Assembly: GCF_003864255.1 (NCBI RefSeq) | Contig: NZ_QWEZ01000002.1 | Location: 434,001 to 498,000 of the forward strand | Reading direction: 5' to 3' | From: Aestuariirhabdus litorea | Lineage (GTDB): Bacteria > Pseudomonadota > Gammaproteobacteria > Pseudomonadales > Aestuariirhabdaceae | Length of the DNA stretch: 64,000 nt | Part shown: one piece after another, positions 1-64,000 of the stretch | Numbering within the stretch: position 1 is the stretch's first letter | Layout of the letters: every line of letters starts with the position of its first letter | Translations under genes and position numbers: made by a program | The notes under the pieces: model-generated | What the model saw: the letters and a program-made list of their open reading frames with translations, nothing else | Database searches by the model: none | What the model was told of the DNA's origin: nothing

Positions 1-433
1 CACCTGGAGGCATGAGCTTTTCTGCCTCATAGTCGACCGGTATTAACGGGCACTGATGTTCCAGACATAACGGCAGCCAACCGATACTCCACTTCGCCAG
101 CATATAGCCCTTCTCTTTGAAGCAAGCCGGGCAATACATTTCATGCTTATGCAAGTGATGGCTCGGAATCAGCATTGCACCATAGTGGTGTTCCCAAGAG
201 CCCCGTGCACTTGACAGCAATCTCAGCTTTTGAAGGTGCCCCCTTCGGTATCCAATGACTTCAGCGATATCATCGTCACAAAGCTCATGCGCACTGATAT
301 TTCTGCTCTTCCACCAGATCTCTTTAAACAACCCAACGGAAGGGTACCCATTCACTTCGGCAAGCCGCCTTACATAACAGTTGATACTTTGTCCCTCATA
401 GGGGAAAGGGTAAATGTTAATGCTCATGCCCAT
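1..433 (-). CDS. tniQ: TniQ/TnsD-family transposition target-selection protein (partial, C-terminus outside window)
   Basis: This is the N-terminal ~144 residues of a TniQ-family protein, read on the minus strand and running off the left edge. It starts MGMSINIYPFPYEGQS. About residues 110-140 carry a zinc-finger pattern, YCPAC followed by CLEHQCPL, typical of TniQ/TnsD. In Tn7-like elements TniQ/TnsD recognises the target DNA or couples to another targeting complex and recruits TnsC. The ATG overlaps the tnsC stop by one base (TAATG), so the two are translationally coupled; a second in-frame ATG lies two codons downstream. Whether this is a long TnsD-like or a short TniQ protein cannot be seen. 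No crRNA or cas gene is visible. Confidence 0.85.
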   Translation of the reverse strand, partial: MGMSINIYPFPYEGQSINCYVRRLAEVNGYPSVGLFKEIWWKSRNISAHELCDDDIAEVIGYRRGHLQKLRLLSSARGSWEHHYGAMLIPSHHLHKHEMYCPACFKEKGYMLAKWSIGWLPLCLEHQCPLIPVDYEAEKLMPPG

Positions 434-1371
434 TAGCCCTCCTCGTAAAACGGCTCACCAAAGCGAGTGAGCGGTTCATGGTTAAAGGACGAACTGAATG
501 GGTTTCTATCAAGGGATACCTCAGCCCATATCTTTAGCTTAAACGCTTCTTCAAAGTGTGAGACTTTAAGCCCTTTACCTCTGTCCTCAGCAGATAACCG
601 TACGGCTTCAGCAGTAATAGTGACCATATGGGCGATGAGCCCGTTTGTGGCATAGTGCAACTGCTCCAAAAACTTTGTATCCTCAATGATCCTGCAGTCC
701 TTCCTATACCCAGACGATTCGATCAGCGTATACAAAACAGCCTGAAACTCTTCCATACTCGCCTTACTCTCCAGGTTCCACCCACTAATACTGTGAGTTT
801 CGGAAAATCGTCGTTTTAGTTGAGAGTTCGAATCCAGCAACCTGGTGAGGATAGGTAGGCCGACCATAACGATTGAAACTTTCGTCTCATTCATTAGCCA
901 TTTAAGCCAGTCAGCAAGCTCCCTATGCTGCTTTTGTGTTCCTCGCTCAACCATTTCCTGACTTTCATCAATAATCAGAATACGTGTTTTACAGTTTATA
1001 ATTTGGATTAACAGTATCTTGCTAATATCACGCGTGGTGGCATTTCTAGGGTAGTGCGCTCCCATTGCATCAAGTATCACCATACCCGTTGAAATAATCC
1101 CGGGCCTTGGCGGAATAGAAAAAATTACTACTGGTCTTTCGACATAGGTACCTTTGTCTATGGGTTGAAAGTTTTCACCAACAGCTTCTATCATGGTTGT
1201 TTTACCGCCCCCCGAAGGCGCCTTTATCGTCATACCAAACGAATTGCTCGTCTGAGTACAAACGGTTTCATGCAATCTACAAACAGCATCATAGGCGGCT
1301 TTATAAGAACTAAAATTAAGACGTGCTCTGTGAATGACCTGAGCCATTTCATTTGATTGATTAGTTGTCAT
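433..1371 (-). CDS. tnsC: Tn7-like AAA+ ATPase transposition regulator TnsC
   Basis: 312-residue AAA+ ATPase. The Walker A (APSGGGKTT, residues ~51-59) and Walker B (ILIIDESQE, ~131-139) motifs are intact. In Tn7-like systems TnsC links the target-bound TniQ/TnsD to the TnsA-TnsB transposase and controls target immunity. It is shorter than Tn7 TnsC (about 555 residues) and closer in size to the compact TnsC of CRISPR-associated and other short Tn7-like elements. The start is the ATG preceded by GGAGGCGGT and overlaps the tnsB stop by 4 nt. The order tnsA-tnsB-tnsC-tniQ with overlapping ends indicates a single operon. Confidence 0.93.
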   Translation of the reverse strand: MTTNQSNEMAQVIHRARLNFSSYKAAYDAVCRLHETVCTQTSNSFGMTIKAPSGGGKTTMIEAVGENFQPIDKGTYVERPVVIFSIPPRPGIISTGMVILDAMGAHYPRNATTRDISKILLIQIINCKTRILIIDESQEMVERGTQKQHRELADWLKWLMNETKVSIVMVGLPILTRLLDSNSQLKRRFSETHSISGWNLESKASMEEFQAVLYTLIESSGYRKDCRIIEDTKFLEQLHYATNGLIAHMVTITAEAVRLSAEDRGKGLKVSHFEEAFKLKIWAEVSLDRNPFSSSFNHEPLTRFGEPFYEEG

Positions 1372-3350
1372 ACCGCCTCCACTTTTTTAATATCTGATAA
1401 CTTCTTACTCTCTATCACAGGTTTTATTTTTCCCCGATTCCGTTTTGAAATTCCAATAGGCTGCGTTCCGGTTAATTTTTCACTATCACCGGCTGCCGCT
1501 TTTTTCTTCCTGGTACCGCTCGTCTTCCTCTTTGAGCTCTTCGCCTTACGCTCCATATCCTGTAGATCCTTTTGTGCTCTTAACAGGATCTGCTCCGACA
1601 ACTTCTCTTCTTGCCTTCTTTTACTCAATGCAGACTTTCTTACTTCCTGATGGCTTTTTAGATTTTTTACTTTTTCGATGTATGTTGTATAAGTGCATGG
1701 CACATCGATTGTGTTTGTTGTACCCGGAACAACAACCCGAACAAGTCTGAGGTCTTCCTCATCAACAAATACGTCAACCTGAAAAGCTAACCCTTTTTCG
1801 CGCATGATCCCCATCAGCTCTTTTGAGTTATATTTCAAGCCTTCAATCGAAATGCCATCTTTTTGAATTGTTCTTTGTTTTATTATCCACAACAGCTCAT
1901 CTATCTCCGTTATGCTATTCGGCAATCTTATTATTTTCTGTGACAACTTATTTCCCTGCCAGCAAGTCAAAGGTGACTCACCAAGTGCCTTATGAACTCG
2001 AGTGTGGTATACATCTACAACCCACTTATGAATCATTACGTTCACCTGGGATAGGGTATAAATCGCTTCTTTTTTGCTTTTGTAATCGCCACACTTGCTG
2101 TAGTTGCTAAATGTGGTTCCCCGCTTACTGTGAAATAACCCTTCATTAAGACTTCTGAAAAACCTTTCCACTCTACCTTTGAGTTGCGGGCTGCCTTTTG
2201 GCAGATAAACGATCTCGCCCAGATGACCCATTACCCTCTGAACCTCTGATGCGTGTAAGTCCCGTCCGTTATCTGTAATAACCTGGTCAGGCATGCCCAT
2301 ACACGGCCATTCAGACTCAATGTTCACCCCTTTTAAATGTTTGACGTAGTCCTTACTTAAAACCATATTCCGATACGCTTTGACTACTGATCTTGCTGAT
2401 GGAGTACTCATGGACAGAAAGAGCCCAACTACCATTCTCGACTTCTTATCAAGGAACACTGTAAGCCACGGCCTTCCTAAGACCTCTTTTGTGTCCTCAT
2501 CTATCACGTTGATATCAAGCTGTGTATGATCCAATTCCACAGCCTCCATGAGATATGTTGCCTCAACCACTGGTACACCACTTGGAAAAGCTCGTTTTGC
2601 AGCTAACCAGCCCTCATGTTTAACCTTCTTGTCAAAGGCTGAGTGCGTGGATAGCCACCTGTACATTGTTGATAACGAAGGCACGCTACACCCCCTGTAT
2701 CTTTCTTTGTCGGCTTTTTCTAGCGTCATAAGAACTGGGATGTGTGTTACTGGGACTTTATTTTGCTTCCAGTAGTGTTTTTCAGTGACCAGGTTGAATA
2801 GCTCCCGCGTCAGCTCATCCTGGTGATTTTTTTCTATGTTTTCAGGATTGGTTTTTGACCGGGTACGTGGACGGCGATCCAAGCTCAATACATTGTCTTT
2901 TGATGCCCTAATCCGGGCATGCCAGCGTCTGACTGAGCTTAGCGAAGGCACACCTTTTGACTCACTGAACGGATCTTCTTTTTTTGCATGCTCAGCTATT
3001 TTTTCCAACTGATTATCTATACCTTTGATCACCGATCCATCGGGATTTGAAATTGCATTTACATACCCTTTTTTCCGCAGAATATCTTTCTTGCGTTCAT
3101 CGCTTAGCAGCAACATTTTACTTTCTGATAGGTCATACCCATTTTTTTCCATCACATCCAGCGCTTGCCTTTCAAATACAAGCTCGCCTTTCGCGAAGTA
3201 ATGTGATAGCTCATCATAACTTAACGATACCTCTATCCCGCTTTCTGGCTGGCACACAGTAACTCGATTGGCACTCAGCAGATTTTTATCAATCACATAC
3301 TTTTCCCCTTTCAGCGCTATCGGGGTATCACGCACTAATGAATTGAACAT
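1368..3350 (-). CDS. tnsB: Tn7-like DDE transposase TnsB
   Basis: About 660-residue transposase that cuts the 3' ends of the transposon and joins them to target DNA. The retroviral-integrase-type core shows all three acidic residues: D in VELDHTQLD (~274), D in VITDNGRD (~360) and E in LKGRVERFF (~395). N-terminal DNA-binding HTH regions precede the core, and a basic Mu-transposase-like C-terminal domain follows, ending in a Lys/Arg-rich tail that would contact TnsC. I chose the ATG at 3350, nine bases after GGAGG; a GTG nine bases upstream overlaps that Shine-Dalgarno sequence. It overlaps tnsA by about 23 nt and tnsC by 4 nt. The reading frame looks intact. Confidence 0.95.
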   Translation of the reverse strand: MFNSLVRDTPIALKGEKYVIDKNLLSANRVTVCQPESGIEVSLSYDELSHYFAKGELVFERQALDVMEKNGYDLSESKMLLLSDERKKDILRKKGYVNAISNPDGSVIKGIDNQLEKIAEHAKKEDPFSESKGVPSLSSVRRWHARIRASKDNVLSLDRRPRTRSKTNPENIEKNHQDELTRELFNLVTEKHYWKQNKVPVTHIPVLMTLEKADKERYRGCSVPSLSTMYRWLSTHSAFDKKVKHEGWLAAKRAFPSGVPVVEATYLMEAVELDHTQLDINVIDEDTKEVLGRPWLTVFLDKKSRMVVGLFLSMSTPSARSVVKAYRNMVLSKDYVKHLKGVNIESEWPCMGMPDQVITDNGRDLHASEVQRVMGHLGEIVYLPKGSPQLKGRVERFFRSLNEGLFHSKRGTTFSNYSKCGDYKSKKEAIYTLSQVNVMIHKWVVDVYHTRVHKALGESPLTCWQGNKLSQKIIRLPNSITEIDELLWIIKQRTIQKDGISIEGLKYNSKELMGIMREKGLAFQVDVFVDEEDLRLVRVVVPGTTNTIDVPCTYTTYIEKVKNLKSHQEVRKSALSKRRQEEKLSEQILLRAQKDLQDMERKAKSSKRKTSGTRKKKAAAGDSEKLTGTQPIGISKRNRGKIKPVIESKKLSDIKKVEAV

Positions 3351-3984
3351 CTCGGTCACCCTCCATGTATGTTAATTCTGTTGTTTCCTTGATTTCTCTA
3401 TTCCAATCAAAGCCAAGCAGTTGTGCCGCCATCATTTCCATCACAACCTCCCAGCCAAGCTTCTTCGACAGCTCGCCGAAGGTTGTTTTTTGCTTGGGTA
3501 GCAACGCACACAGCTCCTCAAGCGTTCGTCGTCTCGTTGTATGCACTAATTTCAAGCGACAGGTATTAGCCACGCCTACATTACTCAGCGGCAACTCCTC
3601 CTCCGTCAGCACGAAAAACTGATACCCTTGCTTATTCAGGTACTCACCTATGGCCTTGTGCTTCACCTTGATTTCTTCTTTCTCAGCCTCCCGCTTAGGC
3701 TTTATTTCCAGATAAACCACCGCTCCGGAGCTCAAAACAATCTGGAAGTCCGGGTAATAGGTAATGGTCTTATTCCACATAGGAACCCTGAACTTTCCTG
3801 CCTCCTCAAGGATTTCTACTACATCGCTGCACCGCCACAGGTATAACCCCCAGTGGTACTGAAGCCTGGATTCAAGGGCTGATACCCTCGGATCATTGTT
3901 TAGTTTCGTCAGCACTCGAGTTGTCAGCCTGCTTACAGACATAACCTTGCGCCCGCTGTGCTGTTCGTGTGTTTGTATTGCCAC
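3328..3984 (-). CDS. tnsA: Tn7-like endonuclease TnsA
   Basis: 218-residue heteromeric-transposase endonuclease that cuts the 5' ends of the element and so allows cut-and-paste transposition. The catalytic pattern is present: E in ALESRLQ (~38), D in YYPDFQI (~79) and E-x-K in YLEIKPK (~93-95). A C-terminal TnsA-like helical region follows. The GTG start is preceded by GAGGA. It is the first gene of the tns operon and, by the known Tn7 layout, lies nearest the transposon end, which should therefore be just to the right. Having TnsA separates this element from Tn5053/Mu-like replicative relatives. Confidence 0.93.
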   Translation of the reverse strand: MAIQTHEQHSGRKVMSVSRLTTRVLTKLNNDPRVSALESRLQYHWGLYLWRCSDVVEILEEAGKFRVPMWNKTITYYPDFQIVLSSGAVVYLEIKPKREAEKEEIKVKHKAIGEYLNKQGYQFFVLTEEELPLSNVGVANTCRLKLVHTTRRRTLEELCALLPKQKTTFGELSKKLGWEVVMEMMAAQLLGFDWNREIKETTELTYMEGDRDVQFISA

Positions 3985-4336
3985 CAGTTCTTCCTCAATT
4001 GATCAGCTTCAATGACCTAAATTCGAGACAAAGGGGCCCTATGTGCGTGCCGACATTTTTTTCAGCACTCACTGTTCGATTCAAACTTGACCGGAGAAGA
4101 GGGGGGCAGGATACTTTGACTGTCGATCGAGGTAGTCCTGCTACTTCTTCATCTGGGTCAGCTGTGTTTCAGAAAAGGCCCGTTTGTCTTATGTCTTCAT
4201 GATCATCTCACTCTGTTTGAATTTTGATCAGCATCTACAACATCTAGATCCTGCGTTTAAAAAAATCAACTTCTTATAAATCATTGACTTACGATTAATT
4301 TATCGCTTATTAACCACCTCCTTCTCTCTTTCTACC

Positions 4337-4373
4337 TACCCTCTATAACCATCGACCTACTCCAAACCGGACA
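4337..4373 (+). repeat. Bipartite direct repeat, copy 1
   Basis: TACCCTCTATAAC (4337-4349), 14 unrelated bases, then AAACCGGACA (4364-4373). The same two blocks with identical spacing recur at 4508-4544. TATAAC could be a -10 element; ACA at the outer edge could also be a Tn7-like terminus. Function unproven. Confidence 0.75.
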
Positions 4374-4507
4374 AGTGTCTGAATTTTTTCTTCTTTTTTT
4401 TCCTTTCCTGATTTCATTGCCTCCCCTTAATTTTTTATATAATAATTAGCGCTTATCTGATTAATTTATAACCAAAAGCGATATACTCCGAAATACTCTA
4501 ACCCTCT

Positions 4508-4544
4508 TACCCTCTATAACTACCGGGTGAGGTTAAACCGGACA
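4508..4544 (+). repeat. Bipartite direct repeat, copy 2
   Basis: TACCCTCTATAAC (4508-4520), 14 unrelated bases, then AAACCGGACA (4535-4544). Same phase as copy 1, 171 bp downstream. It lies about 115 bp before the start codon of the sigma-like gene, so operator or promoter use is plausible. Confidence 0.75.
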
Positions 4545-4598
4545 GCCTAGGCCAATAATTTCATTGCGCCGTACGGTTTTTTGTTCTGTTTCACTTTG

Positions 4599-4618
4599 GG
4601 GAGGGAGGGGAGGGGGGT
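4599..4618 (+). repeat. G-rich tract with quadruplex potential
   Basis: GGGGAGGGAGGGGAGGGGGG: four runs of at least three G separated by single A residues, on the coding strand about 40 bp before the sigma-like start codon. The pattern meets the usual G-quadruplex definition. A related G-rich tract (CAGGGGAGGGGGGG) follows the same gene near 5356-5369. Confidence 0.7.
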
Positions 4619-4658
4619 GTCTTCAACTGACCATAAAAAGAATAAGGATCGAGCCCTT

Positions 4659-5336
4659 ATGCCTACAACCACTCAAGACCTTATTGATCAGCTAGCTGCT
4701 GTAGCCTCAAATCCTGCGGTTTCCACAAAAGCTATACAGCTGACCAAGAAATACCTGGGTCAGATGATCTATACCAGCGGAGAGGAGGTTCAGATCGCTG
4801 AGGATGCGCTTCAAACGGTCTTAGTTAAGGCCCTAATAGCCATCAAAAAAGGCACTTCATCTCTGCTGGACAGCGAAAACCCCAAAGACAGCGACGCCTT
4901 CCGCTCTGAGGTAGAAAAGTACATCATCAAAGGGGTTAAAAATTACCTCAAGACACGAGCTGCTCGGTGGTCTGTAGATAAGCACTCGAAATCAACATCT
5001 ACGACCGACGCCAACGCTCAACCCAGCAGCACAAAAAGTGGGCTAAAGAGTGTTGCTGCTAGAGCACGCCACCCGATTCTTTCAGACAGTCCGCACGCAT
5101 CTGAATTCTGGGATTCTCGTTTGAGTACCGCTTTCGATTCAGGTGATGATGACTTAGAGTCAGTTCAATCCTACCTGGAGAAGGTGGGGCTCTCATCCGA
5201 TGAGATAGATGTAATCCTTGGAAAGCTCGCTGGCAAAACCTTTGTTGAGATGGCAGAAGATCTGGGTGGGTCGCAAGACAAGTATCGAAAGATCTATAGT
5301 CGTGCGCTTAAGAAGGCAGGCATCCCAGTGGATTAG
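4659..5336 (+). CDS. Orphan sigma-70-like (ECF-type) regulator
   Basis: 225-residue protein that looks like a small sigma factor. The N-terminal half has a region-2-like segment (AEDALQTVLVKAL, then VEKYIIKGVKNYLKTRAARW). The C-terminal 45 residues resemble region 4 (LSSDEIDVILGKLAGKTFVE through SRALKKAGI), with the helix-turn-helix that reads -35 elements. A Ser/Thr-rich linker of about 60 residues separates them, longer than in most ECF factors. I chose the ATG at 4659 (TAAGGAT about 10 nt upstream) over a TTG at 4581. No anti-sigma gene is adjacent. It may drive nearby element genes, possibly through the paired repeats upstream; target promoters are unknown. Confidence 0.65.
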   Translation: MPTTTQDLIDQLAAVASNPAVSTKAIQLTKKYLGQMIYTSGEEVQIAEDALQTVLVKALIAIKKGTSSLLDSENPKDSDAFRSEVEKYIIKGVKNYLKTRAARWSVDKHSKSTSTTDANAQPSSTKSGLKSVAARARHPILSDSPHASEFWDSRLSTAFDSGDDDLESVQSYLEKVGLSSDEIDVILGKLAGKTFVEMAEDLGGSQDKYRKIYSRALKKAGIPVD

Positions 5337-5415
5337 TAGAGCGTTAACGCCATAACAGGGGAGGGGGGGTCAGCAAACTTGGCTGGGATAGGACTAGGAC
5401 AAACTTGATAAAAGT

Positions 5416-5453
5416 GCAGCCAAGCGGTCAGTTAATACCGACGGCTTGGCTGC
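5416..5453. repeat. Inverted repeat / hairpin downstream of the sigma-like gene
   Basis: GCAGCCAAGC (5416-5425) and GCTTGGCTGC (5444-5453) form a perfect 10-bp stem with an 18-base loop. No T-tract follows, so it is a weak terminator candidate and may equally be an operator. The surrounding gap (5337-5676) holds no gene that I can support. Confidence 0.6.
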
Positions 5454-5676
5454 TTACCCACCCCTATCCCTAAACGCAAGGCCACGTTTCGGCTAATCAG
5501 TTGCCCTTTCGCCTAGCCCTCTATAGAGCAATGGGCTTGCACTCCGTAGTGTGTTTGATTGCGCCGTGGCAGCGAACTGGCTGGTCACGGGGCATCCCTT
5601 TCGGTATCAAACAGAGACGGTTTCCCGCCGGTATGAGCGTTTGGGTGCTCAAATCCCCATGGGGGGACTGCCTAAG

Positions 5677-6342
5677 CTACCAAGCAGCAGGGTATTCTTC
5701 AATACCATCCACATCAAACCCATGGTTCAGTAGTTCCTTCCGTATCAAAAATGGAAGTATAAACTGATCTACAACGTGGTCTTTCAAGCGTGTTTTTCGA
5801 TACTCATCAATAAACTCAAGCAGCCCAGCCACATCAGTTTGCTCGTGAACTACCGAATACCACGAAGCACTCTCGTCACAATTTTCAAATTCAAACCTAT
5901 TCCCATTTTGTTCTGTGCCTTTAATCCGACTCTGAACTACTACCCGAAAAGCGTTATTCCCTTGAAAATGAACCACGAGTTTTTGAACTGGTATTTTTTT
6001 AACCAACTGATGGTGATATCGGCGTGCTTCGCAGAAGGCGTGTGAAAACACCACCTTGCCCTCTACCCGATAAAACTGTTTGTTTTCTTCTTCACTCCAC
6101 GACCAGTAGAGCTTAAAGCTATTGCGGCGGATCTTGTGCCCATAAAGCTCTAGCAATGGGCGAAGTCGCTCTTCATTCCCATTTTTAGCCCCTGAATTCC
6201 AAGCACTGACTACTGACTGTTTGGTTCGACACTTATCTGCAATCTGACTTTGCGTCCACCCATCATTTAGCGCCATACGCACTAACTGCTTAGTCTGCTT
6301 GAAGAGCTTACCCCTGGTTTTTTTCCCTGTTTCTGTTTCCAT
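5677..6342 (-). CDS. Helix-turn-helix protein of unknown function
   Basis: 221-residue soluble protein. Residues ~12-70 contain a predicted HTH (VRMALNDGWTQSQIADKC followed by QSVVSAWNSG), resembling phage-repressor/XRE-type DNA-binding domains. The remaining ~150 residues, rich in aromatic and basic residues, match no family that I recognise. It sits at the 3' end of the island segment that follows the type I R-M operon, on the same strand. A perfect 13-bp hairpin lies just upstream of its start, so its expression may be insulated from or attenuated after the 47-residue gene. It may be a regulator of the R-M locus or of the mobile element. Existence is likely; function is open. Confidence 0.6.
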   Translation of the reverse strand: METETGKKTRGKLFKQTKQLVRMALNDGWTQSQIADKCRTKQSVVSAWNSGAKNGNEERLRPLLELYGHKIRRNSFKLYWSWSEEENKQFYRVEGKVVFSHAFCEARRYHHQLVKKIPVQKLVVHFQGNNAFRVVVQSRIKGTEQNGNRFEFENCDESASWYSVVHEQTDVAGLLEFIDEYRKTRLKDHVVDQFILPFLIRKELLNHGFDVDGIEEYPAAW

Positions 6343-6354
6343 GCATGTCCCTAT

Positions 6355-6383
6355 CGGTTGGGAGGGAAGCTCCCTCCCAACCG
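6355..6383 (-). terminator. Perfect hairpin between small protein gene and HTH gene
   Basis: CGGTTGGGAGGGA (6355-6367), loop AGC, TCCCTCCCAACCG (6371-6383): a 13-bp perfect stem. On the minus strand it lies just after the 47-codon gene and 12 bases before the HTH gene start. It lacks a U-tract, so it may attenuate or stabilise mRNA rather than terminate fully. Confidence 0.5.
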
Positions 6384-6390
6384 TTTCAGT

Positions 6391-6534
6391 CTACTTCTTA
6401 CCACCTCGGGAATGATTTTGAGGATTCATCTGTGCTCCTCTATTCCCCTGATTTCGGTCGTAGGTCTTGTTGGTTCCAGCCGTACCTTTATTGGAGTTAC
6501 GGATATCTGCATTGTGGTTGGGTTGCTTTGGCAT
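6391..6534 (-). CDS. Small Asn/Gly/Lys-rich protein, 47 residues
   Basis: 47-codon gene starting MPKQPNHNADIRNSNKGT and ending HSRGGKK. It is very rich in Asn, Gly, Gln and Lys and has no hydrophobic core, so it is probably intrinsically disordered. A strong Shine-Dalgarno AAAGGAG lies seven bases before the ATG. The composition and the GTxGTNKT...GNRGAQ...NP pattern resemble short conserved hypothetical proteins that I recall from proteobacterial genomes, but I cannot name a function. Three 10-bp-phased TGATATT repeats lie about 75-100 bp upstream in its presumed promoter. It precedes the HTH gene on the same strand. Confidence 0.6.
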   Translation of the reverse strand: MPKQPNHNADIRNSNKGTAGTNKTYDRNQGNRGAQMNPQNHSRGGKK

Positions 6535-6608
6535 CGTTAGGCTCCTTTTGTGCTAGATGTCAAAAGCAATCCTAGCCAAGTGGGCAAACCCTGCAATTGA
6601 TCGTTTAG

Positions 6609-6635
6609 TGATATTTCTTGATATTCAATGATATT
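6609..6635. promoter_or_regulatory. Three TGATATT repeats at exact 10-bp spacing
   Basis: TGATATT occurs at 6609-6615, 6619-6625 and 6629-6635, one helical turn apart, between the hsdR stop and the start of the 47-residue gene. Phased direct repeats like this are typical of repressor or activator binding sites. The adjacent HTH protein is an obvious candidate ligand (inference). Confidence 0.55.
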
Positions 6636-6698
6636 TTCTCCTGAACCACAAATACTCGTTTTTTGTATAGCTAACAGGGGGACACCCCCACCCAGGTC

Positions 6699-9600
6699 TC
6701 ACCTCCTGGCTTCACCCAGCTGTTCCCTCAACCAACGCAGCATCATAGTCTGTACTTCTTTTGCCACCTCCGTACTGCCTAGGTATTTCATAGACATCTC
6801 TTGCTGCGTATCCATCCGCTCGATCACTGCCTCATCCATAGCGCGAGGGAAATCCCCGTTCATCACGGCAGCATCGGTGTTGTTATGAACCTGATCCATC
6901 ACGGCCTTGTTCTCACTCATCTTTGTGGCCATGCCATTCCACCAATCAAGTCCATCCCCTTGAGTAATATCTATCCCCATTAACTCATTGATCTTGGACA
7001 GTATCTGCGACAGCAGATCTTTCTCCTGCTCCCGGGCCGTGGCGGTACCCACTCCAGTGATGCCGCTGAGGTACTCGCCATGCTCCTCCCGTAGCTTGAG
7101 ATCCTGGGTGCGCTTGTACTTGAGGTTGTAGTGGCTCAGCACCACCGAGGAGAGGTCGATCTCATCCTCCTCAATCACCTCCTGATGCAGCAGGGGCAAC
7201 AGGTGGCGGCAGAACACGTTCATCTGCTCCAGCGTGCTGTCGTCGAAGGGGACGATCTGGGAGATAAACTCATAGAAGCGAATAAAGCTCTGCACATCCT
7301 TCTTGAACAGGTCGAGGGAGTTACGGTTCTCTTCAGCCTCTTTCACACAGCGCTCGGCGTTGACCTTTTCTGTCTCACTACCGACCCGGGCCGCCTCCTT
7401 CATTTGCGCCCGCGCTTCCCGCAGGGTTTCGTTGGCATGGCGGTAGCGGTGAACAAAGCGATCCACCGAGGGTTTGATATAGCCGGTCAGCGCATGGGCG
7501 CCGCGCTTTGGGTCAAAGTAGGCATCGGCAAGGGCCACCACTTCGTGCCAGTTGATGATGCTGTTATCCCGCAGCTTGTGGAACAGGTCATAGACCAGGT
7601 TGGGGTCGGATACCTGATCCAGCTCGGCCACTTCATAATAGGGCTGAAACTCCCCCAGTATATCCTCGGGCTCGTTGACGAAATCCAGCACGTAGGTGCT
7701 CTCCTTGCCGGGATAGGTACGGTTGAGTCGTGACAAGGTCTGGATGCAGTCGACACCGGTCAGCTTCTTGTCGACGTACATGGCGCACAGCTTGGGCTGG
7801 TCGAAACCGGTCTGGAACTTATTGGCCACCAGCATCAACTGGTAGTCGTCGGTATCGAACGCCTTGCGCATATCCCGCCCCTTGAGGCCGGGGTTCATGT
7901 TCTTTTCGGTAAAGGGCTCGGGCCCACTCTCCTTGTCGATCACTTCTCCCGAAAACGCCACCATGGCGGCCAGTTTTTCGTAGCCCTTCTCCCGAATGTA
8001 CTTATCGAACGCCAGCTTGTAGCGCACCGCCTCCTTACGGCTGGAGGTCACCACCATCGCCTTGGCTTCTCCAGCCAGCAATGGGCTGATGTTGCTGCGG
8101 AAGTGTTCAACGATCACCTGCACCTTCTGGCCGATGTTGTGGGGATGCAGCCGTATCCAGGTGTTGAGACGGGTTTTGGCTTTTTTGGAGTCAACCTCCT
8201 GGTCAGCGGCCTCGGTGGTCATCGCCAACCGGTAGGCCATCGAATAGCTGGTGTAGTTCTTTAGCACATCGAGGATAAAGCCCTCCTCGATCGCCTGACG
8301 CATGGAGTACACATGGAACGCTCGGGGCGGGTTGTCGTTGCTGGCCACCACCGTTGGGTCGTCAGGACGCCCGAACAGCTCCAGGGTCTTGGCCTTTGGG
8401 GTGGCGGTGAAAGCAAAGTAGCTGATCCGGTCGGAACCGCCCCGGGCCGCCAGGGTGGCGTTCATCACATCCTCGGCGGAGAGTTCCCGTTCGTCGTTCT
8501 GCTCTTCGGCCATCAACACCTGACGCAGCTTGCGAGCGGTACTGCCGGTCTGGCTGGAGTGGGCCTCATCGGCAATCACGGCGAAGGTTCTCTCCTTCAG
8601 GCCTGAGCTCTCCTGGATCGCTGTCAGCACATTGGGAAAGGTCTGGATCGTGACGATAATGATCGGCGTCCCGCTGGCCAGCGCCTCCGTCAGCTGGGCC
8701 GATTTACTGCCGTCACCCTCTTCACGGTTGATACGGCTCACCACGCCACTGGCATGCTCAAACTGGGAGATGGTCTCCTGCAGCTGGTTGTCCAGTACGG
8801 TGCGGTCGGTAATCACAATGACCGAGTTGAACAGCTTCTCACCTGCCGCATCGCACAGGCTGGAAGCCTGGTGCGCCAGCCAGGCGATGGAGTTGGACTT
8901 GCCCGACCCCGCCGAATGCTGGATCAGGTACTTCTTCCCGGTGCCCTCCATCTTGGCCGCGTCCAACAGCTTTTGCACCACGGCCCACTGGTGGTAGCGG
9001 GGGAAGATCATGGTTTCTTTGGTTTTGATCCGCCCCAGCTCGTCGAAGCTCTCCTTCTGCTCCAGGTGTACATAGCGGTGCAGGATCTTGAGCAGGTTGT
9101 CGCGCTGGAACAGCTCACGCCAGAGGTACTCGGTGGCATAGCCATCCTCGGGCTGGTCATTGCCTGCCCCCCCCGCCTTGGTGCCCCGGTTGAACGGCAG
9201 GAAAAAGGTGTCCTTACCCGCCAGTTTGGTGGTCATGGCCACTTCAAACTGGTTCACTGCAAAATGCACGATAGCCCCGCGCTTGAACTTCAGCAGCGGC
9301 TCGTCCTTGCCATTCGTCCTGGGCTTGCGATCGTAGCGGTACTGTTTCTTGGCGTTCTCCAGGCTCTGCTTGAAGCAGGACTTCAATTCCAGCGTTGCCA
9401 CCGGCAGCCCGTTGAGAAACAGGGCCAGATCGATCCGTCCCAGATTACCCTCATGGGGGCTGTAGATCAGTTCCGGCACCACCCGCAGGCGGTTGGCGCG
9501 GTAACGCTCCGATAACTCCGGGTTCAGCTCATGGTCGGGCTTGAAGGTGGCGACCTTGAGACGCACCCCACGGTCTTCGATCTGGTTACGCAACAGCCAA

Positions 9601-9851
9601 AGCGTGCCCTTGCGATCGAGACCCCGTACCGCCGCATTGAGCAGATGCTTCTCCGGTTCACTGCCGTAGATCTTGCAGAACTTCTGCCAGTTATCGGGCT
9701 GAGTGGCCTGTACATAAGCGATCAGGTCTTCCGGGTAGAGCGCCCGCTCGCGGTCATAGCCGTGGGTATTGCCCACCAACCAGCCCTGCGCCTCCAGCTC
9801 GGCAATGATGTGGTTCTGGAAGGTCAACTCCAGGGCTTTGGCATCACTCAT
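6699..9851 (-). CDS. hsdR: Type I restriction enzyme R subunit
   Basis: 1050-residue restriction and translocation subunit. The N-terminal nuclease domain shows D141 and E155-x-K157 (LGRIDLALF and TLELKS). The SF2 motor has Walker A SAGSGKS (~313-319) and DEAH (~428-431). A C-terminal helical HsdR domain binds the methylase core. HsdR cuts unmodified DNA far from the recognition site after ATP-driven translocation. It is the last gene of the hsd operon, separated from hsdS by four extra genes. An 11-nt gap to the gene upstream implies co-transcription. The frame looks intact and of normal length. Confidence 0.95.
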   Translation of the reverse strand: MSDAKALELTFQNHIIAELEAQGWLVGNTHGYDRERALYPEDLIAYVQATQPDNWQKFCKIYGSEPEKHLLNAAVRGLDRKGTLWLLRNQIEDRGVRLKVATFKPDHELNPELSERYRANRLRVVPELIYSPHEGNLGRIDLALFLNGLPVATLELKSCFKQSLENAKKQYRYDRKPRTNGKDEPLLKFKRGAIVHFAVNQFEVAMTTKLAGKDTFFLPFNRGTKAGGAGNDQPEDGYATEYLWRELFQRDNLLKILHRYVHLEQKESFDELGRIKTKETMIFPRYHQWAVVQKLLDAAKMEGTGKKYLIQHSAGSGKSNSIAWLAHQASSLCDAAGEKLFNSVIVITDRTVLDNQLQETISQFEHASGVVSRINREEGDGSKSAQLTEALASGTPIIIVTIQTFPNVLTAIQESSGLKERTFAVIADEAHSSQTGSTARKLRQVLMAEEQNDERELSAEDVMNATLAARGGSDRISYFAFTATPKAKTLELFGRPDDPTVVASNDNPPRAFHVYSMRQAIEEGFILDVLKNYTSYSMAYRLAMTTEAADQEVDSKKAKTRLNTWIRLHPHNIGQKVQVIVEHFRSNISPLLAGEAKAMVVTSSRKEAVRYKLAFDKYIREKGYEKLAAMVAFSGEVIDKESGPEPFTEKNMNPGLKGRDMRKAFDTDDYQLMLVANKFQTGFDQPKLCAMYVDKKLTGVDCIQTLSRLNRTYPGKESTYVLDFVNEPEDILGEFQPYYEVAELDQVSDPNLVYDLFHKLRDNSIINWHEVVALADAYFDPKRGAHALTGYIKPSVDRFVHRYRHANETLREARAQMKEAARVGSETEKVNAERCVKEAEENRNSLDLFKKDVQSFIRFYEFISQIVPFDDSTLEQMNVFCRHLLPLLHQEVIEEDEIDLSSVVLSHYNLKYKRTQDLKLREEHGEYLSGITGVGTATAREQEKDLLSQILSKINELMGIDITQGDGLDWWNGMATKMSENKAVMDQVHNNTDAAVMNGDFPRAMDEAVIERMDTQQEMSMKYLGSTEVAKEVQTMMLRWLREQLGEARR

Positions 9852-9862
9852 AGGACAACCCT

Positions 9863-10498
9863 TTACTTAAACTCGACAATTTGACGCTCTTTAAGCAGTG
9901 CTTTGTACTCCTCGACCACCGCTTCCACGGCATCCGACGAACCCAAACGTGAAATGGGCACATCATGTCGAAAAACAAAGCCTCCCTGATTGAGCATGCA
10001 CTGTCCACCGCTCTTATCGGGCCAGCTATTTTTTCCGTAGAGGTTCCACCATCCATCGCTCTCCTCGTAGCTTGTAGCCGCTTTATAGGCGTACAGCTGT
10101 AATCGAGTTTCGGTGGCATCCGTTTCGTCTGGAATATCCATGACATCCCAGTTTATTTTTTTGTCGGTAAACGCCTGGGAAAGACCACTGTCAGTGACCA
10201 GCCGAACAACCAGCATCCACCCTTCGGGAACGACTGAATCTTTATCGTTCACCTGCGCGCTAAGAAAAAAGAAATTGGAGTCGACCAACGGCGAATAATC
10301 CCATGTCCAACGCGTAAACGCGTTGGACTTGCCACCTGTGGGTGTAGAGTGGAAAACAGGCCGCCAGTAGTAGTAAGCGCACTCAAGCTGGTTTGCGATA
10401 CTCTCGATAATTGGCAACACCCGCTGGTGATACGCCACCAATAAACGCTGCGCTTTGCGAACATCACCCATGGCCGCATTTAATGCTTCAGACTCCAT
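9863..10498 (-). CDS. Unrecognised protein embedded in type I R-M operon
   Basis: 211-residue soluble protein with many aromatic residues (for example YYYWRPVFHSTPTGG and WWNLYGKNSWPD) and no signal peptide or membrane segment. I do not recognise its family. It lies 12 nt after the 316-residue PD-(D/E)xK protein gene and 11 nt before hsdR, so it is almost certainly part of the same transcript. Its tight placement next to the nuclease-like gene suggests that the two act together, for example as nuclease and partner; this is inference. Confidence 0.75.
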   Translation of the reverse strand: MESEALNAAMGDVRKAQRLLVAYHQRVLPIIESIANQLECAYYYWRPVFHSTPTGGKSNAFTRWTWDYSPLVDSNFFFLSAQVNDKDSVVPEGWMLVVRLVTDSGLSQAFTDKKINWDVMDIPDETDATETRLQLYAYKAATSYEESDGWWNLYGKNSWPDKSGGQCMLNQGGFVFRHDVPISRLGSSDAVEAVVEEYKALLKERQIVEFK

Positions 10499-10510
10499 AA
10501 TCTCTCCTTG

Positions 10511-11461
10511 TCATAACCCGTTACTGCGACTCTTCATCTTTTTAATGGCGGTAAAACTGGCATCCGCTATTGGCGAGTAGTGCTGGAGAGCGTCCCAGCC
10601 TGGGAAGTGCTCGCCTGACCGCCTTTTTTGCTCAATACCCTTTCGCCACTCTCCCCATATCGGACGTTGCAACCCTTCAAAATCATCCAAACCGGGTAGA
10701 GCTTTGAAGTCCGCACGGCTTCCCACAACGGGCTTCTTCTTATCACCCATCGAAAGCCCCCAGCCTGCCAGGCACTTGGCCTCTGCAACCCCGCGCAAAC
10801 GGCTATCACAAAGGTCAGCAATCTTAAACTCGCGGTATTGAACGGCATAGAGCTCCAGTGCGGAGAGGATGTCACCCAGTACCACTGAGTCTGCCTTCGT
10901 CATCGGGCCGTCGCTTCTGAGAAGCCGGTCGATACCCTTCGCGATACTGATCCAGTCCGACGCAAATAAAGGGACTGATCGAGAAATCTTCTCATCCTCT
11001 TCCAGCCGTACCGCTAAACCGGCTATCAACTCTTGGTTATGGCTGGGGTCACCCCCTACCGCCCAGAAAATCAAGTCTCCGAGCCAGTAGTCCTCGGGCA
11101 ACGCCTCCAACTCTCGGTACCACTGTTCAGCGTGCTGCAAGCCATCTCTTGGGCGCTTCACCTCGACCACCACCTTCAGGCCCTCAAAGTGAAGAATCAG
11201 GTCTGGCTCCACCTGGTTCTGGATGGTCGAGCTGAAACGTGGCCAGAATTCAACACCGGATAGGGTGCTCAAAGCAGTGGAAATATCAGGCAAAAAGGTT
11301 TCGAGCAGTAACTGCAAGGTGGGTTCGGAGAGATAGGGTAAGCGCGAAAACACCGCCGCCGTGATCATATCCTCACGCTCTTTGTAAACCTGACGCAGAG
11401 GGATCGACTCCTCCTTAACCAGGATGCGACCAGCTTTATTATTGATAATGGCGTGCAGCAT
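10511..11461 (-). CDS. PD-(D/E)xK nuclease-like protein in R-M operon
   Basis: 316-residue protein with a probable restriction-endonuclease-fold core: D87 (VEPDLILHF), then E100-x-K102 (VVVEVKRP). This is the canonical D...ExK layout, with a strand of the expected length between. The C-terminal ~180 residues are mostly helical and unassigned. It starts at an ATG four bases after the stop of the DUF5655-type gene and is followed at 12 nt by the unrecognised 211-residue gene. Nuclease chemistry is inferred from the motif; the target is unknown. It could act as an extra anti-phage effector carried inside the operon. Confidence 0.75.
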   Translation of the reverse strand: MLHAIINNKAGRILVKEESIPLRQVYKEREDMITAAVFSRLPYLSEPTLQLLLETFLPDISTALSTLSGVEFWPRFSSTIQNQVEPDLILHFEGLKVVVEVKRPRDGLQHAEQWYRELEALPEDYWLGDLIFWAVGGDPSHNQELIAGLAVRLEEDEKISRSVPLFASDWISIAKGIDRLLRSDGPMTKADSVVLGDILSALELYAVQYREFKIADLCDSRLRGVAEAKCLAGWGLSMGDKKKPVVGSRADFKALPGLDDFEGLQRPIWGEWRKGIEQKRRSGEHFPGWDALQHYSPIADASFTAIKKMKSRSNGL

Positions 11462-11465
11462 GACG

Positions 11466-12395
11466 CTATCCCTGTTGGTAACTGCGCTCGATCAGCGGCT
11501 TGGCTTTTTCCAAATCTTCCGCAGTGCGGATCGTCAGCTCAAGATCGCCGGTACCCCAGTGGCCGATCTCACGCATGTCGCGGGAAAAGCCTTCCTCCAG
11601 ATCTACATCGGTTGGAGAAAGTGCCAGCATCAGGATGATCTTCGGGTTGCTCTTAGCGTTGAGGGTGATGCAGGCGAAGTTGCGGATACGTTTGAACGCT
11701 GTGTAGAGCTTCAGCTCCTTACGCTGCACTTCATCACCCAGGCTATCGGCATAGTCACACAACTCGTCGTAGAGCGCTTTAAGCGGTGCAGGAGCGACCT
11801 CAAGGGCGGCCTTGTGAGTCCAATCCCACTTCGCACCAGGCACCGGCTCCGCGTTATGACTGGCTGCTACCACCGCCTCGTGCCCGCTGGCCGTCTGTGC
11901 ATTAACCAGATCTAGCAGCAGCAGATCCTCTCCAAAGTAGCGGTAGCGCACCAGTTCGATGTTGCGGTTGATCTGCTGTACCGCGTGCTCGTCGTATTTG
12001 TTGAAGTCGCTGGCGATGCAGATCAGCCGGGTGCCGCTCCACTCGATCGCCTCGGCGGTCTCCTTACCGAACGTCTCCATCACCAGCCAGCGGAACTCGG
12101 CCTGATGATCCAGCAGCCAGTCGAGGTAGAACAGCCCCTGGTTAATCACGTTCTCGTTGCTGTGGCGCTTGTACTCGATGATCACCGGGCAGCCGTTCTC
12201 ATCCAGCCCCAGACTGTCGATGCGCCCCTTATGGGTCTTGCCGGTGCTGTATTCGGTGGCGAGGAAGCGCACACCGAGGAACACCTCCATCTGCCCCTCG
12301 ATCAGCGCTTGCAGCTCTTTCTCAAGTTTGGCGGTGCGGCTCGGCAGCGCCTCTGCCTGCTCGCCGTTAAAGCGATAGAGTTTGGCGTCGCTCAT
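11466..12395 (-). CDS. DUF5655-type protein with NucS/RecB-like nuclease motif
   Basis: 309-residue protein. The N-terminal half has a nuclease-like core: D60 (GRIDSLGLD) and E74-x-K76 (VIIEYKRH). The C-terminal ~110 residues (ALYDELCDYADSLGDEV onward) match the pattern of DUF5655. Proteins of this architecture are common beside type I R-M genes, but their role is not established as far as I know. A 96-bp gap separates it from the FRG gene upstream and may hold a weak promoter. It is followed at 4 nt by the next nuclease-like gene. Confidence 0.8.
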   Translation of the reverse strand: MSDAKLYRFNGEQAEALPSRTAKLEKELQALIEGQMEVFLGVRFLATEYSTGKTHKGRIDSLGLDENGCPVIIEYKRHSNENVINQGLFYLDWLLDHQAEFRWLVMETFGKETAEAIEWSGTRLICIASDFNKYDEHAVQQINRNIELVRYRYFGEDLLLLDLVNAQTASGHEAVVAASHNAEPVPGAKWDWTHKAALEVAPAPLKALYDELCDYADSLGDEVQRKELKLYTAFKRIRNFACITLNAKSNPKIILMLALSPTDVDLEEGFSRDMREIGHWGTGDLELTIRTAEDLEKAKPLIERSYQQG

Positions 12396-12491
12396 GTAGC
12401 TGCCTCCCTAACGGGAAGAGGCCACCGAGGTCGATTACTCCGAACAATGTCAGCTAATGATTTTAATCTTGGGGAATTCTGATCCATTTTT

Positions 12492-13229
12492 TCACCCTTC
12501 GAGAATCTCGTTTCTCACTTGCTTGGCGACCTCATCCAACTCCGGCGGATATATCGTATCCCTATGATAACCGTGCGCTCTCAATTCGCTCACCATCGCT
12601 GGAATCGCCCGACTATCCACTCGAACACTGTAAAGCCGGTTTTTCAGGTACTTGTTCTTTTCCAAAGGAACGAAACCTTTCGAGCTCTTTTCAACGTGCT
12701 TGAACACGGAGAAACGACCTTTCTGCGCTCTGATCCTAGGGATCGTGAACTCAGTCTCGAACAACTTCGTTCTAGTTCCTACGAAGGGGCGGGCCTTGTT
12801 GTTCTGCTCGATATAGTCCTCAGCGTCCGGACACATCATCCATATCACTGGATCAGAGTCATTGTGCTGTTCAGCTGTCTCCAGTGCGAACCACAGGGCG
12901 ACCTTTGGGTTCTTCGTCCAGTCGAGAAGCCTAGTAGGAAGGCCATGGTGCTGTGCCACCACCAGCCAGTCCCAGTCGTTAGTGGGAATCAAGTGTAGAG
13001 AATCTTTTGCCTTCTCTTTAAAGCTCGAAAAGAGCTTGTCTTCTCTCTCCAGCACTCGTGAATTGTTAGACAATCGAGATAACCCAGGGAGCAGCGGCCA
13101 AGGCTTCCGTTGCCCTCTGAACAGAACGTGATCAGTCTTCCGTCGGGTGGCTTTAGCCCACGCTAGAAGCTCCTTGATACTACTAACCGTCTCTTTCCCT
13201 GAACTATGCACTAGGCCGCTCCCACTCAC
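12492..13229 (-). CDS. FRG-domain protein in R-M operon
   Basis: 245-residue protein with the FRG signature: LFRGQ (residues ~36-40) and the central block QHHGLPTRLLDW (~93-104), followed by ALWFALE. FRG domains are found in many bacterial defence-associated proteins; their biochemical activity is poorly defined. The GTG start lies inside the 3' end of hsdS (26-nt overlap), so it is translationally coupled to the specificity subunit; a second GTG lies six codons downstream. Position within the hsd operon suggests an R-M-linked accessory or abortive function (inference). Confidence 0.85.
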   Translation of the reverse strand: MSGSGLVHSSGKETVSSIKELLAWAKATRRKTDHVLFRGQRKPWPLLPGLSRLSNNSRVLEREDKLFSSFKEKAKDSLHLIPTNDWDWLVVAQHHGLPTRLLDWTKNPKVALWFALETAEQHNDSDPVIWMMCPDAEDYIEQNNKARPFVGTRTKLFETEFTIPRIRAQKGRFSVFKHVEKSSKGFVPLEKNKYLKNRLYSVRVDSRAIPAMVSELRAHGYHRDTIYPPELDEVAKQVRNEILEG

Positions 13230-14529
13230 GTAAGTCGATCTTGCCGGTAACGGCGGCGGAGACCAGGGCGGTGCGTCGTTCTTTCATTAGCTCGATAGCT
13301 CTCACCGCGTGATCAATCAGCCTTCCGAACTGCCGGTCTTGTTCCGTACAGTACTTGATGATCGCCTCCTGCTCCTTCTCTGGTGGAACGCACACTTTCA
13401 TCTGCCTGACAGAGTTGAGTGAAAGGTTGTAAATCGTGGTTCCAGTAACCTCTGTGTCAAAGTAGTGACTCACCTCATCACTGCGGAGGTAAGCCATTAG
13501 GAAACGACGGTTGAGTGGCTGTTTGCAGTTTATGTAACAAGCGCTCTTACCGAGGATGACCGGCTCTCCATTGTAGAGAGCTAGATTGCCAACTGTCCCA
13601 TTGATCGACATGAGGGCAGATGAGTTGTCCAGCGGGATATGATGCTTGTGGTACTCGCTTTCTGGAACTTCCTTGCTTGTTGGGCCGAGCTTGATCGCCC
13701 CATTGGAAAGGTTATTGCCATTGACGAAGTAATAGCCGGTGCCGTCCTCATACACAGGTGTAGAATGCAACCCGTCTCCTATCCGCGAGGTTACGTACAG
13801 TAGCTTGGGCAGACCCCAATGCTCCGGCACCTCCCCCAGCCACTCGACGCCGGAGTCCTTCATCGGCGCGTCGGGGTTGAGGCCCTTGGTGACGGCGTGG
13901 GAGATCACCGCCTGCCGCTTCTCCTTGAGCAGTTCGATCAGCCGCTGCTGCCTGGCGATCAGGGCGTCGATGCGGGCGGTTTCGTAGTCGAGGAAGGCGG
14001 CTATGGTGCGTTGTTCTGTAAGCGAAGGTAGAAGTATCGAAACACCACTGAAGGTCTCAGGGTAAAGGCGTAACCGGGAGTCTATAACTCCTGTCGATAA
14101 CGTCTTGAAGTGACCAGTGTACAGACTCGTCCTTAACAGGTAGTGCATGTAGTTCGGCCATGCCTTCCGGGGATCAAACCGGAAGACTGAGTAAGCCGGA
14201 CTAACAATACCGTCGTAGCCGGATACTCCGAGACCTGTCTTCCACGCAAGCATGATGTTCATTACTAAGTCATCTGTTTCGCACTTCTTGTATCCCACGA
14301 GCGACTCAGCCCGAGATAGATGCTCCCCTTCGCCGATGGCCTCTTGGCGCGGCTTAACCCCGTAGTACTCAGAGACCGAGAGAAGTTGCTCTTCGCCAAG
14401 CTCTGACCGTTCGTTCACCTCTCGGAAAACATACTTTCCGCGCAACGTTTTCCAACCGTCTGGGATAGGGCCCAGCCAAGGTTTGCCAGAATCAGTGTAA
14501 TCTGGATATGGTTGATACCCCCCTGTCAC
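13204..14529 (-). CDS. hsdS: Type I R-M specificity subunit
   Basis: 441-residue HsdS with two target-recognition domains separated and followed by conserved helical spacers. The first spacer reads [20 protein letters not shown] and is followed by [20 protein letters not shown]. The second half repeats the plan with [15 protein letters not shown] and [20 protein letters not shown]. HsdS reads the bipartite DNA site for both methylation and cleavage. It overlaps the hsdM stop by 4 nt (ATGA). The recognition sequence cannot be deduced by eye. The frame is full length. Confidence 0.95.
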
Positions 14530-16517
14530 GAGTGCACCTCCGCCAGCAGCTCCATGATCTCCCGGCTCACCGCGTCCAGATCGGCATCGATCTCCTCCAG
14601 TGAACGTGGCGGCTGGTACTGGTAGAAGTGGCGGTTGAAGGGGATCTCGTATCCGACGATGCCTACCTGCCCGTCCTTGTCATCACGCTTGTTCTCGTCG
14701 ATCCAGGCGTCCGGCACATGGGGCAGCACTTCGCGGGCGAAGTAATCGTGGATGTTCTCCCCCAGCGGGACGTTCTCGTTGTCGCGCAGATCGGGGTTGG
14801 CTTCAAGTTGGCCTTTGGTTTTGCAGATCTCTGCCTCGTCATCCTGCTCGCCCATATGCTTGCAGATCAACTTGAACGCCGGGGCGGGTAGCTTGATGCT
14901 CCCCAGCAGCGCGCCGAGCTGCTTTTTGAAGGTGGCTCGTGACAGCAGCTTGCTGTCGGCAAAGCGGCTTAGGGCGTGGAGGATTGCAGACTGTAGGGTT
15001 TGATCCAGTCTGTCCCATGTTTTGTCGGCCTGCATCGCCGCGATCCGCTCTTGGTCGTGGGGGTAGAACGCCGGTTTCAGGGGTCGCTCCACGGTGATGC
15101 GGCGGTAACCGAAGTCGGTGGTGTTGAACAGCTTGGCGATACCGCCGGCTTCCAGCTCCGCCATATCGTAACGGCTGTAAAGGCCGACGATCTTGTCCAG
15201 TGCCTCGTCGTTGAGGAACTTGCGCTTGGAGCCAAGGGACTTGCGCATCGGGCTGTGCATATCGCTGGCGTTGATCAGCAGCACCTTGCCCTTACGCTCC
15301 GTTGGCTTGTGGTTGGAGAGCACCCAGATATAGGTGGCGATGCCGGTGTTGTAGAACATATCGGTCGGCAGCGCGACTATGGCATCCAGCAGATCCTGCT
15401 CCAAAATGTAACGGCGGATCTCGCTCTCGCCACTGCCCGCACCGCCGGTAAACAGCGGCGAGCCGTTCAGGATAATGCCGATGCGTGAGCCCGGAACTTC
15501 AGGGGTACTGCCACGCATTTTTGAGATCAGGTGCATCAGGAACAGCAGGGAGCCGTCCGACACCCGTGGCAGGCCGGGCCCGAAGCGCCCCTCGAAGCCC
15601 TGGTGCTGGTGTTCGTCCTTGACGGTCTTCTCCACCTTCTTCCAGTCCACACCGAAGGGCGGGTTGGAGAGGCAGTAGTCAAAACGCTCGCCGCGCAACT
15701 GATCCTGGGACAGGGTGTTGCCCAGCTTGATGTTGGAGATCTCCTGCCCCTTGATCAGCATGTCTGCCTTACAGATGGCGTAGGACTCGGGGTTGAGCTC
15801 CTGGCCGAAGGTGGCAAGGCGCGCATGTTCGTTCAGTTCGTGCAGGTACTCCATGCCGCAGGAGAGGAAGCCGCCCGTGCCCGCCGTCGGATCGTAAATA
15901 GAGCGCACCACGCCGGGCTTGGTGAGTGCATCGTCGTCGGTGGCGAATACCAGGGAGGTGGTCAGGCGCACGATATCACGCGGGGTAAAGTGTTCCCCGG
16001 CGGTCTCGTTGGAGCTTTCCGCGAAACGGCGGATCAGGTCTTCGAACACCAGCCCCATGTGGTAGTTGTCCACCGCTTCCGGTGACAGGTCAAAGTGGGC
16101 GAACTTCTGCACCACCTTGTAGAGCAGGTCGGCATCTTCCAGCTTGGCCAGGCTGCCCTCGAAGCTGAACTGCTCGAAGATCTCCCGCGCATCGTTGGAG
16201 AAGGCTCTCACGTAGCTGTCGAGGTTATCCAGGGTATGGGTTTCACCCAGGCGGGCGAGATCCAGCCGCGAGCTGTTGTAAAACGCCTGTCCCGCCGCGT
16301 TCAGCAGCAGTTTATGGCGCGCCTCCTCCGGCATCGAACGGGTGGTCTCCACCATGGCCAGCACCTTCTCCTTATTCGGTGCCAGCACACACTCGAGACG
16401 ACGCAACACGGTGAAGGGCAGTATGATGCGACCATACTGGGACTGCTTGAAATCACCGCGCAACAGATCGGCCACTGACCAGATCAGACCAGCCAGAGAA
16501 GAGGTTTGGGTATTCAT
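14526..16517 (-). CDS. hsdM: Type I R-M N6-adenine methyltransferase subunit
   Basis: 663-residue HsdM. The SAM-binding motif [10 protein letters not shown] (~209-217) and catalytic NPPF (~285-288) are intact. The N-terminal helical HsdM_N domain is present, and a C-terminal extension of about 150 residues (after KLPAPAFK) makes it longer than the ~500-residue classical EcoKI-type subunit. It is the first gene of the hsd operon. The promoter must lie in the 0.73-kb gap to its right, which carries the 21-bp repeat array. Confidence 0.95.
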
Positions 16518-16679
16518 CGAAGCAACAGGCTCCCTAGCCCCTGGGGGGCATTGGTTTCAATGACAGAGTGCCATGAACAGCAATCAAATAGGTTTAAGCC
16601 ATCCTATAGGATAAGCGTCTGCAGTTGAATTGGTGTAAATCAAGAGGATAACCGTGAGCTGTGGGGGGGCTTACCCCAT

Positions 16680-16779
16680 ACTTCATTGGGCTAAAACCAT
16701 ACTTCACTGAACTAAACCGATACTTCACTGAACTAAATCCATACTTCACTGAACTAAATCCATACTTCACTGAACTTAG
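16680..16779. repeat. Tandem array of five 21-bp repeats, each with a TTCACTGAA palindrome
   Basis: Units start at 16680, 16701, 16722, 16743 and 16764. The common core is ACTTCACTGAACTAAA followed by a variable CCAT or CCGAT end. The first unit is the most diverged (TTCATTGGG). TTCACTGAA is a 9-bp palindrome around a central base. 21 bp is two helical turns, so bound proteins would stack on one face. A GTG-initiated frame through it would read PYFTELN heptads, but no convincing ribosome site supports translation. Confidence 0.85.
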
Positions 16780-16854
16780 CCAAAAGCGGATCCTAATAAA
16801 ATCAACGACTTACAAAACCAGCCATTGTCACCCATCCCACCTGAGCGGGATTAT

Positions 16855-16884
16855 GTTCAGTGACGAACGGTTTTTGAGTGAAGT
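16855..16884. repeat. Two inverted partial copies of the 21-bp array core
   Basis: GTTCAGTGA (16855-16863) is the exact reverse complement of the array core TCACTGAAC, and AGTGAAGT (16877-16884) is the reverse complement of ACTTCACT. They lie about 80-100 bp beyond the end of the direct array. Confidence 0.6.
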
Positions 16885-17038
16885 TCAGGGAAAATCTCTG
16901 ACTTAAAGGTGTTTTTTTCCCAGACTGCCTGAAGCCCTTCCTTGGGCATTCCTTGGCTACCGGCCAAGGGGCAGCTCGGCATCATCGGTTGGATCTATCG
17001 TGCGGGTCTTTTGATCACAAAGAGCCTCCGGGGGAGGG

Positions 17039-17110
17039 CTTTCTCACCGCTGGTAATTTCCCAATCCCCTCCTCAGGTGGCGACTTTCTCACCGGTGATA
17101 ATTTCCCAAG
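17039..17110. promoter_or_regulatory. Two 26-bp direct repeats upstream of the Fic-like gene
   Basis: 17039-17064 and 17085-17110 match at all but three positions and share CTTTCTCACCG and TAATTTCCCAA. The second copy contains the perfect palindrome TCACCGGTGA. They lie 46 bp apart and 135-205 bp before the Fic-like start, so they are likely operators. Confidence 0.6.
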
Positions 17111-17244
17111 CTCCTTTCTCCGGAGGGGGCGTGTCCCACGCGTGGAATTTCATAGCCTACCCTCAATGAGCTCTTTATCGGTACCATCGCGCATTGGGGG
17201 GCGAGTACTGTTTTTAGGGGCCCAGGGGGTCTTGGAGGTGAAAA

Positions 17245-17943
17245 ATGACCTTGAAAAACATCAAACCTGATAAACAAATGGCACTGATGCTAGCCAAGAA
17301 TCAGCTCGCTGAGCTGGTACATGACGCTGTAGCCCTTGAGGGAATCCTCTTCACCCTGCCTGAAATCCAAATGCTCATGAACGGCCACACCGTGGGCGGC
17401 CACCCCTTAAGCGACCAACAGATAGCGATCAACCAGGCGAACGCGTGGGGCTATCTTTTTGATGCGATTGAAAATGGATGGTTTGACCTGTCTGCTCGGT
17501 TCGCTAAGGATCTGCATTCGATCGCAGGCAAAGAGGAGGCGCTTACCTGGGGTGACTATCGGCACGGTGGAGTGACCATTTCAGGTACCGAGTATCTGCC
17601 GCCAGAGCCCGAGGAGCTGCCAGCGCTCTTTGAGCTAATGGTCGCCGGTGCCCTGCAGATCTCCGATCCGTATGACCGCGCCATTTTTGTTTTTCTCGAG
17701 ATGGCTAGAAGCCAGTTTTTCTATGATGTAAACAAACGCATGGGGCGGTTTATGATGAACGGCGTGCTGCTTGCAAATGGCTACCCTGTGATTAACGTCC
17801 CGGCCAAGCGACGAGAGGAGTTTGACGCGCTGATGCTTACCTTTTATGGCTCCGGTTATAAAGCGCCCATGGGCGCCTTTTTGCGCTCTTGCATCGACCC
17901 TCGCGCTGTGGGGGTCATGTCAGGGTGTCCGAATGGATCCTGA
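17245..17943 (+). CDS. Fic-family protein with non-canonical active-site motif
   Basis: 232-residue Fic-domain protein. Fic enzymes usually transfer AMP or related groups through HPFxxGNGRxxR. Here the region at ~152-168 reads SQFFYDVNKRMGRFMMNG: the catalytic His is replaced by Gln, and GNGR by VNKR, although the Phe, Asp/Asn and Arg framework is kept. An N-terminal segment VHDAVALEGI resembles the inhibitory helix but lacks its Ser/Thr. The ATG follows GGAGGTGAAAA. The XRE gene 69 bp downstream suggests a toxin-antitoxin-like unit. AMP transfer is doubtful given the Gln; another activity or an inactive variant is possible. Confidence 0.75.
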   Translation: MTLKNIKPDKQMALMLAKNQLAELVHDAVALEGILFTLPEIQMLMNGHTVGGHPLSDQQIAINQANAWGYLFDAIENGWFDLSARFAKDLHSIAGKEEALTWGDYRHGGVTISGTEYLPPEPEELPALFELMVAGALQISDPYDRAIFVFLEMARSQFFYDVNKRMGRFMMNGVLLANGYPVINVPAKRREEFDALMLTFYGSGYKAPMGAFLRSCIDPRAVGVMSGCPNGS

Positions 17944-17950
17944 TGTAAAG

Positions 17951-18010
17951 GCAACACAAAGATTGCTTTTGTAGGGAAATGCAACAAATATGATGCTTTT
18001 TAGGGAGGGA
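17951..18010 (+). promoter_or_regulatory. Two tandem 30-bp repeats immediately upstream of the XRE gene
   Basis: GCAACA...TGCTTTT...TAGGGA occurs at 17951-17980 and again at 17981-18010. The second copy includes the Shine-Dalgarno AGGGAGGGA of the XRE gene. Placement on the ribosome site suggests autoregulation by the XRE protein (inference). Confidence 0.6.
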
Positions 18011-18012
18011 AG

Positions 18013-18315
18013 ATGCACGGTTCACTTCTTGAGCAGATCAAAAAACGCCGAAAATCCCGTGGGTTACGGCAGGAGGATCTGGCCTTGTCGATCGGGATGA
18101 GTCGCCAGCAGTTTCAGAGGACTGAAGCGGGGGGCAACCCGCGCCTGGACACTCTCGAGCTCATCGCAGCCGGTTTGCAGTGTGAACTCCTGCTCGTCCC
18201 GAGGCCGTTGGTGGATGCAGTAGGTCAGCTGGAAAGGGGTGAGCTGATCTACGAGACGGTGGAGGATCCCTGGGGGGAGTTTTTGGCTGACTGTGAAGAC
18301 GATGACGATGGCTGA
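18013..18315 (+). CDS. XRE-family helix-turn-helix regulator
   Basis: 100-residue protein. Residues ~5-60 form an XRE/HipB-like HTH (LLEQIKKRRKSRGLRQEDLA and IGMSRQQFQRTEAG). The C-terminal 40 residues are acidic and end in EDDDDG. The ATG is five bases after AGGGAGGGA. It follows the Fic-like gene on the same strand, an arrangement seen for antitoxin or autorepressor genes. The two 30-bp repeats covering its ribosome site are likely targets. An independent regulator of the Fic gene is the main alternative. Confidence 0.8.
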   Translation: MHGSLLEQIKKRRKSRGLRQEDLALSIGMSRQQFQRTEAGGNPRLDTLELIAAGLQCELLLVPRPLVDAVGQLERGELIYETVEDPWGEFLADCEDDDDG

Positions 18316-18450
18316 TCGCTGCACTTTCCCTTGGATTTTTGGCGGGTACTTTTTAAAAGGCCTGCAGCCCGGTGGTGGGGTTCGTGGAGCTCCCTCTTTT
18401 AGTGTCAAAAAAAGGGGGGGAAAGGGGGAGGCTCTGCTGGTGGGCCAAAC

Positions 18451-18579
18451 CAAAAAGGGTAGGATTGTTTTACCAACCCGACCTTTTTTGGTTAAATATT
18501 AGCCAACAAAAACTTTCAAAATAATATAACTACCTGATTTTATTGACTATTACTTTTCCATTTATCGTGAGAACCTACA
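18451..18579. repeat. Diverged duplicate of the gyrB 3' flank (copy A)
   Basis: About 130 bp resembling 19152-19301: a decayed hairpin (AAAAAGGGTAGGATTG against CAACCCGACCTTTTTT, two internal mismatches), then a shared AT-rich stretch, then TTTCCATTTATCGTGAGAA (18555-18573) and CCTACA. Same orientation as the gyrB-proximal copy, 0.7 kb away. Confidence 0.8.
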
Positions 18580-18673
18580 GTAGGGGATAAACGCCAGATG
18601 GCTGAAGCTATTAATAAAATAAAGGATCGAGCGATAACAGAGTATCCTGTGTCCACCCAATTATTTTTACCAA

Positions 18674-18874
18674 TCAGATCTCATCTGAAAACCTGCGTTT
18701 TGCATTTTCATAGTCTTCTTCGGTCTTGTAGCTTGCCCGCAGTTTTTTATCGAATTCGCTATAGTCCATATCATCAACATACATTTTTACAAACGTTTCA
18801 GCATCAACCGGCTTATTTTTTTCTTTGGTCACACCCGCATAAGTCTCTTTTGTGTTTGTTTTTTTCTTTTTCAT
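18674..18874 (-). CDS. Small charged hypothetical protein, 66 residues
   Basis: 66-residue, highly charged protein beginning with a Lys-rich stretch (MKKKKTNTKETYAGVTKEK) and then a mixed-charge helical region (SEFDKKLRASYKTEEDYENA). A GAGGGGA Shine-Dalgarno precedes the ATG. I do not recognise it. It is the only plausible gene between the two copies of the gyrB 3' flank, on the same strand as gyrB but behind its terminator. The gap from its start to gyrB (18875-19311) holds only copy B of that repeat. It may be part of a small insert. Confidence 0.5.
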   Translation of the reverse strand: MKKKKTNTKETYAGVTKEKNKPVDAETFVKMYVDDMDYSEFDKKLRASYKTEEDYENAKRRFSDEI

Positions 18875-19151
18875 TTTATTCCCCTCAACTCAAAACCCTA
18901 CAAACCCTGTATGTTTCTCACTATAAACCACAGCAGGATGTATGCCCACCCATCGAATGCCAAATCAGCCCTATCGCTTACCTTTTAAGTACATTTGGTT
19001 TTAACCATAAAGACCATGCTCCATAACAATCCATCGACTTTTCCTACTGGATCTACTCCCCAGCTTGAACCAGGCCATTCAAGGGCAGTTCGTGAGCTGC
19101 AGGGGAGGGCATCTATTCTTTTTTACCTGCATGGCTTCTTTTACTCAGTCA

Positions 19152-19301
19152 CAAAAAAGGGTCGGATTGTTTTACCAATCCGACCCTTTTTGGTCAAAAA
19201 CCAACCACCAAAAACTTAGAAATACATCTAACTATCTGATTTTATTAGTTATTGTATTTCCATTTATCGTGAGAATTTTCCATTTATCGTGAGAACCTAC
19301 A
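19152..19301. repeat. gyrB 3' flank, copy B with tandem 19-mers
   Basis: Gyrase-proximal copy of the duplicated block. It holds the intact gyrB terminator and two copies of TTTCCATTTATCGTGAGAA (19257-19275 and 19277-19295) 20 bp apart; copy A has only one. Confidence 0.8.
19153..19191 (-). terminator. Rho-independent terminator of gyrB
   Basis: On the minus strand AAAAAGGGTCGGATTG, loop GTAAAA, CAATCCGACCCTTTTTT: a 16-bp perfect stem with a T-run, about 120 bp after the gyrB stop. It is symmetric enough to work in both directions. Confidence 0.9.
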
Positions 19302-19311
19302 ACCTCAGGTG

Positions 19312-21726
<2,415 letters not shown>

Positions 21727-21752
21727 TCAAGACTCCTAATGTGAACCCCGCC

Positions 21753-22859
21753 TTATGGCTGGGCTAACTCAACTATGTTTCCATGTTTCACGTGAAACAT
21801 TTTTCGAACAGCATTGGTGGGCCAGGCGCCCTCCAATGTATCGGATTCAATGCAGGTGACAAACACCTGACATTCCAATGCCACTAACTCGTGACACAGT
21901 ATGGTTCGATGCTCACGGTCTAGCTCTGCCGCAAGATCATCCACCAAAAAAACACTGTTCGTGGCCGGTGAATGGTCACGAAATAATCTGGCTTGTGCCA
22001 ACTTAAGAGCACAAACCAGAAGCTTCTGCTGTCCCCTTGATAACCTTTCAACCGCGTTATCACGACCAATCCGGACCGATAGATCCGCTCGATGAGGACC
22101 GGTTTGGGTGAACCCAAGTTTGGAGTCACGATCGACCTGCTGATCAAGCTGGTCAATAAAGGGCGTTTTAGCATCCCAACCGCGGGTATAGGAGAGCGAA
22201 AGATGTTCTCCCTCTAGCCCTAACTCAAAACGGTCTACCAGGTCTCTTACCACCGGTGCCAGCAGTGAGAAATAGGACTGACGCATCTGATCAATATGCT
22301 CGGCATTACGAGCCAGCTCTGCGTTCCATACAAGCAGCTGAGATGGATCAATTTTACCATGTCTGAGGAGATGATTGCGCTGTTTTAATGCGGACTGGTA
22401 CTGACGCCAACACCCAAGAAACTGATGTTCCACGTGAAACACACCCCAATCAATAAACTGACGACGCGGTTTTGAACCACCAGTCAACAGGGTGAAGCTA
22501 TCAGGTGTAATAAGTTGAACAGGGAGGGTAGTCGCCAGAGTAGCCGCTGAGCGCTGATGGATTCCGTTGATTTTGAGCTCACCGCCGCCATCGATGGTTC
22601 GCTTTACACCAAGACGGTGGGGCATCCCTTGGGATAGAAGCTCGCCAAAAACGACACAATCGGTGGAGCCGGTCTGGATGATGGGCTTGAGTTTTGTACT
22701 TCGGAAGGAGCGTGCAGTACCAAGCAGGTGGATAGCTTCAAGAAGGGAAGTTTTGCCACTACCATTCTCACCCAGAATGATGTTGATACGGGGTGAGGGT
22801 TCTAGCTGCGCTTCCGCGAGGTTACGCAGCTGAAGAACCCGTATACGGGAGAGAGACAT
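21753..22859 (-). CDS. recF: DNA replication and repair protein RecF
   Basis: 368-residue SMC-like ATPase that helps load RecA at gaps through RecOR. Walker A GENGSGKTSLLEA (~30-42) and the ABC-type signature LSRGQQKLL with Walker B VFLVDDLAAELD are present. The gene carries two parS sites in its coding sequence, encoding the FHVEH and FHVKH tracts. It lies between dnaN (28 bp gap) and gyrB. Confidence 0.97.
   Translation of the reverse strand: MSLSRIRVLQLRNLAEAQLEPSPRINIILGENGSGKTSLLEAIHLLGTARSFRSTKLKPIIQTGSTDCVVFGELLSQGMPHRLGVKRTIDGGGELKINGIHQRSAATLATTLPVQLITPDSFTLLTGGSKPRRQFIDWGVFHVEHQFLGCWRQYQSALKQRNHLLRHGKIDPSQLLVWNAELARNAEHIDQMRQSYFSLLAPVVRDLVDRFELGLEGEHLSLSYTRGWDAKTPFIDQLDQQVDRDSKLGFTQTGPHRADLSVRIGRDNAVERLSRGQQKLLVCALKLAQARLFRDHSPATNSVFLVDDLAAELDREHRTILCHELVALECQVFVTCIESDTLEGAWPTNAVRKMFHVKHGNIVELAQP
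21784..21799. promoter_or_regulatory. parS: parS centromere site (perfect palindrome)
   Basis: TGTTTCACGTGAAACA, the exact 16-bp ParB-binding palindrome, inside the 3' end of recF. The parA-parB genes lie about 11 kb to the right. Confidence 0.93.
22426..22441. promoter_or_regulatory. parS: parS centromere site
   Basis: TGTTCCACGTGAAACA, one base from the perfect palindrome, inside recF, 642 bp from the other parS. ParB nucleation here would place the partition complex next to dnaA. Confidence 0.9.
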
Positions 22860-22887
22860 TATGGATAAGGGGAGGGTACGGGAGACC

Positions 22888-23991
22888 TTACAACCTCATC
22901 GGCATCACAACATAGAGAGAGTCACCCTCATCAGCCTCCTGAAGCAAGGCACTACTATTGGGGTCGGAAAGGGTGAACTTAACATTATCACCAGTTAAAA
23001 CGGAGAGAACGTCGAGCACGTAACTGACATTAAAGCCGATCTCAAGGCTTGCTCCCTGATAGTTAACCGATACCTCCTCCTGTGCCTCCTCCTGCTCAGG
23101 GTTATTGGCGGTCAGGGTGAGGCTACCATCAGTTAGCACCAGACGTATACCGCGGTATTTCTCGTTGGAAAGAATAGCGGTACGATTAAAAGCCTGGCGC
23201 AGCATCTGACGATCTCCGACAACCTCCTTATCCCCCCCCTTGGGCAGTACACGGTCGTAGTCGGGAAACTTGCCATCGACCAGTTTGGAGGTAAAGGTAA
23301 AGGAGCCGGTATTGGCGCGAATATGGTTAGCACCCAAAGAAAGAGATACCGCCTGGGCCCCCTCGGTAAGTAGACGCGCTAACTCCATAATACCTTTACG
23401 CGGTACGATGACCTGGTGCTTGTCCTGTACTGAACTGTCAGCATCAACCGTACAAAGCGCCAGACGATGGCCATCGGTAGCAACAGCGCGCAAGCTGCCC
23501 TGGTTAATCTCAAGAAGTAACCCGTTGAGATAGTAGCGAACATCCTGCTGGGCCATGGCAAAGCCAGTCCGGTCGATGAGACGACGGAGTTTTTGCTGCT
23601 CAATGGTGAATTTGAGAGAGTCTGGACTTTCCTCAACACTAGGAAATTCTGTAGCCGGTAACGTAGACAGAGAGAAACGGCTACGACCCGACTTAAGAAT
23701 GAGCTTTTGGTCATCAAGGGCCAACTCAATGAGCGCACTGTCAGGAAGCGCCTTACAGATATCCATCAATTTGCGTGCAGGTACCGTGATCTCGCCCTCA
23801 TCTGCGGGGTGCTCAAGCTCTACGCGGCCTACCAACTCGACCTCAAGATCCGTCCCGGTCAAAGAGAGTTGATTGCCCTCGACAACCAGCAAGACATTGG
23901 AAAGAACCGGCAGCGTCTGGCGACGCTCAACCACCCCGGCCACCAACTGCAGGGGTCTGATAAGTGCTTCACGGCTAATGGTCAGTTTCAT
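22888..23991 (-). CDS. dnaN: DNA polymerase III beta sliding clamp
   Basis: 367-residue ring-forming clamp that tethers polymerase III to DNA. It begins MKLTISREALIRPLQLVAGV and ends LYVVMPMRL, the usual DnaN termini, and has the expected three-domain length. It follows dnaA by 89 bp and precedes recF by 28 bp on the same strand, the standard origin cluster. Confidence 0.98.
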   Translation of the reverse strand: MKLTISREALIRPLQLVAGVVERRQTLPVLSNVLLVVEGNQLSLTGTDLEVELVGRVELEHPADEGEITVPARKLMDICKALPDSALIELALDDQKLILKSGRSRFSLSTLPATEFPSVEESPDSLKFTIEQQKLRRLIDRTGFAMAQQDVRYYLNGLLLEINQGSLRAVATDGHRLALCTVDADSSVQDKHQVIVPRKGIMELARLLTEGAQAVSLSLGANHIRANTGSFTFTSKLVDGKFPDYDRVLPKGGDKEVVGDRQMLRQAFNRTAILSNEKYRGIRLVLTDGSLTLTANNPEQEEAQEEVSVNYQGASLEIGFNVSYVLDVLSVLTGDNVKFTLSDPNSSALLQEADEGDSLYVVMPMRL

Positions 23992-24080
23992 AGTTTTTCT
24001 CTGTTCTATCCCGGTACAAAGTAGTTTAGTGGTAAAGCCTGTTGCGCTTCAGTGAGTGGTAGTGACATTGGAGGATGCCG

Positions 24081-25586
24081 CTAGGTGGTCAGGGAGCGTA
24101 ATAGATTCTTGTAATCTTCGCGTATCTCGCTATCAGATTCGGTAAGCTCTTTAACTTTACGGCACGCGTGCAAAACCGTCGTATGATCACGCCCCCCAAA
24201 GGCATCACCGATCTCCGGGAGGCTGTGATTGGTTACCTCCTTGGAGAGTGCCATGGCAACCTGACGAGGACGGGCAACAGAGCGGCTCCGGCGCTTTGAG
24301 AGAAGGTCCGAAATCTTGATCTTATAGTATTCTGCTACCGTCCGCTGGATGTTGTCGATACTGACCTGTTTCTCCTGAAGGGCAATCAGGTCTTTCAAAC
24401 TTTCGCGAATGAGCTCAACAGAGATATCACGCCCCATAAATCTGGCGCTGGCAATGACCCGCTTGAGAGCTCCCTCCAGGTCACGAACATTGGAGCGAAT
24501 ACGCTGGGCTATAAAGAAAGCGGAGTCATGGGGGAGCTCGATCTGAACCTGCTCGGCTTTTTTCATCAGAATCGCGACCCGTGTTTCCAGTTCAGGGGGC
24601 TCAACGGCTACGGTCAGGCCCCAGCCGAAACGTGACTTGAGACGCTCTTCCAACCCGTTGATCTCCTTGGGGTAGCGGTCGCAGGTAAGGATCATCTGTT
24701 GGCCACCCTCGAGCAGGGCATTAAAGGTGTGAAAAAACTCTTCCTGAGAGCGCTCCTTGTTGGCAAAAAACTGAATATCATCAATCAGGAGGGCATCTAC
24801 GGAGCGGTAGAAACGTTTAAAATCGTTGATGGCGTTAAGCTGAAGCGCTTTAACCATATCGGCAACGAAGCGTTCCGAAGTAACGAATATGACCTTGGCA
24901 TTGGGGTTCAGGTCGACAATATGGTTACCAACGGCATGCATCAGGTGAGTCTTACCCAAGCCCACGCCACCATAAAGAAAAAGAGGGTTGTAGGCCGCAC
25001 CGGGGTTTTCAGCAACCTGGCGCGCAGCCGCAAGGGCTAGCTGATTGGATTTACCCTCAACAAAGCTGTTGAAGACAAAAGAGGTGTTAAGAGAGCTGTT
25101 ATGCTTTATTCCACCCTCGACTTCGACCACACGCTTCTTGGCAGGAGGGACTATCTCCGCAACGGCCACAGGACTAGGAGCTGAGGGAGGGATGGCGGCT
25201 GCGTGAGAAGATGAGGGGGAGGATGCGAGTTCGGGCGTGCCACGGGAATGGGCCTGAACACGAGTGCGATACCCTTCGGTACGCTCTCCACGATCGATCG
25301 GCACTCCACCGGTGTGCCCGCCCCTGGAGGAAAAATTGGGTGCACGATCAGCGACCCGCATCAAAACTTCCGGCGGGGTATCGGTGCCCAGTTGGGCAAC
25401 CACTTCACGAATACGCCCCAGGAACTTGTCGCTAACCCATTCAAGAACAAACCGGTTAGGGGCCAACAGGGTAATAACGTTATTCTCAGCCTCGACCTTC
25501 AGGGGGCGAATCCAGGTATTAAACTGCTGGGCAGGAAGCTCGTTTTGCAAAACAGCAAGGCTTTGCTGCCATAGATTTATAGGCAC
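24081..25586 (-). CDS. dnaA: Chromosomal replication initiator DnaA
   Basis: 501-residue initiator. Domain I begins [18 protein letters not shown] variable Pro/Ser-rich linker of about 90 residues follows. The AAA+ domain has Walker [17 protein letters not shown] (~205-220) and Walker [10 protein letters not shown]. Domain IV has the DnaA-box-binding signature [15 protein letters not shown] near the C-terminus. It reads away from the dnaA-rpmH gap, where DnaA boxes could give autoregulation. Confidence 0.98.
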
Positions 25587-25996
25587 AATTGATTCAGCTC
25601 CAGTGGGTGGTGGTTGGGCAGGCCAAGGCTGTTAATAATACCTCTAAAAAAGACAGTTATCCACACACAAAACGGGGGGAGGTATAGAAAACAAGGACCT
25701 TTAGTTATATTTTTCAGTATGTTAGAAACTTATAAAGCAACAAGGGGGGAATAAGCAGGGTGTGGGTAACTTTGTGAATAACTAAACGGTGGCAGAGCCG
25801 GAATAAGAGCAATAACACCTCTATATATTGGGTTATTCAGAGGTTTAGACACTAGATGTAGATAGCTTAAAAAATGCCCTGCATTAACCCTCTAAACCAT
25901 TGACGCATTGGGGCAAATTCCCTAGAATTGCGCGTCCTCAAGTGGGGTCTCAGCCTCATCCGAGTTTAACCCCGTAAGTTTACAGGTAACTGAATC
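25587..25996. promoter_or_regulatory. dnaA-rpmH divergent region with DnaA boxes (secondary origin candidate)
   Basis: Perfect DnaA boxes TTATCCACA (25657-25665, plus) and TGTGAATAA (25773-25781, minus), a weaker TGTGGGTAA (25761-25769), and an AT-rich stretch around 25690-25745. In pseudomonads oriC lies in this gap. Fewer boxes than the mnmE-mnmG gap, so it may mainly be the dnaA autoregulatory region. Confidence 0.6.
25900..25928 (+). promoter_or_regulatory. Sigma-70 promoter of rpmH-rnpA
   Basis: -35 TTGACG (25900-25905), 17-bp spacer, -10 TAGAAT (25923-25928), about 70 bp before the rpmH start codon. Confidence 0.75.
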
Positions 25997-26131
25997 ATGA
26001 AAAGAACCTTTCAACCCAGCGTCCTGAAGCGCGCACGTGCCCACGGTTTCCGTGCTCGTATGGCAACCAAAAACGGCCGCCTGGTTATCAAGCGCCGCAG
26101 AGCCAAGGGCCGCAAGCAGCTCACAGCTTAA
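25997..26131 (+). CDS. rpmH: 50S ribosomal protein L34
   Basis: 44-residue basic protein beginning [20 protein letters not shown] and ending AKGRKQLTA, the full L34 pattern. It is a component of the large ribosomal subunit. It is the first gene rightward from the dnaA divergence point, directly before rnpA, as in nearly all bacteria. Confidence 0.98.
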
Positions 26132-26136
26132 GCTGA

Positions 26137-26544
26137 GTGTCTGCCATAACTGGCAACAGTAAAGGATTTGATCGTAGACGGCGCCTGTTAAAGGCAGCTG
26201 ACTACAAGCAGGTTTTCGACGGCGCCGAGTTCAAGGTTTCGCATTCCCATATGCTGATCCTGGCTCGGCGCAGTGCTATTGATCATCCACGAGTGGGACT
26301 GGTCATCGCTAAAAAAAATATTCGGCTGGCGGTCACCCGCAACCGGGTAAAGCGCCTGATTCGAGAGTCCTTTCGACACCAGCAGGCTGATCTTGGTGGG
26401 CTGGATATCGTTGTCCTGGCCCGCAAGGGGTTAGGTGAGCAGGAAAACCGGATAATCTCGGACCTGCTTAACCGACTGTGGCAAAAGCTACAGAAAAAGA
26501 GTGTCCAAGCTCACCCTTGTGAAGCCAAAAAAAAGACGTGTTGA
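26137..26544 (+). CDS. rnpA: Ribonuclease P protein component
   Basis: 135-residue basic protein that assists RNase P RNA in maturing tRNA 5' ends. It has the conserved RNR block (VTRNRVKRLIRESFRHQ, residues ~67-83) and the N-terminal aromatic patch ADYKQVF. The start is a GTG five bases after the rpmH stop. The last codons are inside a terminator hairpin. The usual next gene, yidD, is not found. Confidence 0.95.
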   Translation: MSAITGNSKGFDRRRRLLKAADYKQVFDGAEFKVSHSHMLILARRSAIDHPRVGLVIAKKNIRLAVTRNRVKRLIRESFRHQQADLGGLDIVVLARKGLGEQENRIISDLLNRLWQKLQKKSVQAHPCEAKKKTC

Positions 26545-26558
26545 TCACGTCTTTTTTT
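26527..26558. terminator. Bidirectional-type terminator overlapping the rnpA stop codon
   Basis: AAAAAAAAGACGTG, loop TTGAT, CACGTCTTTTTTT. The TGA stop of rnpA (26542-26544) is in the loop, so the hairpin covers the last codons of the gene. It separates rpmH-rnpA from yidC. Confidence 0.9.
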
Positions 26559-26718
26559 ATGGGCCAAAGCACCATCCGCTCGTCATTCACGGCTATTTTT
26601 GGCGTGCCACTATCGTGGGGGGGTGGAAAGGCAACAATATCACGTATAATGCTGCCTTTCCGCCGCGTCTCAACGACACACAGCGGCCACTACTCACCCA
26701 TTAAACGGCTAGTATTCC

Positions 26719-28392
26719 ATGGATTTGCAAAGAACTATCCTTGTCGTCGCCTTGGCGGTTGTCGGTTACCTGCTGATACTGCAGTGGAACAACGACTATA
26801 ACCAGCCCTCCAACGCACCGGCTGAATCAACCACCCTCAGCAGCCCGGCCCTGCCAGCCTCCGCGAAGCAGCCCAGTGCTAACAGCTCAGATGCCCCACA
26901 GGCAATGGATGCCGCTACCCCAGCAGCTCCAGTAGACCAGCCTAAGGCCGCGACCGGTCAGCTGGTCACGCTGACCAGCGATGTCCTGGAGATCGAAATC
27001 GATCCGCGCGGAGGCGATATTGTTAAGACCGCTCTGCTCGCCTATCCTCGGCACAAAGAGACGCCGGACCAGCCCTTTGTACTGCTCGAACGGACACAAC
27101 AGCGTACCTTCGTTGCACAGAGCGGATTGACGGGGCGAGATGGTCCTGACCGAAATGGACACCCGCTCTACAGTAGCGAGAAGACCAGCTACTCACTTGA
27201 AGAGGGCCAGGACTCTCTGGTAGTTGACCTCACGTTGGTCGAGGATGGAGTCACCATCACCAAACGCTATACGCTGACTCGAGGCCAGTACGACATCGAG
27301 GTAGAACACCTGGTCGACAACGGTACGGACCGCAACTGGCAGGCAAATTTCTATGCTCAGCTAAAGCGTGACAGCTCCGGCGATCCCAGCAACCAGGGAT
27401 CAGCAACAAGCTTTAGCACCTACATTGGCGCCGCAGTCAGAACCGCTGACGAGCCCTACCACAAGCTCAGCTTCGATGACTTCAGCAGCAAGCCCTTCAA
27501 GGAGACGCTGACCGGCGGCTACGCAGCCATCCTCCAGCACTACTTTGTTGCGGCCTGGGTACCGGATGCGAACAGCTCGCACACTTACCAGACCCGCACC
27601 GCATCGAGTGGTGACAACATTATCGGGCTGGTTGACGGCGCCATGGTGCTGGAACCGGGCCAGAAGGGGAGTGTAAGCGCCAAGCTTTACGCAGGTCCAA
27701 AACTGCAGGACCGACTGGAGGCCCTCTCCCCTGGTCTTGAATTGACCGTGGACTACGGGATCCTCTGGTTCATTGCCCAGCCCCTGTTCGTGATCCTGAC
27801 CTTTATCCACTCCTTTGTTGGTAACTGGGGTTGGGCAATCATCCTCCTAACCGTAATGGTAAAAGCGGTCTTCTACCCACTTTCTGCAGCCAGCTACCGC
27901 TCGATGGCCAATATGCGTCGCGTCTCCCCCATGCTGGCCAAGCTCAAGGAGCAGTTTGGTGACGACCGCCAGAAGATGAGCCAGGCGATGATGGAGCTCT
28001 ATCGCAAGGAGAAGATCAACCCGCTGGGGGGCTGCCTGCCGATACTGGTACAGATGCCTGTCTTCATCGCCCTCTATTGGACGCTGCTAGAGAGTGTTGA
28101 GCTGCGCCAGGCTCCCTTTATGCTGTGGATCGATGACCTGTCACAGATGGACCCCTACTTCATCCTGCCGTTGATCATGGGTGCCTCGATGTTTGTCCAG
28201 CAACAGCTGAACCCGACCCCCCCCGATCCCATTCAGGCACGGGTCATGAAGATGATGCCGGTGATCTTCACCTTCTTCTTCCTCTGGTTCCCATCCGGAC
28301 TGGTCATCTACTGGGTTGTTAACAACCTGCTCTCTATTCTCCAGCAATGGATGATTACACGACAGATTGAGGCGCAGGCAGCAGCCCGCTAG
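26719..28392 (+). CDS. yidC: Membrane protein insertase YidC
   Basis: 557-residue inner-membrane insertase of the Oxa1/YidC/Alb3 family. An N-terminal signal anchor (residues ~4-24) is followed by a long periplasmic P1 domain. The conserved insertase core runs from about residue 350, with membrane segments around ILWFIAQPLFVILTFIHSF, GGCLPILVQMPVFIALYW and MKMMPVIFTFFFLWFPSGL. It has its own terminator and a 174-bp gap to rnpA. Confidence 0.97.
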   Translation: MDLQRTILVVALAVVGYLLILQWNNDYNQPSNAPAESTTLSSPALPASAKQPSANSSDAPQAMDAATPAAPVDQPKAATGQLVTLTSDVLEIEIDPRGGDIVKTALLAYPRHKETPDQPFVLLERTQQRTFVAQSGLTGRDGPDRNGHPLYSSEKTSYSLEEGQDSLVVDLTLVEDGVTITKRYTLTRGQYDIEVEHLVDNGTDRNWQANFYAQLKRDSSGDPSNQGSATSFSTYIGAAVRTADEPYHKLSFDDFSSKPFKETLTGGYAAILQHYFVAAWVPDANSSHTYQTRTASSGDNIIGLVDGAMVLEPGQKGSVSAKLYAGPKLQDRLEALSPGLELTVDYGILWFIAQPLFVILTFIHSFVGNWGWAIILLTVMVKAVFYPLSAASYRSMANMRRVSPMLAKLKEQFGDDRQKMSQAMMELYRKEKINPLGGCLPILVQMPVFIALYWTLLESVELRQAPFMLWIDDLSQMDPYFILPLIMGASMFVQQQLNPTPPDPIQARVMKMMPVIFTFFFLWFPSGLVIYWVVNNLLSILQQWMITRQIEAQAAAR

Positions 28393-28413
28393 GTAGTCAC
28401 TGGAAAACCCAAT

Positions 28414-28451
28414 AAAAGGCCTTAATACTTTACGTTTTAAGGCCTTTTTTT
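28414..28451 (+). terminator. Rho-independent terminator of yidC
   Basis: AAAAGGCCTTAA, 11-base loop, TTAAGGCCTTTT followed by more T residues, 22 bp after the yidC stop codon. Confidence 0.9.
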
Positions 28452-28519
28452 ATGAATTAAGTTTGAGAAAAAAAACGGTCAAGCCATGCTTGATCATAAA
28501 GCTACAAGGTAAAAAAACG

Positions 28520-29893
28520 ATGAACACTCACCAGCAAAAGAAAGAGACCATAACTGCGATTGCGACAGCACCTGGCAGGGGTGGGGTGGGTATCGTTCGG
28601 GTGTCAGGCCCCCTGGCAGAACAGATTGCCGAAAAGATCTGCTTGAAGAGGTTAAAGCCAAGACATGCGCACTACGAGTCCTTCCACGACAGCCGGGGGC
28701 AGGTGCTGGATCAGGGCATTGCGCTTCTTTTCAAGGGACCAAACTCCTTTACCGGAGAGGATGTAGTCGAGTTTCAGGCCCATGGAGGCCCTGTCATCCT
28801 TGACCTGCTACTGGCCACCACACTGCAGGAGGGGGCACGCCAGGCCAGGCCAGGGGAATTTTCCGAGCGCGCCTTCCTCAACGATAAGATTGACCTGACC
28901 CAGGCAGAAGCGATTGCCGACCTTATAAATAGCTCCTCGGAGCAGGCGGCACGCTCAGCGCTGCGTTCCTTGCAGGGTGATTTTTCCTCCCTTATTAACC
29001 AGCTGGTCGAACAGCTGATACAGCTCAGGATCTACGTTGAAGCCGCCATCGACTTTCCGGAGGAGGAGATCGACTTTCTGGCTGACGGCAAGGTAGCCAA
29101 AGACTTAAAGGACCTGGAGCGGGAGCTAGGATCAATTATCAAAAAGGCAGGGCAAGGAGCAATCCTGCGCGAGGGTATGACAGTAGTGATCGCAGGGCGC
29201 CCTAATGCCGGCAAATCCAGTCTCCTCAACGCCCTGTCAGGCCGTGAGAGTGCCATCGTCACTGATATCGCAGGAACCACCCGGGACCTGCTGAGGGAGC
29301 AGATTCATATCGATGGCATGCCCCTGCATATTGTGGATACTGCTGGCCTCAGGGAGAGCGACGATGCCGTTGAGCAGATAGGGGTGACCCGTGCGCTATC
29401 GGAGATAGAAAAGGCCGACCGGGTATTGCTGATGGTAGACGCCACCACTACCGGAGCCAGGACGGCACAGGAGGCCTGGCCGGAGTTTATCGATCTGCTA
29501 CCCGATGCCAGCAAGCTGACCCTCATACGCAACAAAATCGATCAGAGCGGCGAAGAGCCCGGCGTTGAGGATACCCACGAGGGAACGCTGGTTCGCCTCT
29601 GTGCAACCGACCACCGGGGCATCGATGGACTACGTCAGCACCTGAAGCAGTGCATTGGCTTCGAAGGCACCACCGAAGGCAGCTTTATGGCGCGTCGGCG
29701 TCACCTCGAATCGCTGTCAAAAGCAGCGGTGGCGCTCACCAACGGGCGAATGCAACTGGAGGTGATGGGGGCAGGTGAGCTCCTGGCTGAGGACCTCAAG
29801 TCGGCTCAACAGGCGTTGGGGGAGATTACCGGGAGCTTTAGCTCCGATGATCTTTTGGGGCGGATTTTTTCCAGTTTCTGTATCGGAAAGTGA
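28520..29893 (+). CDS. mnmE: tRNA uridine-5-carboxymethylaminomethyl(34) synthesis GTPase MnmE
   Basis: 457-residue GTPase that works with MnmG on the wobble uridine of certain tRNAs. The N-terminal folate-binding domain begins [19 protein letters not shown]. The G domain has P-loop [15 protein letters not shown] (~225-239) and DTAGLRE. The protein ends in the catalytic FCIGK motif. I chose the ATG at 28520; an upstream GTG at 28463 would add 19 residues lacking homology to the family N-terminus. Confidence 0.96.
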
Positions 29894-30221
29894 CCTCTGT
29901 CGGGGCGCGGGAACCCTGTGGGTAACCCCGGTATCACTTCCCCGGGTAATCTGTGGATAAAAGCGCTTGTGAATAACCCGGCTTTTATCCACACCTTACC
30001 CCCCGTCCTCCCCCAACATACTGAGCCAAACATAACAGCCTTTGGATAGGTTTAACCATCTGAAAAATATAACATTAGTGCGCTTACCCACAGAAAACTG
30101 CCTCACCATATATAACAACATCATTAAAAAACACATATATAAAATACTTAAATATTCACTACAGATAGATCTTGGGCTGTTAATAAAAAAGATTCTTTTT
30201 TAGCCACTAGCCTTTATACTT
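29894..30221. promoter_or_regulatory. oriC: Candidate replication origin oriC (mnmE-mnmG gap)
   Basis: Three perfect DnaA boxes: TGTGGATAA (29952-29960), TGTGAATAA (29968-29976) and TTATCCACA (29985-29993). Two weaker ones: TGTGGGTAA (29917-29925) and TTACCCACA (30084-30092). An AT-rich run follows (about 30100-30210), with AGATCTTGGGCTGTTAAT and an AAAAAAGATTCTTTTTT stretch reminiscent of the unwinding 13-mers. Box density and the adjacent AT-rich zone make this the stronger origin candidate. It lies beside mnmG, as in E. coli. Confidence 0.75.
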
Positions 30222-30281
30222 ATGCCCCCCAAAAATCTCTCAATCGATTCCTTGGCCATCGTTCGCCAAAAGGTGGAGCCC

Positions 30282-32165
30282 GTGGATTATCCCTCTCGCT
30301 ATGGCGTAATAGTCGTTGGTGGCGGCCATGCCGGTACCGAAGCGGCCCTTGCGTCCGCCCGTATGGGCGTTAAAACCCTGCTGATTACCCATAATGTCGA
30401 AACCCTGGGACAGATGTCCTGCAACCCGGCAATCGGCGGAATCGGCAAGAGTCATCTCGTCAAGGAGATCGATGCACTCGGGGGGGGCATGGCCGTGGCT
30501 ACCGACCGAGGTGGGATCCAGTTCCGGGTATTGAACTCGCGCAAGGGCCCGGCGGTCCGTGCCACACGCGCGCAGGCGGACCGTGTGCTCTACAAGGCGG
30601 CTATACGCACTCTTCTTGAGAACCAGCCCAACCTCGAGATCTTCCAGCAAGCGGTCGACGACCTCATCCTTGAGCAGGAGACCGTGGTGGGCGTTGTCAC
30701 CCAGATGGGATTACGTTTTTTTGCTGACTCGGTGGTGTTAACGGCTGGTACCTTTCTGGGCGGTGTGATTCATATTGGACTGCAAAACCACAGTGGGGGA
30801 CGGGCGGGTGACCCCCCCTCGACCACCCTCGCCAAACGCCTGCGGGAGCTCCCGTTCCGCGTTGAGCGGCTGAAGACAGGAACACCGCCTCGCATCGATG
30901 CGCGCTCGGTCGACTTTTCCGTGATGACCGAACAGCCCGGGGACACCCCGACACCGGTAATGTCCTTCATGGGCTCTGTCGACCAGCACCCCAGGCAGAT
31001 CAGTTGCTATATCACGCACACCAATGAACAGACCCACGACATCATTCGTGCGGGACTCGACCGCTCACCCATGTATACCGGCGTGATTGAAGGGGTGGGC
31101 CCAAGGTACTGCCCGTCGATCGAGGACAAGATCAACCGTTTTGCCGATAAAAACAGCCACCAGGTGTTTGTCGAGCCTGAGGGACTGACCACCCACGAGC
31201 TTTACCCCAACGGTATCTCGACCAGCTTGCCTTTCGATGTTCAGCTCAAGCTGGTGCGCTCGATTCGTGGCTTTGAGCAGGCCCACATCGTGCGTCCCGG
31301 CTACGCGATCGAGTATGACTACTTTGACCCCAGGGATCTAAAGCCCTCGCTGGAGAGTAAGTTCCTGCAGGGTATCTTCTTTGCTGGCCAGATTAACGGT
31401 ACCACCGGTTACGAGGAGGCGGGAGCCCAGGGTCTTCTGGCCGGCCTCAACGCGGCTCGCCGAAGCCAGCAGCGTGAGGCCTGGTGTCCGCGGCGGGATG
31501 AGGCGTATCTGGGGGTACTGGTCGACGACCTGATCACCAACGGCACCAGCGAACCCTACCGAATGTTTACCAGCCGGGCGGAGTATCGACTTGTGCTTCG
31601 TGAAGATAACGCAGATCTGCGGCTCACTGAAAAGGGGCGCGAGCTGGGGCTGGTGGACGATCTGCGTTGGGCGCGCTTTGAGCAGAAGCGCGAGGGGATT
31701 GCGCGAGAGCAGCAACGCCTTTCCGAGACCTGGGTACAGCCGGGTTCCGCTGCGGCTAAAGCGATTGACCCCCTGTTGGAAAAACCGATGACCCACGAGT
31801 ACAGCCTGCTGGAGCTGCTGCGCCGGCCGCAGTTAAGTTACGCGCAGCTGACCGAGGCAACCGGTGTCGGGGAGGAGGATCCACAGGTGTGCGAACAGGT
31901 GGAGATCCAGACCAAGTACCAGGGCTATATTGATCGCCAGGCAGAAGAGATTGAACGTCTGCGCAACCATGAGCAGACCCTGCTACCGGCCGACCTGGAC
32001 TACCGGGCGATTGATGGGCTCTCCAACGAAATCCGGCAAAAGCTGAGTGATAACCGCCCCGATACGCTGGGGCGTGCATCGCGTATCGCCGGGGTGACGC
32101 CCGCCGCAATCTCTTTGTTGCTGATCCACCTCAAAAAGCGTTCACTGATCAGGAAGCAGGCCTAA
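30282..32165 (+). CDS. mnmG: tRNA uridine-5-carboxymethylaminomethyl(34) synthesis enzyme MnmG
   Basis: About 627-residue FAD enzyme, partner of MnmE. The Rossmann motif [16 protein letters not shown] lies at the N-terminus, and the family motifs [20 protein letters not shown] and [17 protein letters not shown] are intact. I prefer the GTG at 30282, because [15 protein letters not shown] aligns with the E. coli start and AAGGTGGAG lies just upstream. An ATG at 30222 would add 20 residues. It overlaps rsmG by one base. Confidence 0.96.
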
Positions 32166-32812
32166 TGGTTACCGACGCACTGGCCGGTGATTTTGCCCGC
32201 GGGATTGAGAAGATGGGACTTAGCCTGGATGGGGCAGCCCAGCAAAAATTACTGGAGTACCTGCGCTTGCTGGCGAAGTGGAATCGCGCCTATAACCTCA
32301 CCGCTGTACGTAATATCGAGGATATGCTACCGCGCCACTTGCTGGATAGCTTGAGTGTGAGCCCTTACTTAGTGGGTGATCGTGTGCTGGATGTTGGCAC
32401 CGGTCCAGGCTTGCCCGGTATCCCACTTTCGATCACTTATCCTGAACGGCAATTTACGTTGCTCGACAGTAATGGTAAAAAAACAAGGTTTCTGCATCAG
32501 GCCGTGGTTGAATTGAAGTTGACCAATATCCGTGTTTGCCAGAGCCGGATTGAGGCCTTTGTCGATGCCGAACCCTTCGATGCCATCCTCTCCAGGGCTT
32601 TTAGCACCCTGCTCGATATGGTCAAAGGCTGCTACGAACTGTGCGCAGCCGGGGGGTATTTTCTGGCGATGAAAGGGGTCTACCCCCAGCAGGAGCTGGA
32701 GGAGTTGCTGCAGCATTACCCGCAGCTTGAGGTGGAGTCTGTGCTTCCCCTCAACGTACCGGAAAGCGAAGGTGAACGGCACCTGGTGGTGTTACGAAAG
32801 CCGAGCGCGTAA
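32165..32812 (+). CDS. rsmG: 16S rRNA (guanine527-N7)-methyltransferase
   Basis: 215-residue SAM-dependent methyltransferase acting on G527 of 16S rRNA. The SAM motif VLDVGTGPGLPGIPLSI lies at ~75-91, preceded by the RsmG hallmark RHLLDSLSV. The ATG overlaps the mnmG stop (TAATG). It is followed at 12 bp by parA, so mnmG-rsmG-parA-parB probably form one transcription unit. Confidence 0.97.
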   Translation: MVTDALAGDFARGIEKMGLSLDGAAQQKLLEYLRLLAKWNRAYNLTAVRNIEDMLPRHLLDSLSVSPYLVGDRVLDVGTGPGLPGIPLSITYPERQFTLLDSNGKKTRFLHQAVVELKLTNIRVCQSRIEAFVDAEPFDAILSRAFSTLLDMVKGCYELCAAGGYFLAMKGVYPQQELEELLQHYPQLEVESVLPLNVPESEGERHLVVLRKPSA

Positions 32813-32824
32813 AACAGGGGCATC

Positions 32825-33616
32825 ATGGTGGGCAAGATACTAGCAGTAACCAATCAGAAGGGTGGGGTAGGCAAGACCACAACCTGTATTAACCTGGCAG
32901 CGTCACTGGTCGCGACCAAACGGCGGGTGCTGTTGGTTGATCTTGACCCCCAGGGCAATGCCACCATGGGAAGCGGGGTGGCAAAGAATGAGCTGGAGCG
33001 CTCTGTTTATGACGTACTGATCGGTGAGTGTGAAATCGAGCGTGCCATTCAGGCGACCGAGCAGGCGGGCTACGACATACTGCCTGCCAATGGAGACCTG
33101 ACCGCCGCCGAAGTGGAGCTGCTCGACCTAAGCTCAAAAGAGAAGCGCCTGGCTTATGCGCTGCGCAAGGTGCAGGACAACTACGATTTTATTTTGATCG
33201 ACTGCCCTCCATCGCTGAATATGCTCACCGTTAATGCGTTGGCCGCAGCCAACGGGGTGGTGATTCCGATGCAGTGCGAATACTACGCCCTCGAGGGGTT
33301 GAGTGCGCTGATCGATACCATTGGGCGTATTACTGAGGTGCTCAACCCCGGGCTGGAGATCGAGGGGCTGCTGCGGACCATGTATGATCCGCGTAACGGC
33401 CTCACCAACGACGTATCGGCTCAGCTCACCCAACACTTCGGTGACCGGGTCTACCGTACCGTGATACCGCGCAATGTTCGACTCGCCGAGGCCCCCAGTC
33501 ATGGCTTGCCCGCCATGGTCTACGACAAGCAGTCGAAAGGTGCTCTGGCGTATCTGGCGCTGGCGGGGGAGTTGATCAGGAAACAGGAAAAACCCAGGCA
33601 AGCGATCTCCGCTTGA
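32825..33616 (+). CDS. parA: Chromosome partition ATPase ParA
   Basis: 263-residue Soj/ParA-type ATPase that moves ParB-parS complexes. The deviant Walker A NQKGGVGKTTTCINLAA starts at ~residue 10, and the Walker A' VDLDPQGNAT and Walker B FILIDCPPSL motifs are present. It has no N-terminal HTH, as expected for a chromosomal ParA. The parS sites are inside recF, about 11 kb to the left. Confidence 0.97.
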   Translation: MVGKILAVTNQKGGVGKTTTCINLAASLVATKRRVLLVDLDPQGNATMGSGVAKNELERSVYDVLIGECEIERAIQATEQAGYDILPANGDLTAAEVELLDLSSKEKRLAYALRKVQDNYDFILIDCPPSLNMLTVNALAAANGVVIPMQCEYYALEGLSALIDTIGRITEVLNPGLEIEGLLRTMYDPRNGLTNDVSAQLTQHFGDRVYRTVIPRNVRLAEAPSHGLPAMVYDKQSKGALAYLALAGELIRKQEKPRQAISA

Positions 33617-33644
33617 TGGCACAGGACTAAGTGAGCAAATACGT

Positions 33645-34523
33645 ATGGCGGTGAAAAAGCGAGGATTGGGGCGGGGCTTGGATGCGCTGCTGGCGGGGAG
33701 TGCCCTGCCCAAGGCAGAGGGCGAGTCGGCTACGAAAGCCTCTACGGACGGAAAGCTGGCCCAGATCCCGGTTGAGTTTATTCAACGAGGCAAGTACCAG
33801 CCACGCCGCGATATGCAGCCTGAGGCCCTGGAGGAGCTGGCCAACTCAATCAAGGCGCAAGGGGTAATGCAGCCGATCGTGATTCGCCCCATCGGCGTGG
33901 ACCGCTACGAGATTATCGCCGGAGAGCGGCGTTGGCGCGCAGCCCAGAAAGCAAGCTTGGATCGAATTCCTGCGATCATCCGGGACGTGCCCGATGAGGC
34001 AGCGATCGCGATGGCGCTGATAGAGAATATCCAGCGCGAAGACCTCAACCCGGTCGAGGAGGCGTTGGCGCTGCAGAGACTGCAGGAGGAGTTCGAGCTC
34101 ACCCAGCAGCAGGTGGCCGATGCGGTGGGTAAATCCCGCACCACGGTGACCAACCTGTTGCGGTTGATTGGCCTCAACCCCGAGGTAAGAACCATGTTGG
34201 AACATGGTGACCTGGAGATGGGCCATGCCAGAGCCATGCTGACCCTGAACGAAACGCAACAACTGGAAGCGGCCCGAGAAGTAGTGGCACGAGCCTTGTC
34301 GGTTCGCCAGACCGAAGCCCTGATCCGCAAGCTTCAGCAGCAAGCAAGCAGCCCGAAACCGGAACAGGCCGTGAACCCTGACATTCGGAACCTTCAGGAC
34401 TCTCTGTCGGAGCGACTGGGAGCCGCGGTGCGAATCGACCACAGTGCCCGCGGCAAGGGGAAACTGGTAATCCAATACAACAACCTGGATGAGCTGGACG
34501 GTATTCTTGCTCATATCAAATAG
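33645..34523 (+). CDS. parB: Chromosome partition protein ParB
   Basis: 292-residue ParB/Spo0J CTPase-clamp protein. The N-terminal start KKRGLGRGLDALL contacts ParA. The CTP-binding block includes ERRWRAAQ. The HTH (LTQQQVADAVGKSRTTVTNL, ~160-180) reads parS, and the C-terminal region dimerises. It lies 28 bp after parA. Two matching parS sites occur in this window. Confidence 0.97.
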   Translation: MAVKKRGLGRGLDALLAGSALPKAEGESATKASTDGKLAQIPVEFIQRGKYQPRRDMQPEALEELANSIKAQGVMQPIVIRPIGVDRYEIIAGERRWRAAQKASLDRIPAIIRDVPDEAAIAMALIENIQREDLNPVEEALALQRLQEEFELTQQQVADAVGKSRTTVTNLLRLIGLNPEVRTMLEHGDLEMGHARAMLTLNETQQLEAAREVVARALSVRQTEALIRKLQQQASSPKPEQAVNPDIRNLQDSLSERLGAAVRIDHSARGKGKLVIQYNNLDELDGILAHIK

Positions 34524-34680
34524 TCTAATTGACCCCTTCGGGGGTACTTACAAAAAGCGGGAAGGGGTTGGTTGCTGAAAAAACCATCAAACTATATGTA
34601 GTGTTTAGGTGGGTAGTGTTACCCATATCTAGCTATATGTACGCTTAGTTTCGGTTTCGCAGCTTATTGTTTTTACAGTA

Positions 34681-34710
34681 AAAAAAGGCCTTTTCGCCAC
34701 AGGCTTTTTT
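34681..34710 (+). terminator. Probable terminator before the atp operon
   Basis: AAAAAAGGCC, 11-base loop, GGCTTTTTT: a short stem with A and T tracts on both sides, suited to end transcription from parB. Confidence 0.6.
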
Positions 34711-34733
34711 CTGGCAGCCCCCCCTGATGGCTA

Positions 34734-34762
34734 TTGAATGAGGGGGGCATTCCCCCTATAAT
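34734..34762 (+). promoter_or_regulatory. Sigma-70 promoter of the atp operon
   Basis: -35 TTGAAT (34734-34739), 17-bp spacer, -10 TATAAT (34757-34762), about 79 bp before the atpI GTG. The spacer holds the palindrome AGGGGGGCATTCCCCCT. Confidence 0.8.
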
Positions 34763-34840
34763 CACCGACGCTTTGAATCAGGGTAACGTGCCCGGTCTCT
34801 AAAAAAGGCGATCCAGGGGCAATGGTGAGGGTGAGCTGAC

Positions 34841-35233
34841 GTGAAGAAATCCGTATCTCACATCACTCGATCGCCCCTGTACAGATTATTGGCGTTGCAA
34901 TTGATCGTAACGCTGTCGATGGGGATGCTCTTTTCCCTGCAGAGCTTTGAAGCAGCCTATTCCGCGCTGCTGGGCGGTATGGTCTTCATGCTTCCCAATG
35001 CGCTTTTGATTTATAAGACCTTTATCTCCGTCAGGGTAGGGTCGGTACGAAAAATAACCAACTCGATGTACGTTGGTGAAGCAGTGAAGTTTGGTTTAAC
35101 AGCGATACTTTTTGCGGCTGTGTTTGCGTTTATCACACCGCTCTATGCACCCTCGCTGTTTATAACCTTCTTTGTTGTGCTGATGATCAACAGTCTGTCG
35201 CCGCTATTGAGTGGGCGACTGAACGACAGTTAA
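34841..35233 (+). CDS. atpI: ATP synthase assembly protein I
   Basis: 130-residue membrane protein with four hydrophobic segments (for example LLALQLIVTLSMGMLFSL and LFITFFVVLMINSLSPLL). AtpI is thought to help assemble the c-ring. It is the first gene of the atp operon, GTG start, 19 bp before atpB. Confidence 0.93.
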   Translation: MKKSVSHITRSPLYRLLALQLIVTLSMGMLFSLQSFEAAYSALLGGMVFMLPNALLIYKTFISVRVGSVRKITNSMYVGEAVKFGLTAILFAAVFAFITPLYAPSLFITFFVVLMINSLSPLLSGRLNDS

Positions 35234-35243
35234 TAACGTTTGA

Positions 35244-36470
<1,227 letters not shown>

Positions 36471-36513
36471 GTAGAAACACCACGACATCAATTCCAATTA
36501 ACGGAGAAGCGGT

Positions 36514-36984
36514 GTGAATTTTAATCTAACGTTTATCGGCCAGATGATTGCGTTTGGCGTATTCGTTTATCTGGTCATGAAATATGTTTGGCCACCAATC
36601 CTGGCGGCGATGGAAGAGCGTAAGAAGTCCATCGCCGAAGGGTTGAGTGCTGCCGAGCGTGCTTCACGTGATCTTGATCTGGCTAAGAAAAAAGCCAGTA
36701 AAGAGCTGCGTGATGCCAAGCAGCAAGCTGCTGAGTTGATTGACCAGGCGAACAAGCGCTCCAACCAAATCATTGATGAGGCCAAAGAACAGGCCCGTTT
36801 AGAGGGTGATCGATTGCTTGCTGCTGCTCGTTCAGAAATTGAGCAGGAGAAGAATCGACTTAAGGAAGCGCTTCGTGCAGAAGTGGCAGCCATTGCTGTT
36901 GCTGGTGCTGAGAAGATTCTGCAGTCCTCTATCGACGCGAATGCTCACAGTGAGATGCTCGATAAACTCGCTAAAGAACTTTGA
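36514..36984 (+). CDS. atpF: ATP synthase F0 subunit b
   Basis: 156-residue peripheral stalk subunit: one N-terminal membrane helix (LTFIGQMIAFGVFVYLVMK) and a long charged coiled coil (ASRDLDLAKKKASKELRDAK). GTG start after CGGAGAAGC. It lies 12 bp before atpH. Confidence 0.97.
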   Translation: MNFNLTFIGQMIAFGVFVYLVMKYVWPPILAAMEERKKSIAEGLSAAERASRDLDLAKKKASKELRDAKQQAAELIDQANKRSNQIIDEAKEQARLEGDRLLAAARSEIEQEKNRLKEALRAEVAAIAVAGAEKILQSSIDANAHSEMLDKLAKEL

Positions 36985-36996
36985 TAGGGGTTAATC

Positions 36997-37533
36997 ATGG
37001 CAGAGTTAACGACAGTAGCCAGGCCCTACGCTAAGGCAGCGTTTGAGGCAGCCCAGGATTCGGGTGATCTCGACCTTTGGGCCGGGATGCTCCAGCTGGG
37101 TGCTGCAGTAGCCAAAGATGACTCCATGAAATTGTTTCTGGATTATCCGGCACTGAGTCGTGAACAGAAGGCCGCCGCTTTCGTGGATGTCTGCGAAGGC
37201 AAACTGAATGAAGAAGCTAAAAACTTGTTCACGGTAATGGCCGAAAACAACCGTCTGGGTTTGTTGCCTGAGGTTTCAGCACTGTTTGAAAACTTCAAGG
37301 CTCAGCAGGAGAAGCAGATCGACGTCAAGGTCGAGACCGCTTTTGATATGAGCGATAAGCAACAATCTGCCCTGGCACAAGCATTGAGCAAAAAACTGGA
37401 TCGCAAGGTAAACCTGAGCAGCGAAACCCACGCCGAACTGATTGGTGGTGTAGTGATTCGCGCGGCTGATCTGGTCATCGATGCATCTGTTCGCAGCAAA
37501 ATCTCGAAACTAGCCGAGGCGATTAACTCCTAA
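36997..37533 (+). CDS. atpH: ATP synthase F1 subunit delta
   Basis: 178-residue stalk subunit that joins b to the alpha3-beta3 head. N-terminal [14 protein letters not shown] and C-terminal [20 protein letters not shown] are the family signatures. Confidence 0.97.
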
Positions 37534-37559
37534 TCGAATTAGGATTTGAGGATAAAGGC

Positions 37560-39104
37560 ATGCAGCAACTAAATCCCGCTGAAATCAGCGAAATTATCAA
37601 GAAGCGTATCGAGAAGCTCGATATCACTTCTGAGGCCCGTAACGAGGGCACCATTGTCAGCGTATCCGACGGTATCGTGCGGATCCACGGCCTGGCAGAC
37701 GTAATGTACGGCGAAATGATCGAGTTCGATGGCGGCCTGTACGGTATGGCCATGAACCTTGAGCGTGACTCGGTCGGTGCCGTAATCCTGGGTGATTATG
37801 AGCCGTTGGTAGAGGGCGGAACCGCTCGTTGCACCGGTCGTATCCTCGAAGTACCGGTTGGCCCTGAGCTGCTCGGACGCGTGGTGGACACCCTGGGTAA
37901 TCCTGTCGATGGAAAAGGTGCTATTGACACTGAGTTAACCTCACCGGTTGAAAAGGTTGCTCCTGGTGTAATTGCCCGTCAGTCCGTTGATGAGCCGGTA
38001 CAGACGGGTCTTAAGGCGATCGACTCCATGATCCCGATCGGTCGTGGCCAGCGTGAGCTGATCATCGGTGACCGTCAGGTGGGTAAGTCCGCTGTTGCGA
38101 TCGATACCATCATCAACCAGAAAGGCACCGGTATTAAGTGTGTCTACGTTGCCATCGGCCAGAAGCAGTCTTCTATCGCCAACGTGGTGCGTAAGCTGGA
38201 AGAGCACGGTGCGATGGAGCACACCATTGTGGTCAACGCGGGTGCCGCTGACACCGCTGCCCTGCAGTACCTGGCACCTTTCGCCGGTTGCTCCATGGGT
38301 GAGTACTTCCGTGACCGTGGTGAAGATGCCCTGATTATCTACGATGACCTGACCAAGCAGGCTTGGGCCTACCGTCAGATCTCCCTGCTGCTGAAGCGTC
38401 CTCCCGGACGTGAGGCCTACCCCGGTGACGTATTCTACCTCCACTCCCGTCTGCTCGAGCGTGCCGCTCGTGTCAACGCTGAGTACGTAGAGCAGTTCAC
38501 CAACGGTGAAGTGAAAGGCAAAACCGGCTCGTTGACCGCCCTGCCGATCATCGAGACCCAGGCCGGTGACGTATCTGCGTTCGTACCGACCAACGTAATC
38601 TCCATCACCGACGGCCAGATCTTCCTCGAAGCAGACCTGTTCAACTCCGGTATCCGTCCTGCGATCAACCCCGGTATCTCCGTATCCCGCGTCGGTGGTG
38701 CAGCACAGACCAAGGTCATCAAGAAGCTCAGTGGTGGTATTCGTACCGCTCTGTCCCAGTACCGTGAGCTGGCGGCTTTCGCCCAGTTCGCCTCTGACCT
38801 TGATGAAGCAACCCGCTCTCAGCTGGAGCACGGTGAGCGTGTAACCGAGCTGATGAAGCAGAAGCAGTACTCTCCGATGAACATCGCCGAGATGGCTGTC
38901 AGTCTTTTTGCTGCGGAAAAGGGTTACCTGAAGGACGTTGAACTCAACAAAGTTCTGGATTTCGAATCCGCTCTGATCGCTTACGCTGACAGCGAGTACG
39001 CTGAGCTAATGGCAAAAGTGGGGCAGAGTGGTGATTACAACGACGAGATCGAGAACACCTTGAAAGAGATGCTGGAGAAATTCAAGGCAACTCAAACCTG
39101 GTAA
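37560..39104 (+). CDS. atpA: ATP synthase F1 subunit alpha
   Basis: 514-residue regulatory nucleotide-binding subunit. P-loop [14 protein letters not shown] at ~169-182; signature [17 protein letters not shown] near ~365. A terminator-like hairpin lies between it and atpG. Confidence 0.98.
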
Positions 39105-39110
39105 CAAGAG

Positions 39111-39139
39111 AAAGGCCAGTCGTACTAACGGCTGGCTTT
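39111..39139 (+). terminator. Terminator-like hairpin inside the atp operon (atpA-atpG gap)
   Basis: AAAGGCCAGTCG, six-base loop, CGGCTGGCTTT plus one T. Imperfect stem with a short T-run in an 81-bp gap. It may attenuate or set processing and subunit stoichiometry; the operon clearly continues. Confidence 0.5.
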
Positions 39140-39185
39140 TCCGTACTACCTCCGGGTAGTGCCAGCAACCAGATAAAGGTGAGAT

Positions 39186-40046
39186 ATGGCAGTCGGAAAA
39201 GAGATACGTACACAGATAGGTAGCATTAAAAATACGCAGAAAATCACGGGCGCCATGCAGATGGTGGCCGCGAGTAAGATGCGTAAAGCTCAAAATCGTA
39301 TGGAAGCCAGCCGCCCTTACGCAAAGCGTATTCGTGAAGTGGTTGGTCATGTTGCAAACTCGTCACCCGAGTACCAGCATGCCTACATGAAAGAGCGGGA
39401 AGCCAAGCGCGTCGGATACATCATTGTATCCACCGATCGCGGCTTGTGTGGTGGCCTGAACATCAATGTGTTCAAGCACACAATCAAGTCGATGAAGAGC
39501 TGGTCCGACCAGGGTGTGGCGGTTGATATCTGTGTCATCGGTAAAAAAGCGGGAGCGTTTTTCCGCCATTACGGCGGGAACGTTGTTGCCGCGGTCAGTG
39601 ATCTGGGTGACCAACCCAATATCGCGGATCTGATTGGTGCCGTTAAGGTGATGCTCGATGCCTACGATGAGGGCAAGATCGACCGTTTGTTCCTGGTGTA
39701 CAGCAATTTTGTAAACACCATGACCCAGCAGCCGGTTGATGAGCAGCTGTTGCCTTTGCCAGCGGACGATGATGAGGCCCTGAAGCATCATTGGGACTAT
39801 ATCTATGAGCCCGATGCCAAGGAGCTGCTGGACGGTCTGTTGATCCGCTATATCGAGTCACAGGTTTACCAGGCTGTGGTGGAAAATGGCGCTTGTGAAC
39901 AGTCTGCGCGTATGGTGGCGATGAAGAGCGCGACCGACAACGCCGGTGAGCTCATCGATAAACTGCAACTGGTTTATAACAAGGCTCGTCAGGCTGCGAT
40001 TACCCAAGAAATTTCTGAGATTGTAAGTGGTGCGGCGGCCGTTTAA
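39186..40046 (+). CDS. atpG: ATP synthase F1 subunit gamma
   Basis: 286-residue central rotor shaft. N-terminal [20 protein letters not shown] and C-terminal [20 protein letters not shown] are the paired coiled-coil ends of the gamma family. Confidence 0.98.
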
Positions 40047-40074
40047 GGCGTCGATGACCAACGAGTATTTATAG

Positions 40075-41484
<1,410 letters not shown>

Positions 41485-41547
41485 GTTGTGGATGGCGGTT
41501 ACTCCGGTATCCGCCATAATGGTTAAACCGACAAGAGGCAAATAACG

Positions 41548-41973
41548 ATGGCAATGACTGTACATTGTGACATCGTCAGCGCTGAAACGGCGATCTTCTC
41601 CGGTCTGGTGGAGACGGTTATCGCCTATGGTAGCGAAGGTGAACTGGGGGTAACTCCGGGTCACGCGCCCCTGCTGACCGGCTTGAAGCCGGGTCCTATC
41701 CGGATCATCAAGCAAAACGGCGAAGAGGAGATCTACTTCATCTCCGGTGGCTACCTGGAAGTGCAGCCGAACAACGTTAAGGTGTTGGCTGACACCGCTT
41801 TACGTGCCGACGATATGAATGAGGCCGCGGCCGAAGAGGCCAAGCGGGAAGCTGAGCAGGCGCTCGCTAACCAAAGCTCGGAGCTGGACTACTCCCGCGC
41901 TGCGGCACAGTTAGCAGAAGCCAGTGCGCAGCTGCGAACCCTCAGGCAGATCCGTGATAAAATCCGCAAATAA
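41548..41973 (+). CDS. atpC: ATP synthase F1 subunit epsilon
   Basis: 141-residue subunit with the N-terminal beta sandwich ([36 protein letters not shown]) and a C-terminal helical hairpin that can inhibit ATP hydrolysis. Last gene of the operon, followed by a strong terminator. Confidence 0.97.
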
Positions 41974-42000
41974 TCGCGGGCCTGAATATGCTGTACCTAA

Positions 42001-42026
42001 GGGCAGTCTGCGGACTGCCCTTTTTT
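42001..42026 (+). terminator. Rho-independent terminator of the atp operon
   Basis: GGGCAGTC, loop TGCG, GACTGCCC, TTTTTT. Perfect 8-bp GC-rich stem with six T residues, 27 bp after atpC. Confidence 0.95.
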
Positions 42027-42074
42027 CATTTACAGGGCCTCATTTAAACACTTTTTGATACACAGGTTGGGTGC

Positions 42075-43469
42075 ATGCGCGTCGACATTGTAATCCTGGC
42101 GGCCGGTCAGGGAAGCCGTATGAAATCTTCGCTGCCCAAGGTGCTGCATGGCATCGCGGGTAAACCAATGGTCCAGCATGTGATCGAGCGAGCTGAGGAG
42201 TGCGTGGCACATTTTGGCTCGGGTAGAATTCATGTAGTCGTGGGCCATGGCGGCGATCAGGTTAAGCAGCGCCTTTGTGCCCTCGATCTCTCCTGGGTAG
42301 AGCAGAGTGAGCAGAAGGGGACCGGTCACGCAGTGGCCCAGGCCCTGCCCGAGATAGCGGGTGCTGATCGGGTGCTGGTACTCTATGGCGACGTTCCCCT
42401 TACCAGCTCGTCCTCCCTTATAGAATTGGTGAGCTCGCTGGATCAGGCCCCCCTGGCCCTCTTGACCGTTGCTCTGGACAATCCGGCCGGCTATGGCCGT
42501 ATTATCCGTAACCAACAAGGGGGGGTAACCGCCATTGTGGAGCACAAGGATGCATCTCCCGAGCAGCTCCTAGTCAATGAGGTCAATACGGGCATCCTGG
42601 CCACCACTGCCGCTAATCTTCAGCGCTGGCTGCCGGCCCTCAGGGCCGACAATGCACAGGGGGAGTATTACCTTACCGACACCGTTGCGATGGCGGTAGC
42701 CGAGGGTGAGCAGGTAGTGGCCTGTAACGCGCCCGTTGAGCAGGAGGTTCAAGGGGTCAACAACCGTCAGCAGCTGGCGGATCTGGAGCGCTGGTATCAG
42801 CGACGACAAGCTGAACGACTGATGGCAGAGGGGGCTACACTGATGGATCCCGCACGCATGGATGTGCGTGGTCATCTCTCGGTGGGGCAGGATGTTGTTA
42901 TTGATGTGAACTGCGTCTTCGAAGGGGAGGTAACCCTGGAGGATGGTGTCATTATTGGCCCAAACTGTGTCATCAACGGCAGCCGAATTGGCAGAGGCAG
43001 CCACATCAAGGCCAACTCGGTGCTCGAGCAGGCGCTGGTAGGTGAATGCTGCGAGGTGGGTCCCTTTGCACGGCTGCGGCCAGGAACCCAACTGGCAGCC
43101 AAAGCCAAGATCGGTAACTTTGTCGAAACCAAGAAGGCGATTGTCGGTAAGGGCAGCAAAATCAACCACCTGAGCTACGTTGGCGATGCCGAACTGGGTG
43201 AGGCGGTAAATGTGGGTGCCGGCACCATTACCTGTAATTACGATGGTGTTAACAAGTTTAAAACCCAGATAAAGAGCGGCGCTTTTATCGGCTCCAACAC
43301 CTCCCTGGTGGCACCGGTAACGGTAGGTGAGGGGGCAACTACAGGGGCGGGGTCCACTATCACCAAGTCGGTGGAGGATGGAGAGCTGGCCGTGGCCCGT
43401 GGCCGGCAACGAAACCTGTCGGGCTGGCAACGGCCGGTCAAACAGGAAAGCAAAACCACTGGGGAATAA
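42075..43469 (+). CDS. glmU: Bifunctional UDP-N-acetylglucosamine pyrophosphorylase / glucosamine-1-phosphate acetyltransferase
   Basis: 464-residue enzyme making UDP-GlcNAc for peptidoglycan and LPS. The N-terminal uridyltransferase has [20 protein letters not shown]. The C-terminal half is a left-handed beta helix of hexapeptide repeats with the acetyl-CoA site ([20 protein letters not shown]). It lies 14 bp before glmS, so both steps of amino-sugar supply are co-transcribed. Confidence 0.97.
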
Positions 43470-43483
43470 AGAAGGAAACGGTT

Positions 43484-45316
43484 ATGTGCGGAATTGTTGG
43501 GGCGGTTGCCCAGAGAGATGTGGCGGATATCCTGCTCGAGGGTCTCAAACGTCTCGAGTATCGTGGTTATGACTCTGCCGGTGTCGCTATTGTGGACGGG
43601 CAGGGTAATATGCAGCGGGTACGACGCCTTGGTAAGGTGTCGGAGTTGGCAGAGGCACTGCTGGCGCATCCCCTGAGCGGAGGAAGTGGTATTGCCCATA
43701 CTCGATGGGCGACACATGGTGTACCCAGCGAAAACAACGCCCACCCTCACGTTTCCTGTGGCGATCTGGCCATTGTCCATAACGGCATCATCGAAAACCA
43801 CGAAGTGCTGCGTGATGAGCTGAGCAGGGATGGCTATAAGTTTACCTCCGAAACCGATACTGAGGTAATGGCACATCTGATTCACCGCGAGCTATCAAAA
43901 AATGAGGATTTGTTGTCTTCAGTCCTCGCAGCGGTCAATCAGCTTGAAGGTGCTTATGGCACAGTAGTGATGGATCGTCGTGATCCCAGCCGGCTCGTAG
44001 CTGCCAGGTCTGGAAGCCCACTGGTGGTGGGGTTGGGGATCGGTGAAAACTTTCTTGCATCCGACCAGTTGGCGCTGCTGCCGGTCACACGCCGCTTTCT
44101 TTTTTTGGAAGAAGGCGATGTCTGTGAGATGACCCGCACTAAAGTCGATATTTACGATCGCAGCGGAACGCGGGTGGAGCGTAGGGTGATCGAAAGCGAC
44201 CTGGATCACGATGCGGGAGACAAGGGGCAATATCGCCATTACATGCTCAAGGAGATCCACGAGCAGCCGAGTGCTGTCCGCAATACGCTTGAAGATCGCC
44301 TGACCGATAGGAGGGTAATTATCGAGTCCTTTGGTGAGAAGGCCGCCGACATTTTTTCTAAAGTAAAAAATGTTCAGATTATTGCCTGTGGCACCAGTTA
44401 TCACGCCGGCATGGTGGCGCGCTACTGGTTCGAGTCGGTAGCGGGAGTCCAGTGTAATGTTGAGATAGCCTCGGAATTCCGATATCGGAAAAGTTTTGTG
44501 CCGGACAATAGCCTTTTTGTCACTATTTCCCAGTCCGGAGAAACTGCCGATACCCTTGCGGCCCTGCGTCTGGCCAAGGAGTCCGGTTATATGGCGTCAC
44601 TGACGTTGTGCAATGTTCCCGGCTCATCCCTGGTGCGAGAGTCGGACTTGGCGTTCATGACGCGTGCTGGCGCCGAGATTGGTGTGGCCTCGACCAAAGC
44701 CTTTACCACCCAGCTGGTGTCGCTGCTGATGCTTGTTGCCGCCATCGGTCGGTACAACGATCTCAGCGAGGAGAGTGAGGCGAAACTGGTCAAGTCCCTG
44801 CGTTCACTGCCCTCGGTGATCGAAAGTGCGCTCTGCCTGAGCGACGATATCGAAACCATGGCTGAGGCTTTCTCCGACAAACATCATAGCCTGTTCCTCG
44901 GGCGCGGGAGCCAGTACCCGATCGCCATGGAGGGGGCCCTGAAACTGAAGGAGATCTCCTATATCCACGCTGAGGCCTACGCGGCTGGCGAGCTCAAGCA
45001 TGGACCGCTGGCACTGATCGACAACAGCATGCCGGTAGTGGTGGTGGCCCCCAACAATGAGTTGCTGGAAAAACTCAAATCCAACATGGAAGAGGTGAGG
45101 GCGCGTGGCGGTTTGCTCTATGTGTTTGCCGACAGCGATGCCCGCCTGATGCAGGGGAATAATGTTGAGGTGCTGACCCTGAACCGGGTGGATGACTTGA
45201 TCGCCCCGATCGTCTACACCATCCCGTTGCAGTTGCTCTCCTACTTTGTCGCCATCATCAAAGGCACGGATGTCGACCAGCCACGCAACCTCGCCAAGTC
45301 GGTCACGGTAGAATAG
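43484..45316 (+). CDS. glmS: Glutamine-fructose-6-phosphate aminotransferase (isomerizing)
   Basis: 610-residue enzyme making glucosamine-6-phosphate. Catalytic Cys2 ([12 protein letters not shown]) begins the glutaminase domain; two SIS isomerase domains follow. The C-terminus [11 protein letters not shown] is the conserved segment whose DNA is the TnsD-binding attTn7 site in Tn7 biology. No ribozyme or riboswitch fits in the 14-bp gap upstream. Confidence 0.97.
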
Positions 45317-45332
45317 CCCCCCCACGAAAATG

Positions 45333-45360
45333 AGCCCGCCAGCAGGTCTGGCGGGCTTTT
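45333..45360 (+). terminator. Rho-independent terminator of glmU-glmS (attTn7 region)
   Basis: AGCCCGCCAG, loop CAGGT, CTGGCGGGCT, then TTT. 10-bp stem. Canonical Tn7 inserts in this terminator zone; no Tn7 end is visible here. Confidence 0.93.
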
Positions 45361-45938
45361 CAGCATGATAAAGAAACAGTGAAGAGCTCGGTGGATTGGC
45401 CAGCAGCTCACCTAAGCCACAAGTTTCGACACCTCTATCAGTATCTCTGGTACCACAATAGTGCGTATCACGGTGACGCACGCTTCAAGCCCGGCGAGGT
45501 GTAGCGTAGGGCGGAGAGCGTCTGTGGGAAAACGCAGAAATAAAATGACAGCCATAAAAAATGGCTATTGGCACTCTAGGGGGGGGGCACCGTGCCATTA
45601 ATGACCACTAACCAAGGGTTCCTGCATATGATGGGTAGTCGGCGGCAGAGAGCAAGAAGCTGTTCCGTGCGAAAGGTGGTTTGGCGTAAAGGACCCTTAG
45701 CGAACTAAACGAAACGTTAGACGCCGCTGATCAACTTGCCAGCTACGCATTTCTAACTCCCGAAAGCAGACACCATGCCCCTTCAATATATATGACGCCC
45801 CTGCGACAGGGCCGACGCCACCTTAGGTAGCCTGACTCTCCATTGCGTAATTATGTTGATGTCTAAAGATTAGACTTGAAAGTATTTCCTCGTCCCGTTA
45901 TTCTTAATTGAATGTTTATTTAAATTAAGAGAAACACC
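45361..45938. other. glmS-betI gap, no supported gene
   Basis: About 0.58 kb with low coding potential. It contains a 41-codon GTG frame (45379-45504, SVDWPAAHLSHKFRHLYQYL...), possibly a gene remnant, a small hairpin AGCCAT/ATGGCT (45550-45566) and the betI promoter region. Its patchy look suits a scar of past insertion at the attTn7 site (inference). Confidence 0.5.
45902..45930. promoter_or_regulatory. Inverted repeat upstream of betI (probable BetI operator)
   Basis: TCTTAATT (45902-45909) and AATTAAGA (45923-45930), 13 bases apart, ending 8 bp before the betI start. TetR-type repressors bind such palindromes; BetI autoregulation is known in other bacteria. Confidence 0.55.
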
Positions 45939-46535
45939 ATGCCTAAGGTCGGAATGCCGGAGGTCCGAAAACCACAATTGATTAACGCCACCATGGAAGC
46001 GATTAACGATGTTGGGCTTCATAAGGCGAGTGTGGCTATGATAGCCCGCTATGCGGGCGTTTCGCCGGCAATTATCAACCACTATTTCGGTGGCAAGGAC
46101 GAGTTGCTGGAAGAGACGATGCGTGCGGTACTGCAGGATCTGTCAATTGCGGTCCAAGAGGAGCTGAAGTCTGTTCCCTCCGATGATGTCGTTGCTCGCA
46201 TCATCGCTATCGTTAATGGTAATTTCGCCTCAAATCAAATTGACGACAAAGTGGTCAAAACCTGGCTGACATTCTGGTCATTAGCCATGCATAAACCGGC
46301 CCTGCACCGGCTCCAGCACGTCAACGAAAAACGCCTGTTATCACACCTGCGGCGCGAGCTAAAAAAAGTGGTCAATGTCGATGAAGCTGCATTCATCGCC
46401 AGAGGCGTTGCCGCGCTGATCGACGGTATCTGGCTGCGCGGCGCGCTGTCGCCAGACGGCATCAACCGAACTGAGGCGCGCGCAGTCATTCTCGATTACC
46501 TGCAACGCCGCTTGCCAGCCGAGCTATGGCACTAG
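45939..46535 (+). CDS. betI: Choline-responsive repressor BetI
   Basis: 198-residue TetR-family repressor. The N-terminal HTH (ASVAMIARYAGVSPAIINHY) and the BetI-type start (MPEVRKPQLINATMEAI) are clear. In other bacteria BetI represses bet genes and is released by choline. It is the first gene of betI-betB-betA, with an inverted repeat just upstream. Confidence 0.93.
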   Translation: MPKVGMPEVRKPQLINATMEAINDVGLHKASVAMIARYAGVSPAIINHYFGGKDELLEETMRAVLQDLSIAVQEELKSVPSDDVVARIIAIVNGNFASNQIDDKVVKTWLTFWSLAMHKPALHRLQHVNEKRLLSHLRRELKKVVNVDEAAFIARGVAALIDGIWLRGALSPDGINRTEARAVILDYLQRRLPAELWH

Positions 46536-46594
46536 GCGCATAGCCTGTCCGCCTCAATCCGATTTTCAACAGCTATACGAGTTCACCTATCACT

Positions 46595-48046
46595 ATGCTG
46601 CAACATTACATCAGCGGTGGTTATCTTAACCGCCCCGCCACCGAGACCTTTACCAGCACCAACCCTGCCACCGGAGAGACGATCACGACCGTGGCCCAGG
46701 CCGATGCGGCAGTGATTGAACTGGCGCACAAGAGCGCCGTAGAGGGCCAGCAGCGCTGGGCGTCCATGAGTGGTCCCGAACGCGCTGCAGTGATGCAGCG
46801 AGCCGCCGCCTTGTTGCGCGAACGAAACACAGAGCTTGCTTTGCTGGAGGTCAAGGACACTGGTAAGCCCTATCAGGAAGCCGTGGCCGTCGATATCCTC
46901 AGTGGTGCCGAGGTGATCGATTACTACGCAGGACTTGCGGACAAGATTCAGGGCGAATACCAGGACCTCGGGGGTAGCAATTTCTTCTACAGTCGCCGAG
47001 AGCCACTCGGGGTCTGCGCCGGCATCGGGGCGTGGAACTACCCAATTCAGATTGCCTGCTGGAAATCCGCTCCGGCACTGGCCGCCGGCAATGCGATGAT
47101 CTTCAAACCATCGGAAGAAACCCCGTTGACCGCCGCCAAACTGGCTGAAATCTACACCGAAGCGGGGCTACCGGATGGGGTCTTCAACGTTGTCCAGGGC
47201 GATGCACGTACCGGCGAAATGCTGACCGGTCATCCTGGTATCGCCAAAGTCTCATTTACCGGCGAGTGCAACACCGGCAAGCGGGTGATGGCGGATTCAG
47301 CGTCGAGCCTTAAGCAGGTCACCATGGAGCTGGGCGGCAAGTCGCCGCTGGTTATCTTCGACGACTGCGAACTCGATCGCGCAGTCACTGGTGCCATGTT
47401 GGCCAACTTTTATACCCAGGGTGAAGTGTGCACCCACGGCACCCGCGTATTTGTCCATGATTCGCTCTACGACCCGTTCGTGGCCGCGCTGAAAAAGCGT
47501 ACAGAGAGGCTGATTGTGGGCGACCCGACCGATCCTGCCACGCAGGTCGGTGCTCTGATCTCAGAGCAACACCTAGAAAAAGTGATGGGCTACATCAACG
47601 CTGCCAAAGCTGCGGGAGCTACCCTGCTCTGCGGCGGCGAACGCGCCAGTGGTAACGGCCTTGAAAAAGGCGCTTTCGTCATGCCGACCGTATTTGTCGA
47701 CTGTGATGACAGCATGCCGCAGGTAACCGACGAAGTATTCGGTCCGGTCATGTCGGTGCTGCGTTTCAGCGATGAAGCGGAGGTAATCGCACGCGCTAAC
47801 GCCACAGACTACGGCCTGGCCGCGGGCGTTTTTACCCGCGATATCAGTCGCGCCCATCGCGTAATCAATCAACTTCAGGCCGGTATCTGCTGGATTAACA
47901 CCTGGGGGGCGTCACCTGCGCAGATGCCGGTGGGCGGCTACAAGGCCTCTGGCATTGGCCGCGAAAACGGCATCGAAAGCCTTTACCAGTATACCCAGAC
48001 CAAGAGCGTTTACGTTGAGCTGGGCGAACTGGAATCGCCCTATTAA
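46595..48046 (+). CDS. betB: Betaine aldehyde dehydrogenase
   Basis: 483-residue NAD(P)+-dependent aldehyde dehydrogenase, second step of choline to glycine betaine. Catalytic Glu in MELGGKSPL (~249-257) and Cys in [10 protein letters not shown] (~283-292). The C-terminal pattern [20 protein letters not shown] is typical of BetB. 59 bp after betI. Confidence 0.95.
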
Positions 48047-48072
48047 CGGCGCTGGATAAAGGGACGCAATCA

Positions 48073-49749
48073 ATGAATCAGTGTTACGACTATGTCATCG
48101 TTGGTGCAGGATCAGCCGGTTGTGTGCTGGCCGACCGCCTGACAGAGGATGGACAAAACAGTGTGTTGCTGCTGGAAAACGGCGGCAGCGACCGCAGCAT
48201 CTTTGTGCAGATGCCTACGGCGCTATCTTATCCGATGAACACGGAACGCCTGTGCTGGCAGTTCCATAGCGAACAGGAACCTGGGCTTGAGGGTCGCTCG
48301 CTGCACACCCCTCGCGGTCGCACGCTGGGCGGATCCTCGTCCATCAACGGTATGGTTTATGTGCGCGGACACGCCTGCGATTTCGACCAATGGCAGCAAG
48401 CCGGTGCCGAAGGCTGGGACTATCAGCACTGCTTACCCTACTTCAAGCGCGCCGAGACCTGGGAAGGCGGCGCCGATGACTACCGCGGAGGCGAAGGTCC
48501 AGTCGGCACCTGCAACGGCAACGGTATGCGCCTGAACCCGCTTTACCAGGCGTTTATCAACGCCGGTAAGGACGCCGGGTATCCGGAAACCAAGGACTAC
48601 AACGGTTATCAACAAGAGGGGTTCAGCCCCATGCACATGACCGTTAAAGATGGCGTGCGCAGCTCCACCGCCAATGCCTACCTGCGGCGAGCGATGCGGC
48701 GGCCAAACCTGACCCTGGTCACCGGGGTGCTGGTACGAAAAGTCACTACCCGCGGCAGCGGCGATCAGATCACCGCCACCGGCGTCGAGTTTGAAAAGCG
48801 CGGTACCATCCAGCAGGTCAAAGCCAACCAGGAAGTGGTGCTATCGGCAGGTTCGGTTGGGTCACCGCAATTGCTTCAGCTGTCGGGTATCGGTCCGCGT
48901 CCGGTGCTTGAAGCCGCAGGGGTACCCGTGGTTAAAGAGTTGCCCGGCGTGGGGGAAAACCTGCAAGACCACCTCGAGGTCTACTTCCAGTACCAGTGCA
49001 CTCAGCCGGTAAGCCTCAACAGCAAACTCGGTTTGATCAGCAAAGGGCTGATCGGTGCGCGCTGGCTGCTGTTCAAAGATGGCCTGGGTGCGACCAACCA
49101 CTTTGAGTCCTGTGCCTTTATCCGCTCACGCGAAGGGATGAAGTGGCCGGACATTCAGTTCCATTTCCTGCCAGCAGCGATGCGTTACGATGGCCGCGCT
49201 GCCTTTGCCGGGCACGGTTTCCAGGTCCATGTCGGCCCCAACAAGCCCAGTAGCCGCGGCAGGATTCAGATTTCAAGCGCCGACCCGTCGGTCCACCCCA
49301 GGATTCAGTTCAACTACCTGACGGATCAGCAGGATGTGGAAGACTGGCGCCGCTGTATCCGCCTGACTCGCGAGATTCTCAACCAGCCCTCGCTTGAGCC
49401 CTATCGCGGCGATGAAATCCAGCCCGGGACCGACGTACAAAGCGATGATGAGATTGATGCTTGGGTGCGCCAGAACGTAGAAAGCGCCTATCACCCGTCT
49501 TGCAGCTGCAAGATGGGTGCGGACGACGACCCCCTGGCTGTGTTAGATCCGAGTTGTAAGGTGCGTGGCGTCAACAGCTTGCGCGTGGTCGATTCCTCGG
49601 TCTTCCCAACCATCACCAATGGCAACCTCAATGCCCCCACCATTATGGTGGCGGAAAAAGTTGCCGATCTGATACGCGGCCGCAAACCGCTACCAGCCGC
49701 CGATGTTCCGGTCTGGATCCACCCGGATTACCAGCATCAGCAGCGCTAG
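48073..49749 (+). CDS. betA: Choline dehydrogenase
   Basis: 558-residue FAD enzyme of the GMC family, oxidising choline to betaine aldehyde at the membrane. The Rossmann motif [15 protein letters not shown] lies at the N-terminus, and GMC signatures [19 protein letters not shown] and [16 protein letters not shown] follow; the active-site His is in [13 protein letters not shown]. It lies 26 bp after betB. Confidence 0.96.
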
Positions 49750-49783
49750 GTGCAGATACTCTAACCACAACAAAGGACTCAAT

Positions 49784-50737
49784 ATGCGATCGATTAAACA
49801 CACCGCCATCCGTCACCTGGCCACTGCCAGCTTCGCCTTCGGCGCAATCCTTAGCAGCGTCGCACAAGCAGCGGACTGCAGCACTGTTCGTTTCGCTGAC
49901 GTTGGCTGGACCGATATCACCGCCACCACCGCGGTTGCATCCCAGCTTCTCGAAGGACTGGGCTACACACCGAAGACCCAGCTGCTGTCGGTGCCGGTCA
50001 CCTACAATTCGTTGGCTGCCGGCGAACTGGATGTGTTTCTAGGTAACTGGATGCCGACCATGGAGGGTGATATCGCCAAGTACCGTGAAGCGGGCACTGT
50101 CGAAATCCTCGATGCCAACCTCGAAGGGGCCAAATATACCTTGGCCGTTAACCAGGCAGCCTACGATGGAGGAGTTAAATCCTTTGCTGACCTCGAGCGC
50201 TTCAAGAGCAAGTTCCGTGGGCGCATCTATGGCATCGAGCCTGGTAACGATGGTAACCGCCTGATCCAATCGATGATTGATAAAAACGCCTTCGGCCTGG
50301 GAGATTTCCGCCTGGTGGAGTCCTCCGAAGCCGGGATGTTGTCTGAAGTTCAGCGCGCCGAACGCCGCAACCAGTGGGTGGTTTTTCTCGGCTGGGCTCC
50401 GCATCCGATGAACAGCAACTTCAAAATAGCCTACCTCGACGGGGGGGATGACTGGTTTGGCCCAAACTACGGTGGTGCCACGGTTTACACCAACACTCGC
50501 CAGAACTACCGCAGCGAGTGCCCCAATGTCGGCCAATTGCTCGGCAACCTAAAGTTTTCACTGCCCATGGAAAATGAAGTGATGGCCGCCATCCTTGATG
50601 ATGGTCAACGGCCAGCCGAAGCGGCCAAAGCATGGCTACGCAATAACCCCGAAGCCCTCGCGCCTTGGCTAGAGCGGGTCAAAACGCTGGATGGCAAGCC
50701 AGGCCTTGCTGCCGTTCGGGCTCACCTGGCGCTGTAA
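49784..50737 (+). CDS. choX: Choline ABC transporter substrate-binding protein
   Basis: 317-residue periplasmic protein of the ChoX/ProX family. A Sec signal peptide spans residues ~1-29 (cleavage after SSVAQA). The mature protein starts ADCSTVRFADVGWTDI; GNWMPTMEG and FLGWAPHPMN contribute aromatic residues of the kind that bind quaternary amines. I chose the ATG at 49784, after AAAGGAC, 34 bp past betA. Confidence 0.92.
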   Translation: MRSIKHTAIRHLATASFAFGAILSSVAQAADCSTVRFADVGWTDITATTAVASQLLEGLGYTPKTQLLSVPVTYNSLAAGELDVFLGNWMPTMEGDIAKYREAGTVEILDANLEGAKYTLAVNQAAYDGGVKSFADLERFKSKFRGRIYGIEPGNDGNRLIQSMIDKNAFGLGDFRLVESSEAGMLSEVQRAERRNQWVVFLGWAPHPMNSNFKIAYLDGGDDWFGPNYGGATVYTNTRQNYRSECPNVGQLLGNLKFSLPMENEVMAAILDDGQRPAEAAKAWLRNNPEALAPWLERVKTLDGKPGLAAVRAHLAL

Positions 50738-50812
50738 TCAGGTCATTTTGCAGACAGTTTTACCGGGCGCGGGGCTAACTCCTCGCGCCCCCTATCCCAC
50801 GAGAATGCGACG

Positions 50813-51661
50813 ATGAACTGGATTACCGAACACAAAATCCCGCTTGGCCAGTGGATGGAGCAACTGGTTGACTGGCTGATCGGCAACGCTGCAGCGCTGT
50901 TTGATGCCATCGCCATCTCCCTCGAATGGCTGATTCTGGGCCTAACCGACCTGTTACTAAACTGTCCTCCGCTGGCACTGGTCGGTGCTGTCGGTGCCCT
51001 CGCCTGGTGGCTACATCGCTCACTGGCTCAAGTGCTCTTCGTGGTGCTAGGGCTGCTGCTGATCGCTAATTTGGGCTACTGGACTGAGATGATCGAAACC
51101 CTGGTTCTGGTGCTTATGGCCACCTTCCTGTGTGTGTTGTTCGGCATCCCCATCGGTATTCTGGCAGCCCACTACCCACGCTTTCACGTGGCGATTAGAC
51201 CGCTGCTGGACCTGATGCAGACCATCCCCACCTTCGTTTACCTGATCCCCACGCTGATTCTGTTCGGCCTGGGCGTGGTTCCGGGTCTGATCTCGACCAT
51301 TATCTTCGCCATCGCCGCGCCCATCCGCCTCACCGCGCTCGGCGTCAGCAGCGTGCCCGCAGAGCTGCTGGAGGCGGGCCGAGCCTTCGGGGCTACCCGA
51401 TGGAAGCTGCTGTTGAAGGTCGAACTGCCAGCCGCCATGCCCAGCATCATGGCCGGGATCACCCAGTGCATCATGTTGTCGCTGTCGATGGTGGTGATTT
51501 CCGCGCTGGTGGGCGCAGACGGCCTTGGCAAGCCGGTCGTGAGGGCCCTTAACACCGTCAATATATCTCAGGGGTTCGAGGCCGGCCTGGCCATCGTTCT
51601 GGTCGCCATCATTCTCGACCGCCTCTGTAAACAACGTGACACCAAGGAGAGCACAGGATGA
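50813..51661 (+). CDS. choW: Choline ABC transporter permease
   Basis: 282-residue inner-membrane permease of the ProW/OpuAB type, with about six hydrophobic segments and the ABC-coupling EAA loop (ELLEAGRAFGATRWKLLLKV, ~180-199). It overlaps the ATPase gene by 4 nt (ATGA). Confidence 0.93.
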   Translation: MNWITEHKIPLGQWMEQLVDWLIGNAAALFDAIAISLEWLILGLTDLLLNCPPLALVGAVGALAWWLHRSLAQVLFVVLGLLLIANLGYWTEMIETLVLVLMATFLCVLFGIPIGILAAHYPRFHVAIRPLLDLMQTIPTFVYLIPTLILFGLGVVPGLISTIIFAIAAPIRLTALGVSSVPAELLEAGRAFGATRWKLLLKVELPAAMPSIMAGITQCIMLSLSMVVISALVGADGLGKPVVRALNTVNISQGFEAGLAIVLVAIILDRLCKQRDTKESTG

Positions 51662-52833
51662 ACATGATCGACATTAGCCACCTTGACGTGGTGTTTGGCG
51701 ACCAGCAGACCGAAGCCCTTGCGCTATTGGATCAGGGACTCACCCGCCAGGAGGTGATCGACCAAAGCGGTGCCGTTGTCGGCGTACAGAACGCCAATCT
51801 GCAGGTACGCGAAGGAGAAATCTGCGTCTTGATGGGCCTGTCAGGCTCTGGCAAATCGAGCCTGTTGCGCACCGTTAACGGCTTGAACAGGATCAGCCGC
51901 GGCAGCCTTAAACTCCGCGACGGCGAGCAGCAGATTGAAATGGCCAACTGCGATGCCCGCACGCTGCGACAACTGCGCACCCACCGGATCTCCATGGTAT
52001 TTCAGAAGTTTGCCCTTATGCCCTGGCTCTCGGTGCTCGATAACGTTGCGTTTGGGCTGGAAATGAAAGGAATGAATAAAAAAGATCGCCACCGCCAGGC
52101 AATGGAGAAACTGGAGATGGTCAGCCTCGACCAGTGGGCGCACCATCGTCCGCATGAGCTGTCCGGAGGCATGCAGCAGCGTGTCGGTCTCGCTCGCGCG
52201 TTCGCCATGGATAGCGATATCCTACTGATGGACGAACCGTTCTCAGCCCTCGACCCGCTGATTCGCGCCCAGCTGCAAGATGAGCTCATTGAGTTACAAC
52301 GCAACCTTAACAAGACCATTCTCTTTGTGAGCCACGATTTGGATGAGGCCCTCAAGATCGGTTCGCACATTGCCATCATGGAATCAGCCAAAATAATCCA
52401 GCATGGCAAGCCCGAAGAGATCGTGCTCAACCCGGAAAACAGCTACGTCGAGGACTTCGTCGCCCACACTAATCCGCTCAATGTGCTAGGCGGCAAAACC
52501 CTAATGACGCCAGCTGAAAAACTGGAAAAACAGGGTGACCGTCTGCTGCTTAATAGTGAACGATACTGGGTCGAACTAGAGCAAGGTCGCATCGCGCGGT
52601 GCGGCCGTGCTGACAGCATCATACAGTCAGCTCGTAACAACAGCGGCGCCCAAGGAACGTCGCGTGGCCAGTTCTCTATAGCCTCATCGAATATCTCGAT
52701 GCGAGAAGCAATTCAACTACGTTATGACAGCCGGCTGCCGGTGCTTCTGGAAGATGAAGGCCAGTTTGTCGGTGTCCTTAACGACGCCAATTTCTACTAC
52801 GGGCTGCTCGGCAAGCATTTCGTTGCTGACTGA
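51658..52833 (+). CDS. choV: Choline ABC transporter ATP-binding protein
   Basis: 391-residue ATPase of the ProV/OpuAA type. Walker A GLSGSGKSSL (~60-69), signature LSGGMQQRVGLARAF and Walker B ILLMDEPFSALDP. The C-terminal ~110 residues form a CBS-like regulatory region that may sense ionic strength, as in ProV relatives. Last gene of the bet-cho cluster. Confidence 0.93.
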   Translation: MNMIDISHLDVVFGDQQTEALALLDQGLTRQEVIDQSGAVVGVQNANLQVREGEICVLMGLSGSGKSSLLRTVNGLNRISRGSLKLRDGEQQIEMANCDARTLRQLRTHRISMVFQKFALMPWLSVLDNVAFGLEMKGMNKKDRHRQAMEKLEMVSLDQWAHHRPHELSGGMQQRVGLARAFAMDSDILLMDEPFSALDPLIRAQLQDELIELQRNLNKTILFVSHDLDEALKIGSHIAIMESAKIIQHGKPEEIVLNPENSYVEDFVAHTNPLNVLGGKTLMTPAEKLEKQGDRLLLNSERYWVELEQGRIARCGRADSIIQSARNNSGAQGTSRGQFSIASSNISMREAIQLRYDSRLPVLLEDEGQFVGVLNDANFYYGLLGKHFVAD

Positions 52834-53435
52834 GAGGCGCTCCCGGCAATCACAAGCAACAAGTTGTCGAATATAGCCGTGAAGGATTGGTACCCGTGAT
52901 GGGCATAGGCTCTGCTGAAAAGTGTGCGCTTTGGGGTTTCTGACTGGCTAACCCTCCTCTTAATATCAGCGGTCTCTAACAGGTCGAAATGGGCACGAAG
53001 GGGACCGTCAGGTGAACACCATCACCACGCAACAGGGCGATGGGGCAAAGGTATCGCATGGCGGATCGCGCTGATGCTGCCGAAAGTAAAAGCGCTGCTC
53101 AAGCATCGCTGGATCACCAAGCATGAGTTGGACTACTACCAGTCGCAGCCTGCGATCAGCGGTCGAGCATGCTATTGGTTACCAACTCTATTATTAGACT
53201 ACAACCCGGCCAGCCGGCCGGTCGATCAAGACGAATTTGAGGGACCGCTTAGTGCACATCAGGGGGTTGTTCTTCCGTTGTCGGCCCTGTGAACCCAGTG
53301 CCTCGAGCATAGAAGGCGTCAATGGTTAGTAAAGCATGTGACAGCCTCTATACTCGAAGGGGAGGGTCTCGCGGGCCGCACAGGCTTACTGCGTAGAATA
53401 AACGCCTCAGGACCAGGGTAAGGACCTACAACGCA
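52834..53435. other. choV-HD gene gap, no supported gene
   Basis: 0.6 kb. A frame from 52924 to 53292 (122 codons) shows mixed composition, no clear ribosome site and no recognisable family. A short internal part (MLPKVKALLKHRWITKHELD) could be a protein remnant. I treat the region as non-coding or a decayed gene. Confidence 0.45.
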
Positions 53436-54725
53436 ATGGATCAGCCATACATCAAGCCCGAAACCAGGGTACAGATCGACCTTCGACACGCGCTGCTGAT
53501 GCTGGCAAGGGCACTGGACTACGTTGGAATTGATGATATTAACCATGGTCACCGAGTCGGCTATATGGCCTACGAGTGCGCGAAGCGACTGGGCTGGCCG
53601 GAGCAGAAGCAGGAGTTTACCTACTTCGCGGGCCTGATTCACGACTGCGGGGTGTCGACCACCAAGGAGCATCTTGACCTGCTGGAGTGCCTGGAGCCGG
53701 AAAGCAGTGAAGCACACTGCATCCGCGGTTATGAGGCGCTGATCGGCTGCTCGGTTTTGGCCGATTTTGCCGAGGTGGTGCGGTATCACCACACCCCCTG
53801 GGTTAGGCTCAGGGAGCTGGATCTGGACCCTGATACCCGGGATATCGCCGCCCTGATCTTCCTGGCCGATCGCCTCGACTTTTTAAGAGCACGTTACCTC
53901 AACGGCCAGCATCCGGACATTGTGACCATCTATGAATCAGCGATCGGCGAAAACATATTGTCGAATGCCGGTGAGATCTTTCATCCCGAGCTGGCCAACA
54001 GCATGGTGGAGCTGATCAACCTCGATGGCTTCTGGTACACCATGGAGGCCAATGCCATCGAACAGATAGGAACGGGCTTTAGCTACGGCAGCCACTACGA
54101 CCGCCAGCTCGTCATGGATGAGGTGATCGAGCTGGCGCGCTTTCTGGCCCACATAGTGGATGCCAAAAGTCCTCTGACCTACCAGCACTCGGAAAAGGTA
54201 GCGATATTGGCGAAGGCGATTGCTGAAGAGGCGGGGGTAGAGGCCCAGCGTTTGGAACAGGTCTACATAGCTGGGTTGCTCCACGACATCGGCAAGCTCA
54301 GGACGCCCGATCAGATTTTGCACAAGAAGGGCAGCCTGGATGCGCGTGAGTACTCGCAGATAAAACGCCACACCGTGGATACACGAGAAACCCTCAGAAG
54401 TTTCTTCCCCGATTCAAAAATCGGCGAATGGGCGGCCAACCACCACGAGCGGATCGACGGCTCCGGCTACCCCTTCCGGTTAAAGGGGGAGCAGATCGAT
54501 CTGGAGTCGCGCATCATCGCCATTGCGGATATCTTCCAGGCGTTGGCACAAAAGCGACCCTACAAGGGACGTCTGTCGGTGGAGGAGATCCTGGCAATCC
54601 TGCAGCCATTGGCCGACGAGGGTAAGGTCGACGCCGACATTGTCGACCTGCTTCGGGGTAAGGCCGCTGACTACTACCGGATTGCTATTGAGGACTTGCA
54701 TACCACACGCAACCCCATCGCCTAG
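53436..54725 (+). CDS. Tandem HD / HD-GYP domain phosphodiesterase-like protein
   Basis: 429-residue cytoplasmic protein with two HD modules. The first (residues ~35-140) has HRVGY, GLIHDCG and RYHHTP but no GYP motif. The second (~240-400) has HSEKVA, GLLHDIGKLRTPDQIL and HHERIDGSGYP, the full HD-GYP signature of cyclic-di-GMP phosphodiesterases. No sensory, receiver or membrane domain is attached. It is likely to degrade c-di-GMP or bind a related nucleotide; the first HD may be regulatory (inference). Confidence 0.85.
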   Translation: MDQPYIKPETRVQIDLRHALLMLARALDYVGIDDINHGHRVGYMAYECAKRLGWPEQKQEFTYFAGLIHDCGVSTTKEHLDLLECLEPESSEAHCIRGYEALIGCSVLADFAEVVRYHHTPWVRLRELDLDPDTRDIAALIFLADRLDFLRARYLNGQHPDIVTIYESAIGENILSNAGEIFHPELANSMVELINLDGFWYTMEANAIEQIGTGFSYGSHYDRQLVMDEVIELARFLAHIVDAKSPLTYQHSEKVAILAKAIAEEAGVEAQRLEQVYIAGLLHDIGKLRTPDQILHKKGSLDAREYSQIKRHTVDTRETLRSFFPDSKIGEWAANHHERIDGSGYPFRLKGEQIDLESRIIAIADIFQALAQKRPYKGRLSVEEILAILQPLADEGKVDADIVDLLRGKAADYYRIAIEDLHTTRNPIA

Positions 54726-54763
54726 TGCCGTAGTTTACCGGTAAGGCCAGCACCAGGGCGGCA

Positions 54764-55258
54764 CTAGAAATGGCTTATCCAGCTTAAGGTGGCGGTTTCT
54801 GAGCCAGGGTTTTCCTCCCCCAGGTCCGCGTTCGAGATGTGGCCAAACTCGGCGCGAACCGCCTGCCGTGAGGAGAGTTGGTAGCTGATGCTTATACGTG
54901 AGTAAAACTCAATATCATAGCCAAGCTCGTTGCGTTCGGCCCCCTGGTGGTAATAACCGAGCCCGGTCGCTACCCCCCAATGCCATTTTTGCGCGAGGCT
55001 AAACTCCTTGTGCCCTCCTATGCCGAGGTAATAACCACTTCGCTCAAGGGCAAAACCCACCAGGGCAGGGCGTATCGACCAGATCGACTGAACAGCAGGC
55101 CCCTCGAGCATGACAGAAAGCATACCGGTGGTACCCGACCCGAGTGGATCAAAGACACCCGCGCCCACTGCCAGTCGATAATCTTCCGCGCTAGCAGAGG
55201 GAGCGGGCACCGATAGCAATAGAGCACCTAACGTGGAAGCGGTTCTGACAAATCCCAT
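54764..55258 (-). CDS. PagL-like lipid A 3-O-deacylase / acyloxyacyl hydrolase
   Basis: 164-residue outer-membrane beta-barrel protein. A Sec signal peptide covers residues ~1-24 (MGFVRTASTLGALLLS, cleavage after SASA). The PagL active-site block FGHISNADLGEENPGSE carries the His-x-Ser catalytic pair, followed by Asn and the acidic partner. PagL enzymes remove a 3-linked acyl chain from lipid A. I chose the ATG at 55258 because a signal peptide then begins at the N-terminus; an upstream start at 55333 would add 25 residues. It is divergent from the dCMP-deaminase-like gene. Confidence 0.8.
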   Translation of the reverse strand: MGFVRTASTLGALLLSVPAPSASAEDYRLAVGAGVFDPLGSGTTGMLSVMLEGPAVQSIWSIRPALVGFALERSGYYLGIGGHKEFSLAQKWHWGVATGLGYYHQGAERNELGYDIEFYSRISISYQLSSRQAVRAEFGHISNADLGEENPGSETATLSWISHF

Positions 55259-55403
55259 GGAGAAGACCCGGAGTGAGCAACGGTGTTTTTGAAATACCTT
55301 ACAAGAGTTAAGCGGCAAGAACAACGCAGCCAAACACGAGGGCAGTGCATCTTATAGGGTGAGCGCGCATAATAACGGCAACCATCAGCTCGAGGAGGTT
55401 GAA

Positions 55404-55997
55404 GTGAGTCATTCCGCGCCAGATAACGGGGGGCGTCCCAGTTTTGCCGATGTCTACATGGGCTTTGCCTATCAAATTGCCGAGCGCTCCACCTGTCATC
55501 GACTGAATGTAGGGACGGTCATTACCAGTACCGATTACCGTAAGGTGTTTGCGGTAGGCTATAACGGTAACGCGTCGGGGTTGCACAACCACTGTGACAG
55601 CGATACCCCCGGCTCCTGCGGCTGTCTCCACTCGGAGGAGAACGGGGTTATCAACTGCGATGCCCCGCGCCACTATGAAAAGTTTGTCTTTGTCACCCAC
55701 CTGCCTTGTCGTATGTGCGCCAAGCGGCTGATCAATCTTGGTGGCGTAAAGCGGGTCTACTACGCCGAAGACTACCGCCTGCGGGATTCCATCGAGCTCT
55801 TTGCCGAAGTGGGGATCGCGGTGGAGCACTTGCCTCTGAAGCGCAACCCAGCGGAGCAGGCACTGTTTCGACTGGCTGAGATTGCCTACCAGCACGAGGT
55901 GGTGGCGGGCGAGGGCAACCCGCTAGGGGAGCCAACCCAAAGCGACCCCGAATGGGTGTCCAGACGGGTAAGCCAGTGGTTGGCCGAAACCAGGTAG
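55404..55997 (+). CDS. dCMP-deaminase-family zinc enzyme
   Basis: 197-residue cytidine/deoxycytidylate deaminase family protein. The zinc site has HSEEN (His and catalytic Glu) and PCRMCAK (two Cys). RSTCHRLNVGTVITS and AVGYNGNASG are dCMP-deaminase-like. A CGSC-type loop (PGSCGCLHSEEN) precedes the His. The GTG at 55404 has GAGGAGG seven bases upstream, better than the GTG at 55359. The C-terminal tail of ~40 residues is extra. Substrate (dCMP or a modified base) is not certain. Confidence 0.82.
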   Translation: MSHSAPDNGGRPSFADVYMGFAYQIAERSTCHRLNVGTVITSTDYRKVFAVGYNGNASGLHNHCDSDTPGSCGCLHSEENGVINCDAPRHYEKFVFVTHLPCRMCAKRLINLGGVKRVYYAEDYRLRDSIELFAEVGIAVEHLPLKRNPAEQALFRLAEIAYQHEVVAGEGNPLGEPTQSDPEWVSRRVSQWLAETR

Positions 55998-56145
55998 TCT
56001 GTTGATAAGTGTGTGATTAACCTCTGGATAGAATGTTCGGCGGTGGCGTGCCCCCTTACCCTGAGGCGACAGCGCCATCCGCTGTAGGCATGGTTTTTGG
56101 CTGCCTGAAGCGAGTCGCCTCGGACCAATCACCAGTGGTAAGGAT

Positions 56146-56154
56146 TGTGAATAA
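56146..56154. promoter_or_regulatory. Isolated DnaA box
   Basis: TGTGAATAA, a perfect minus-strand DnaA box, with a near match TGTGAATAG about 20 bp away, in the dcd-like/ygiQ gap. Single boxes far from oriC can titrate DnaA or arise by chance. Confidence 0.4.
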
Positions 56155-56216
56155 GTCTGTGGGCGGGTTGTGAATAGCCTGTGCGATAGCGGTGGGCAAT
56201 AGCCCCGGCATCCTGG

Positions 56217-58436
56217 CTAGCGGGGGCGGCGTGCCCCCTTGCCGGCCCCTTTTCCTGCTCCCCTGCGGGGCCCCTTGGAGGCGTTGGTGCCTGCGCCCCG
56301 CTTCGCGGCCGGAGCGCCCTGGGGGGGCAGGCCGGTGTGCTGGGTTAGAGCACGCTGGGTGCGAGGCTCGCTTCGGCGCAGGCTCTTATGGCGCTCCCGG
56401 GAGGGCATCTCGGCAGGGACCAGATGGGTCTTACCGCGACCGATCAGGTGCGCCTTGCCCATATTGCGCAGCGCCTCGCGCAGCAGCGGCCAGTTATCCG
56501 GATCGTGGTAGCGCAGCAACGCCTTGTGCAGCCGGCGCTGGTTTTTGCTGCGCGCGCTGTAAACCCCCTCGCTCTTGTAGCCCACCTTTTTCAGCGGGTT
56601 ACGCTCGCTGTGGTACATGGCGGTCGCATAGGCCATGGGCGAGGGGTAGAAATTTTGTACCTGGTCGACGCGGAACTTGTTCTCCTTCAGCCATAGCGCA
56701 AGGTTGAGCATATCCTCATCGGTGCAGCCCGGGTGGGCGGCGATAAAGTAGGGGATCAGGTACTGCTCCTTACCCGCTTCCTTGGAGAAGTGGTCGAACA
56801 TCTCCTTGAAGCGGTAGTAGGTGCCCATCCCCGGCTTCATCATCTTCGACAGAGTGCCGGTCTCGGTGTGTTCGGGGGCAATCTTGAGATAGCCGCCGAC
56901 ATGGTGCTGGACCAGCTCCTTCACGTACTCCGGATCCTCCACCGCCAGGTCGTAGCGCAGACCCGAACTGATGGCAATGCGCTTGATACCCGGCAAGGCA
57001 CGGGCTTTCCGATAGAGCTGGGTGGTCGGGCTATGGTCGGTAATCAGGTTTTTGCAAATGCCTGGATAAACACAGGAAGGGCGACGACAGCTGTCGCGGA
57101 TCTCGTCGCTCTTGCAGTTAAGTTGGTACATATTGGCCGTCGGCCCGCCAAGATCGGAGATGGTGCCGGTAAAGCCGGGAGCCACGTCTCGGATCTTCTC
57201 AATCTCACCCAGAATCGAGGCCTCGGAACGGCTCTGGATGATGCGGCCCTCGTGTTCGGTGATGGAGCAGAAGGTGCAACCCCCAAAGCAGCCGCGCATG
57301 ATATTGACCGAAAAACGGATCATCTCATAGGCGGGGATGCGGGCATCGCCGTAGCTGGGGTGCGGTACCCGCTGGTAGGGCAGGTCAAACACGCCGTCGA
57401 GCTCGTCGGTTTCGAGGGGGATGGGGGGCGGGTTGATCCACAGGTACTGCTGGCCGTGCATCTGCAGCAGCGGGCGCGCATTACCGGGATTGGTCTCGCG
57501 GTGAAACACCCGTGAGCTGTGGGCGTAGAGGACCGGATCGTTGCGCACCTTTTCGAAGGAGGGCAGGCGGATATAGGAGCGCTCAGGGTCGGTGTTGTGG
57601 GCTCCGGGGTCGATGAGGTGAATCACCTGGGGTTCAGGCTCGGTTGTTCCCTCGCAGCTGCCCTCGGGGTCACTGTCGTTACCGTAGTGGTAAGGGTGGG
57701 GGTGGGCGTCGATAGGCCCCGGTTGGTCGATGCGGGTGGAGTCAAGCTCGAGCCAGCCTTCGGGCAGCGCCTTGCGCTTATAGGCGGTACCGCGGATGTT
57801 GGTGATCTGGTCGATGGTTTCGCCATTGGCGAGACGGTGGGCCACTTCGGCGATGGCGCGCTCGGCGTTTCCGTACAGCAGCAGGTCGGCGGTGGAGTCG
57901 ATCAGTACAGAGCGGCGAACGCTGTCGGACCAGTAATCGTAATGGGCCAGGCGGCGCAGGCTGGCCTCGATACCGCCGATCACCACCGGTACCTGCTTGT
58001 AGGCCTCCTTGCAGCGCTGGGAGTAGACGGTGACCGCACGGTCGGGCCGCTTGCCGCCTTCATCGCCCGGAGTATAGGCGTCATCGTGGCGCAGCCGGCG
58101 GTCGGCGGTGTAGCGGTTGATCATGGAGTCCATGTTGCCGGCGGTGACGCCGAAAAAGAGGTTGGGCTCCCCCAGCGCCATAAAGGGCTCCTTGGAGCGC
58201 CAGTCGGGCTGGGCAATAATACCAACCCGAAACCCCTGGGATTCCAGGTAGCGGCCGATCACCGCCATGCCGAAGCTGGGGTGGTCGACGTAGGCGTCAC
58301 CCGTGACGATGATGATGTCGCAACTGTCCCACCCCAGCTGCTCCATCTCGGCGCGGGACATGGGTAGGAAGGGGGCAGTGCCAAAGCACTCCGCCCAATA
58401 TTTACGGTAGGAGAAGAGGGGAGTAACGGCAGTCAT
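56217..58436 (-). CDS. ygiQ: YgiQ-family radical SAM protein
   Basis: 739-residue UPF0313/YgiQ-type protein. The radical SAM cluster motif [16 protein letters not shown] lies near ~380-395. The N-terminal B12-binding-like domain has [23 protein letters not shown], and the family block PCY...[12 protein letters not shown] is present. The C-terminal ~60 residues are a low-complexity Gly/Ala/Lys/Arg tail. Its substrate is unknown. Confidence 0.92.
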
Positions 58437-58550
58437 GGTCAGGTTCCGGCAAGCAAGCCGGGCATTGTACCATTTTTAGCCAATCTGTAACCGGGTTAGC
58501 CACCCGGCCAGGGAAACTTCACCACCCCCCTCAGGGGGCGGGGAGAGCAG

Positions 58551-58571
58551 AAGCCGGCGAAAGCCGGCTTT
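58551..58571 (-). terminator. Hairpin after the aldehyde dehydrogenase gene
   Basis: AAGCCGGC, loop GAA, AGCCGGCTTT on the plus strand; just past the aldehyde dehydrogenase stop codon on the minus strand. Probable terminator with a weak U-tract. Confidence 0.55.
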
Positions 58572-58580
58572 AACGAGAGA

Positions 58581-60077
58581 TCAGATCGCGATCCAGGTGG
58601 CCTTGAGCTCTGTGTACTTGTCGAAAGCGTGGATCGACTTGTCGCGACCGTTGCCGGACTGCTTGAAGCCCCCGAAGGGTGCCGTCATGTCGCCGCCGTC
58701 GTACTGGTTAACCCATACGGAGCCGGCACGGAGCGCTTTTGCGGCCCGGTGGGCCTTGCTCAGGTTACTGGTCCAGACCGCCGCTGCCAGACCGTAGTCG
58801 GTGTCATTGGCGATCTCGATCGCCTGCTCCAGGCTGTCAAAGCCGATACAAGAGAGAACGGGTCCGAAGATCTCCTCGCGGGCGATGCGCATGCTGTTGG
58901 TGACACCATTGAATATGGTGGGGGCAACATAGAAGCCGCCGCTCTCCTTGTGCAGTTGTGCACCACCACCACAGACCTGGGCTCCGTCCTCTTTACCCGC
59001 CTCGATGTAGCTGAGCACGGTGTTGAGCTGGGTCTGGTCCACCACTGCACCAATATTGGTATTGGGGTCCAGTGGGTTGCCGGGTTGCCAGGCTTTCATC
59101 TCCTCGGCCACCATGGCAACAAACTCTTCGCGAATGCTCTCCTCGACTAGCAGGCGGGAGCCGGCGGTGCACACCTCACCCTGATTGAAGCAGATGGCAG
59201 AGGCGGCGGCCCTTGCCGCTTCGCGCAGGTCGGGGGCGTCGGCGAATACGATGTTGGGACTCTTGCCACCGGCCTCCAGCCATACCCGCTTCATGTTGGA
59301 TTCGCCGGCGTAGATCATCAGCTGCTTGGCGGTGCGGGTGGAGCCGGTGAAGACCATGCAATCCACATCCATATGCAGCGCCAGTGCTTTGCCCACGGTG
59401 TGGCCGAAGCCGGGCAACACGTTGAGAACCCCTTTCGGAATGCCGGCCTCTACCGCCAGCTGGGCCACGCGAATGGCCGTCAGCGGTGACTTCTCGGAGG
59501 GCTTGAGCACAATGCTGTTGCCGGTGGCAAGGGCGGGCCCCAGCTTCCAGCAGGCCATCAGCAAGGGGAAGTTCCAGGGCACGATAGCGCCGACCACGCC
59601 GATCGCCTCACGGGTCACCATACCGATCTGGTCCTCAGCGGTGGGGGCCAGTTCGTCGTAGACCTTGTCGATCGCTTCACCATTCCAGCGAATGCTGTTG
59701 GCGGCAGCGGCGATATCGATGCTCAGGGAGTCGGAGATCGGCTTACCCATATCCAGGGTTTCGAGCAGCGCCAGCTCGTGCTGGTGCTCAAGAATCAGGT
59801 CGGCAAAGCGGATCAGCACCTGCTTGCGCCTGGCGGGTGCCAAGCGCGACCAAACGCCGCTGTTGAAGGTGGCGCGAGCGTTGGCTACGGCGATATCAGC
59901 ATCGGCGCTGTCGCAGGAGGCGATCTTGCCCAGCAGGCGGCCGTCGATGGGGCTGATGCAGTCAAAGGTTTCGCCGGAGCGGGCATCCCGGTACTCACCA
60001 TCTATATAGGCGCGTCCTTCGATGGAGACGGTGGTGGCCAGCTGCTGCCAATAGGCGAGGGTTCTCTGTTGGGTCAT
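58581..60077 (-). CDS. puuC: PuuC-like aldehyde dehydrogenase
   Basis: 498-residue NAD(P)+-dependent aldehyde dehydrogenase. Catalytic Glu in VWLEAGGKSPN (~265-275) and Cys in GEVCTAGSRL. Extensive match in memory to E. coli PuuC, which oxidises gamma-glutamyl-gamma-aminobutyraldehyde in putrescine breakdown (LAYWQ start, RWNGEAIDKVY, SGNGRDKSIHAFDKYTELK end). I chose the ATG at 60077 after AAGGAG. It is divergent from the omega-aminotransferase gene. Confidence 0.87.
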   Translation of the reverse strand: MTQQRTLAYWQQLATTVSIEGRAYIDGEYRDARSGETFDCISPIDGRLLGKIASCDSADADIAVANARATFNSGVWSRLAPARRKQVLIRFADLILEHQHELALLETLDMGKPISDSLSIDIAAAANSIRWNGEAIDKVYDELAPTAEDQIGMVTREAIGVVGAIVPWNFPLLMACWKLGPALATGNSIVLKPSEKSPLTAIRVAQLAVEAGIPKGVLNVLPGFGHTVGKALALHMDVDCMVFTGSTRTAKQLMIYAGESNMKRVWLEAGGKSPNIVFADAPDLREAARAAASAICFNQGEVCTAGSRLLVEESIREEFVAMVAEEMKAWQPGNPLDPNTNIGAVVDQTQLNTVLSYIEAGKEDGAQVCGGGAQLHKESGGFYVAPTIFNGVTNSMRIAREEIFGPVLSCIGFDSLEQAIEIANDTDYGLAAAVWTSNLSKAHRAAKALRAGSVWVNQYDGGDMTAPFGGFKQSGNGRDKSIHAFDKYTELKATWIAI

Positions 60078-60374
60078 GGGGGGCTCCTTGGGTGCGCCAA
60101 GCCTGAATCCACTGCACAGTGGCGATCGCAGGCACAGTCGATGTGTCAATTATTTTGTAAGGGGTGAGGTTATCGCCCAAAATTTGAAAAACCATACCAC
60201 TGATGACAGGTATTTCAAAATATTTAACAATAAAGAGGAATAAACCCCCTAAAAATCCATTGGTTTGCTTCAATGTTTGATTTATTTGACATATGATGTG
60301 GAAAATTTCACCACGGACCGGCGTTGTACAGCACCACCGTGGGCACTGAAAACATCGACAGGAAGCTGCCAAAC
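60078..60374. promoter_or_regulatory. Divergent promoter region of puuC-like and aminotransferase genes
   Basis: 297 bp, AT-rich. TTGACA occurs at 60277-60282 and a near-palindrome GTGGAAAATTTCAC at 60298-60311, a possible operator for a substrate-sensing regulator that is not encoded nearby. Confidence 0.5.
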
Positions 60375-61688
60375 ATGAACGATAAAACCAACAGTCTCGA
60401 CGCATTCTGGATGCCCTTTACTGCTAATCGCCAGTTTAAGGCGGCCCCACGCATTCTCACAGAAGCCAAGGGGATGTATTACAAGGCCGATGATGGACGT
60501 GAAATTCTTGATGGCACCGCCGGGCTCTGGTGCTGCAACGCCGGCCATAGCCGCGAGCAGATTACCGAGGCGGTTTCCCGCCAGATCGCCAAGCTGGATT
60601 ATGCCCCCCCCTTCCAGATGGGACACCCTCTGCCGTTTGAGCTGGCCGAGCGCCTGACGCAGCACAGCCCTGAGGGACTTAACCGGGTCTTCTTTACCAA
60701 CTCCGGCTCCGAGTCGGTGGATACAGCATTAAAAATCGCGATCGCCTACCACCGCCTGCGTGGGCAGGGTACCCGCCAGCGCCTGGTGGGTCGTGAAAAG
60801 GGCTACCACGGTGTTGGCTTTGGAGGCATATCCGTTGGTGGGCTGGTGAACAACCGTAAGTTCTTTGGCTCCCTTCTGAACGGTGTGGACCATCTCCCCC
60901 ACACTCTCAATATCAAGGCTAACGCGTTCACTAAAGGGTTGCCTGAAAACGGAGCCGAGCTGGCCAACGAGCTGGAGAACATTGTTGCCCTGCACGATGC
61001 CTCCTGCATCGCTGCCGTGATTGTTGAGCCCTTCGCAGGCTCCGCCGGGGTGGTGCTGCCGCCCGAAGGCTACCTCAAGCGGTTGCGTGAGATCTGTACC
61101 AAGCACGGCATCCTGCTGATTTTCGACGAGGTGATCAGTGGCTATGGCCGTATCGGCGACGCTTTCGCGGCCAACCGCTTCGGGGTCAAGCCTGACATCA
61201 TCACCACTGCCAAGGGGCTCACCAACGGTGCCATCCCGATGGGAGCGGTCTTTGTCAGCGACGACATCTACAACACCTTTATGGACGGTCCCGAGGGGAT
61301 TGAGCTGTTCCACGGCTATACCTACTCTGGCCATCCGGTGGCCGCCGCCGCAGGCCTGGCAACGCTTGATATCTACGAGCAGGAGGGTCTGTTCTCCCGT
61401 GCACTGGAGCTGGAGTCCTACTGGCAGGAGGCGGTACATAGCCTGAAAGGCGAGCCCAACATCATCGATATCCGCAATATTGGGCTGGTGGCCGGTATCG
61501 AGTTTGCTCCCTCCGAGGCGGGGGTTGGCAAGCGTGGATACGAGGTGTTCCTGAACTGCTTCGAGCAGGGTTGCTTGGTGCGAGCCACCGGTGACATCAT
61601 CGCCATGTCACCCCCGCTGATTATCGAGAAGCCACAGATTGATCGCCTGGTGGAGAGCATCGCCAAGGCGGCTCGAGCCGTAAGCTAA
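60375..61688 (+). CDS. Omega-amino acid:pyruvate aminotransferase (class III, PLP)
   Basis: 437-residue class III aminotransferase. HWMPF-like start (FWMPFTANRQFK), PLP-site FFTNSGSESVDTALK, REKGYHGVGFGG, LLIFDEVISGYGR and Schiff-base Lys in TTAKGLTNGAIPMG. It resembles beta-alanine-pyruvate aminotransferase (BauA/OapT). Pairing with a PuuC-like dehydrogenase points to polyamine or omega-amino acid catabolism. ATG at 60375. Confidence 0.88.
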   Translation: MNDKTNSLDAFWMPFTANRQFKAAPRILTEAKGMYYKADDGREILDGTAGLWCCNAGHSREQITEAVSRQIAKLDYAPPFQMGHPLPFELAERLTQHSPEGLNRVFFTNSGSESVDTALKIAIAYHRLRGQGTRQRLVGREKGYHGVGFGGISVGGLVNNRKFFGSLLNGVDHLPHTLNIKANAFTKGLPENGAELANELENIVALHDASCIAAVIVEPFAGSAGVVLPPEGYLKRLREICTKHGILLIFDEVISGYGRIGDAFAANRFGVKPDIITTAKGLTNGAIPMGAVFVSDDIYNTFMDGPEGIELFHGYTYSGHPVAAAAGLATLDIYEQEGLFSRALELESYWQEAVHSLKGEPNIIDIRNIGLVAGIEFAPSEAGVGKRGYEVFLNCFEQGCLVRATGDIIAMSPPLIIEKPQIDRLVESIAKAARAVS

Positions 61689-61710
61689 CGCACTATTGGC
61701 TAATTACCCT

Positions 61711-61744
61711 AAAGCCACTGCACCTTCGGGGCAGTGGCTTTCTT
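61711..61744. terminator. Bidirectional terminator between aminotransferase and chemoreceptor genes
   Basis: AAAGCCACTGC, loop ACCTTCGGG, GCAGTGGCTTT. Perfect 11-bp stem with A and T tracts on either side; serves both converging genes. Confidence 0.85.
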
Positions 61745-61752
61745 ATACCGCG

Positions 61753-63402
61753 CTATTCATTTTCAGCCCGGTAGCCGATACGGAAACACCCCCAGTGGCG
61801 TCCCTTCAGTTGGATAGGGACCGACAGGTCGTGCATCACCTCCCCGGTGTCGCGCTTGTAAGTTTGCAGCAGGCAGGGGGTGGTGTTCTTGGCGCATCGC
61901 TGGCCGGTGCGGTCACCAAAAATGCGCTTGGTGCGGTTGTTCAGCAGGTCTTTTTCATAATCACCACTCAGCGGCTGTGTGTAGCGCTTGTTGTGGGTGC
62001 CGAAATAACCCTGATTGTCAGTGGCACCGGCGTAGGCCAGCTCCTCCATCCGCTCCAGGATCGGCTCCTGTATGGGCGGTAGCACCCGATCTGTGTAATC
62101 GTCGAAGCGGGTGGTGAACTTCTGTGGGTTGGTGCCCTGAACTGGCTGGTAGTTTCGGTCAAAGAGGTCGTCCAGGTTGACCAGCCCCTTGTCCATATCG
62201 CTCTCGAAGCGGGTGACGATGGCCTGGGCCGCCAACTCTGCTTCGGACCGTACCTGACTGTGCAATGACTGAACCCCCAACTCCATCAGGTTGGCATGAA
62301 GCTGCTCGGCGACATCGGATAACTCCAGTGCCCGCCCGGATACCTGGTCGACACTGCCTTCGGTGTGGTGCAGGTGGCTGCGAACCGACTCGATAGCGCT
62401 GCCAATGCCATCGACTTCGGTCTTATTGGCGGTGGCACCCTCGGAGATAGAGATGGACTGCTCCTGCATGCGCTCCACCATGGAGTGTATATTATGGAGC
62501 TGGTCGGCGACGGCCTGGTTTTTGGTTTCCGATTGGCCGATGGCGCTGCCCAGGTTTCCCATGGTTTCGACCGCTTGGTGAATATCCTGGCTGATGCTGG
62601 TGATCATCACACCGATCTCGTTGGTGGCCGCCGACGTTTTCTGGGCCAGGTTGCGTACCTCATCAGCCACCACCGCAAAACCTCGCCCCTGCTCGCCGGC
62701 GCGGGCCGCCTCAATGGCAGCGTTGAGAGCAAGCAGGTTAGTCTGCTCAGCAATACCACTGATGACAGTGGTGATCTGCTGGATCTGGTTGGACTTGGTT
62801 TCCAGGCTGGAGACAAAACGGGCGGTCTCCTGAGCCTTGGCGCTGGTTTCGCGCATCTGTTGCATCGCCTGGTCAATCGCCTCCTGCCCCGCTGCACTGG
62901 AGCCAAGGGTTTCATGGCCAAGTTGTGCCGCCTCGTCAGCGGAAAGCTTGACCTGGTTGGCGTTGTCCTGAATGCGGCTGGCCGCCTCGGCGATCCCCTC
63001 AATATCCCCCACTTCAGCATGGATCTTGGTAGTGATGGTGTCGGACTGGTGGGAGACCTCGGCGGCGGCGATGGCGATCTGGCTGCTGCGGGACTCCAGA
63101 CTTTGAAGACGACTCTTGAGTGTTTCAAGAGCAACCAGAATGGGCGAGCTATCGTCGTTGGCAGGAGCGGGCGGAGATTTTCCTTGCAACGTGGCGAGCG
63201 TATAGTCGAGCACGATTTTGGATGATTGTGATGTCACTCGACTGAGTATGGTGAGGGTAATCACGGCAGCGCCAGCGACGGCCACCAATAATGAGGCGGT
63301 ATCGGGTAGAACGGTATTACTGGCCAATCCAAGTAGTAATCCGCTCGTGGTGCCGATGACTACTGAAGCCAGTTTGGGCAAATAAACAGGTGGGGTCGTC
63401 AC
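61753..63402 (-). CDS. Methyl-accepting chemotaxis protein with C-terminal sensor-like domain
   Basis: 549-residue chemoreceptor. Two N-terminal hydrophobic segments (residues ~8-55) with almost no periplasmic loop; coiled coil; cytoplasmic hairpin with [20 protein letters not shown] near residue 235. The C-terminal ~150 residues ([14 protein letters not shown] through [12 protein letters not shown]) look like a cytoplasmic sensory domain placed after the signalling domain, as in some marine bacterial receptors. GTG start after AAAGGT. Confidence 0.88.
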
Positions 63403-63583
63403 AGAATTTACCTTTTATCAATGTAGGGTGGTTGAGCTGTTTGGCTGCCAGAATAGATTTGTCGGCTTGGTTTAAATAATATTTAGAATTAAGCAATATA
63501 TAATTGATGTGTCAACTTAAGGGTGGGTGAGCCCCTTGCACAACGCCCTGTCACCAGTGTTTAATAGCGGCGAGCTTCAGTAC

Positions 63584-63657
63584 GCGGGTGTAGTTCAATG
63601 GTAGAACGGCAGCTTCCCAAGCTGCATACGAGGGTTCGATTCCCTTCACCCGCTCCA
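63584..63657 (+). tRNA. tRNA-Gly (anticodon CCC)
   Basis: Full cloverleaf: acceptor GCGGGTG paired with CACCCGC, D-loop AGTTCAATGGT, anticodon stem GCAGC/GCTGC with loop TTCCCAA (anticodon CCC), T-loop GGTTCGATTCC, and an encoded CCA. Discriminator T. Confidence 0.93.
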
Positions 63658-63770
63658 TTTTCCCTGCCTTGATCCCGATACCATCCAGCACCATAGCCGG
63701 AATGCGCAACTTTCGGGTGGCTAGAGGGTGCAGGAGGCTTCACACTGCCCTCTGTGCCTCTCAACCGGAT

Positions 63771-63986
63771 CACTCCGATGACTCCCGCCAGCCTTCTCAC
63801 CTTGTTCTGCTTGCCGCCATCTGGGGAGGCTCCTTCCTGTTTATGCGCATGGCCGCCCCGGTGGTGGTGGCCGTATGGCTGATCGAGTCACGGGAGGGGT
63901 TGGCGGCGCTTTTTGTATTGCAGGTGGCCTTGTTGAGCCGCCACCGGTTGCAGTGGCGGTGCCACTGGCGTCATTACCTGAAGTGA
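63771..63986 (+). pseudogene. Frameshifted and truncated EamA/DMT-family transporter
   Basis: The string LVLLAAIWGGSFLFMRMAAP followed by LIESREGLAALFVLQVALL is the first two helices of an EamA/DMT transporter. Its natural start (ATGACTCCCGCC, near 63778) is in a different frame from the body, which implies a frameshift near 63800. The frame then ends at a TGA at 63984 after about 60 codons instead of ~290. The gene is probably inactive unless a sequencing error is present or the rest continues beyond the window in another frame. Confidence 0.55.
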
Positions 63987-64000
63987 GGATAACTTTTTCC

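Follow-up and report, generated by a model that had tools for sequence, protein, structure and literature searches.

A Tn7-like transposon in Aestuariirhabdus litorea with the 3′ end of gyrB as its very probable attachment site

Gene content of the locus

The window is the whole stretch of 64,000 nucleotides of Aestuariirhabdus litorea that we analysed (contig NZ_QWEZ01000002.1, positions 434,001 to 498,000); negative coordinates count bases left of its base 1. In Pfam searches, tnsA, tnsB, tnsC and TniQ/TnsD genes occur together, which is the gene set of Tn7-like elements. The genes are the following:

3328 to 3984, reverse strand: tnsA, 218 aa, TnsA-like endonuclease (Pfam TnsA_N PF08722, E 1.5e-07)
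1368 to 3359, reverse strand: tnsB, 663 aa, DDE-type transposase (Pfam Mu-transpos_C, E 6.1e-08; PDB match PseTnsAB, E 2.4e-40)
433 to 1371, reverse strand: tnsC, 312 aa, AAA+ regulator (Pfam TniB, E 4.8e-26; PDB match VchTnsC, E 2.1e-12)
-295 to 433 (L005:5705-6433), reverse strand: tniQ1, 242 aa, small TniQ (Pfam TniQ, E 1.9e-11)
-2064 to -235 (L005:3936-5765), also on this contig but left of the window: tniQ2, 609 aa (TniQ, E 1.5e-10; HTH_17, E 2.1e-12)
-5436 to -2188 (L002:14564-17812), left of the window on the same contig: helicase cargo gene, 1082 aa
6699 to 16517, reverse strand: type I restriction-modification (R-M) cluster, with hsdR (6699-9851), hsdS (13204-14529) and hsdM (14526-16517)
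19312 to 21726, reverse strand: gyrB, the likely target gene (Pfam DNA_gyraseB, GyrB_insert, DNA_gyraseB_C), with the insertion just downstream of its stop

The Pfam matches to TnsA_N, Mu-transpos_C, TniB and TniQ confirm the tnsA-tnsB-tnsC-tniQ operon described in an earlier note on this DNA, the window holding the first 144 of the 242 residues of TniQ1. The five core genes all have open reading frames, and every motif looked for is present: YYPDF at residue 76 and LEIK at residue 92 in TnsA, LDHT at 276, TDNGRD at 362 and KGRVER at 394 in TnsB, SGGGKTT at 53 and ILIIDES at 131 in TnsC. These are what we take to be the catalytic motifs, and they look intact. The prediction that more targeting genes lie left of the window was borne out: extending the sequence leftwards completed tniQ1 and brought the large TniQ2 and a probable left end, but no CRISPR-like array in the element.

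The best PDB match of TnsC is VchTnsC, and the best solved-structure sequence match of TnsB is PseTnsAB. The compact TnsC had been read as a hint of guide direction; its I-F-like character holds, but CRISPR guidance found no support. A search of the host genome gave no Cas6f, CRISPR-like repeats were not found in the element, and a Pfam scan of 17 element proteins, which also covered CAST types other than I-F, matched no Cas family. Cas6f was found in 4 of 16 genomes searched, on contigs other than that of tns in three (G097, G117, G172) and about 12 kb from tnsB in the fourth (G232).

The R-M cluster also holds FRG, DUF5655 and two candidate defence genes. The helicase matches Pfam DEAD and Helicase_C, with a DUF559 match just under the cut-off, and PADLOC DpdF (E 4.1e-125). 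Further to the right, gyrB adjoins a recF-dnaN-dnaA cluster and glmS lies at 43484-45316. In the 700 bp behind glmS nothing like the end of this element or of Tn7 stands out, and the element lies at gyrB, in keeping with the earlier claim that its target is not glmS.

Ends and extent of the element

The end features are given below:

19273 to 19301, reverse strand: right (tnsA-side) end, TGTAGG followed by the 19-bp repeat TTCTCACGATAAATGGAAA; second repeat copy at 19257-19275
18552 to 18579, reverse strand: second right-end copy inside the element, TGTAGGTTCTCACGATAAATGGAAAA, with CCTAC before it
-6968 (C2:427032): probable left end, TGTAAATAACCAAGATAAGTGGAAA, 18/25 identical to the right end

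The right end begins 10 bp past the gyrB stop codon, the 3′ end of gyrB being about 15 kb right of tnsA, and its terminus TGTAGGTTCTCA was also found behind gyrB in G398 and four Thauera genomes. The end repeat has just three perfect copies between -8000 and 19700, at 18555, 19257 and 19277. The ends have the form TGT...ACA with repeated subterminal sites, two identical 19-bp repeats on the right and weaker internal sites on the left. The position of the right end, the gene content and the recurrence at gyrB can be read firmly from the sequence, and the left end at -6968, whose score was reached by 3 of 2000 Markov controls, is likely. The element would thus span from about -6968 to 19301 (C2:427032-453301), some 26.3 kb rather than 1-4544, and since it extends to 19301, it includes the R-M genes and the rest of the cargo at 4.6-19 kb.

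The 5-bp flanks of the window element are GAGGT on the gyrB side and AGGTA on the plsC side; they share AGGT and form no perfect duplication. The flanks of G097 are likewise off by one (TAAGT, AAGTA). G398 has both ends (23/25 identical), flanked by a perfect 5-bp duplication, GATGT, and the parE relatives G030 and G117 also show a perfect 5-bp duplication. The presence of a second right-end copy makes the locus composite, and this inner copy was probably left by another insertion at the same site. A different end-like array lies at about 16660.

Relatives at gyrB and the putative selector TniQ2

Searches with TnsB or TniQ2 turned up relatives behind gyrB, in matching orientation and sharing its contig, in nine other genomes, from Thauera, Caballeronia, Pelomonas, Azospirillum and others (G133, which is also L096, G398, G803, G873, L098, L101, L102, L106 and L107), so that gyrB and the element share a contig in ten genomes, window included. 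Where the end could be placed, the insertion is 2-15 bp behind the gyrB stop; the G133 end begins TGC, and no clear end repeats were recognised behind gyrB in G803, L101 and L107. In five more genomes (G097, L097, L103, L104, L105) gyrB is directly followed by an end-like sequence and tns is on a separate contig, which in G097 also carries the far end (19/25 match). No far end was found for G133, the two Thauera elements, L101 or L106. Two genomes of the same genus (G001, G002) gave no TnsB match, and their gyrB has no such end behind it. The same gyrB site in several other bacteria points to a family that uses gyrB, not glmS, as its landing site, and we consider it very probable that the window element is a Tn7-like transposon with the 3′ end of gyrB as chromosomal attachment site.

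Genomic context was read in 12 of 39 genomes with a TnsB match and in 5 of 7 and 5 of 10 with a TniQ2 match; in one further search for relatives all 12 loci were inspected, L099 being left without site assignment. A first scan of genome contigs with a single TnsB gave no relative, and in the family of G133 one of 140 genomes was positive, G133 itself. Among 4838 plasmid records searched with TnsB, every best place was below 60% identity, the 20 listed having 24-30%. Trees of TnsB and TnsC neither show nor reject a single gyrB clade (AU p 0.504, with the five gyrB elements then known); G873, labelled "other" in the trees and later found at gyrB, branches far away.

All nine TniQ2 members of alignment A3 match TniQ and HTH_17. 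A profile of the C-terminal part, trained on four gyrB selectors, recovers the window TniQ2, which is outside the training set, with E 1.8e-32; this match and the gyrB flank are the two features by which we define a gyrB-homing group here. The held-out gyrB-associated selectors L097, G000, G398, L105, G803 and G097 score from 2.8e-33 to 1.7e-15, and the profile is weak on the gyrB element G873 (E 1.7e-5). It found none of the TniQs of eight parE elements at E <= 1. It also matches elements not placed at gyrB (L100, G449, G316, G623, L099): in L100 gyrB is about 58 kb off and has no end behind it, and in G449, G316 and G623 the end is likewise absent behind gyrB.

In a model of its closest relative (36% identical, mean pLDDT 64.6), the C-terminal half of TniQ2 resembles a row of winged-helix DNA-binding modules. 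Foldseek returned nothing at E <= 0.001 with the TniQ2 model; single-module matches to Xis, RacA, BldC and MerR-type domains reached probabilities up to 1.00, with E 0.13 or worse. VIA-align gave Z up to 7.9, a level the tool grades as middling, mostly over one module (residues 358-422), and unrelated cullin rows score nearly as high on residues 225-294. The TniQ1 model (mean pLDDT 47.9) is unusable.

In L106, G097 and G873, one large TniQ directly follows tnsC, with no small TniQ beside it in the stretch read. Since no TniQ1 counterpart stands beside the large TniQ in these three gyrB elements, TniQ1 is probably dispensable for gyrB homing; its most likely role would be to serve a second route with another partner.

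We propose that TniQ2 would bind the conserved 3′-terminal coding sequence of gyrB with its C-terminal winged-helix row and contact TnsC through its TniQ domain, and that TnsC would recruit TnsA and TnsB. These would hold the TGT...ACA ends at their repeats, excise the element and place it a few base pairs behind the gyrB stop with the tnsA side towards gyrB, making a short target duplication and leaving gyrB intact. Binding, recruitment and activity are all suggested by sequence comparison. More tentatively, and with somewhat more doubt than confidence, we suggest that a non-CRISPR Tn7-like group in proteobacteria evolved its own protein reader of the gyrB 3′ coding end, about five Xis/MerR-like winged-helix modules on TniQ2, separately from the selectors that read glmS or parE, and that the optional TniQ1 is a hub for a second target selector, the type of socket from which CASTs could arise.

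Other readings of the locus can be weighed against gyrB homing. The earlier note had placed the tnsA-side end at 4.0-4.6 kb, in which case 4.6-19 kb would be a separate R-M island lying by chance between the element and gyrB. In canonical Tn7, tnsA indeed abuts the right end, end-like sequences occur more than once in the locus, and two related stretches at 4338 and 4509 share 13 identical bp; but these are unlike the ends found, no exact end repeat lies near 4-4.6 kb, and we rejected an end there. In G133, G398 and L107, too, the stretch from gyrB to tnsA holds cargo with type I R-M genes, and since G398 has both ends and the 5-bp duplication, its R-M cargo is inside the element, so that a chance island is very unlikely. 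It is extremely unlikely that the element is guide-directed or that homing needs TniQ1, for instance together with CRISPR components encoded outside the element. In favour stand the likeness of the core to I-F CAST proteins, the Cas6f of G097, and the part of PMC11406308 consulted, which describes an I-F3 branch with two TniQs, one homing on parE and one acting with CRISPR-Cas. Against it, G000, G133 and G398 gave no Cas6f match, the element showed no CRISPR-like repeat, and L106, G097 and G873, with one large TniQ in the stretch read, are also at gyrB.

The locus could also be a dead composite, made of pieces of at least two gyrB insertions with unpaired ends, its tns operon lacking a functional bounding pair. 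The right-end copy at 18579, the array at about 16660 and the imperfect duplication would fit, but the open core genes with their motifs speak against it and we hold it to be unlikely; the site preference shown by the relatives would stand regardless. Such a composite is compatible with gyrB homing of the family.

Comparison with known Tn7-like systems

The DNA gyrase gene gyrB is essential and highly conserved, and a group of transposons able to read its 3′ end would, if real, have a landing site in nearly every bacterium. Homing to gyrB would amount to site-specific integration by proteins alone, at a new target, and the small TniQ1 offers a concrete starting point in the search for a new kind of target selector.

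Canonical Tn7 inserts at attTn7 behind glmS, using a large TniQ-domain selector, with its tnsA side towards the essential gene. Like Tn7 (TnsABCDE), the window element combines TnsA, TnsB and TnsC with a large TniQ-domain selector and lies behind an essential gene with the tnsA side towards it. Unlike Tn7, it is at gyrB, carries cargo to the left and right of the tns operon and has a second, small TniQ; no match to TnsE was found among the 17 element proteins put through Pfam. Its core resembles that of the type I-F3 CASTs (Tn6677, PseCAST), as seen in the best solved matches of TnsC and TnsB, and it differs from them in having no CRISPR-like array in the element and no I-F Cas6 in its genome, the proposed homing selector being the putative DNA-binding TniQ2.

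Homing of Tn7-like elements to parE is described in PMC11406308, in the part consulted, and our literature search found no report of gyrB homing. As in Tn7017 (EasCAST) and other parE-homing elements, some of which have two TniQs, the tnsA-side end of the window element adjoins the gene of a type II topoisomerase B subunit, and parE relatives insert 0-9 bp behind the parE stop (seven measured). Unlike in these elements, the flank is gyrB, the host genome has no I-F Cas6, and TnsB falls outside the parE clade (support 100/100), which includes G160, labelled "other" in the tree and afterwards placed at parE. The window TniQ2 also has HTH_17, missing from both large parE TniQs scanned, and its C-terminal profile is not shared by the TniQs of the eight parE elements. 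The selectors of gyrB and parE elements thus differ in their C-terminal part, and the two paralogues, both used by related transposons, would offer a test case for selector acquisition in Tn7-like elements.

The tns operon and the limits of the element

The element in the window is a Tn7-like transposon. At the start of the window, a minus-strand operon encodes complete TnsA, TnsB and TnsC proteins and a TniQ that is cut by the window edge; the protein families are confirmed by Pfam and all the motifs searched for were found. The window covers C2:434001-498000 of a 3.66 Mb assembly (C2 being contig NZ_QWEZ01000002.1), and reading leftwards past its edge completed this TniQ (TniQ1, 242 aa), confirming the tnsA-tnsB-tnsC-tniQ core of the earlier note, and revealed beyond it the second tniQ that the note had proposed to look for (TniQ2, 609 aa). 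A DpdF/RecQ-like helicase, a coiled-coil protein and a 179-aa ORF follow, and then a gene that we take to be plsC, judging by its sequence and genomic neighbours, which ends 7,125 bp before the window's left edge. The helicase is a 1082-aa protein combining a weak DUF559 match with a RecQ/DpdF/PsyrT-like helicase; together with the adjoining coiled-coil protein, it is a possible defence pair (L002:14107-17812, on a stretch left of the window).

Rightwards from tnsA, a stretch of about 15 kb carrying a type I restriction-modification (R-M) cluster and other genes extends up to gyrB. The features on the gyrB side are:

16660-16780: TGTGGGGGGG, then about five 21-bp repeats of the CATACTTCACTGAACTAAATC type, oriented towards gyrB
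17245-17943: Fic protein, adjoining the 16660-16780 array
near 18014: Xre-like frame, read by eye, beside the same array
18430-18580 and 19150-19301: about 150 bp of the right end, present as two copies at a spacing of 722 bp that enclose a short ORF
19312-21726: gyrB, with recF, dnaN and dnaA beyond (gyrB and dnaA Pfam-confirmed; recF and dnaN presumed from position)

The entire interval is thus flanked by gyrB and plsC. Its right end, TGTAGG with two perfect 19-bp repeats, lies 10 bp past the gyrB stop codon. In the 500 bp searched behind plsC, the best left-end counterpart is TGTAAATAACCAAGATAAGTGGAAA at C2:427032 (18/25 identical), a score reached by 3 of 2000 Markov controls. The tnsA-side end had previously been placed at 4.0-4.6 kb. 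That region holds two related stretches sharing 13 identical bases and no exact end repeat was found in it, so this boundary is rejected in favour of the end behind gyrB. The two flanks of the element have AGGT in common, short of a complete 5-bp target duplication. Two same-genus genomes (G001 and G002) have gyrB with no element-type end behind it and gave no TnsB match.

The doubled right end is probably a relic of more than one insertion behind gyrB, and the 16660-16780 array resembles an end from another Tn7-like element or a set of iterons.

Relatives at gyrB and parE

Of 293 genomes of the order searched with TnsB, 39 gave a match, and the context was read for 12. The window's genome and G133 carry gyrB on the same contig as the element. 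The gene order of the window recurs in G133, the closest TnsB relative: gyrB, R-M genes, tnsA-B-C, TniQ1 (240 aa) and TniQ2 (585 aa). In G097, a Tn7-like end stands behind gyrB on one contig, and the far end on the tns contig matches it at 19/25. Eight of the 12 occupy a parE site (G029, G066, G172, G030, G048, G117, G193 and G160), and the remaining genome, G232, encodes an I-F Cas6 about 12 kb from tnsB.

Two TniQ2 searches (7/369 and 10/150 genomes matched, five examined in each) added G398, and G803 and G873, respectively, at gyrB. G398 has both ends (23/25 identical) and a perfect duplication, GATGT, overlapping the gyrB stop codon; the parE elements of G030 and G117 likewise show perfect duplications. 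Finally, a scan of genome contigs with a TniQ2 alignment gave 12 loci, of which six share their contig with gyrB, in the same orientation:

L096: G133
L098: Thauera MAG
L101: Azospirillum brasilense
L102: Thauera sp. 2A1
L106: Caballeronia fortuita
L107: Pelomonas sp.

At L097, L103, L104 and L105, an end-like sequence adjoins gyrB and tns is on a separate contig; L100 is at another site. The termini of four Thauera elements are TGTAGGTTCTCAC, identical to the window's terminus, and the G133 end begins TGC. Wherever the end can be placed, it lies 2-15 bp downstream of the gyrB stop codon; clear end repeats were not recognised in G803, L101 and L107. Altogether, homing to gyrB is the likely reading, given the position of the element on one contig with gyrB in ten genomes, the window's among them. 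TniQ2 binding and transposition of the element are putative.

TniQ2 as a candidate selector

All nine TniQ2 proteins of one alignment matched TniQ and HTH_17. A profile of the C-terminal region, trained on L096, L098, L106 and L107 and searched against 830 ORFs, recovered the held-out L097, G000 (the window's genome), G398, L105, G803 and G097 with E values of 2.8e-33 to 1.7e-15, and gave no match at E <= 1 to the TniQs of the eight parE elements. It also matches L102, L103 and L104, Thauera relatives of one training row. Because it further finds L099, L100, G449, G316 and G623, elements without an established gyrB site, and matches the gyrB element G873 weakly (E 1.7e-5), this C-terminal type is enriched at gyrB but not exclusive to it.

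Overall, the structure model of G133 TniQ2 is of low quality (mean pLDDT 64.6); within residues 301-585, most blocks reach 67-92, the exceptions being a few in the 60s and a single block at 46. We read this region of the model as a winged helix-turn-helix repeated about five times, and one module aligns, with modest scores, with Xis, BldC and MerR-type domains. The C-terminal segments of GyrB and ParE are alike (RRDFIE vs R(R/K)xWLE), so the targeting of both paralogues may be no coincidence.

Dual-TniQ elements (G000, G133, G398, Thauera, L107) and those for which the stretch read shows a single large TniQ (L106, G097, G873) are both associated with gyrB; TniQ1 is thus probably dispensable for this site. 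PMC10293859 proposes that pairing a small TniQ with a large one opens up a second, indirect route via another selector. An all-against-all comparison of eight elements, in which the L107 stretch ends in tnsB and several lack a placed far end, found no further gene common to all dual ones.

Cargo and known systems

Four of eight elements compared (window, G133, G398 and L107) carry diverged type I R-M genes in the stretch from the gyrB-side end to tnsA. In the window, the hsdS-hsdR interval (9863-13229) encodes one protein with an FRG domain, another with DUF5655 and a candidate defence module of two genes (PADLOC PDC-M15A/B); these are accessory genes within the R-M cluster.

The word stem gyr is absent from the main texts of PMC10293859, PMC8649781 and PMC11406308, and PMC6360697 does not mention gyrB. 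A literature search covering titles and abstract openings, as well as passages of PMC12452197, gave no account of gyrB as an attachment site; a mention in other papers or in supplements is possible. According to PMC11406308, the TniQ of some I-F3 CASTs directs insertion beside parE. Xre-type regulators lie upstream of tnsA in Thauera (L098:4230-4700) and G097 (L031:3680-4087), and bring to mind RtaC/RtbC, regulators of CASTs that the same text names.
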